Shown: positions 1-33,804 of the stretch, in pieces
Numbering within the stretch: position 1 is the first letter of the stretch
How the letters are laid out: every line of letters begins with the position of its first letter
Position numbers and translations under genes: made by a program
Assembly: GCA_029945625.1 (NCBI GenBank)
Contig: JAQSCW010000020.1
Location: forward strand, 1-33,804
Length of the DNA stretch: 33,804 nucleotides
Reading direction: 5' to 3'
Source: a bacterium
GTDB taxonomy: Bacteria > Bacteroidota > Bacteroidia > B-17B0 > Aurantibacillaceae
The notes under the pieces: generated by a model
Database searches by the model: none
What the model was told of the DNA's origin: nothing
Seen by the model: the letters and a program-made list of their open reading frames with translations, nothing else

Positions 1-1
1 A

Positions 2-54
2 GTGAGGGGTCAGTTTAGAGTGAAATGTAGGGGTCTGTTTGAGTGAAATTTCCA
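2..54 (-). mobile_element. Left contig end: terminus of an insertion sequence (IS21-like)
   Basis: Positions 2-54 are the exact reverse complement of 33752-33804, 53 of 53 bases. Read outward from the contig interior the sequence begins TG and contains two imperfect ~22-bp units, each a TTTCACTC(T)AAAC core followed by a GACCCC block. A TG terminus and multiple repeated units at the ends are typical of IS21-family elements. No transposase gene lies in the window, so family assignment is inference. The adjoining chromosome begins at 55. Confidence 0.6.
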
Positions 55-363
55 GATTGCAAATAATGACTCGCTTATTATAAGGATAAAAGCAAAGCTA
101 AAATATGTTCAAATCAATCTTTTTTTACTACCCTTCAGCAGACTCGGGTAATAAATACAGAGGAAGAGTTTTTCCCAGGCGGAAAGCAAGAGAGGTTATC
201 GAAAGGGCAGGACTACAAATCCTGCCCAACGGGGGTATGTACTGCTTGTTGCGGTAGTTCAGGTACCACCTACTGTAAAGACGGCTGGACGAAATCGGAA
301 TGTGACGATTGGAGTTCACAAAAAGATGACCTCAGCAATTTAAGCCGGCGGTTTCGTAATTGT
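55..363. other. Intergenic stretch with degenerate repeat pieces
   Basis: I see no convincing gene here. 155-229 is a diverged partial copy of the 3' end of the 343-bp repeats at 1204 and 2773. 283-320 resembles 2599-2636 (about 30 of 38 bases), so a second short dispersed motif also occurs on both sides of this region. The stretch looks like accumulated debris of non-coding repeats between an IS end and the end of the minus-strand gene at 364. Confidence 0.5.
155..229 (+). repeat. Partial third copy of the 343-bp repeat, with hairpin
   Basis: This matches the terminal ~75 bases of the 343-bp repeats with scattered substitutions. It ends in the same hairpin at 205-227 (GGGCAGGAC, loop TACAA, ATCCTGCCC), here with one mismatched stem pair. 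Only the 3' part is present, which suggests the hairpin end is the conserved and perhaps mobile portion. Confidence 0.6.
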
Positions 364-1197
364 TTACTTTTTTATAGCAATTGGAAATATTACTGTCATA
401 TTAACGGGCTTTCCGTTTAGCACAGCAGGTTTCCAGTTTGGCATTTTCTCAATCATTTTAATTACTTCGATGCTGCATTCTGTACAGTCAGGTATTCCCT
501 TTAGTATTTCTATGTCCTCAACCGCACCTAATTTGGAAACGATGAACCTCGAATATATTTTGCCACTTGAAGCCTTTGCATAAAAGGAATACGGGACAAT
601 TAAATTCTTAGCAACAAACCGGGAAGCTTCCGCATTACCCCCTCTAAAAACAGGCATTGTATCTGCTGTAACTGCTATTTCATTGGTATCCGAAAACAAA
701 ACACCACTAACAAATGGACGGAAATTCCGAGCGTACTTAAAATCTATGTCATAATTGTATTTGGCATCGTGATACCTTAGAATAACACTCCTTGCTTTAT
801 CTTTCGAAGTCAACGTCTCGTGCCCGTCGTGATAAATTGTGTCTATTGTTCCACAATTACTTTTAAATAAATACTTTGAATCTTCATTGTACCTTTCTGC
901 CGCATTCGCGAGATCGTTACAATATCCTTTCCTATTTCCCAATTTGGATCTAACGAGCGCCCTCATGTAGTAAGTATATCCAATCCCACCTGAATCAATT
1001 GCAAGTGTAAAAAGAGAATCCGCCGTTTTATAGTGATCTGCGTCAAAGGCCACAATACCCGCTTTTTGATAAATTCCCGAATAGGTTCCCAGATTTTGCG
1101 CAAAAGCCTGCGTGCTACTAATCAAAAACATTCCGAAAATGAAACTGTTCTGCCATTGCCGGGAAATACTTGCAGTAAAACAACATTTTATCTTCAT
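364..1197 (-). CDS. Exported protein with TPR-like region and TonB C-terminal domain
   Basis: This is a 277-residue protein. The N-terminus has a hydrophobic stretch (about residues 18-33, ending AFAQ) that fits a Sec signal peptide. Residues about 45-110 resemble a tetratricopeptide-type helical repeat (AFDADHYKTADSLFTLAI). The last ~95 residues match the TonB C-terminal fold: a run giving SGKIYSRFIVSKLGAVEDIE, then a helix with MPNWKPA and GKPVNMTVIFPI. In Bacteroidota this fold is often found in periplasmic proteins that are not classical TonB energy transducers, and no long Pro-rich periplasm-spanning linker is seen, so I would not call it TonB. It lies alone between repeat-rich segments. 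Its start is 7 bp from the first 343-bp repeat, so any promoter must lie inside or very near that repeat. Function beyond the envelope location is unknown. Confidence 0.75.
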   Translation of the reverse strand: MKIKCCFTASISRQWQNSFIFGMFLISSTQAFAQNLGTYSGIYQKAGIVAFDADHYKTADSLFTLAIDSGGIGYTYYMRALVRSKLGNRKGYCNDLANAAERYNEDSKYLFKSNCGTIDTIYHDGHETLTSKDKARSVILRYHDAKYNYDIDFKYARNFRPFVSGVLFSDTNEIAVTADTMPVFRGGNAEASRFVAKNLIVPYSFYAKASSGKIYSRFIVSKLGAVEDIEILKGIPDCTECSIEVIKMIEKMPNWKPAVLNGKPVNMTVIFPIAIKK

Positions 1198-1203
1198 ATA
1201 TTA

Positions 1204-1546
1204 AAGATATTAAAAAATTATAAGGTTCCCCAACTTGACGTCCTACGAAAAACACCCTCGGGGTTTTCTGTCTGTTCCAAAAACTTTTTTCTTAAAATTA
1301 AGAAGCAGTTTAATAGCTGCACTGAGGTTAGAACTAGTGGTGATGAATAATAAAATAGTTTGGCGGAAGACCCGTTTCCCAACGCTAATGCTGTTTTTTT
1401 TACTCTGTTTTAAGAACATCAGCCGTAAATACAGTGGGTATATTACATTGATAAGGACTGAGAGGTAATGAATCCAACGGAAGAATTTTTCCAGGGCGGG
1501 AGGCAAGAGAGGGTATCGAAAGGGCAGGATTACACATCCTGCCCAA
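1204..1546 (+). repeat. 343-bp direct repeat, copy A
   Basis: This is almost identical to 2773-3115: same length, constant offset of 1569, and only two substitutions seen (in the GGCGGGA/GGCGCGA and TACAC/TACAA segments). It ends in a perfect 9-bp-stem hairpin at 1522-1544 (GGGCAGGAT, 5-nt loop, ATCCTGCCC). A further C-rich/G-rich dyad lies near 1249-1267 (AAAAACACCC/GGGGTTTT). Short ORFs inside it show no recognisable protein, so I regard it as non-coding. It could be a MITE or REP-type unit moved in trans; that is inference. Confidence 0.85.
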
Positions 1547-1695
1547 CAGGGTAATTTGGTCTCAGCATTCTGAGCCTTGGCAATGCAAACAATTACATTC
1601 AAAAAAACATGTTGATCTATGCGCCTCAGGGGTAATGGCCATAGGACGCACCACGTTCAATTTGGACAACAGAGGAAAAAGACGTATATTTAAGT

Positions 1696-2223
1696 GTGAA
1701 AAAGGACAAAATCCATCATAATGACTTCGTTATTGACCGGCTGACAAATTCAATCGTTAATACAATTTCGGGGGACAGCTTTGCAACTGAGGTTTCGTTA
1801 TTTGTGAAATCAGATCTTAAGGATATTAAAAAGAAAAGAGGTTGGTTATTCGACTGGTCATATGAATTAAAATCAACTGGCAGAGAAGTTTATAAACTTA
1901 CCATCACGAGTAATTTAAATGTCATTCAGGGACTAGCGAGCTTAACTGTAAAACCCGACCATGTTCTAATTCATTTAATTGAAAACGCACCATTCAATCG
2001 AGGTAAGGACAAACTCTATGAAGGCGTTCCCGGTAATTTAGTTGCATACGCCTGCAGACTTTCATTTCAGAGGGGAAGCGAAGGTTTTGTTTCTTTTCAT
2101 GCTAAAACTAATCTTGTTGACCACTACATCAAGACATTGGGGGCACTTCATTATGGTAATCAATTAATGGTAGTCGAGACAGACGGCGCAACAAATCTTG
2201 TAAACAAATACTTTAAATCATGA
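1696..2223 (+). CDS. GNAT-fold acetyltransferase-like protein, possible toxin of a two-gene module
   Basis: This is a 175-residue protein with a GTG start. Residues about 60-175 fit a GNAT N-acetyltransferase core: strands around NVIQGLASLTV and HVLIHLIENAP, an acceptor region NRGKDKLYEGVPGNLVAYACR, then FVSFHAKTNLVDHYIKTLGA, a form common in compact GNAT proteins. The canonical Q/RxxGxG/A acetyl-CoA loop is not obvious, so the activity is uncertain. The stop codon overlaps the ATG of a 46-aa basic ORF (ATGA), which indicates translational coupling. The pair lies between two near-identical 343-bp direct repeats. GNAT toxins paired with small antitoxins are known (TacT type), but here the partner is not a clear ribbon-helix-helix protein and the order is enzyme first. 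Confidence 0.7.
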   Translation: MKKDKIHHNDFVIDRLTNSIVNTISGDSFATEVSLFVKSDLKDIKKKRGWLFDWSYELKSTGREVYKLTITSNLNVIQGLASLTVKPDHVLIHLIENAPFNRGKDKLYEGVPGNLVAYACRLSFQRGSEGFVSFHAKTNLVDHYIKTLGALHYGNQLMVVETDGATNLVNKYFKS

Positions 2224-2360
2224 AAAAACTACATTCAAAAAATGAACTTGACGTAGACTTTATTCAGAGTAAACCTTTGACAAAAGAAGAAGAGAAAGCA
2301 TTAAGTGAGTTCATTAAAAAACTTAAGTCTAAAAAGCGGACGACTAAAAAAGCTGCATAA
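2220..2360 (+). CDS. 46-aa basic small protein coupled to the GNAT-like gene
   Basis: The ATG overlaps the stop of the upstream gene by four bases (ATGA). The 46-residue product is highly charged: an acidic N-terminal stretch with DVDFIQSKP, then LTKEEEKALSEFIKKLKSKK, which would form an amphipathic helix, then a Lys-rich tail (KRTTKKAA). It is too short for a standard ribbon-helix-helix antitoxin, but the coupling, size and charge fit a small antitoxin or an accessory partner of the GNAT-like protein. No family recognised with certainty. Confidence 0.6.
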   Translation: MKKLHSKNELDVDFIQSKPLTKEEEKALSEFIKKLKSKKRTTKKAA

Positions 2361-2772
2361 GGCCATATACCCCTAACTGCGCATTAGCGCCAGCCCGGAC
2401 AATAGTGCATGCAAAAGCAATTTTTTTCAAAGGCCCCTCCACAGCCTCGGGGTAAGTCGGGACATTTTTCTGTTTTTCTTTTGCCCTATTTTTTGTAAAT
2501 CGGTCAGCCGTTGGAGTCATTATAAACCGGCGGTTACTAACGAGGGGGCCGGCGCCAATGCGCAAAACATTGACAATTGTAACTCTTACCAGAAAACAGG
2601 GCTAGACGAAATCAGAATGCGGCGATAGGAGCGCATAGTGAGTAAATGCCCTCAGTTGGCTATTTTACCAAGAGTAATCCAGTGCTAACAGAAGCACCCT
2701 GCCATGCCGTAATTTCGCTACACTTCTTAAAATTCAACAAAGAATGAGAAAGGTAAATTTAGTCTGATCCGG
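2361..2772. other. Non-coding stretch between small ORF and second repeat
   Basis: No gene is supported here. ORFs in the stretch lack any recognisable domain. 2599-2636 resembles 283-320. The region is rich in GCC/GGC-containing short motifs unlike the neighbouring AT-rich genes and may be part of the same mobile or repeat-derived material. Confidence 0.4.
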
Positions 2773-3115
2773 AAGATATTAAAAAATTATAAGGTTCCCC
2801 AACTTGACGTCCTACGAAAAACACCCTCGGGGTTTTCTGTCTGTTCCAAAAACTTTTTTCTTAAAATTAAGAAGCAGTTTAATAGCTGCACTGAGGTTAG
2901 AACTAGTGGTGATGAATAATAAAATAGTTTGGCGGAAGACCCGTTTCCCAACGCTAATGCTGTTTTTTTTACTCTGTTTTAAGAACATCAGCCGTAAATA
3001 CAGTGGGTATATTACATTGATAAGGACTGAGAGGTAATGAATCCAACGGAAGAATTTTTCCAGGGCGCGAGGCAAGAGAGGGTATCGAAAGGGCAGGATT
3101 ACAAATCCTGCCCAA
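2773..3115 (+). repeat. 343-bp direct repeat, copy B
   Basis: This is the second near-identical copy of 1204-1546 in the same orientation, ending in the perfect hairpin at 3091-3113 (GGGCAGGAT, loop TACAA, ATCCTGCCC). Together the copies bracket 1547-2772, which holds the GNAT-like gene and its 46-aa partner. Recombination between them would excise 1569 bp. Confidence 0.85.
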
Positions 3116-3387
3116 AGGGAGTTACAACGTGAAACAGTTGAAGTTCTAAACACATTTGGCTAGTAGGGTATACAACTTCCTACCAGTTCTAACATGGGTA
3201 TTTCAGATGTACCCAATGCCAATTTTGTCATTCAAATTTATGCCTATAATATAAAAATTTACAGTACAAAATTTATTAAATACATGCTCTTGCTAAACAC
3301 CTGAACCGCATTGGAAATTAAAAAGTAAATGCATACATTTAATTGTTAATATCTGATTAAACAATTATTAATCATAAAAGAAATAAA

Positions 3388-3918
3388 ATGAAAATACTCA
3401 TCACAATTCTGCTTGCCCTGGTGGGCATCGTTGCACTGCTTTTAGTCATTGCGCTTTTTATGAAGAAAGAATACACGATTAATCGCGAAATTATCATCAA
3501 CGCAGCCCAACAAAAAGTTTTTGATTACATAAAACTCCTCAAAAACCAAGACAAATTTAACAAGTGGGTGATGGTTGACCCGAGTATGAAAAGAGACTTT
3601 CGGGGAACCGACGGCACAGTGGGCTTTGTGTATGCATGGGACGGCAATAAGCAGGCCGGTGCTGGAGAGCAAGAAATTAAAAGTCTAAATGAAGGAAACA
3701 AAATTGAAACTGAAATTCGTTTTGTGCGCCCCATGAAATCCATCGCCTATGCAAACATGACGCTAAGTTCCCTATCTGAAAATCAAACAAAACTAATCTG
3801 GACGAATGGGGGAAAAATGCCGTATCCCATGAACATTATTGTGAGCATGGTAGAAAATATGCTGGCAAAAGACATGGATATCAGTTTGACGAATTTGAAG
3901 AATATTCTTGAACATTGA
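3388..3918 (+). CDS. SRPBCC (START-like) family protein with N-terminal membrane anchor
   Basis: This is a 176-residue protein. Residues 4-24 form one hydrophobic helix (LITILLALVGIVALLLVIAL), followed by the usual SRPBCC opening KEYTINREIIINAAQQKVFDYI and the pattern D..K.NKWVMVDPSMKRDFRGTDGTVGF. Later strands (FVRPMKSIAYANMTL, TKLIWTNGGKMPYP) and a C-terminal helix complete the helix-grip fold that binds hydrophobic ligands. Proteins of this size with a single N-terminal anchor are frequent in Bacteroidota and have no assigned ligand. The gene is monocistronic, with an AT-rich leader carrying no obvious Shine-Dalgarno sequence. Confidence 0.85.
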   Translation: MKILITILLALVGIVALLLVIALFMKKEYTINREIIINAAQQKVFDYIKLLKNQDKFNKWVMVDPSMKRDFRGTDGTVGFVYAWDGNKQAGAGEQEIKSLNEGNKIETEIRFVRPMKSIAYANMTLSSLSENQTKLIWTNGGKMPYPMNIIVSMVENMLAKDMDISLTNLKNILEH

Positions 3919-4170
3919 ATCAAAGAGATAAGTGATTTATTACTTAAACTAATTCGGCTTTTTCACCAATACAATAGCCTAGCTTGTGCTGTAAGAATAT
4001 AGATCTGCTTTGAGTGTGGGCCTAAGAAAGTTGAGGAATTTCTACCGGCTTGGGAAATAAACGACGCCTTATCCTCTAATTTTTGTGATAGCCGAGGCGC
4101 CCAACCACTTCTTTGAAATGTTTTGAAAATCTATCAAGAAAGGGAAACAAGCATCATACTATTATAACTC

Positions 4171-4638
4171 ATGAAAACACATCACTATTCACTCAGTACC
4201 CAATGGACCGGAAATAAGGGCGCTGGTACAAAAAATGTAAAAACCTACGACCGAAGTCATACTGTCAGTATTTCCGGTAAACCCGAATTACACCTAACCA
4301 CCGATAATGCGGCGGTGGGCGATAAAACAAAATTAAATCCGGAGGATCTATTGGTTAGCGCCATTTCTTCCTGCCACATGTTATCGTATTTATATCTCTG
4401 TGCCCTCGAGGGCATAGTGGTAATTTCTTATTCAGATGAAACCACCGGCACCATGATTGAGGATGAAAAAGGCGGGGGTAAGTTTAAGGAAGTTATTTTA
4501 CATCCGCATGTTACTGTTGCTGAACAATCGATGATCGCTAAAAGCATTGGCTTACACCATAAGGCACATAAGATCTGTTACATTGCCAATTCGGTAAATT
4601 TTGAGGTGAGGTGTGTGCCGGTATCAACGCTTGCGTAA
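4171..4638 (+). CDS. OsmC/Ohr family thiol-dependent protein
   Basis: This is a 155-residue protein with the OsmC fold: N-terminal strands (HHYSLSTQWTGNKGAGT), the central helix with NPEDLLVSAISSCHMLSYLYL, and C-terminal AHKICYIANSVNFEV. The two conserved redox cysteines are C68 (SSCHM) and C136 (HKICYIANS). OsmC/Ohr proteins reduce organic hydroperoxides and some act on other thiol or persulfide substrates. It converges on the Hyf/Ehr-like operon, with 77 bp between the two stop codons. Its closeness to a sulfide oxidation cluster about 9 kb away is suggestive only. Confidence 0.9.
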   Translation: MKTHHYSLSTQWTGNKGAGTKNVKTYDRSHTVSISGKPELHLTTDNAAVGDKTKLNPEDLLVSAISSCHMLSYLYLCALEGIVVISYSDETTGTMIEDEKGGGKFKEVILHPHVTVAEQSMIAKSIGLHHKAHKICYIANSVNFEVRCVPVSTLA

Positions 4639-4715
4639 CACACGTCGGGTAAGATGATACAATTGATGAGGATGCACCTGAATGAAGCGTGTCTGCCATT
4701 GGAGATTGGTGATGT

Positions 4716-5474
4716 TCAACGTTTTTTAATTAAATCTAAAACCCCGTTAATAAAAGTAAGCGGGTGAATTGGATTTCCCGGTACATAGAGGTCTATTTTG
4801 TAGTTGTTCAGAAAACTCCTATCCAGCGCTTTGCTTCCCAAAAAAATTCCGCCACTAATTGCATCGGTACCGGCCAGAATAATGAGCTTTGGATGGGGTA
4901 TGGCATCGTAACAAATTTGCAGGGGTTCGGCCATGTTTTCACTTATTGGTCCGGTAATTACAACACCATCGGCATGGCGCGGTGAAGCCACAAACTCAAT
5001 ACCAAATCTTCCCATATCGAAATTCACATTGCCGCAAGCATTAAGTTCAAGCTCACAACTATTGTCGCCCGCCGCCGACACTTGACGTAATTTCAAAGAA
5101 CCGCCGAAGTATTTATAAATTTCTTCGCGAATCAGAGTCGGATCTAATTTGAATTCTTCATCTATACCTTCTTTTACAATCAGTCCTTCTCGTAAATTAT
5201 GTGCCAGTTTATAGTCTTTCGTAAATCGAATTTTATTGGGAAATGCAAAGGCACATTCCCCACAAAACGTGCATTTACCAAGATCAATACTTATTTTTCC
5301 GCTTGGATCGGTGGCAATAGCATCGGTCGGACAAATCTCCATCAAGCTCTCGGCATCCACCTTGTTTGCACTAATCACCGGTCGGCCGCGGAACACGCCG
5401 GGTACTTCCACCGTTCTCACATCGCGAATAAATTGTTTGCCCTGATGAAGAAGTATGTTGATGTTTTTTAGCAT
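4716..5474 (-). CDS. Ehr-type small subunit: one-cluster ferredoxin domain fused to a NuoB/HyfI-like domain
   Basis: This is a 252-residue fusion of an HyfH-like ferredoxin domain (about 25-100) and an HyfI/NuoB-like domain (about 125-250). The ferredoxin part keeps C48 (ICPTDAI) plus C68, C71 and C74 (CTFCGEC). The first CxxCxxC is absent, and the fourth cysteine of motif two is F78. The remaining four cysteines are exactly those that ligate one of the two clusters in a 2[4Fe-4S] ferredoxin. In the NuoB-like part, GPISENMAEPL and RFGIEFVASPRHAD are classic, but the proximal cluster ligands are mostly gone: only C140 of the first pair remains, the GDCA site reads GTDA (D204), and PGCPP reads PGNPI (N234). 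It is last in the six-gene operon, 12 bp after the large subunit. A normal N2-type cluster is unlikely. Confidence 0.88.
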   Translation of the reverse strand: MLKNINILLHQGKQFIRDVRTVEVPGVFRGRPVISANKVDAESLMEICPTDAIATDPSGKISIDLGKCTFCGECAFAFPNKIRFTKDYKLAHNLREGLIVKEGIDEEFKLDPTLIREEIYKYFGGSLKLRQVSAAGDNSCELELNACGNVNFDMGRFGIEFVASPRHADGVVITGPISENMAEPLQICYDAIPHPKLIILAGTDAISGGIFLGSKALDRSFLNNYKIDLYVPGNPIHPLTFINGVLDLIKKR

Positions 5475-5486
5475 CTGTTTTAATTT

Positions 5487-7004
5487 TTAAAGATCATACC
5501 CGCAATAAGAAAGATCAAAACTTTTATTGCAGATAGGGAAGTCTGAGATTTCATTGTTTCGCACTGCCAGTGCTAATGCCAACCAATTGTGCATGGAGGG
5601 GTCCTTGATTTTATAATGCACTAACTCTCCGTCTTTTCCCGTAATGGCACAGTGACAAATTTCACCCCGCCATCCTTCGGTGAGCGACAAACAGAAACGA
5701 TCGGCTTGTGCTTGTAAGAGCACGCGTTCAGAATCCGGTTGCGCCGCGACTTTTTCAAGTAATTTCCTAATATAAACCAGCGACTGTTTTATCTCCTCAT
5801 GTCGCAACTGCGTGCGCGAATACACATCGCCGTGAATTTTCAAAATAGGTTCGTGACGGAGTTCCGTGTACAAATCATGCGGATGGCTCGCGCGAATATC
5901 TCTTTCAATGCCGCTTGTTTTTGCCGCCATGCCTACGCAACCAATAGAAAGGGCATCGTGCCAACTTACCATTCCCGTTTTTTCGAGACGACTCAACACA
6001 CTTGGCAAGGTGTGAAAACGATCCCATACCTCATCAAAATCGCGTTCATACGCCTCCAGAACTATTTCAAGCCGTTGCGCCAATTCGGGTGTAAACTTAA
6101 AATTAGAATACCCCGGTCTTATCAGTCCTTTTGCCAAACGGTTGCCACACCATTCCTGCATAAAATTGATAAGAGGTGTGCGCAAACGTCCGAACACAGA
6201 GGCTCCCAGCTGATAGGCAATGTCGGTACAAATGGCGCTGAGGTCTCCGGTATGAATGGCAATGCGTTCCAATTCAAGCGCGAGGGTGCGCGCCAACTGC
6301 AAATCGGCTCTCGGCACACATCCCGAGAGACTCTCCCACACATTGGTAAATGCGGTGGCATGTCCAGCCACAGTATCTCCGGCGATAGATTCAGCGAGTG
6401 TCACCCGCTGCAGTAATTTTTTTTTAGTGATCAATAAATTTTCGATTCCTCGGTGCTGATACCCGCAATGAATTTCCAAATGTAAGATCTGTTCCCCATT
6501 GCAGGCAAATCGAAAATGGCCGGGTTCAATAACACCGGCATGAATGGGGCCCACGCCCACTTCGTGAAGTTCTTCGCTCTCGATATGGTAAAACGGATAC
6601 TCCGCTATGCCGCTTTCTTTGTTGAAGCGGTCATGCGCAAACCGCACAGGCTTTAGCCAGGGGTGATCGTGGTAGCGAATTCCGAAATTCTCATGAATTT
6701 CGCGCTCAAAAATATGAAATGACAAATGACGTGCCGTGAAGGAACTGTATTCAGGAAATCCTATTTCATCTAAATGGGGCAAAGGAAGCACGCAGGACGA
6801 AACATAAATGCTGTGTTCGTGATCGTTGGCGATGCAGCAAATTAATTTTAATTTTTCCTTTTGAGCCAATCCATAATAGTTCACACAGTGAAGGTGCTCT
6901 TTGGATAAAAATCCCGTGTTCATCAGCAAAAAACTTTCGTAGTCCAATACGGGGATCTCTTGAAAAAAGATGCTTTGATTATTTTTAACGGTGATATAAC
7001 TCAT
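5487..7004 (-). CDS. Ehr-type large subunit (HyfG/NuoCD-like) lacking NiFe-ligand cysteines
   Basis: This is a 505-residue fusion of NuoC-like (about 1-125; FEREIHENFGIRYHDHPWLKPVR) and NuoD-like parts, as in HycE/HyfG. The NuoD part has PIHAGVIEPGHFRF, LEIHCGYQHRGIE (H184, G186, E188), an RADLQLARTLALELERIAIHTGD segment and EGWRGE near 443. The first NiFe motif, normally CGIC, reads AESIAGDTVAGH (205-215) with no cysteine. The second, normally DPCxxC at the C-terminus, reads FDLSYCG (496-502), so the ligand cysteines are not in register. The protein therefore cannot bind a NiFe centre as hydrogenases do. It could couple quinone or another redox reaction, or act as a structural partner of the pump. 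Loss of the active site is seen directly; the Ehr class assignment rests on family knowledge. Confidence 0.92.
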   Translation of the reverse strand: MSYITVKNNQSIFFQEIPVLDYESFLLMNTGFLSKEHLHCVNYYGLAQKEKLKLICCIANDHEHSIYVSSCVLPLPHLDEIGFPEYSSFTARHLSFHIFEREIHENFGIRYHDHPWLKPVRFAHDRFNKESGIAEYPFYHIESEELHEVGVGPIHAGVIEPGHFRFACNGEQILHLEIHCGYQHRGIENLLITKKKLLQRVTLAESIAGDTVAGHATAFTNVWESLSGCVPRADLQLARTLALELERIAIHTGDLSAICTDIAYQLGASVFGRLRTPLINFMQEWCGNRLAKGLIRPGYSNFKFTPELAQRLEIVLEAYERDFDEVWDRFHTLPSVLSRLEKTGMVSWHDALSIGCVGMAAKTSGIERDIRASHPHDLYTELRHEPILKIHGDVYSRTQLRHEEIKQSLVYIRKLLEKVAAQPDSERVLLQAQADRFCLSLTEGWRGEICHCAITGKDGELVHYKIKDPSMHNWLALALAVRNNEISDFPICNKSFDLSYCGYDL

Positions 7005-7016
7005 TACCTCTACGTT

Positions 7017-8444
7017 CTAATGTGCAATATTGATTAGTGCTCCCTGTAATAGATCAACGAAAACTTGAGGAGGTGCAATTCCTAAATAGATTACAAGGGC
7101 TAATAAAATAAACTGGCTCACCGATTCGAGTGGATTGATCCGAACAATATTTATTTCCTTAAAATGAACCGGCTTTAAGAACAGCATTTTAAATATATTT
7201 TTACCCAGTGCCCAGATGATGAGGGTTAACAAAAACAAAACTAGAATCAGTGTTCCATAGTTGCCATCTTCAAACAAGGCTCGAAAAATCAGGAATTCGC
7301 TGGTGAACATACCCGAGGGCGGCATTCCGGTAACTGTAAAAAAAGCAAACAGCAGCACCATGGCCCCTGATACGTTATATTTAAAATAATTTCCAATATC
7401 GTAAATGCTTTTACTTTGGTACACGCGGTGCACTTGCCCAATTTGAAAGAAAAGAGCGGGTTTTACGAAGGAATGTAATACAATGTGCAGAACTGCAGCA
7501 TAAGGACCTATCCCACCCGAGGCAAGACCAATTACTACCAAAGACATGTGCTCCACGCCCGAATAGGCTAACATGCGTTTGATGTTTTTTACATGAAGCA
7601 TATACACGGTAGCGAAAAATAAAGAGAGAATTCCTGAAATAAGCATAATCTTATTAGCCCAATATACTACAGCGGTATGACTTACAATTTCGTAGATGTG
7701 AAAGATGCCGACAAACCCCACATTTACCAGTACACTGCTAATGAGTGCTCCGGCCGGGGAAGGCGCGTTATCTTTGGCATCGATCCCCGCAGCATACATT
7801 GGCACAAGGCCTAACTTTGAAGTGAAACCGGTAAAAATAAATATGAAGGCCAGCTTTAACCAAAACACATCCAAAAAGGGTGCTTGCGTTATGAGGGTAT
7901 CATAAGAAAGATCGGTAACACCCTTGGCATGCATGGCCATTGAAAGAAACAAAATACCTATAAATACCAGCGTGACACTGATTGAGCAAACGAAAATATA
8001 TTTCCAAGTAGCTTCGAGCGCTTTGGCATGACGCTTGTGAAATACCAGCGCCGAAACGCTCAGCGTGGTCAATTCCACAAAGATCCAGGTAATAACGATG
8101 TGGCTCGAGAGGTAAGCCGCGGTGAGGGACGTCATTAAAACAACCATAGCGGCAAAATAGATATTGCTTTCTTCTGCGCTGTTGTTTCTCCCCTCTAAGA
8201 AAATAATACTATGTATAAATGCCGGAACACACAAAACACTTAAAATGAGCAAAAGAAGAATACTTAAACTGTCCGCTACAAAATATCCCGACTCGCTAAT
8301 GCCCATATGTGAACACTCAACAGTTGTAATGGTGAATTGCAGTACTACGAAAGCACACAGCAGAACATACGTCACCATTTTGTTCCTGTTAAAAAACAAA
8401 GAAGCACTGATCAGGCCCGCGAGTATTAAATATGGAAGGATCAC
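7017..8444 (-). CDS. HyfF/NuoN-like antiporter-type membrane subunit
   Basis: This is a 475-residue protein with about 13-14 hydrophobic segments, a member of the proton-translocating NuoL/M/N and Mrp-antiporter family. The conserved TM5 glutamate is in TWIFVELTTLS (E124) and the TM7 lysine in TGFTSKLGLVPM (K210), followed by DAKDNAPSPAGALIS, the usual SPxSA-type loop. IKRMLAYSGVEHMS (288-301) and HSFVKPALFFQIG match later conserved helices. These charged residues form the proton or sodium channel in complex I, so the pump part of this complex looks intact even though its redox arm is altered. The gene is separated by 20 bp from the HyfE-like gene and 12 bp from the large subunit gene. Confidence 0.9.
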   Translation of the reverse strand: MILPYLILAGLISASLFFNRNKMVTYVLLCAFVVLQFTITTVECSHMGISESGYFVADSLSILLLLILSVLCVPAFIHSIIFLEGRNNSAEESNIYFAAMVVLMTSLTAAYLSSHIVITWIFVELTTLSVSALVFHKRHAKALEATWKYIFVCSISVTLVFIGILFLSMAMHAKGVTDLSYDTLITQAPFLDVFWLKLAFIFIFTGFTSKLGLVPMYAAGIDAKDNAPSPAGALISSVLVNVGFVGIFHIYEIVSHTAVVYWANKIMLISGILSLFFATVYMLHVKNIKRMLAYSGVEHMSLVVIGLASGGIGPYAAVLHIVLHSFVKPALFFQIGQVHRVYQSKSIYDIGNYFKYNVSGAMVLLFAFFTVTGMPPSGMFTSEFLIFRALFEDGNYGTLILVLFLLTLIIWALGKNIFKMLFLKPVHFKEINIVRINPLESVSQFILLALVIYLGIAPPQVFVDLLQGALINIAH

Positions 8445-8464
8445 AAGTTTATCGTCTCTGTTTT

Positions 8465-9094
8465 TTAGTCTTTTAACTTCCTTAATTGATCAATATCGTG
8501 GCCCTGCAAAATCTCACCAATTTTATTGGCGAAAACGCCAAGCAAAACAACGCTCACAAAAATATCGAGTAGAATTCCGGTGTTTAAGAGCATAGGCATT
8601 TCACTTCCCACTGCCAGTGAGAGAATAAAAACACCGTTTTCAATGACCAAGTAACCCATCACATGCGTGATGATGTTTTTGCGTGTAATTATAATGTATA
8701 AGCCGGTAAATAATGCCGACACGGCCACAATAAAAAATAGTTTGTTGATATGATCATCGTGAATAGCTTGTGAAAGAGTAAATGAAATCAATATGATCAC
8801 GGTAACAATTACAATAGAAAGGAAATTGGGAACAAACGGTTCTGTTTCACGCGTGATGTTGTTCTTTTTTACCACGTAGGTCAAAAAAGCAGGAAGTATG
8901 ATTGTTTTGAAGATAATGGTTTCGAGCAAAATAAAAAGGAGGTTGGTGAAATCGAGTTTAATTAATTCGATAAATGCCACTCCAAACAAAATGATTCCCT
9001 GGAACGCGAGAATGTTAATAAAACTGTTGAGCCTATTGGTGATGGCAATGTACAGCAAACTGATCAGAAATAATATAAGTAAAATTGCGGTCAT
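8465..9094 (-). CDS. HyfE-like membrane subunit
   Basis: This is a 209-residue protein with about six hydrophobic segments. The segment LLETIIFKTIILPAFLTYVV (E58, K63) is the hallmark of HyfE/MbhG-type subunits, and the C-terminal part, ITHVMGYLVIENGVFILSL, resembles NuoK with its membrane glutamate. Such subunits bridge NuoH and the antiporter-like subunits in group 4 hydrogenases and Ehr complexes. It starts 6 bp after the NuoH-like gene and precedes the NuoN-like gene by 20 bp, in the same order as hyfC-E-F in E. coli, except that a hyfD counterpart is absent. Confidence 0.88.
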   Translation of the reverse strand: MTAILLILFLISLLYIAITNRLNSFINILAFQGIILFGVAFIELIKLDFTNLLFILLETIIFKTIILPAFLTYVVKKNNITRETEPFVPNFLSIVIVTVIILISFTLSQAIHDDHINKLFFIVAVSALFTGLYIIITRKNIITHVMGYLVIENGVFILSLAVGSEMPMLLNTGILLDIFVSVVLLGVFANKIGEILQGHDIDQLRKLKD

Positions 9095-9100
9095 CGTGTA

Positions 9101-10021
9101 TCAGGTTATTTTTCCCAGTAATAATAATGCGCCTAAAAATATCAACAATGAAATGGAGGTGAGTACAAAAATAAATTGAGGATTGTGGCTCATTCTGAAA
9201 CGTGCCATAAACGATTCGATGGTACCGGCACTAATCGCAAACACCACTTGAATAAATAGCATGAAAGGAATTGCCAGATAAATGGGTATAGAGGGGCTCA
9301 AAAAAAGATCGGCTATAAGTGCGCCATACATGGCAAATTTGAGATTGGTGGTGTAGAGGATCATTCCCAGATCGAAGCCGCTATTGTCGAGGATGATTAC
9401 TTCGTGCATCATGGTAAGTTCCAAATGTGTTTTGGGATCATCAATAGGCATTCTGCTGTTCTCAATCATGGCAATGGCCACCAACACAAGTGCGGCAAGT
9501 GCCACTACGGCCTGCTCAACATGCGACCCCATTCCCATATACAGAGTGCTAAAGATCTGATGAAAAGAGGTGTGACCGGTGAGCAACGAAAGGGACCCAA
9601 TAAGAATAAAAAAGGCGGGTTCAGCCAACATCGAAAAAAGGCCTTCCCTACTGGCACCCATGCCTTCAAAACTGCTGCCGGTATCAAGTGCTGAAATAAT
9701 AGTAAAAAATTTACCCAGAGCAAGGAGGTAAGCAAAAAAAACGAAATCTCCACTAAAGGAGATTAACCCGGGTTGATCGCCAAAGGGCACCAAAAGAGCC
9801 GACAAAAATACCGTGGCGAAATAAATACTTGGAGCAATTTGAAAAATAAAACTGGTAGTTTCGCTGGTCACCGCCCCCTTCTTCAGCAAACGCCAAATGT
9901 CCTTTAAGGGTTGAAACACCCCCGGCCCTTTTCTACCCGAAAAGAAACTCTTAGTACGGATGAGAATGCCCGTGAAGAACAGACTCGTAAAAATAATAAG
10001 AATAATACTTATTCCCTGCAT
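9101..10021 (-). CDS. HyfC/NuoH-like membrane subunit
   Basis: This is a 306-residue protein with about eight transmembrane segments. It has the cytoplasmic loop GRKGPGVFQPLKDIWRLLKK (29-48), ALDTGSSFEGMGASRE (111-126) and AMIENSRMPIDDPKTHLELTMMHE (184-207), all close to NuoH and HycD/HyfC consensus. In complex I this subunit links the quinone or active-site chamber to the proton channels, and its charged loops are preserved here. It begins 1 bp after the HyfB-like gene, so translation is probably coupled. Confidence 0.9.
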   Translation of the reverse strand: MQGISIILIIFTSLFFTGILIRTKSFFSGRKGPGVFQPLKDIWRLLKKGAVTSETTSFIFQIAPSIYFATVFLSALLVPFGDQPGLISFSGDFVFFAYLLALGKFFTIISALDTGSSFEGMGASREGLFSMLAEPAFFILIGSLSLLTGHTSFHQIFSTLYMGMGSHVEQAVVALAALVLVAIAMIENSRMPIDDPKTHLELTMMHEVIILDNSGFDLGMILYTTNLKFAMYGALIADLFLSPSIPIYLAIPFMLFIQVVFAISAGTIESFMARFRMSHNPQFIFVLTSISLLIFLGALLLLGKIT

Positions 10022-10022
10022 G

Positions 10023-12044
10023 CTAAATGTGTTGAAATAGTTTAACCATATAATGCACCAGATCCATGGTAAGTGGAATCATGATGGCAATGAAAATAAA
10101 CACCACCCCATATAAAATATACAATTGCATATTCCCGTTTTGAAGAAATCTGAATTTGGACATAAAACCTTTGAGGAGTTTTAAGGGAAGATCGATAAAC
10201 AAAGCCTCCACTTTATCATAAGGATGTGTGTGCGAGTGAACAGCATTTGGGAAAACTCCTTTGAGTTCATTTTCTTTTTTATTCATGATCAGCATGGGGT
10301 GCACCAATTTACGGTACGAACGCACAAATGAATTTGCCGTGTATTGTAGTTTGGGTGTGGGTGCAATATACCCGCAACCCCAGGTGGGTCCGAAATCTTT
10401 TATGCTCTTGCGGGTAATCAGCTTCCTGATTCCCAACACAAGTAAAACCAGGGCCACAAGCGCCCAGGCGGCAAAACTCACTTGCTGCATTACTCCCGTA
10501 AAATCGTCGAGACCCGAAAAGGGATCAGCCGTGTTTACAAAAAGTTGAAGCGGACGAGTCAGCAGCCGCATAAACAGTTGCGGAACTAACCCAATAAGCA
10601 GAATCACAAGCACTACCATGTATTTTGGAAATAACTTCGAAAGTTCAGCTTCTTTGATCGGGTGTTCGTAAGGGTGCCGTTCGCTTCCCAAAAAAATGAT
10701 TCCAAACGCTTTGGTGAAACACAGCATGGCAAGACCACCAATGAGCACTAAACCAAAAATGGAAAGAATAAAAATGATGGCAGAACTCAATTGGCCTGAT
10801 TGAATGCCGCTAAATAAACCTGAGTAAAGTAGAAACTCTGAAATAAATCCGTTAAAAGGCGGTAAGCCGCAAATGGCCAAGGCCGCAATTAAAAATAAAA
10901 TGGCTGTTTGTGGCATTTTCTTAATGAGTCCGCCCAAACGTTCAATCTCCATGGTGTGGGTAGCCTGATACACAGTGCCTGCACAATAAAAAAGCAGAGA
11001 TTTAAAAAGTGAATGATTTAAGGTGTGCAACAAAGCTCCGGCAAAGCCTGCCAAAGCCAGATACGAATTGTCGGTTGCTTTACCAATGCACCCAAGGCCG
11101 ATGCCCATCCCAATGATACCAATGTTTTCGATGCTGTGATAGGCAAGGAGTTTTTTGACGTTATGCTGTATGATGGCCAGCATCACGCCGTAAACTCCCG
11201 TAACCGCCGAAAGAATCAGAATCAAATAGCCCAACACTAAATAATTGCCATCTATGAGTATCAGCATTCGCAGAATTCCAAAGATTCCAAGCTTAATGAT
11301 AACGCCCGACATGATGCCGGAAACGTGAGAAGGAGAAGCAGGATGCGCATAAGGTAACCAAGTGTGAAAAGGCACAAACCCCGCTTTGATCGCAAAGGTG
11401 ATAAAAAAACAAGCAAAGAGTAAAAGTGCAGCAGGTGCGCTTGCTGATTTGCTATATGAACCAATTGCATTAAAATCAAAGGAGCCGGTATGGCTGTACA
11501 CAATGATGAATCCCAACATTAAAAACACAATACCAATGTGTGATTGGATCAAATAATTAATACCGGCCTTAACGATCTCAATATTCCGATGTTCGAAGAT
11601 GATTAGCAGGAAAGAGGCAATGGCCATAAGTTCCCACACACATAAAAAGGCTAATCCGTTTTGAACAACATAAATACCAAGCATGGCAACATGTATAACA
11701 ATGAAACTTGAGAAATGTAAAGAGAGATTTGCCTTTTGTTCCTGATAGGCCTTCATGTATCGAATCCCATATAAAATTCCTGTGATCATGGTGAAATTCA
11801 TTAACAGAATGAACCAGGCCGAGAGCGCATCCATACGAATCGGAATTTCACCAAACACACGTCCGCCATAATAAAGCTTCTCAACTACTTCGCCCTGCAG
11901 CACCGCAATGGCCACCACCGAACTAATGCCGGCGTTGATCAACACGGCCAAGAGGGCAACATAACCTTTGAGTTTGCCTGGCACCGTCGCGCAGAGTGCA
12001 ACAAATAAAAGTGTGGTAACTATGAGACCAATACTTAAGTTCAA
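10023..12044 (-). CDS. HyfB/NuoL-like antiporter-type membrane subunit
   Basis: This is a 673-residue protein and the first gene of the operon. It has about 16 hydrophobic segments of the NuoL/MrpA family. The TM5 glutamate lies in FLCVWELMAIAS (E138), the TM7 lysine in FAIKAGFVPFHTWLPYAHP (K220), with SPSHVSGIMSGV and K251 in the next helix. A long C-terminal extension follows residue ~530, with a soluble stretch containing a Trp/Pro/Cys-rich segment (GPTWGCGYIAP) and a final membrane helix, as in HyfB/HycC. There is 185 bp to the CBS gene upstream, containing that gene's terminator (12137-12176) and a small dyad (12083-12097), so the operon is likely transcribed from its own promoter just upstream of 12044. 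Confidence 0.9.
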   Translation of the reverse strand: MNLSIGLIVTTLLFVALCATVPGKLKGYVALLAVLINAGISSVVAIAVLQGEVVEKLYYGGRVFGEIPIRMDALSAWFILLMNFTMITGILYGIRYMKAYQEQKANLSLHFSSFIVIHVAMLGIYVVQNGLAFLCVWELMAIASFLLIIFEHRNIEIVKAGINYLIQSHIGIVFLMLGFIIVYSHTGSFDFNAIGSYSKSASAPAALLLFACFFITFAIKAGFVPFHTWLPYAHPASPSHVSGIMSGVIIKLGIFGILRMLILIDGNYLVLGYLILILSAVTGVYGVMLAIIQHNVKKLLAYHSIENIGIIGMGIGLGCIGKATDNSYLALAGFAGALLHTLNHSLFKSLLFYCAGTVYQATHTMEIERLGGLIKKMPQTAILFLIAALAICGLPPFNGFISEFLLYSGLFSGIQSGQLSSAIIFILSIFGLVLIGGLAMLCFTKAFGIIFLGSERHPYEHPIKEAELSKLFPKYMVVLVILLIGLVPQLFMRLLTRPLQLFVNTADPFSGLDDFTGVMQQVSFAAWALVALVLLVLGIRKLITRKSIKDFGPTWGCGYIAPTPKLQYTANSFVRSYRKLVHPMLIMNKKENELKGVFPNAVHSHTHPYDKVEALFIDLPLKLLKGFMSKFRFLQNGNMQLYILYGVVFIFIAIMIPLTMDLVHYMVKLFQHI

Positions 12045-12082
12045 GAAAGTGAATTTAAACGTGAAAAATCAGGACACAGAAT

Positions 12083-12097
12083 GTTGAAACAATCAAC
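12083..12097. promoter_or_regulatory. Inverted repeat upstream of the Ehr-like operon
   Basis: GTTGA-AACAA-TCAAC is a perfect 5-bp inverted repeat, 39 bp before the first start codon of the operon. It resembles a Crp/Fnr-type site, but the spacing is one base shorter than the TTGAT-N4-ATCAA standard. It may be an operator or chance. Confidence 0.3.
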
Positions 12098-12136
12098 ACG
12101 GCACTTTCATAGTTTTTGGTGCTATAAATATAGTAT

Positions 12137-12176
12137 AAAAAAATACCCCCCACCAAAAGTTTTTTTGATCGGGGGT
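12137..12176 (-). terminator. Rho-independent terminator of the CBS gene
   Basis: On the minus strand ACCCCC (12176-12171) pairs with GGGGGT (12150-12145), followed by A and seven T (to 12137). It lies 54 bp after the CBS-protein stop and separates that gene from the downstream complex operon. Confidence 0.75.
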
Positions 12177-12229
12177 CATTTTAAATGATTAATTGAATTA
12201 AGTGCCGAAGCAAGGGGCAAAAGGCGCCT

Positions 12230-12661
12230 TTATCTTTGAATATAATCTTGTAAATTGTCGATAATGTATTTTTGTTCTTCGATGATAAACTTCACCAGAT
12301 CCCCGATGGACACAACGCCGATTAATTCTTTTTTATCAAGCACGGGCAAATACCTTACACCACCGGTCATTTTGGCCAAACAATCGTTAATACTGTCTTC
12401 TGAAGTAATGGTAATAGGTTTTGATTCCATGATCTCACCCACTGTAATTTCTTTGGAGGACCTTCCCTTCACAATAACTTTCCGCGTATAATCCCGTTCG
12501 GTAAACATGCCTTCAAATTTACCGTCTTTAAGCACGAGCAGTGCTCCCAGATTTTTATCCACCATCATTTTAATGGCATCGTACACCAACATGTCGGGAC
12601 TCACGGTAAAGAGCGTTTTGCTCTTTTGCTGGAGAAGATGTTTCACTTGCTTGGTAATCAT
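12230..12661 (-). CDS. CBS-domain pair protein
   Basis: This is a 143-residue protein made of two CBS motifs: about 18-62 (VSPDMLVYDAIKMMVDKNLGALLV, then GKFEGMFTERDY) and about 78-128 (ESKPITITSEDSINDCLAKM, then GVRYLPVLDKKELIGVVSIGDLV). CBS pairs bind adenine nucleotides and act as energy sensors. There is no attached effector domain, so it would work on a partner. It has a strong AGGAGG (12667-12672) five bases before the ATG, unusual for a Bacteroidota gene and supporting this start. It sits between the Ehr-like operon (same strand, separate terminator) and the sulfur genes (opposite strand), so it may report adenylate state to either. That link is inference. Confidence 0.9.
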   Translation of the reverse strand: MITKQVKHLLQQKSKTLFTVSPDMLVYDAIKMMVDKNLGALLVLKDGKFEGMFTERDYTRKVIVKGRSSKEITVGEIMESKPITITSEDSINDCLAKMTGGVRYLPVLDKKELIGVVSIGDLVKFIIEEQKYIIDNLQDYIQR

Positions 12662-13045
12662 TTTATCCTCCTTTATTTTATTTAATTGTTTAATCTAAGT
12701 TAATGAATAATTTAAGCTTTAACAAGAATTGCCAAAATTTAGTGTTCTTTGTTGCCGTGAGGGTCTTTTTCCGTTTCAGGATTTAGGAGCTTTAACTACC
12801 AATTCGGTAATTCAATCGACCAAATTCGGATTTTCTTCGTCGAAAATGGCGTTTTTTGACTTCTGCGAACCCCGCCAATGTCAGTTATCATGGTCATTTG
12901 GGTAAAGAAACAGGTCTGCTTTGGCAGAAAGAACACGTATTCTTGAAAAGTTCAAGTTCATCCGGGGCAAAGCTTTCACATTTAAAAAGAGCACAACGAA
13001 GGTCGATTTTAAAGCAACAAATGTTACACAAGGTGCGGATTTAGT

Positions 13046-13059
13046 GTGATTCATATCAA
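13046..13059. promoter_or_regulatory. Crp/Fnr-type box candidate upstream of the SQR operon
   Basis: GTGAT-TCAT-ATCAA matches the TTGAT-N4-ATCAA pattern in nine of ten defined positions. It lies 87 bp upstream of the SQR-like start codon and about 45 bp before the -7 candidate, where an activator could sit. No regulator of this family is encoded in the window. Confidence 0.4.
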
Positions 13060-13103
13060 GAGTAAACCTGACTCCCATCATCCGAAGTGCCGTGTACCCC
13101 CCG

Positions 13104-13111
13104 TAGATTTG
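13104..13111 (+). promoter_or_regulatory. Candidate -7 box (TAnnTTTG) of the SQR operon
   Basis: TAGATTTG fits the Bacteroidota -7 consensus and would leave a leader of about 30 nt before the ATG at 13147. A clear -33 TTTG is not present, which fits an activator-dependent promoter but also weakens the call. Confidence 0.35.
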
Positions 13112-13146
13112 TTCCGTAAAATCGTAACAGTTAAAAACAAAAAATC

Positions 13147-14394
13147 ATGAAACAATTGCTAATACTAGGCGCAGGGACAGCGGGAACCATGATGGCCAAT
13201 CACCTGAACCACGAACTTGACAAAAAAGACTGGAAAATCACCATTGTTGACGAACGCACGAAACATTATTATCAACCCGGCTATTTATTTCTGCCCTTTG
13301 ATATTTACGAACCAAGTGACATTGTAAAAGAGATAGAGGAATTTATTCCAAAAGGAGTAAACCTATTAAAAAGTAAGATCGATCGGATCCTTCCAAAAGA
13401 AAACTCGGTGCGTTTAGAAGACGGTAAAGAACTTCATTATGACCTGTTGATCATCGCCACGGGTGCCCGTATTGCTCCCGAAGAAACGCCGGGCATGCAG
13501 GATGAAGAGTGGCACAAGAGTATTTTCGATTTTTATACCTACGAAGGCGCCTTGGCCTTGAGAAACAAATTACGCAACTGGGAAGGTGGCAAACTAGTGG
13601 TGCACATCACCGAAATGCCGATAAAATGTCCGGTTGCGCCTCTGGAATTTGCATTTTTGGCAGACTCCTATTTTAAACATAAAAAAATGCGCGATAAAGT
13701 GGAGATCGTGTATGTTACCCCCTTGAGTGGTGCATTTACCAAGCCTAAAGCCACTGCCGCACTGGATCATTTGCTACATGATAAGAACATACACATTGAA
13801 ACCGACTTTGCGATTGAGAGTATTGACTATGCAAAAAATGCGCTGGTAGATTATTCGGGAAGGGAAGTTTCATACGACCTTTTGGTGACCGTACCAACTA
13901 ATAAAGGAGACGACCTAATTGCGCGTTCGGAAATGGGAGACGAACTTAATTATGTGCCTACCAACAAAGCCACACTGCAGTCGCAAGCACATCAAAATAT
14001 TTTTGTGCTTGGCGACGCATCCAATATTCCCGCTTCCAAAGCCGGCTCAGTAGCTCACTTTGAAGCCGAAATTCTTACTGAGAACATTCTGCGGTTTATA
14101 AAAGGAGAGCCTCTTAAGGCCGATTTCGACGGACACGCCAATTGTTTTATTGAAACAGGAAATGGTAAAGCCCTTTTGATTGATTTCAATTATACACACG
14201 AACCCGTAGAAGGCACCTTTCCATTCCCCGGAATTGGTCCTCTGAGATTATTAAAAGAAAGTCGCATTAATCACATGGGTAAACTGGCCTTCCGCTGGAT
14301 TTACTGGAACATGTTATTAAAAGGCACCCACATTCCTTTTGTATCAACAAGCATGCAGGAGTCGGGGAAACATTATGAAGAAGTAGAAAATTAA
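13147..14394 (+). CDS. sqr: Sulfide:quinone oxidoreductase-like FAD flavoprotein
   Basis: This is a 415-residue protein of the pyridine nucleotide-disulfide/SQR superfamily. It starts with the FAD-binding GAGTAGTMMANHL (8-20), has the second glycine/ATG motif LLIIATGARIAPEETPG, and FVLGDASNIPASKAGSVAHFEAE (287-309) near the flavin. The protein has just two cysteines, C161 (IKCPVAP) and C333 (ANCFIETGNGKALLIDFNY). They correspond to the pair that cycles sulfur in SQR; the third cysteine of classical type I enzymes is absent. The C-terminal region (WIYWNMLLKG) may be the membrane-contacting helix. SQR oxidises sulfide to zero-valent sulfur or persulfide and reduces quinone at the inner membrane. 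It is the first gene of an operon with TusE/DsrC-like and DsrE-like proteins, 24 bp before the next gene. Confidence 0.88.
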   Translation: MKQLLILGAGTAGTMMANHLNHELDKKDWKITIVDERTKHYYQPGYLFLPFDIYEPSDIVKEIEEFIPKGVNLLKSKIDRILPKENSVRLEDGKELHYDLLIIATGARIAPEETPGMQDEEWHKSIFDFYTYEGALALRNKLRNWEGGKLVVHITEMPIKCPVAPLEFAFLADSYFKHKKMRDKVEIVYVTPLSGAFTKPKATAALDHLLHDKNIHIETDFAIESIDYAKNALVDYSGREVSYDLLVTVPTNKGDDLIARSEMGDELNYVPTNKATLQSQAHQNIFVLGDASNIPASKAGSVAHFEAEILTENILRFIKGEPLKADFDGHANCFIETGNGKALLIDFNYTHEPVEGTFPFPGIGPLRLLKESRINHMGKLAFRWIYWNMLLKGTHIPFVSTSMQESGKHYEEVEN

Positions 14395-14418
14395 TTGTTT
14401 AACTAAATATATAACATC

Positions 14419-14733
14419 ATGACACAAACAAAAATGATCGGCAACAAAGCGATCACCGTAAACGAAGAAGGTTACCTAGTAGATTTTTCTCATTGGGACA
14501 AACAAGTGGCAGAAACCATTGCCAAAGAAGTGAATATCGACCTTAGCCAAAGACATTGGGAGGTGCTTAATTTTCTGCAAGACCAGCACAAAAAAGAAGT
14601 AGCCCTTAATATCCGCAAAGTAGGAAGTAGCGGGGTGGTGAGTATCAAAGAATTTTATACACTCTTTCCGCAGGGACCTTTAAAAACAGCAACAAAAATA
14701 GCCGGCATTCCAAAACCTGCCAGTTGTATTTAA
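14419..14733 (+). CDS. tusE: TusE/DsrC-family sulfur carrier with one C-terminal cysteine
   Basis: This is a 104-residue protein of the DsrC/TusE/gamma-subunit family: GYLVDFSHWDKQVAETIA (19-36), LSQRHWEVLNFLQ (42-54) and a flexible C-terminal arm GPLKTATKIAGIPKPASCI. The penultimate cysteine C103, the sulfur-accepting residue, is kept. The second cysteine found in true DsrC (the C of xGCKIAG) is T92 here. A one-cysteine form matches TusE-like carriers that relay persulfide rather than DsrC, which makes a trisulfide with DsrAB. No dsrAB is in the window. Its position after SQR and before a DsrE-type protein suggests it takes persulfide sulfur from that pathway. Confidence 0.88.
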   Translation: MTQTKMIGNKAITVNEEGYLVDFSHWDKQVAETIAKEVNIDLSQRHWEVLNFLQDQHKKEVALNIRKVGSSGVVSIKEFYTLFPQGPLKTATKIAGIPKPASCI

Positions 14734-14755
14734 TGTATCACGTAAAAACAATGTT

Positions 14756-15238
14756 ATGAACGAAGTAGATGGTGATGTAAAAAAAATGATGATTATTCTG
14801 TCCAAAGCCACCTTGGACAATGTATACGCAGCCTTTATACTTGCTAATGGAGCAAGATCAGAAGGCATTGAAGCCGAAATGTTTTTTACTTTCTTTGGAT
14901 TGGAAGCAGTGCACAAGAAAAAACTGGAACATTTGCACGTAGCAACGGTTGGGAATCCGGCCATGCACATACCTACCATGTTGGGAGGATTTCCCGGAAT
15001 GGAAGCTATGGCTACTACCATGATGAAAAAGGAAATGGAAAAGATAGATATTCCACCGGTACATGAATTCCTGGATATTCTTTCGGCATCAGGTGTAAAA
15101 CTCTGGGCCTGCCGATTGGCGATGGATATGTTTCACTATAAAAAGGAAGATCTCTACGAAGGACTTGATGATGTACTTACCGTAGGCGGATTTTACGAAC
15201 GTGCAAAAGGCGTAGGTACGCATATGCTGTTTATTTAA
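14756..15238 (+). CDS. DsrE/DsrF-like (DsrE2-type) sulfurtransferase
   Basis: This is a 160-residue protein with the DsrE fold: MMIILSKATLDNVYAAFILANGA (11-33), a strand AEMFFTFFGLEAV, a Met-rich membrane-proximal loop (GGFPGMEAMATTMMKKEM, 77-94), and KLWACRLAMDMF where C119 is the sole cysteine. DsrE2-type proteins bind sulfur on this cysteine and pass it to TusA/TusE-like carriers. It is the third and last gene of the SQR operon, 22 bp after the TusE-like gene. DsrE here is a single short protein, not the DsrEFH heterohexamer, so I infer a sulfane-sulfur trafficking role in the cytoplasm or at the membrane. Confidence 0.88.
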   Translation: MNEVDGDVKKMMIILSKATLDNVYAAFILANGARSEGIEAEMFFTFFGLEAVHKKKLEHLHVATVGNPAMHIPTMLGGFPGMEAMATTMMKKEMEKIDIPPVHEFLDILSASGVKLWACRLAMDMFHYKKEDLYEGLDDVLTVGGFYERAKGVGTHMLFI

Positions 15239-15274
15239 GGGAAGGCGCTGCTTAAACTTGAATTAACAATTCGA

Positions 15275-15622
15275 TTATTCCTTCAGAAGTTTCAGCACAT
15301 GGCTCCCTTTGTCATCTGAGAACTTCAAATAATAGATACCGCTTGGCAGGTCACTTATATCGAGTGCGGTGCGAGTGGGTGAAGAACTAGTTTTGTACAC
15401 CTTCTTTCCAAGTGCATCGCTTACTTCAATTGTGGAGTTTGCTTTGGTGCCACCCAGTTCTACTTTTCCTATACTTGGGTTAGGTACTAAGGTCAATTTT
15501 TCGTCAGAACCCAAGATCTGAATTTGATCGCAGGTAGAAACAGATACCTGCACATTCGCCATGGCAATAGCGGTGCAACCCGCCGCTGATCCGGTTATAA
15601 TATAATTTACGTCAATCTGGCG
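15275..15622 (-). pseudogene. Beheaded C-terminal remnant of a T9SS-exported protein
   Basis: The open frame runs from just after an in-frame TAG (15623-15625) to the stop at 15275. It begins IDVNYIITGSAAGCTAIAMA, which is the end of an adhesin-type repeat like the last repeat of the protein at 29050-31476 (YTVTGTDVNGCQGMATIGVN), and ends with a T9SS type A sorting domain (VPNPSIGKVEL, then SDALGKKVY, SGIYYLKF). There is no signal peptide and no start codon before the repeat; the internal Met at 15562 is not a plausible start for an exported protein. A deletion probably removed the 5' part. Confidence 0.7.
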
Positions 15623-15644
15623 CTAACGACATAGATTGGAAACT

Positions 15645-16001
15645 TTATAACGTAGCCCGCTCGTAATGGCAACACTTGGGAAGTTTGTTATAAGCCTCGT
15701 CTTTTGCCTTAATTTCATCGGTGTCATACCCTGCATTAGCAATCTTTTGTTTTATTTGTGTAGAAGAAATTAATGCAGGATCATATGTAACCGTTAAATT
15801 CTTCGTTTTTGAATCCCAGTCTTTTTTAGAAATCCCATCTTTCTTTTTGAGCACTCCTTCAATTTTCTCTTCACACATTTCGCAGTTACCATACACTTTG
15901 AACGTTTCTGTCTTTTTTTCGGCACTCTGCGACTTAAGCGCCCAGCTTCCCAAAAATAAGGATGCAGCTAAAATAAATTTGAAAATAGTCGGTGATTTCA
16001 T
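15645..16001 (-). CDS. Exported HMA-domain heavy-metal-binding protein
   Basis: I choose the ATG at 16001 (118 residues) because it begins a clean signal peptide (FKFILAASLFLGSWALKSQS). Longer upstream ORF sequence overlaps the preceding gene and looks non-coding. The mature part is an HMA domain with GNCEMCEEKIEGVL (CxxC at C40 and C43) and later TKNLTVTYDPALISSTQIKQ, ending in the KCCHYER motif common in Bacteroidota HMA proteins. It would bind Cu(I) or a similar ion in the periplasm. Its start lies 4 bp after the stop of the T9SS protein gene upstream, so the two are probably co-transcribed. Confidence 0.85.
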   Translation of the reverse strand: MKSPTIFKFILAASLFLGSWALKSQSAEKKTETFKVYGNCEMCEEKIEGVLKKKDGISKKDWDSKTKNLTVTYDPALISSTQIKQKIANAGYDTDEIKAKDEAYNKLPKCCHYERATL

Positions 16002-16005
16002 GGAA

Positions 16006-16674
16006 TTAATTCTTAATGATTTTTGTATGGTAACCTTTCGCATCCGTTTGTATGTGAATCTGGTAAATTCCTTTTTCAAGCCTACTGATGTCCAACTGCT
16101 CCATTGCAGCTGCTTCCATGAGTAATTTACCACTTACATCGTAGAGTTTGATTGTCTGGATTTTTTCATTCGCACTTCTAATAGTTAGAATTTCTGAAAC
16201 CGGATTTGGAAAAAGTGTCAGGTCCTTATTTTCGATAGTTGCGGCAGCCAGGCCAACGCCATTAACGCTTCGTGTATCTGCCGTGAACGTAAAATTAGTG
16301 AGAGCGGTAGGGAAACCGATTTGAAACATTTTAAAGTAAGAGGTCGCGTAGCCGGGATTTACAGAATCGGTTTTAAATTGAACACTTACATACTCGCTGG
16401 TAAATGGTTGTATGTAGGCCGTGATCGTGTCTTGTTTGCCCTCGTGACATTGAATGTAGCAGAAACACGAATTCCAAAATGGAGGAATTACCTTTTGGTA
16501 ACGATTGATAAACACGTAAACCGGTGTTGAACTAGGATTCGTTAAGGTAAACGTAATGTTAAAGATATCTCCCGGAACTCCTTTTACATTCGTCTCGGGG
16601 AATAAACTAGTATATACCTGTGCGCGTGCTGAACTGACGAACATCACCAAAGCAAAAAGCAGTATCCTTTTCAT
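16006..16674 (-). CDS. Small secreted protein with T9SS sorting domain
   Basis: This is a 222-residue protein with signal peptide MKRILLFALVMFVSSARAQ and a central beta-rich region (PSSTPVYVFINRYQKVIPPF, CFCYIQCHEGKQ with three close cysteines, then PFTSEYVSVQFKTDS). The last ~75 residues are a T9SS type A sorting domain (LFPNPVSEILTIRS, KLYDVSGKLLMEAA, GIYQIHIQ). The central part reads like a plastocyanin- or cupredoxin-like beta fold, but I cannot assign it. It is followed 4 bp later by the HMA metal-binding gene, so a copper-related exported pair is plausible but unproven. Confidence 0.8.
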   Translation of the reverse strand: MKRILLFALVMFVSSARAQVYTSLFPETNVKGVPGDIFNITFTLTNPSSTPVYVFINRYQKVIPPFWNSCFCYIQCHEGKQDTITAYIQPFTSEYVSVQFKTDSVNPGYATSYFKMFQIGFPTALTNFTFTADTRSVNGVGLAAATIENKDLTLFPNPVSEILTIRSANEKIQTIKLYDVSGKLLMEAAAMEQLDISRLEKGIYQIHIQTDAKGYHTKIIKN

Positions 16675-16908
16675 AGATTAAAAATATGAAAAATTGATGC
16701 CAATAAAACGCCTAAAAAATGAGATTCGTCATGTTTTAAACGTCGCAGACCCCTCCGCAAGCGGCAAAAGAGCTGAATTGAGGCGCTTGAGAAGATGCTT
16801 AGGGTTTACACATCTTATTTATTGCCTTTCCACAATTCGGGTTTAACGTGAAACAAAATGTGAAATCCGGCTTTTGTACAGCAGAATAGAATACGAAGAG
16901 CATCGGCA

Positions 16909-19900
16909 TCAAACCCTCTCCAGTTGCAATTCGGGGGAATAAACTGATCGGGAACTCTTGCCAATTTCTCTGTCGTGGTACTCTTTCACCTGAAACATAA
17001 AGGCTTGGAGTCTAGTCTCAATCGATGCATCTTCTTGCCCATCGTACGTATAATCTACCCAAGGAATATTGTTATGATCTTTGCGAAACACATCCGAAAC
17101 GGAACAGATTAAGGTGCCCGGCATGCAGGTAAATGGCAGCACATTGCAGACTCCTGCTACTCCCTTTTTACCTAAGGCTGAGGCAGAGCCAATCGCCATC
17201 ACCGGATCCCCATCATAATCGCGGTGAACATAGGGGGAAGATAAATCGAGCATGGTTTCCAAAGAAATCTCCTTGTCGGCGTCCACCAATTCTTCTACCG
17301 ACCGAAACAGTTTTTTGTAGGAAGCGTGCTGAGCATATTCCTGTATTTTTGATTTTATTACCCCAAGGTAATCTTTTTTCCATTTACTGTCACGATTATA
17401 CCTGTATGTCGAATACACAAACCACTCCGAAAATGGCGCCATCAACGTTTCAGCCCCCAATGCTTCGAGTCGTTTCACAATGTTGCCACTGCAAAACTTA
17501 TTATCTCGCATAAAAATCTCTCCAACTACCGCTACAACAGGCTTACGTGGAATGTTTAAGATTTGGATGGACTTGAATTGTTTTCCGCAATCTTCCAAAA
17601 TGCTGCCCAGGTTCTTTGTGTTGTTTTCAACACTTTGCACTAAGCGGTTTAGAGATTCGAGATACACCTTTTCGGTATCTCCTTTTATTTTTTCATAAGG
17701 TGTGTATTGTTGTTGGAGTTTTCGGATAAGATCAAACGCCACAAATCCTTTCCATACATTCATTCTGAATTTAGAACCGTTACCGGGAGTAATATCAGAA
17801 TACGAACCATCGTTAGAAGGCGTTACGATCTTTACTTCTTTCAAATTCAAGCGATCAAAAATGATTTTCTGTAATTGATTGTACATACCGAATCTGCATG
17901 GCCCATTGTGATCGGGCATAAAAAAGCTGACCTTCTTTGGATCTACTCCGGGTTCCTGTAACTTCTTGATAAAAGAACCCGTGGTGCAAATCATGGGAAA
18001 ACATTCTTTAGCGGAGGTGTACTTTCTGCCGAGTTCCAAGTCTTCGTTAGTTTGCAGGGGTAAGGCATATGATTCTATTCCACAACTACGCGCTGCGGCA
18101 GCGGCAATGTACGAACCGTCATGCATATACGGCCAATACAATACTCTGTCCTTGGTAGGTGTTGCCTGTTTGTAGTTCTTTGAAATATGTCGTTTCACCG
18201 CACTCTGCTTTCTTCCTTTTTTACGAACACTATCGAGAAATGCTTCCAGACGTGTAATCAAACCGGCATCGGCCGAATGTTCATCAATCTCAATTTGGAT
18301 GGAAGGTTTTCCTTTTAACACTTCCGTCACAAAGTGCGAAATAAAAGAATCGGGTCCGCAGCGGAAATTGCCGGTATACACGCCATACATGTTTTCGGTT
18401 CGTGCAATGATCTTTGCGCCGGCCAGTATTTTTCTTCCTCCTGGCCAATACATATTTGGAAAGTCTTCAAAAATATTTTCTTCGGCCAACGGGAGAAAAT
18501 CTAATGGAAATGGGAGCACATTCAGGTGAATGAGTTTTTCAACTAATCTTAGATTCAGTTCGGGATCTCCGGTATTATAAGTGCGCCCCAAAATCACAGC
18601 CACTTCTCGGCCTTCCGGCAATGAGGTAAGAATCTCGTTGCCTCTTACTACGAGCGATTTTTCAAAATTGAGCTGTTTTTCTTGTGCCAGATAAAGTGCT
18701 TTTTTTACTGCTTTTCCGGGCGTACCAAATGTCTGTTTCATAAAATCAGCCATTTCCTTTATGAATACATCATCAAAATAGCGAGGATGTAAGGAAGGAC
18801 TCAAGAGTTTTTCCTTTCCCGGATGAGAGTCCAATGCTGCTTTTACCATAAACGGATACAACTGAATCCAGGGACAATTGCAATTGGAAGTAGGATTGTC
18901 GACCGCTTTTTTGGCATTTACAATAAAGGGTGTAAATACATAATCTACATTTTTAGTGAGGAGATCCACAATGTGCCCATGCACACATTCAATGGGCAAA
19001 CAGGTTTCGGAATTTAAGATGGAAAGCGATTTAGAAATGAGTGCCCTGTCGGTATGTTTAGAAAGCACGACCTGAAATCCGAGTTCGGTAAAAAAAGTTC
19101 TCCAAAATGGAAATTCCTGATAATACAACAGCAATTCTCTTGGAATGCCAATGCTGATGCTGCCTTTATTGGTTTCTTCCAAATAGTCGCCCAACAGCAG
19201 TCGCTCTCTTTCTTCAAATAAATTAGGAATGTCATCCACGGTATTTTTGCGATCCGACATTTCGTATTTTTCACATCGGCCTCCGTAGCAAAATGGTTTT
19301 TTTTCCCCTTTCACTTTCACCATTCTGATCTCACATAAGTCATGACAATCTTTATCCTTGCAGGTGAATTTTTCCAAACTAAACGAGGCGTTCCGCACAT
19401 CGAATCCTTTGAATTTTGTTTTGCCCGTTTCCTCAAATTTTTCTCGTGCTAAAATAGCCATGCCAATTGCTCCGGTAACGTCAAAATTGGGTGGAATGAT
19501 AATTGGTTTTCCTGTAATTTGTTCAAATGCGGCCACAACGCCTTTATTATTGGCCACACCGCCCTGAAAGAAAATTTTATTCCCCACTTTTCTACTGCCC
19601 ACTACGCGCTGGATATAATTATTCACGATCGAATACGCTAGTCCGCCCACGAGGTTCGAATTTTTTTCACCTCGTTGTTGGTTGGCGTTAAGATCTGATT
19701 CAATAAACACGGTGCAGCGACAACCAAGCGGCGTGGGCTTTTCAGAACCTAAGGCCAATGTGCCAAACTCTTCCACAATATTGATATCGAGTTTCTCGGC
19801 TTGCTCTTCCAAAAATGAACCGGTTCCGGCAGCGCACACTTTGTTCATATCAAAATCAACCACCACCCCATTTTCGATGCTGATAAATTTGGAATCCTGA

Positions 19901-21204
19901 CCCCCAATTTCAAAAATGGTATCCACAGTAGGATCGTGCGCAATGGCCGCGGTGGCCTGTGCCGTGATTTCATTCTGAATCACATCAGCCCCTATAAAAT
20001 CGCCTGTAAGGTAACGTCCCGAACCCGTTGTTCCTGCAGCTTTGATGTCTACTTTCGCACCCACCTCATCGTATATTTCCTGCAATCCCCTTTTAATGGC
20101 ATCAAGGGGCCGACTTGCTGTGGGTAAATATTTTCTTGCGATGACATTATTAAATTCATCAATCAACACCACGTTGGTACTCAACGAACCTACATCAATT
20201 CCAAGATAAACCGGATACTGTTCGTGACCATTCAAATTAAATCTCACTTTGGTATCAATTACTGCGGCCGATTCTTTCAACATCGGAAGTCCTTCACTGT
20301 TGCCATTGGCCTGCAACAAATAACTTTCGAGCTCACTTGTGCCTTTAAAAGGAACGGAGATCTCGGGATTTTCGCGCACATAATAAATCGCCCCCAAAGC
20401 CCCCATCGATGCGTGGTATTGAGGGATGATGAGTTCCCCCTCTTTCAAATTCAATATTTCCATAAAGGCATGCACCACTCCTGCATTAGCCGCTACCCCA
20501 CCCTGAAACACAATGGGCTTAATTAATTCTTTGCCCCTGGCGAGGTTGCTTTTAAAATTTCGCGCCACCGCAAAACACAATCCTGCCACAATATCGTGAA
20601 CGGGTGTGGCAATTTGTTGGAGATGGATCATATCACTTTTCGCAAATACACTGCAGCGCCCTGCAATATGTGGCGGTTTTGCCGATTGCATAGCCAAGGC
20701 ACCAAATTCGTTTTCAATAGATACACCAATTCGTTTGGCCTGCTGATCGAGAAAGGAACCCGTTCCGGCGGCGCAAATGCTGTTCATGTTGAAGTCTGAC
20801 AAACTCGAGCTGTCGGCGCCTTCCGTTTTATTCATAAAAATGAGTTTCGAATCTTCTCCACCCATTTCAATAATTGTTTTTGCTTGGGGATATAATTTTG
20901 AAACGGATTTTGATTGCGCAATGATCTCGTTGATGAATTGTCCGCCAATTAATTCAGTCGCCAATTTTCCACCTGTACCGGTGATGGCCACCAATTTAAA
21001 TTGTTCGGGCTCATAACGTGTGAGTAAATCACTCAGCCGCTTTCGCAACATCAGAAAGGGCTGTCCATGGCAGTGATCGTAAAAGTTTTCTAGGATATTT
21101 TCGTTATTGTCGAGAATAACGGTGTTTAGTGAAATAGAACCTAAATCCAGACCAAGATAGATGCTATCTTTTGGAGTGGTATGATTTTCGTTTGCTGTTT
21201 TCAT
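16909..21204 (-). CDS. Giant acyl-CoA dehydratase activase-type protein (two ASKHA modules + DUF2229 + dehydratase-like)
   Basis: This is a 1431-residue protein. It has two BadF/HgdC-type ATPase modules: residues about 14-275 (YLGLDLGSISLNTV; CAAGTGSFLDQQ; GRCSVFAKSD) and about 331-590 (YLGIDVGSLSTNVV; CAAGTGSFLEEQ; CRCTVFIESD). Each keeps the two cysteines that share a [4Fe-4S] cluster at the dimer interface (C144/C184 and C457/C497). A cysteine-rich linker (C615, C620, C624, C639, C644) follows, then a DUF2229-type region from about 684 (IGIPRELLLYYQEFPFWRTFF) and a C-terminal part like the 2-hydroxyacyl-CoA dehydratase B/C component. Such proteins use ATP to fire low-potential electrons. 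The substrate here is unknown. The gene stands alone, with an inverted repeat (21238-21253) 34 bp before its start. Confidence 0.9.
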   Translation of the reverse strand: MKTANENHTTPKDSIYLGLDLGSISLNTVILDNNENILENFYDHCHGQPFLMLRKRLSDLLTRYEPEQFKLVAITGTGGKLATELIGGQFINEIIAQSKSVSKLYPQAKTIIEMGGEDSKLIFMNKTEGADSSSLSDFNMNSICAAGTGSFLDQQAKRIGVSIENEFGALAMQSAKPPHIAGRCSVFAKSDMIHLQQIATPVHDIVAGLCFAVARNFKSNLARGKELIKPIVFQGGVAANAGVVHAFMEILNLKEGELIIPQYHASMGALGAIYYVRENPEISVPFKGTSELESYLLQANGNSEGLPMLKESAAVIDTKVRFNLNGHEQYPVYLGIDVGSLSTNVVLIDEFNNVIARKYLPTASRPLDAIKRGLQEIYDEVGAKVDIKAAGTTGSGRYLTGDFIGADVIQNEITAQATAAIAHDPTVDTIFEIGGQDSKFISIENGVVVDFDMNKVCAAGTGSFLEEQAEKLDINIVEEFGTLALGSEKPTPLGCRCTVFIESDLNANQQRGEKNSNLVGGLAYSIVNNYIQRVVGSRKVGNKIFFQGGVANNKGVVAAFEQITGKPIIIPPNFDVTGAIGMAILAREKFEETGKTKFKGFDVRNASFSLEKFTCKDKDCHDLCEIRMVKVKGEKKPFCYGGRCEKYEMSDRKNTVDDIPNLFEERERLLLGDYLEETNKGSISIGIPRELLLYYQEFPFWRTFFTELGFQVVLSKHTDRALISKSLSILNSETCLPIECVHGHIVDLLTKNVDYVFTPFIVNAKKAVDNPTSNCNCPWIQLYPFMVKAALDSHPGKEKLLSPSLHPRYFDDVFIKEMADFMKQTFGTPGKAVKKALYLAQEKQLNFEKSLVVRGNEILTSLPEGREVAVILGRTYNTGDPELNLRLVEKLIHLNVLPFPLDFLPLAEENIFEDFPNMYWPGGRKILAGAKIIARTENMYGVYTGNFRCGPDSFISHFVTEVLKGKPSIQIEIDEHSADAGLITRLEAFLDSVRKKGRKQSAVKRHISKNYKQATPTKDRVLYWPYMHDGSYIAAAAARSCGIESYALPLQTNEDLELGRKYTSAKECFPMICTTGSFIKKLQEPGVDPKKVSFFMPDHNGPCRFGMYNQLQKIIFDRLNLKEVKIVTPSNDGSYSDITPGNGSKFRMNVWKGFVAFDLIRKLQQQYTPYEKIKGDTEKVYLESLNRLVQSVENNTKNLGSILEDCGKQFKSIQILNIPRKPVVAVVGEIFMRDNKFCSGNIVKRLEALGAETLMAPFSEWFVYSTYRYNRDSKWKKDYLGVIKSKIQEYAQHASYKKLFRSVEELVDADKEISLETMLDLSSPYVHRDYDGDPVMAIGSASALGKKGVAGVCNVLPFTCMPGTLICSVSDVFRKDHNNIPWVDYTYDGQEDASIETRLQAFMFQVKEYHDREIGKSSRSVYSPELQLERV

Positions 21205-21237
21205 ACCACAAAATGAAGTATATTTTTTTTGGGGAGA

Positions 21238-21253
21238 TATGACCTATGTCATA
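21238..21253. promoter_or_regulatory. Inverted repeat upstream of the activase gene
   Basis: TATGAC-CTAT-GTCATA is a perfect 6-bp inverted repeat with a 4-nt gap, centred about 41 bp before the start at 21204. The geometry (N4 spacer) is like Crp/Fnr-family sites. An oxygen- or redox-responsive regulator would fit a low-potential ATP-dependent iron-sulfur enzyme, but this is inference. Confidence 0.4.
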
Positions 21254-21455
21254 AGCGGAACACGTTATGTGAAATCAAAGATACCGATTCAGCGTTAGTG
21301 TTAATATGGAGCTGCAACATACCCTAAAGAGGGTACTTATATTTATTTAAATTGACAGTTTTGACTCTAAGCTTGAAAGAATAGTAAATCAATAATAATC
21401 GGATCATACTATTAAGATGTCCTAGAAAGAAAGGGCGTACAAAGCCCCGGGGAAA

Positions 21456-22118
21456 TCAATTTTTATCCCTGTTCTTCTTTTCTCGGCGAATAATTTTTTT
21501 TCGCACGTCACCCATTAAAATAATCGCGGCTTTTCGATAAGCCTGTGCTATTCTGCTACTTTGACGAAAGGTGAAATCAGACCAAATATGACTCAAAGCA
21601 TACTTCACCACGTACTTTACTATTTCCCCTCCCTCATAATCAGTAAATGTACATTCAGCTTCTACGACCGCCACCTTTTGGAAAAAAATATTACTATTCC
21701 CGGGATAAAGCCACAAGGTTTTAACCAAAAGGTTGACCTCGGCGCCGCTCCCATCATTAACTCCAACCATGCCAATTGAATTTGCTGTGCTGTTAAAGTA
21801 CTTTTCGAAGGCAGGCTCATAAAATTTTTTACGTGCATCAAACCACTTGCTTCTAATCTTATCTCCCTTTTTCGAATTGTTGGCATACTTTCCCAATTTC
21901 CTTTGAAGATATTCCTCTTCGGTCTCATTTTCTTCAACAATCATTCCCGAATAATCGTATGTAATGCTAAAATGTTTCTTACCCTGTAAGGCAAGAGGAT
22001 CACCCGAAATAATCTCGGCATGAGGCCATACGTATTCCTTCTTTTGACCTATTGAAAAGTTGGAAAACAACAAAAATAGAAAGCCCAGAAGAATGGAATT
22101 TAATTGCAGTACTTTCAT
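21456..22118 (-). CDS. Exported protein of unknown function
   Basis: This is a 220-residue protein with signal peptide (LNSILLGFLFLLFSNFSIGQ, about 6-25). The mature part has conserved-looking segments KHFSITYDYSGMIVEENETEEEYLQRKL and WLYPGNSNIFFQKVAVVEAECTFTDYEGG, then a basic tail (RKKIIRREKKNRDKN). It resembles envelope proteins frequent in Bacteroidota that predict a beta-rich domain, but I do not recognise the family with confidence. It is a single gene between the activase and a non-coding region. Confidence 0.65.
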   Translation of the reverse strand: MKVLQLNSILLGFLFLLFSNFSIGQKKEYVWPHAEIISGDPLALQGKKHFSITYDYSGMIVEENETEEEYLQRKLGKYANNSKKGDKIRSKWFDARKKFYEPAFEKYFNSTANSIGMVGVNDGSGAEVNLLVKTLWLYPGNSNIFFQKVAVVEAECTFTDYEGGEIVKYVVKYALSHIWSDFTFRQSSRIAQAYRKAAIILMGDVRKKIIRREKKNRDKN

Positions 22119-22674
22119 TTAGAGAAAAGTTAAGGGTTAATGAATCAAATATAGGCAAAATTTTAGGGTGTAAACGAGAGTAGTCTTGCCGGTACTATTC
22201 ATTTACATCTCCGTAAATTGTTATTGTACTTCAACTTTCGACAAACTAATTTTCCTTCAAATGCCGACTCAATGAACACTTACACGTTTACTATAAAATT
22301 CGGGTAGCGTGAATTTTATTAACTAATTAGTAATTGAATGCACTCTTTTGGATACCTGCAAAGTCTGCTATTCCCAAATCTTTACAGGTCCTCTTACGGT
22401 TGCATGATTCAGACTTTTATCGTTTTACCCGCAACAATGCCACCTTGCTGCGAGACTTTCTAAAACCAATTTTCTTAACTATCCTTTCAAATTTTCCTAT
22501 GCTCCTACTCCCCCATAATTCATAAAACAATCTCACATTAATAGTTACAAGCCGATGATTCTCGCAACAGAATTGATCTGAAGTTCCAATTCCGGATTGT
22601 TTTCCGCAAAGAAAATAGTGGGCAACTCAATACATGCAGAAAGATTTGAAAACCACTATGAATCATCTGAAAAT
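22119..22674. other. Non-coding stretch, no feature seen
   Basis: There are 556 bases between the exported hypothetical and the broken lipoprotein gene. Short ORFs on either strand lack any family resemblance. It probably includes the promoter of the minus-strand gene starting at 22118, but I cannot point to it. Confidence 0.4.
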
Positions 22675-23188
22675 TTATCTTGTACCCCTTACAGTTAAAG
22701 ATGATATGGAAGGAACGAGAAAATTCTGATACAATGTTGTAAAACTAAGCGTATGGCTATTTGCAAATTTACCCTCAAATACCTCTTTTTGAATCGTTAC
22801 CGAACAACCAATTGGGAATGATCCTTGGGAGGCAGGATTTGTAAGAGGTACATGACTGAGATTGCCTGAATTATCAATGTAGCATTCAATATAGTTATTA
22901 AGGCCCCCACGCATACATATCCAGACCGGTAAACTTAATTCCAATTTCCTTTACGTAGCTCGTACTTGGAGATGTATATGGAATAACCACATTCCCTTTG
23001 TAAACTACAGTGGTGTCATTGCAGGAGGTAATCTTACAATTGGAATCAAGGGAACAGAAATGTCAGCTGGTGGTAAATTCCCATTCGCCACAGTAGCTAT
23101 CTCGGAAATCATGGGATCCACGTTTACAGCAGATCCCGAATAAACAAAAAAATAAAATTATTGCTATTTTTTCGATTTTAATACGCAT
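22675..23188 (-). pseudogene. Inactivated small lipoprotein gene (nonsense + frameshift)
   Basis: Read from an ATG at 23188, the frame starts with a signal or lipobox (MRIKIEKIAIILFFCLFGICC) and meets an in-frame TGA at 23063-23065 after WEFTTS. Beyond it the same frame continues sensibly (HFCSLDSNCKITSCNDTTVV, YKGNVVIPYTSPSTSY) to GLDMYAWGP and stops. Removing one G from a GGGGG run at 22904-22908 restores reading into GLNNYIECYIDNSGNLSHV and the end SSLTVRGTR. Such 150-170 residue beta-sheet lipoproteins with ydG..V..GT endings are common in Bacteroidota. Two lesions make this a real pseudogene rather than a single sequencing error. Confidence 0.65.
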
Positions 23189-23282
23189 TACTCTTTCTTT
23201 AAATGCAGTGACAGATTTGTTAATGTAAAAATACCTCAAAAAGAAACAAATTGGTTCAGCGTTTTTATGTGATTTATCAATT

Positions 23283-24611
23283 TTACGCTTTTCGAAATGG
23301 CCAATCTCCTGTTTTATAGGACTTCAGTAGATACACCGCAATTCCCGCTACAATTACACCAATGCCCATCAGCACCATTTTTTGTCCTGTTGAAATAATA
23401 ATCCCCATCCATAAAACGATGGCCAATAAAGCAGGAAAAGGATACAGCGGCATTTTATAAGGGAAGGTCGCGGGGTTACGTTTTCGTCTTAAAATAAGTA
23501 AACCTATTGCTTGCCCAATAAATTGAATTAAGATGCGCATGGCCAAAATGGCGCTAATGACATCGCCCAGCCGAAACAATAAACTGAAAACAAAAGCAAT
23601 ACCGCCGAGAAATAATAACGAAACGTAGGGAAATTGTTTTTCGGGATGCAATTTTGCAAATACTTTAAAGAAAGCACCATCGGCAGCTGCGGCATAAGGA
23701 ATGCGGCTATATCCCAATGTTGCAGAAAAAACGGAAGCAAAGGCCACCCATAAAATTAAACAAGTAACAATGGTGGCGGCAGTATCGCCGGCCAGTTTTT
23801 GCATAAACACACTAATTACAAATTCACTGTCTTTGGCCTCTTGCCAAGGAATCACGCTGGTAACACTGATGTTCATGGCCAGATACAGAATCGCGATGCC
23901 GGCGATGGACAAAAACATACTGCGCGGAATATTTTTCGCCGGATTTTTGATTTCTCCCCCTAAATGGCATACGTTATAATACCCCAAATAACTGTACATG
24001 GTTTTTACACTTCCAAATCCCAGTGCGGCTACAAACCCATAATTCAAGGTAAGTCCGTCATTCATATGCAGTATGGGTTCGAAGAAATGACCGTGTTGAA
24101 TTCCCCCGGCAATGATCCATACCAACGTAAATATAACACCCATCCAAAGTAAGACACTGATCTTTCCTATTGTTTCAATTTTTCGATATAATAATATTAC
24201 AATAAGCAGTACTAAACCTCCCGATACCGCTTTAGATCCCAGCCAGCTTAGTGGCAAGAGGTAGGACAAGTAGGTTGAAAACCCAATGGCCGCCGAAGCA
24301 ATCACCAGCGGCGCTTGAATCATGGTTTGCCATACAAACAAAAAACTCATGAGTTTGCCGGCTCCTTTATGTCCAAATGCTTCTTTCAAAAAATTATATG
24401 AGCCTCCTGCTTGTGGAAAGGCCGCTCCAAGCTCGCTCCACACCATGGCATCCATAAACGATAAGAGGGCTCCCACTAACCAGGCATATAAAAAATACGG
24501 CCCATTCATCATGCCAATCACCATGGGCAAAGTGATAAAGGGGCCAATGCCAACCATGTCGATCATATTAATGGCGGTCGCTTGGCCTAATCCGAGACTT
24601 CTCTTGAGCAT
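23283..24611 (-). CDS. APC-superfamily amino acid permease
   Basis: This is a 442-residue protein with about 12 transmembrane segments. TM1 contains the unwound GIGPF motif (MIDMVGIGPFITLP, about 17-30), followed by AWLVGALLSFMDAMVWSELGAAFPQAGGSYNFLKEAFG, a classic APC family signature (positions about 43-80). Segments around FGSVKTMYSYLGYYNVCHLGGEIKNPAKNIPRSM match TM6 and the conserved loop. Substrate not deducible; amino acid or polyamine uptake is typical. It is encoded alone on the minus strand. Confidence 0.88.
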   Translation of the reverse strand: MLKRSLGLGQATAINMIDMVGIGPFITLPMVIGMMNGPYFLYAWLVGALLSFMDAMVWSELGAAFPQAGGSYNFLKEAFGHKGAGKLMSFLFVWQTMIQAPLVIASAAIGFSTYLSYLLPLSWLGSKAVSGGLVLLIVILLYRKIETIGKISVLLWMGVIFTLVWIIAGGIQHGHFFEPILHMNDGLTLNYGFVAALGFGSVKTMYSYLGYYNVCHLGGEIKNPAKNIPRSMFLSIAGIAILYLAMNISVTSVIPWQEAKDSEFVISVFMQKLAGDTAATIVTCLILWVAFASVFSATLGYSRIPYAAAADGAFFKVFAKLHPEKQFPYVSLLFLGGIAFVFSLLFRLGDVISAILAMRILIQFIGQAIGLLILRRKRNPATFPYKMPLYPFPALLAIVLWMGIIISTGQKMVLMGIGVIVAGIAVYLLKSYKTGDWPFRKA

Positions 24612-24840
24612 AGTGTGTGTTAGAAGACAATTGGGTAAAAGTAGTAAGATTTTAGTTTTTAGGGTTTTTTCGCTCTTAAAATTTAACGTTTAGAGGGGGC
24701 AAAAATTGAATACGAAAGTTCCGTCGTTTTTTGACATAGTGCCGGTGAAGAGCATGTATTGCCCAAGCTCCTCCCTATGCAGGTTCCAAAGACACCAAAC
24801 TTGGGTTTGTTAACTGAATATACATCATACTTCATAATTA

Positions 24841-25776
24841 CTATTTTTCTTTCATTATAATCTTCAACCATGCAAAATCATGTTCTAAAATCTTTTCTTT
24901 GCTTTTTTTGATAAAGGAAATATAGGCTTCAGCCACAGGCGATAACTTTTTATTCTTTAACCAAATTAAATACCAATTTGATTTAAGAGGAAGACCGACA
25001 GTAGGGATAATTTTTAGATCACCATTGAGCAGTTCATTCTTTAAACCAATTATTGGCATTATTGAATTTCCTATTCCTGCAATAATTGCTTGCTTTACAG
25101 CCTCATTGGAAGTTAGCTCCAATTTTTTACGAAATTTAATTTTATATTTATTAAAATAATTCTCCATGCTTGAGCGAGTCCCCGATCCCACTTCACGAAA
25201 GATGAAGGACATTTTTTCCAATTCCTTTCTATCAAGGGGCTTCTTAGTATTTCTTTCCCTGCCCATTCCAATCACGTGAAGTGAATTTTCTAACAAGATT
25301 TCTTTGTTTACTTGCAGGTTTTCAGGCAATACTGAAACCAAAGCGAAGTCAATCTCATTCTTCTCTAGATTTTCAATCACCTTAGCTTTGTTTGTCACAT
25401 CAAGTATGAGATCAATGCCATCGTGCTGTTTTAAAAAGTCACTTAGAAAAAAAGGAATGATGTATTTACCTGTTGACACAGATGAAATTAAAAGCCTGCC
25501 GGTGAGATAACCTTTATAAGAAAGCGTTTTATAATTAATGGCATACACTTCATTCAAAATGCGCTCCGCCATCACGTATATTTCATTTCCAAAATCGGTC
25601 ACATACAATTGTCTGCCTATTACTTCCGTGAGCGGAATCTCAAATTGATTTTGCAGGTTTTTGAGTTGAATGGAGGCCGCAGGTTGACTCATATGCAGCT
25701 CTATTGCCGCTTTTGTGATGCTCTTAGTTTGTACCACTTTGGCAAAAACCTGTAACTGATGTAAAGTATAATTCAT
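24841..25776 (-). CDS. LysR-family transcriptional regulator, CbbR/CmpR-like context
   Basis: This is a 311-residue protein. The N-terminal winged HTH (LHQLQVFAKVVQTKSITKAA, MSQPAASIQLKNLQ) is typical of LysR proteins, followed by the linker IEGRQLYVT-like VIGRQLYVTDFG. The C-terminal ligand-binding domain about 90-300 has GRLLISSVSTGKYIIPFFLS and FREVGSGTRSSMENYF. It is divergent from the SbtA-type transporter gene; regulators in this position usually control the transporter and respond to a small metabolite. 87 bp separate its start from the 27-aa ORF and contain AT-rich dyads (about 25803-25822), fitting a LysR operator. Confidence 0.9.
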   Translation of the reverse strand: MNYTLHQLQVFAKVVQTKSITKAAIELHMSQPAASIQLKNLQNQFEIPLTEVIGRQLYVTDFGNEIYVMAERILNEVYAINYKTLSYKGYLTGRLLISSVSTGKYIIPFFLSDFLKQHDGIDLILDVTNKAKVIENLEKNEIDFALVSVLPENLQVNKEILLENSLHVIGMGRERNTKKPLDRKELEKMSFIFREVGSGTRSSMENYFNKYKIKFRKKLELTSNEAVKQAIIAGIGNSIMPIIGLKNELLNGDLKIIPTVGLPLKSNWYLIWLKNKKLSPVAEAYISFIKKSKEKILEHDFAWLKIIMKEK

Positions 25777-25834
25777 ATCATTTGTTTATGTATAGCATTG
25801 TAAATATATATAAAAATATATGAATAAGACTCTA

Positions 25835-25842
25835 TAATTTTG
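25835..25842 (+). promoter_or_regulatory. Candidate -7 box for the sbtA transcript
   Basis: TAATTTTG fits TAnnTTTG and would start transcription near 25849, just before the 27-aa ORF, leading through the dihydroorotase remnant to sbtA. No clear -33 TTTG at 17-23 bp; a LysR activator may substitute. Confidence 0.35.
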
Positions 25843-25863
25843 TCCCAAGAAAAGTCAAATACA

Positions 25864-25947
25864 ATGAAAAATAATCCGCAAAACTTCATTTTACCGCTAA
25901 TAATTATTGTGCTGATAGTCCTCTTCTCAGCAAGAATTCAAGATTAA
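25864..25947 (+). CDS. 27-aa hydrophobic membrane peptide
   Basis: This is a short ORF encoding a single hydrophobic segment (FILPLIIIVLIVLF) with charged ends (MKNN before, RIQD after), like a single-pass membrane peptide. It begins about 15 nt after the predicted transcription start and precedes sbtA. A small transporter partner is possible; small size makes this tentative. The stop TAA is followed, three bases later and in the same frame, by the dihydroorotase remnant. Confidence 0.4.
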   Translation: MKNNPQNFILPLIIIVLIVLFSARIQD

Positions 25948-25950
25948 TCT

Positions 25951-26220
25951 TTGAATTTCATGCTAATGACATTGCTTTGCTCCTTGCCGCTCGCTTTTTG
26001 TGAAGGCTACTATGCAGCCATGGTACTTGTAGACCTAAACAAAAAATGGGTGTCTACTCCTCAAAACACGTTATATCACTGCGGTTGGTCCCCCACCACG
26101 AATTATGAATTTAAATGTAAAGTACACAGCACATTTGTAAATGGAACTAAGGTTTATGATAATGGGGTATTTAATGAAACGAACAAAGGATCACCACTAA
26201 GATTTGAAAAACAACGTTAA
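25951..26220 (+). pseudogene. C-terminal fragment of dihydroorotase
   Basis: Residues 19-89 of the frame match the C-terminus of dihydroorotase: EGYYAAMVLVDLNKKWVST, then NTLYHCGWSPTTNYEFKCKV, HSTFVNGTKVYDNGVFNET and RFEKQR, corresponding to the EGYYADLVLVD and GWSPFEG segments of PyrC. The catalytic metal-binding domain is entirely missing and the ORF only opens with a TTG. It lies between the 27-aa ORF and sbtA (13 bp before its ATG), so it is now merely transcribed DNA or a recombination scar. A new function is unlikely but not excluded. Confidence 0.75.
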
Positions 26221-26233
26221 ACATTTTTAAAAT

Positions 26234-27202
26234 ATGAATTTAGATTTACTTATATCCAACATCACCAATCCCGCCTTCCTGTTTTTTGTATTGGGAGTTG
26301 TCGCCGTTAAATTAAAAAGTGATCTTGAAATACCTGCGAATTCCTCCAAATTTATCTCTTTGTACCTACTGTTTTCTATTGGATTTAAAGGGGGCCAAGA
26401 ACTGTCGCACGAATCATTTAGTTTGGAAATTGTGTGGTCAATGTTGTTTGGAATTTTCGTTTCCCTGCTTATTCCCTTTTACACTTTTTTTATATTGAAG
26501 CGCAAATTGTCTTTAGCCGACGCCGGAGCAATTGCCGCAGCTTATGGTTCGGTGAGCGCTGTCACCTTTGTGACAGCAGTTTCTTATTTAGAGGTTCAAA
26601 AATTACAGTTGCACGGGCACATGGTCGCCATTATGGCTTTGATGGAATCACCGGCAATCATAGCAGGATTGATCTTGATGTCGGTTTATAATAAGAAGGA
26701 AAATGTTGTGTCTAATAAACTAACAGTTGTAAAACATTCACTTACAAATGGAAGTGTATTACTCATACTTGGCAGCTTAGTTATTGGGCTTTTGGCGAAT
26801 GCCAAACAGGCAGAAGGCATTAAGCCCTTTACAAATGATATTTTTAAAGGCTTTTTGGCCATCTTTTTACTTGACATGGGCATTGTAAGTGGACGAAAGT
26901 TAAGTTCATTTATCTCCAACGGTTGGTTTCCTCTCATTTTTGCCATTTTGATACCACTGGTGAATGGTTGCCTTGTGGCGCTTCTGAGTTCAATAGTTAC
27001 ATCCGATATTTCGAACCGGTTTATGTTTGCAGTATTGGCGGCAAGCGCTTCGTATATAGCCGTACCGGCGGCAATGAAAATAGCAATTCCGAAAGCGAAT
27101 CCCGGATTGTATTTACCAATGGCCCTAGCAGTTACCTTTCCTCTCAACATTACGTTTGGAATGCCACTCTATTATTATATCAGTCAAATAATTATTACAT
27201 GA
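26234..27202 (+). CDS. sbtA: SbtA-family sodium-dependent bicarbonate transporter
   Basis: This is a 322-residue protein with about 10 transmembrane segments. It matches SbtA/DUF897: NPAFLFFVLGVVAVKLKSDLEIP, LLFSIGFKGGQEL, SLADAGAIAAAYGSVSAVTFVTA (96-118), MALMESPAIIAGLIL, and the second inverted repeat LLDMGIVSGRKLSSF with ASASYIAVPAAMKIAIPKANPGLYLPMALAVTFPLN. In cyanobacteria SbtA takes up bicarbonate with sodium and is blocked by the PII-like SbtB. No sbtB is seen here. In heterotrophs it supplies bicarbonate for carboxylases. The divergent LysR regulator suggests control by carbon status. Confidence 0.92.
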   Translation: MNLDLLISNITNPAFLFFVLGVVAVKLKSDLEIPANSSKFISLYLLFSIGFKGGQELSHESFSLEIVWSMLFGIFVSLLIPFYTFFILKRKLSLADAGAIAAAYGSVSAVTFVTAVSYLEVQKLQLHGHMVAIMALMESPAIIAGLILMSVYNKKENVVSNKLTVVKHSLTNGSVLLILGSLVIGLLANAKQAEGIKPFTNDIFKGFLAIFLLDMGIVSGRKLSSFISNGWFPLIFAILIPLVNGCLVALLSSIVTSDISNRFMFAVLAASASYIAVPAAMKIAIPKANPGLYLPMALAVTFPLNITFGMPLYYYISQIIIT

Positions 27203-27314
27203 ACATGATGTATAATATTGATCAAAGTGCCTTTGCACAAAAACACTCGACGGGAGCTTAATTAATTTTTAGAGTTCAAAATAAACTCTGAAAAACATCT
27301 AACAAAGACTTCCC

Positions 27315-27345
27315 AAAAAAAAAGTCGTCTCTTTCGAAACGACTT
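27315..27345 (-). terminator. Rho-independent terminator of the ice-binding protein gene
   Basis: Minus strand: AAGTCGTTTC, GAAA tetraloop, GAGACGACTT, then a run of T ending at 27315. A 10-bp stem with one G-T pair and a GNRA loop; it lies 22 bp after the gene stop. Confidence 0.8.
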
Positions 27346-27366
27346 CATTAAAAAATGAAAATTTAA

Positions 27367-28311
27367 TTATGGCTTAACCACAGTACTTATTTGTAACACT
27401 GCAGCTGTTTGAGCAAGAAGTCTGCCGTTTACAGAAGAACCTGTTAAAAGATTGATTCCGGTTTTACCAAGAATGGTTCCTTCTAAGTGACTGTATGTTC
27501 CAAGTGTTACAGCGCCTGCAACTTGCCAGAAAATGTTCTTTGCTTGTGCTCCACCTGCAAGTGTAATATTTACATTAGTGCTCAAGTTAAACGTTCCATC
27601 AATTTGGAAAATCCAAACATCATTTATTCCACCATTAAGAACAATAGAGGAAGAAATTAATAACGGACTAGTCCATTTGTATAAACCCGGACTTAACGTT
27701 ACACCACCAATATTACCTGAACCCAGATTTAGGAAATTAGGGTTTGTGCGGCCTGCTGCGTTATTATAAGCTGCTTGCATATCCCCAACTGCAATGGATA
27801 ATCCTGTTGCATTTGTAATTACGCAAGGAGCCGGACCTGCTGCATCTACCGAAAATACCGAACCTGTAACTTCTGCACAGGTAAGAAGAATTGCAGCACC
27901 TGTAATAGGGCTAGAACCAACATTACCGGTTACTGAAGAAGGGAAAACATCTGTTATGCCTGATTGGGAAAGAATAGCATAATCAGCAGCGGTTCCAAGA
28001 TTTACCGAACCAATTGACGTTCCGCTCCCTCCATTGCCGTTACCATTACCATGTCCATTTCCGTTACCATGGCCTTTTTCATTGTCGTGGTCTTTTTCGT
28101 TACCCTTGTTGTCTTTATCGCCTTTACACGTATCCTTATCATCACCTTTACCTTTTCTAAAGTTGGAACTATTGACATCCGATGTTAAGTCGGTGGACGC
28201 CGCCACTGCCGGATTTTGCAAGGGGCCCTTCTCTTGTTTTGCACAGCCTGTGATGAGGGCTCCTGTAAAAAGGACACCCATTGCGATCATTCTAATTGAT
28301 GGTGTTTTCAT
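27367..28311 (-). CDS. DUF3494 ice-binding lipoprotein with charged/GN-rich linker
   Basis: This is a 314-residue protein. The N-terminus is a lipoprotein signal (MGVLFTGALITGCAKQ; Cys about 23). Residues about 52-100 form an unusual low-complexity linker: K/D-rich (GKGDDKDTCKGDKDNKGNEK), then G/N/H-rich (GHGNGNGHGNGNGNG). The rest is the DUF3494 ice-binding beta-solenoid: NLGTAADYAILSQSGIT, VTGNVGSSPITGAA, DMQAAYNNAAGR, SPGLYKWTSPLLISSSIVLNG, WIFQIDGTFNLSTN, and QAKNIFWQVAGAVTLGTYS with the capping GTILGKTGINLLTGSSVNGRLLAQ. Such proteins bind ice crystals and adhere cells to ice. The linker would hold the domain away from the surface and could bind divalent ions. Confidence 0.9.
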   Translation of the reverse strand: MKTPSIRMIAMGVLFTGALITGCAKQEKGPLQNPAVAASTDLTSDVNSSNFRKGKGDDKDTCKGDKDNKGNEKDHDNEKGHGNGNGHGNGNGNGGSGTSIGSVNLGTAADYAILSQSGITDVFPSSVTGNVGSSPITGAAILLTCAEVTGSVFSVDAAGPAPCVITNATGLSIAVGDMQAAYNNAAGRTNPNFLNLGSGNIGGVTLSPGLYKWTSPLLISSSIVLNGGINDVWIFQIDGTFNLSTNVNITLAGGAQAKNIFWQVAGAVTLGTYSHLEGTILGKTGINLLTGSSVNGRLLAQTAAVLQISTVVKP

Positions 28312-28326
28312 TGACTTGATAAAAAT

Positions 28327-28358
28327 TAAGTATAACAGAATTGTTAGTACGATGCAAA
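28327..28358 (-). promoter_or_regulatory. Candidate promoter of the ice-binding protein gene
   Basis: TTTG (28358-28355) and TATACTTA (28334-28327) on the minus strand are 20 bp apart, close to the Bacteroidota -33/-7 arrangement, and lie 16 bp before the start at 28311; the leader would be only a few bases, which lowers confidence. Confidence 0.3.
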
Positions 28359-28487
28359 GGAAGGTTTCTTTTACCTCATATGTTTTATGCAGAAATGCCT
28401 ATTAGTTACATACATCACTGTTCAAACTACTGCATTAACAAATTATAAGAAGAACGGTTCGGTATGAAAAAATGACGATTAAATTCG

Positions 28488-28511
28488 AAAAAGCCCCTGA
28501 ATCATGGGCTT
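28488..28511 (-). terminator. Terminator candidate on the minus strand
   Basis: Minus strand: AAGCCC, loop ATGATTCAG, GGGCTT then T-rich. It is about 540 bp beyond the stop of the 808-aa gene, far for a terminator, so transcription from that gene may run this far or the hairpin serves another role. Confidence 0.45.
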
Positions 28512-29049
28512 AGAGGCTCTTTATGTTGAATGGTGGTTAGAGATTGAACCAGCCGGCATCTAATAGATAAAACGCAGGAAGCTAAATTTCAATGACTTGA
28601 AATAACTCTTTGCATTTCGGTGAATTGTCAGGTGAAATACCTATCAAAACACATCGTGTTATGCCAATTACTCTTTCAACAAAATTTAAATGTACTACAC
28701 AAAATTATTTTGAAGCGCCGTCAATCATTTTGTTTTGGCCGGAGTATTAAGGCTTGGGGCGATCCATGTGAGTTTGGCGGAAGCAATAGAAACTGCCCAC
28801 TCTTTAGCAATGATACGCACTTGATGCTCGCTACATCAAGAGCCGCTTTAAAAGTGGATTGCAATTCATTTATGAAATGGTGGGAGTTACATTACATTGG
28901 TAAATAAAAAAGGAGCGATGATTAGTCGGACTGCAATTTTTAATCAGCAACTTTTATTAATTGTTTATTTTTTAGCAAGAATCTTGGTCTGCCTTCATAA
29001 GCTTCTTCGCTCTATTGAGCAATTGATCGGTTGGAAAAAAACTCTTTTT

Positions 29050-31476
29050 TTACTTGGTAACCACTAATTTGTATTGAATGGAGGAACCATTGTGAAAGCC
29101 TTTTAAAAAATAAATTCCGCTGCTCAGTCCTTCTATATTTTGCTGAAACTGGTTTTCTTCCGCAAAGTTCAATTCTTTTATCACCTGGCCAAGTTCATTG
29201 ATGAGCACTAGCTGCAAGTTACTTTTCACTTGAACCGTAAAGTTTCCATTATTTGGATTTGGAAATACGGCAATGAGATCCTTGTCTTTTTCCATACCGT
29301 TAATATCCGTACAAGCATTTACGTTTACGCCAATTGTTGCCATACCCTGGCACCCATTAACATCAGTGCCGGTTACGGTATAGATAGTAGTTATATTCAC
29401 TGTGATTGGGTTTACCTGCACCGAGGCTGTTGTTGGTGTTAGGTTTGTCCAAACAAAGGCAGTTCCTCCACTTGCCGTTAAAACGGTCTTCTCTCCTTTA
29501 CAAATTAGCGTTCTAGTTGACACAATGCTAACAGTAGGATTAGGATTTACAGTAACCAACAAAGAACCGGTACTTGTGCAATTCACACCATTGATTGTAC
29601 TTGTGCTAGCAACAACAGAGTAGGAAGAAGAAGCAGTAGCCGTAATAGTAATACCGGCAAAAGGAGAACCATTGCTCCACACATAAGTAGAGCCGGGACC
29701 AGCGCTTGCCGTAAGGGTAATAGATGCACCATTGCAGACACTTGTATTAGAGCTTACGGAAAGTATGGGAGAAAAAACAGTGACAACAATGGTGTTGGTA
29801 GAAAAACATTGGGTCAGGGAATACGTTCCTGTAACAGTATAAACCTGAGTGGATAAAGGGTTAACGAGATTAGTTGAAGTTAAAGCAGCGGTATTCCAGC
29901 TATAAGTATCTGCTCCGCCACTTGTTAATGTGGCCGAACCACCCGAGCACACAATTGTTTTATTTGATACCGCTCCTATGCTTACTGTTGGATTTGGATT
30001 TACGATCAAGACCTGAGAAGCGCTAGCAGGGCAACCTGCACTACTTATTCCATTTACATTATATAAAGCGGAAACAGATGGTGTTAGCACAACAATAGCC
30101 CCCGGGGCAGTGGCTCCACTCCAGCTATAAGTGGCAGCACCGCTAACCGTTAGAGTTGCCGTACGCCCTGCACAAACAATCGTTGGGCTTGCACTGGTTA
30201 TTAACGTGGGCGTTGGATTAACGGTTACCGTTATCATTGCAGACCCGATCCCGCAGGCATTGGTTCCAAAAAGTGTATACTGCTGCGTGGCGAGAGGAAC
30301 GAATGCAGTATTATTGGTAACGCTGTTTACGCCGCCGGCCCAGGTATAGGTTGGTGCTCCGCCTCCATTCAAAGTGACTGTGTTGCCCGAACAGATAGCG
30401 TTGCTGCTGCTTGCTACTGTGAGGGTGGGAAGGCCGGTAGTGACACTTACCGTCACCACACTTATACTTGAGGTACAAGTTGAAAGTATTGAGCCCTGGA
30501 CTGAGTACGTTGTGGTAGTGGAAGGATTGACAACATAGGTAGAGGTTTGCGGCCCTCCGGTCCATGTAAATGTATTGGCCCCGGCCGCACTTAATGTGTA
30601 AGCCGAGTTGGCGCAAACAAGTGGTGGTGGAGATACAGTAACCGTCGGTGTGGGAACTATACTCACCGATACCGGGGTCAATGTGGAGTTACATGAGAGT
30701 TTCACGTACATCTCCACTATACCAATAGTGTTTACGGTTTCTGTCCATATATTAGTTGGTGTTTGGGTTGCGAGGTTGTATAACATCCCCATACGGTACA
30801 AATTCACGGTTGGACCTGAGACACCGAGCATCGACAAAAAGACGCCGGTTCCCAAATTGGGACCGTAAGCACTAGTGTCATTTCTTTCTCCCAATATGCC
30901 AATAATATCGCCTGTATAAACAGGAATATTGACCGTTACGATATTTGTGCCGGTAATGGCCTGATTCAGGTAAAGTGTGTTGAAGGTGTTTGTGACGTTG
31001 GTGTATACCGGAGGAACGGCGGGAAGTTGTATAACAGCAAGGCCTGAAACTGTTCCGCCAATAGCCACAGGTACTCGTAAACCGGTGATAATAAAGTCAA
31101 CCGGTGCGGTAAAATAATATCCCCGGGTCTCCGCCGAAGGAACGTTTCTAGAATATGAAGGCATCGCTAGCGCGCTGACACTGGTCTGGGTGATTGATTG
31201 CCCTACATAATAGGTCGTTCCGGTGGTTAATGTAGGAGTCGTGAAAATAGAGTTGGTCGACAACGCATTTCCACCAAAAGAGTTAGCATACCAGCCTAAT
31301 GCATTTGTACCGGTAGCCCCAGCCGTTAATGTAAAAGCAGCACTGCTAACACAACCGGCAATTGTTCCACCTGAAACAGTTGGGGGTAATGGAGTTGTGC
31401 ATTGAGCTTTCAAAACATGTTGAGAAGTACAAAACAGGTACACCACAACTAGGATTTTAAAATAATTCTTTTTCAT
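29050..31476 (-). CDS. 808-aa repeat-containing T9SS-secreted surface protein
   Basis: The signal peptide (KILVVVYLFCTSQHVLKAQ) is followed by an Ig-like segment with CVSSAAFTLTAGATGTNALGWY, then a beta-rich domain of about 100-260 (SYSRNVPSAETRGYYFTAP, VYTGDIIGILGERN). Residues about 270-735 hold six repeats of ~75-80 aa, each with a cysteine before the first strand (such as IVCAGRTATLTVSGAATYSW) and a TVTG.. or YTV.. turn near its end, of the type found in Bacteroidota gliding/adhesion proteins. The last ~75 residues are a T9SS type A sorting domain (AVFPNPNNGNFTVQVKS, LINELGQVIKEL, SGIYFLKGF). The repeats vary in sequence; no two are identical. It is probably a cell-surface adhesin-like protein. 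Confidence 0.88.
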   Translation of the reverse strand: MKKNYFKILVVVYLFCTSQHVLKAQCTTPLPPTVSGGTIAGCVSSAAFTLTAGATGTNALGWYANSFGGNALSTNSIFTTPTLTTGTTYYVGQSITQTSVSALAMPSYSRNVPSAETRGYYFTAPVDFIITGLRVPVAIGGTVSGLAVIQLPAVPPVYTNVTNTFNTLYLNQAITGTNIVTVNIPVYTGDIIGILGERNDTSAYGPNLGTGVFLSMLGVSGPTVNLYRMGMLYNLATQTPTNIWTETVNTIGIVEMYVKLSCNSTLTPVSVSIVPTPTVTVSPPPLVCANSAYTLSAAGANTFTWTGGPQTSTYVVNPSTTTTYSVQGSILSTCTSSISVVTVSVTTGLPTLTVASSSNAICSGNTVTLNGGGAPTYTWAGGVNSVTNNTAFVPLATQQYTLFGTNACGIGSAMITVTVNPTPTLITSASPTIVCAGRTATLTVSGAATYSWSGATAPGAIVVLTPSVSALYNVNGISSAGCPASASQVLIVNPNPTVSIGAVSNKTIVCSGGSATLTSGGADTYSWNTAALTSTNLVNPLSTQVYTVTGTYSLTQCFSTNTIVVTVFSPILSVSSNTSVCNGASITLTASAGPGSTYVWSNGSPFAGITITATASSSYSVVASTSTINGVNCTSTGSLLVTVNPNPTVSIVSTRTLICKGEKTVLTASGGTAFVWTNLTPTTASVQVNPITVNITTIYTVTGTDVNGCQGMATIGVNVNACTDINGMEKDKDLIAVFPNPNNGNFTVQVKSNLQLVLINELGQVIKELNFAEENQFQQNIEGLSSGIYFLKGFHNGSSIQYKLVVTK

Positions 31477-32020
31477 GTTATACTATTTTTAATGGTCGTC
31501 AGGGGAATTGTTATTATAAAAATATCTAATTATTAATTAAGTCTAGCTTTTTTTCTGTTAAAACTTTTAGAAATCACGAATATTCAGCAGAAATATTTGT
31601 AGTACTCCCCTTTTTCTGAACTGATCCAATTTTGCTTTAAATTTCCGGCATGAAGTAGGAATGATTCGAATTTGCCCCCTAGTAACAAACTAGATGAAGC
31701 GGCAGAGGTCCCAATAATTTGAAAAGGAGAGCAAAGGAGTGAAAGACTGAACTGTTTCCCATGTGTTTCCCACAGCACTGTTTTAAAACAAAAAACCCCC
31801 GATTGACGGGGGTTTTAAGGCACTATCAGTGATCCCGCGGGATTAAGTATCGTTGATCTCAGGGTGAAGTGGAGTTGCCAGATCTAATAGAAGTAGAGGA
31901 ACTCGGTTTTGTTATAAAAAATTAGCGCGAAAGAGCTAGATAAAGCAATGGAAGTGTTTAGGAATTAAAAATATAATCGTATTTCTTCAAAATACATCAA
32001 TTATAATCCTTTTTCACACA
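31477..32020. other. Intergenic stretch with bidirectional terminator
   Basis: There is no supported gene in the 544 bp before the Fic gene. It carries a strong hairpin (31792-31816), a 12-bp palindrome ATCCCGCGGGAT (31832-31843) and AT-rich sequence leading to the Fic promoter. Confidence 0.45.
31792..31816. terminator. Strong bidirectional Rho-independent terminator
   Basis: AAAACCCCCG and CGGGGGTTTT pair perfectly (10 bp) around loop ATTGA. The A and T runs at either side allow use on both strands; it isolates the Fic gene from the region to its left. Confidence 0.8.
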
Positions 32021-32062
32021 ATGTACGTATTTTTCATATATTTGATAAATAATCGTTTTTCA
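32010..32062 (+). promoter_or_regulatory. Fic gene promoter with repeated TTTTTCA motifs
   Basis: TATATTTG (32037-32044) fits the Bacteroidota -7 box. TTTTTCA occurs at 32010, 32030 and 32056, and again at 32106 inside the gene; the repeats could bind a regulator. This placement means that transcription starts after 32044, so the ATG at 32021 cannot be the start and the ATG at 32072 is favoured. Confidence 0.4.
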
Positions 32063-32071
32063 CCTAATCAA

Positions 32072-33610
32072 ATGAAAAGTAAACAGTATTCAAAAATTGT
32101 AAGCGTTTTTCATGGACGTTCTACTCCCGAACAGGGTAGCATAGCAGGCTATGCTGCTATTATAGAATTTCATAACCTTAAAATTCCTATACCTGCTCAG
32201 CTTGCATTAATTAGCGATAAACATAAAGCATATGATACAGATGAATGGCGTGTGCTTACACCAAGACATAAACCCGAAGAGTCACTTGCGGCACAGCTTA
32301 CTTTTGCATTAAAGTATGAAGGTGTTGATTTAGCGGTATTAAAAGCTTTGTTTACTTCAGTCAATCAAAAGGAAATTCTTTCACTCATCGAAAAAGAACC
32401 TACTGGTAGCTATAGCAGAAAAATATGGTTTCTCTATGAATGGTTAACTGATAAAAAGTTAAAACTCGCTGATGTTCATGTGGGAAACTACATTGATCTG
32501 CTTGATGATTCTCTTCAATACAAAGGCACAGCAATTGCTTCAAAACGTCATAGGGTTAGAAATAATTTACCTGGTGTAAAAGATTTCTGTCCACTTATTC
32601 GTAAAACTGAAAAAATAGAAGCGTTCATAAAACTTAATTTACCTCAAAAAATAAAGAAAACGCTTGGCGATATTCATCCAGACATGTTGTCGCGTACTGC
32701 TGCATTTTTATTATTGAAAGATTCTAAAGCGTCGTATGCAATAGAAGGCGAACGTCCTCCTCAAAATCGCGCACAGCGTTGGGGCCGTGCCATTGGCCAG
32801 GCGGGACAAAAACCTTTGAATAAAGATGAATTATTAAGATTGCAACAGTTGGTTATTACAAACACACGCTTTGTGCAGATGGGTTGGCGCAAGCAAGGTG
32901 GTTTTGTTGGTGAGCATGATCGCCAAAACGGCACGCCAATACCCGATCATATCTCGGCAAAATGGCAGGATTTAGATGTCTTGATTAATGGATTGATAGC
33001 TGCTACCGAAAAAATAGAAAAAGATGAAAACATTGATGCCGTTTTTGCAGCCGCATTAATTGCTTTCGGTTTTGTTTTTATTCATCCCTTTGAAGATGGT
33101 AACGGAAGAATTCACCGTTATTTAATTCATCATTTATTAGCAAGAAAAAAATATGTCCCTAGTGGCATTATTTTTCCTGTTTCTGCTATCATACTCGAAA
33201 GGCTTGATGAATACCGAATAGTTTTAGAATCATTCTCAATGCCACGGCTTGATTTAATTGAATGGAAACCTACTTCAAAAAACAATGTAGAAGTTGTGAA
33301 CGCAACAATTGACCTCTACCGTTACTTCGATGCTACAAAACACGTTGAATTTTTATATAGCTGTGTGCAACAAACCACCGAGAAAACAATTCCAACAGAA
33401 GTGAATTACCTGAAAAAATACGATGAGTTTAAAGTTTATTTGGAAGATTATTTTGAAATGCCTGATAAAATAATTGCACTTTTGGTTCGTTTTCTTGAGC
33501 AAGGAAAAGGCAAATTATCTCAAAGGGCTAAAGAAAAGGAGTTAAAAGCACTAAAGGCTTTGGAAATAAAAAACATCGAACTCAAGTATAAAGAAGTGTT
33601 CAAAGATTAA
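32072..33610 (+). CDS. Fic-family protein (class II AMPylase, self-inhibited)
   Basis: I place the start at 32072 (512 residues); an in-frame ATG at 32021 would precede the predicted transcription start and adds 17 residues of no known domain. The N-terminal domain (HGRSTPEQGSIAGYAAIIEF; LISDKHKAYDTDEWRVLTPR) is often fused to Fic domains. The inhibitory helix motif (S/T)xxxE(G/N) reads SYAIEG (S221, E225, G226). The Fic core motif HPFEDGNGR starts at H338, matching HPFx(D/E)GN(G/K)R with the catalytic His and the ATP-anchor loop. N-terminal inhibition makes this class II: the glutamate blocks ATP gamma-phosphate until relieved. The C-terminal helical region (about 440-512) is Lys/Glu-rich. 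It AMPylates target proteins; the target is unknown. It stands alone with a promoter carrying repeats. Confidence 0.9.
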   Translation: MKSKQYSKIVSVFHGRSTPEQGSIAGYAAIIEFHNLKIPIPAQLALISDKHKAYDTDEWRVLTPRHKPEESLAAQLTFALKYEGVDLAVLKALFTSVNQKEILSLIEKEPTGSYSRKIWFLYEWLTDKKLKLADVHVGNYIDLLDDSLQYKGTAIASKRHRVRNNLPGVKDFCPLIRKTEKIEAFIKLNLPQKIKKTLGDIHPDMLSRTAAFLLLKDSKASYAIEGERPPQNRAQRWGRAIGQAGQKPLNKDELLRLQQLVITNTRFVQMGWRKQGGFVGEHDRQNGTPIPDHISAKWQDLDVLINGLIAATEKIEKDENIDAVFAAALIAFGFVFIHPFEDGNGRIHRYLIHHLLARKKYVPSGIIFPVSAIILERLDEYRIVLESFSMPRLDLIEWKPTSKNNVEVVNATIDLYRYFDATKHVEFLYSCVQQTTEKTIPTEVNYLKKYDEFKVYLEDYFEMPDKIIALLVRFLEQGKGKLSQRAKEKELKALKALEIKNIELKYKEVFKD

Positions 33611-33751
33611 TCTTCACCCCTTTAAAATCAAGGCACTAATTTTTCAACAAAACAATTTGTAGTTTTTTTGACTATTTTTTAAAACAAGCTATGATATTAT
33701 AGGTGCAAAATAGTATTTTAAATATTTAAATAAATGCTGTTGGTCACATGT

Positions 33752-33804
33752 TGGAAATTTCACTCAAACAGACCCCTACATTTCACTCTAAACTGACCCC
33801 TCAC
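33752..33804 (+). mobile_element. Right contig end: terminus of the same insertion sequence
   Basis: Positions 33752-33804 are the exact reverse complement of 2-54. The IS tip TG is at 33752-33753, and the chromosome side ends at 33751. Since the flanks (GATTGCAA at 55 and CACATGT before 33752) are unrelated, no target duplication joins these ends, as expected if they belong to two different IS copies. Confidence 0.6.

Follow-up and report, generated by a model that had tools for sequence, protein, structure and literature searches.

The operon and its large subunit

The stretch of DNA analysed here, referred to as the window, comprises 33,804 nucleotides of a Bacteroidota genome. Six ORFs, all on the minus strand (as are all operon features given below), run from position 12044 to position 4716 with a spacing of 1 to 20 bases. 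They form an operon of gene order B-C-E-F-G-HI, which encodes a hyf-type complex. The Pfam domains are, in the same order, Proton_antipo_M, NADHdh, Oxidored_q2, Proton_antipo_M, the 49 kDa and 30 kDa domains, and Oxidored_q6 with Fer4. The first gene (10023..12044, TTG start) encodes B, a HyfB/NuoL-M-like antiporter subunit of 673 amino acids (PF00361, 4.7e-55), which matched the NCBIfam model for hydrogenase 4 subunit B at 2e-145, under the model's cut-off. It is followed by the HyfC/NuoH-like connector subunit C (9101..10021; PF00146, 7.2e-31), by the HyfE-like (NuoK-like) subunit E (8465..9094; PF00420, 4.7e-6; NCBIfam hydrogenase 4 membrane subunit 1.5e-20, also under the cut-off) and by a second antiporter subunit, the HyfF/NuoM-N-like F (7017..8444, GTG start; PF00361, 9e-36). 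The peripheral arm is encoded by G (5487..7004; PF00346, 3.8e-30 and PF00329, 8.4e-5), a large subunit with fused 30 kDa and 49 kDa domains, and by HI (4716..5474; PF01058, 9.4e-19 and PF00037, 1.4e-4), a ferredoxin domain fused to a NuoB-type small subunit. Two further 49 kDa subunits are encoded elsewhere in the same genome, on contigs C10 and C52.

The large subunit does not contain the [NiFe] ligands. In an alignment with HycE, HyfG, NuoD and six proteobacterial Ehr (energy-converting hydrogenase-related; Coppi 2005, Marreiros 2013, as cited in other papers) proteins, residues 208-215 of G (6360..6383) read AGDTVAGH where the CGxC motif belongs, and residues 497-504 (5493..5516) read DLSYCGYD where DPCxxC belongs. 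The corresponding segments of E. coli HycE and HyfG are CGICGFAH and DPCYSCTD. The Nuo rows show EY, DY or NY in place of A208-G209, and the Tyr of this motif, which belongs to the Nuo quinone site, has no counterpart in G. In a sample of 296 genomes of the phylum, 12 (the window's own and 11 others) had a G match of at least 39% identity. All of the 11 others contained the six-gene set and the signatures GD[T/S] and (D/N)LSYxGxD, and CGxC and DPCxxC were absent from G in every one of them. HypD was not detected in the window's own genome by a search that was positive in 4 of 14 genomes. Because the ligands are absent from G and the genome has no HypD, the complex is not a [NiFe] hydrogenase. 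A [NiFe] hydrogenase with shifted ligands was also considered, and is ruled out by the alignment together with the missing HypD.

An earlier reading of the window, made without database searches (the sequence-only reading), had described the six-gene operon with its coordinates and hyf order, had noted AGDTVAGH in place of CGIC and DLSYCG in place of DPCxxC, and had concluded that the complex cannot be a NiFe hydrogenase. These claims held, as judged by the ORF calls and Pfam, by the alignment with HycE/HyfG, and by the missing ligands and HypD, respectively. Its description of a pump with no known catalyst was too mild, since the ligands of the proximal Fe-S cluster, which is the final relay of complex I, are lost as well: it had overlooked that three of the four N2-type cysteines and one ferredoxin cluster are missing from the small subunit.

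The small subunit and its missing proximal-cluster ligands

The register of the cluster motifs in HI was set by alignment with MbhJ (PDB). The window protein has DNSC, GTD and GNP in place of CxGC, GAC and GCP, so that three of the four cysteines of the proximal (N2-type) cluster are replaced and C140 remains. DNSC occupies residues 137-140 (5055..5066), while the third and fourth cysteines are replaced by D204 (4863..4865) and N234 (4773..4775).

This pattern was followed in 94 HI proteins, consisting of the window, 11 loci from the phylum sample, two from the nearest relatives and 80 from a GTDB-based collection, in which at least 531 confirmed relatives were found and the best 80 were used. 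The last group consists mostly of Bacteroidota MAGs, and includes three named-isolate records (Chryseolinea serpens and two Arcticibacter). Loci titled Spirochaetes, Phycisphaerae and Brocadiaceae also occur, possibly through misbinning. Contig ends cut many loci, and all core genes were recognised in 49 of the 94. The full set of four proximal-cluster cysteines is present in 11 sister proteins (termed CCCC) and lacking in the other 83 (termed noC). This ratio is not a prevalence, since the set was picked by similarity to the window. In the phylum sample, two of the 12 operon genomes (the window's own and L035) are noC and 10 are CCCC, giving a noC frequency of 2 in 296. Among the 120 nearest relatives, only three, the window's own genome included, had an HI match at E <=1e-25, indicating a patchy occurrence; the two other carriers belong to the same class and a different genus, and both are without the cluster cysteines.

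The replacing residues form a conserved polar set in the noC proteins (D137 in 80/83, S139 in 79/83, D204 and N234 each in 81/83, the last two positions being Cys in 11/11 sisters). At the four ligand positions, 63 of the 83 read DCDN, six DADN, three DTDN, two DSDN and two DGDN, with seven single types. Since the 80 collection loci were retrieved either with patterns that admitted only C or N at position 234 or with a second pattern, the conservation of N234 is partly conditioned. Position 140 drifts, being C in 64 of the 83 and some other state in 19. In the large subunits of the noC alignment, D210 was found in 69/69 rows, and S499 and D504 in 73/73.

Outside this group the cluster ligands are kept. 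All four cysteines are present in E. coli HycG and HyfI, in three more hydrogenases and in all of the 17 other Ehr proteins sampled (six proteobacterial, ten from the same phylum and one from Kapaibacterium). In the eleven Nuo rows the last three positions are Cys, and the vicinal Cys is present in all eight of these rows in which it was checked. Both the [NiFe] ligands and the proximal cluster ligands have thus been lost in a mainly Bacteroidota Ehr-type subclade. A search of the open-access (PMC) literature found no report of proximal-cluster loss in Ehr, which is not proof that it is unpublished.

It might be argued that the N2 position still carries a cluster, with Asp, Ser, Asn and sometimes Cys as its ligands. 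In favour of this, D, S and N lie at or beside the old ligand positions and are conserved, the proximal cluster of MBS is short of one Cys ligand (PMC7684303), and non-cysteine ligation is known from the P. furiosus ferredoxin. Against it, C140, the last remaining cysteine, is absent in 19 of 83 noC proteins, and no [4Fe-4S] cluster with zero cysteine ligands is known to us. We consider this explanation unlikely.

A single ferredoxin-type cluster survives. Its ligands, C48 (5331..5333) and C68-x2-C71-x2-C74 (5253..5273), are present in 83/83 noC proteins. The second ferredoxin cluster is complete in only four of these (L092, L110, L112 and L129) and in 8 of the 11 CCCC proteins, and therefore N2 was probably lost before it. 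In complex I the electrons pass N6a, N6b and N2 in that order (PMC6616624). According to a review of NDUFS8, Cys126 of that protein coordinates N6a; NDUFS8 has a presequence of 34 residues, which was used to read this numbering. Read in this way, the surviving cluster may be of the N6b type, the nearest to N2, but a table in PMC8357420 can be read the opposite way.

The invariance of this cluster raises the possibility of a redox pump driven by ferredoxin through a shortened wire. Electrons would run from the surviving cluster to a so far unidentified cofactor, organic or metal, in the D/S/D/N pocket, and reduction of this cofactor would drive pumping as in other Ehr. The cluster itself (83/83) and the retention of both ferredoxin clusters in four noC proteins support this possibility. 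The genome also encodes POR-type enzymes; low-potential ferredoxin is probably made, because three POR_N matches were found. Moreover, in Geobacter the abundance of Ehr subunits was higher on formate than under conditions with hydrogen (PMC7894505), and for other phyla a complex of FDH and Ehr has been suggested (PMC6349859). On the other hand, the loss of N2 opens a gap normally spanned by a cluster, the second ferredoxin cluster is incomplete in 79 of 83 noC proteins, and besides SulP no recurrent neighbour family was seen at noC operons, where most neighbours are unannotated. The ferredoxin wire remains possible, and is not the reading preferred here.

Phylogeny, selection and gene neighbourhood

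A tree of the large subunit (IQ-TREE, 51 rows, motif columns removed, 18 of 73 noC rows used) united 35 Ehr-type rows with a support of 100/99 and kept them separate from HycE/HyfG and Nuo. The 18 noC rows grouped together (89/84), as they did in 92% of bootstrap trees. Their sister group, joined at 100/99, consisted of two CCCC proteins, of which one comes from Candidatus Kapaibacterium. The tree of the small subunit, based on 116 rows and few columns, recovered an Ehr grouping of 100 rows with an SH-aLRT of 93; on this tree the noC label requires two changes rather than one, compared with 28.9 in shuffles. Within the superfamily of complex I and group 4 hydrogenases, the complex belongs to the Ehr type, and the noC state probably arose once according to the large-subunit tree, with the small-subunit tree asking for two changes.

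The membrane arm is highly conserved among noC loci. In B, E138 (codon 11631-11633), K220 (11385-11387) and K251 were found in 68/68 rows, which include second B copies, and E403 in 67/68. In F, E124 (8073-8075) and K210 (7815-7817) were found in 58/58, and in E, K63, E152 and D177 in 56/56. The residues D113, R125, E126, E134, E187, R190, D194, E201 and E207 of C were present in 53/53 rows. The dN of HI against three relatives (0.175, 0.217 and 0.199) was the lowest of the six subunits each time, the others ranging from 0.211 to 0.528; against L050 it was tied with that of C (0.218). dS was saturated in 16 of the 18 gene comparisons (six genes, three relatives).

The AlphaFold model of HI had a pLDDT of 93.1, and matched HycG (7z0t_G) with a VIA-align Z of 17.8 and 1.8 A over 136 residues (115-252), the ferredoxin half being barely covered. 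The model of G had a pLDDT of 89.7, with residues 153-161, 181-183 and 501-505 under 50, and its best Foldseek match was HycE (7z0s_E; TMq 0.87, rmsd 3.8). The ion-translocating residues, and the folds as predicted by these models, are therefore kept despite the lost cofactor sites.

A functionless, decaying relic would be consistent with the stepwise loss of cofactor ligands and with the patchy occurrence (3 of 120 relatives including its own genome), but is contradicted by purifying selection, by the invariant channel residues and by replacement residues conserved across many families. This explanation is all but excluded; the operon represents a selected lineage, neither decay nor sequencing error. 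Sequencing error, chance and a pseudogene were considered separately and are ruled out, given that 11 other genomes share the loss of the G motifs and 83 proteins the loss of the cluster ligands, under purifying selection.

The remaining claims of the sequence-only reading can be judged from these data. The pump charges it named (E124/K210 in F, E138/K220 in B and the NuoH loops) are invariant or near-invariant in noC relatives. Its placement of the complex with Ehr held in both trees; the large-subunit phylogeny it had proposed as a check put the protein in the Ehr clade, outside NiFe hydrogenases and Nuo. Of the two outcomes it had named as refutations, a position in a NiFe clade with sequencing errors and disrupted pump subunits in relatives, neither occurred. 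Its statement that the Ehr substrate is unassigned is consistent with published accounts, in which Ehr lack the [NiFe] motifs and have no known function (PMC4378227, PMC10284858).

No neighbouring gene was common to the noC clade as a whole, although most neighbours were compared with each other and not annotated. The widest non-core neighbour cluster was SulP, found in 11 loci. In 10 of these it lies near the operon, and in L103 at a distance of about 7.7 kb. The 10 adjoining cases among the 94 loci (L036, L042, L043, L044, L095, L099, L106, L113, L128 and L129) divide into five of the 11 sisters and five of the 83 noC loci; SulP is absent from the window and from most noC loci. It lies downstream in seven loci, upstream in two, and between G and HI in L044. 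SulP identity rests on Pfam in L044, L095, L099 and L129, and on clustering alone in the other adjacent loci. The four SulP genes in the 4.12 Mb of the window's own genome predict about 0.9 adjacencies within 5 kb (Poisson 5e-8), a figure that is uncorrected for phylogeny, contig ends and the gene density of other genomes. A gene from a single cluster with HTH and PTS-EIIA domains (checked in L037) was found upstream in seven CCCC loci.

The window also contains SbtA, a Na+/bicarbonate transporter (26234-27202), about 14 kb from the operon. SbtA was not enriched in operon genomes: it occurs in 2 of 14, compared with 70 of 296 genomes of the phylum sample, to which 12 of the 14 also belong. A search of the regions flanking the operon at the 93 remaining loci gave no homologue at E 1e-10. 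As a functional partner SbtA is ruled out on both counts.

These neighbours bear on a further explanation, that the cavity is a hydratase or anion site (CO2/HCO3- or another oxyanion) whose chemistry or binding is coupled to ion movement, as in DAB or the CO2-uptake forms of NDH-1. It is supported by the SulP adjacency in 5/11 sister and 5/83 noC operons, including the gene between G and HI, by a weak carbonic-anhydrase match (under cut-off) after SulP in L095, by the HyfBCEFG cluster of A. caldus, which adjoins a beta-carbonic anhydrase (PMC3826726), and by the presence of SbtA in the window. It is opposed by the lack of SbtA enrichment and by Pfam, which gave no carbonic-anhydrase match among the six operon proteins and no DabA-type match in these or in the scanned neighbours. 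In addition, the substrates of SulP proteins are diverse. An anion site of this kind appears unlikely.

A proposed mechanism and comparison with known systems

The reading we prefer over the ferredoxin wire, the anion site and the oddly ligated cluster is that ion translocation is run by the binding of a ligand or proton and not by the arrival of electrons. It is inferred, without activity data, and we put it forward tentatively, as an idea with slightly more doubt than confidence attached to it. In this proposal the membrane arm would not be driven by redox chemistry at the interface of the large and small subunits, because electrons could not arrive there by the usual route. A cavity, inferred from homology alone, would be lined by D137, S139, D204 and N234 of HI and by D210, S499 and D504 of G. 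Protonation of this cavity, or binding of a cation or small anion in it, would replace the reduction of N2 and substrate and set the NuoH-type loops and the charge axis in motion. In this way the complex would act as an Mrp-like exchanger of ions (H+/Na+). An ion gradient or a ligand would power it, and the lone cluster would serve as a structural staple or a redox switch. A role in pH, Na+ or inorganic-anion homeostasis is a guess based on the SulP genes beside some sister operons.

This reading is supported by the ligand loss in 83 of 94 HI proteins, with conserved polar replacement while position 140 drifts, by the single noC origin in the large-subunit tree, and by the surviving cluster, the near-invariant pump residues, the low dN of HI, the intact folds, the lack of HypD and the SulP adjacency. 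Against it, the invariant lone cluster is as compatible with a redox function as with a structural one, and the POR_N matches and published suggestions of an FDH link for Ehr (PMC6349859, PMC7894505) point to redox. The SulP link is patchy and uncorrected for phylogeny, the small-subunit tree requires two changes, and loops 153-161 and 501-505 of G are of low confidence. A bolder version, for which the balance likewise falls a little short of favourable, is that in many Bacteroidota families the complex moves ions with no electron transfer at all at its Q/NiFe site. The wire would have been taken apart stepwise, beginning at the active site (NiFe first, N2 next and one ferredoxin cluster last), and the same coupling apparatus would now be driven by a polar pocket that binds a ligand or proton, possibly in the service of bicarbonate or pH homeostasis.

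In complex I, a central unsolved question is how redox chemistry at the quinone or NiFe site causes distant ion movement in the membrane. A lineage that has retained the coupling apparatus after losing the redox centre is evolution's own uncoupling experiment, and could reveal the electron-independent part of the mechanism. The question is testable in named isolates that have the operon, e.g. Chryseolinea serpens and Arcticibacter.

Compared with the DAB CO2 pump, the window operon differs in having no DabA-type subunit. Mrp antiporters have the same family of membrane subunits and exchange ions, an activity that for the present complex is proposed by analogy; unlike Mrp, which has no peripheral arm (PMC7684303), it keeps a conserved arm. 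Complex I (Nuo) shares the connector and antiporter modules and the NuoB/NuoCD folds, but the window operon is without N-module genes, the vicinal-Cys N2 motif and the quinone-site Tyr, and the small-subunit profile ranks MbhJ and HycG over Nuo chains. Gene order and folds agree with hydrogenase-4 and formate hydrogenlyase (HyfBCEFGHI, HycE/HycG), from which the complex differs by the lack of a [NiFe] site, of the proximal cluster and of HyfA/HyfD in the operon, and by its fused ferredoxin and NuoB domains. The sulfane sulfur reductase MBS has also lost part of its [NiFe] ligands; its proximal [4Fe-4S] cluster, with three Cys ligands, has been argued to be the catalyst (PMC7684303), whereas the noC clade has lost the ligands of that very cluster. 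The closest resemblance is to Ehr, with group-4-like subunits, no [NiFe] ligands, the signatures GD(T/S/A) and (D/N)xSYxGxD, and the same branch in both trees. That Ehr lack the [NiFe] motifs was already known, and those of CPR bacteria are considered probably unable to interact with H2 (PMC7304191). The published descriptions consulted here do not make the proximal cluster ligands part of what defines Ehr. What sets the noC clade apart is the loss of the proximal cluster with conserved polar replacement: the sampled Ehr outside the clade keep the four cluster cysteines, and the noC clade does not.

Genes around the operon in the window

Upstream of the Ehr-type operon, ~185 bases away and on the same (minus) strand, lies a gene for a CBS-domain protein (12230-12661), whose gene cluster was joined by no counterpart from the other 93 loci. 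Consecutive genes for a flavoprotein, a DsrC-like and a DsrE2-like protein (13147-15238, plus strand) are divergent from the operon and start ~1.1 kb past its first gene; the flavoprotein is of the pyridine-nucleotide-disulphide type and is flavocytochrome c sulfide dehydrogenase-like.

An SbtA-type Na+/bicarbonate transporter (26234-27202, plus strand; PF05982, 1.2e-113) is encoded 14 kb from the operon, with a LysR-type regulator nearby (24841-25776, minus strand). At the genome level, no enrichment of SbtA was found in operon-bearing genomes (2/14, versus 70/296 in the phylum sample). The window also encodes a BadF/BadG ATPase + DUF2229 protein of 1431 aa (16909-21204, minus strand), an Ice-binding-like protein (27367-28311, minus strand) and a Fic/DOC-family protein (32021-33610, plus strand).

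SulP and PTS-EIIA genes at related loci

In locus L044, a fusion gene combining SulP (an anion transporter family), STAS and PTS-EIIA is inserted at 6939-9140, between the genes for the large subunit (G) and the fused ferredoxin and small subunit (HI). A gene cluster of HTH + PTS-EIIA_2 regulators has a member immediately upstream of the operon in seven loci of the CCCC type, which keeps the proximal cluster cysteines; domain content was checked for only one of the seven (L037, 4900-5571).

Copy number of antiporter and other Ehr genes

The antiporter gene B is single in the window operon. Tandem B pairs occur in 26 of the 56 decidable loci (L052, L055, L058 and L061 among them), and 23 of these belong to noC, the group without those cysteines. 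A Brocadiaceae contig (L100) carries an extra G-HI pair, with a short HI, upstream of a complete operon, and a Variovorax plasmid (L131) carries two Ehr operons (6731-14015 and 17427-24611) with a few genes between them, one of them with a fused HI, as in the window.
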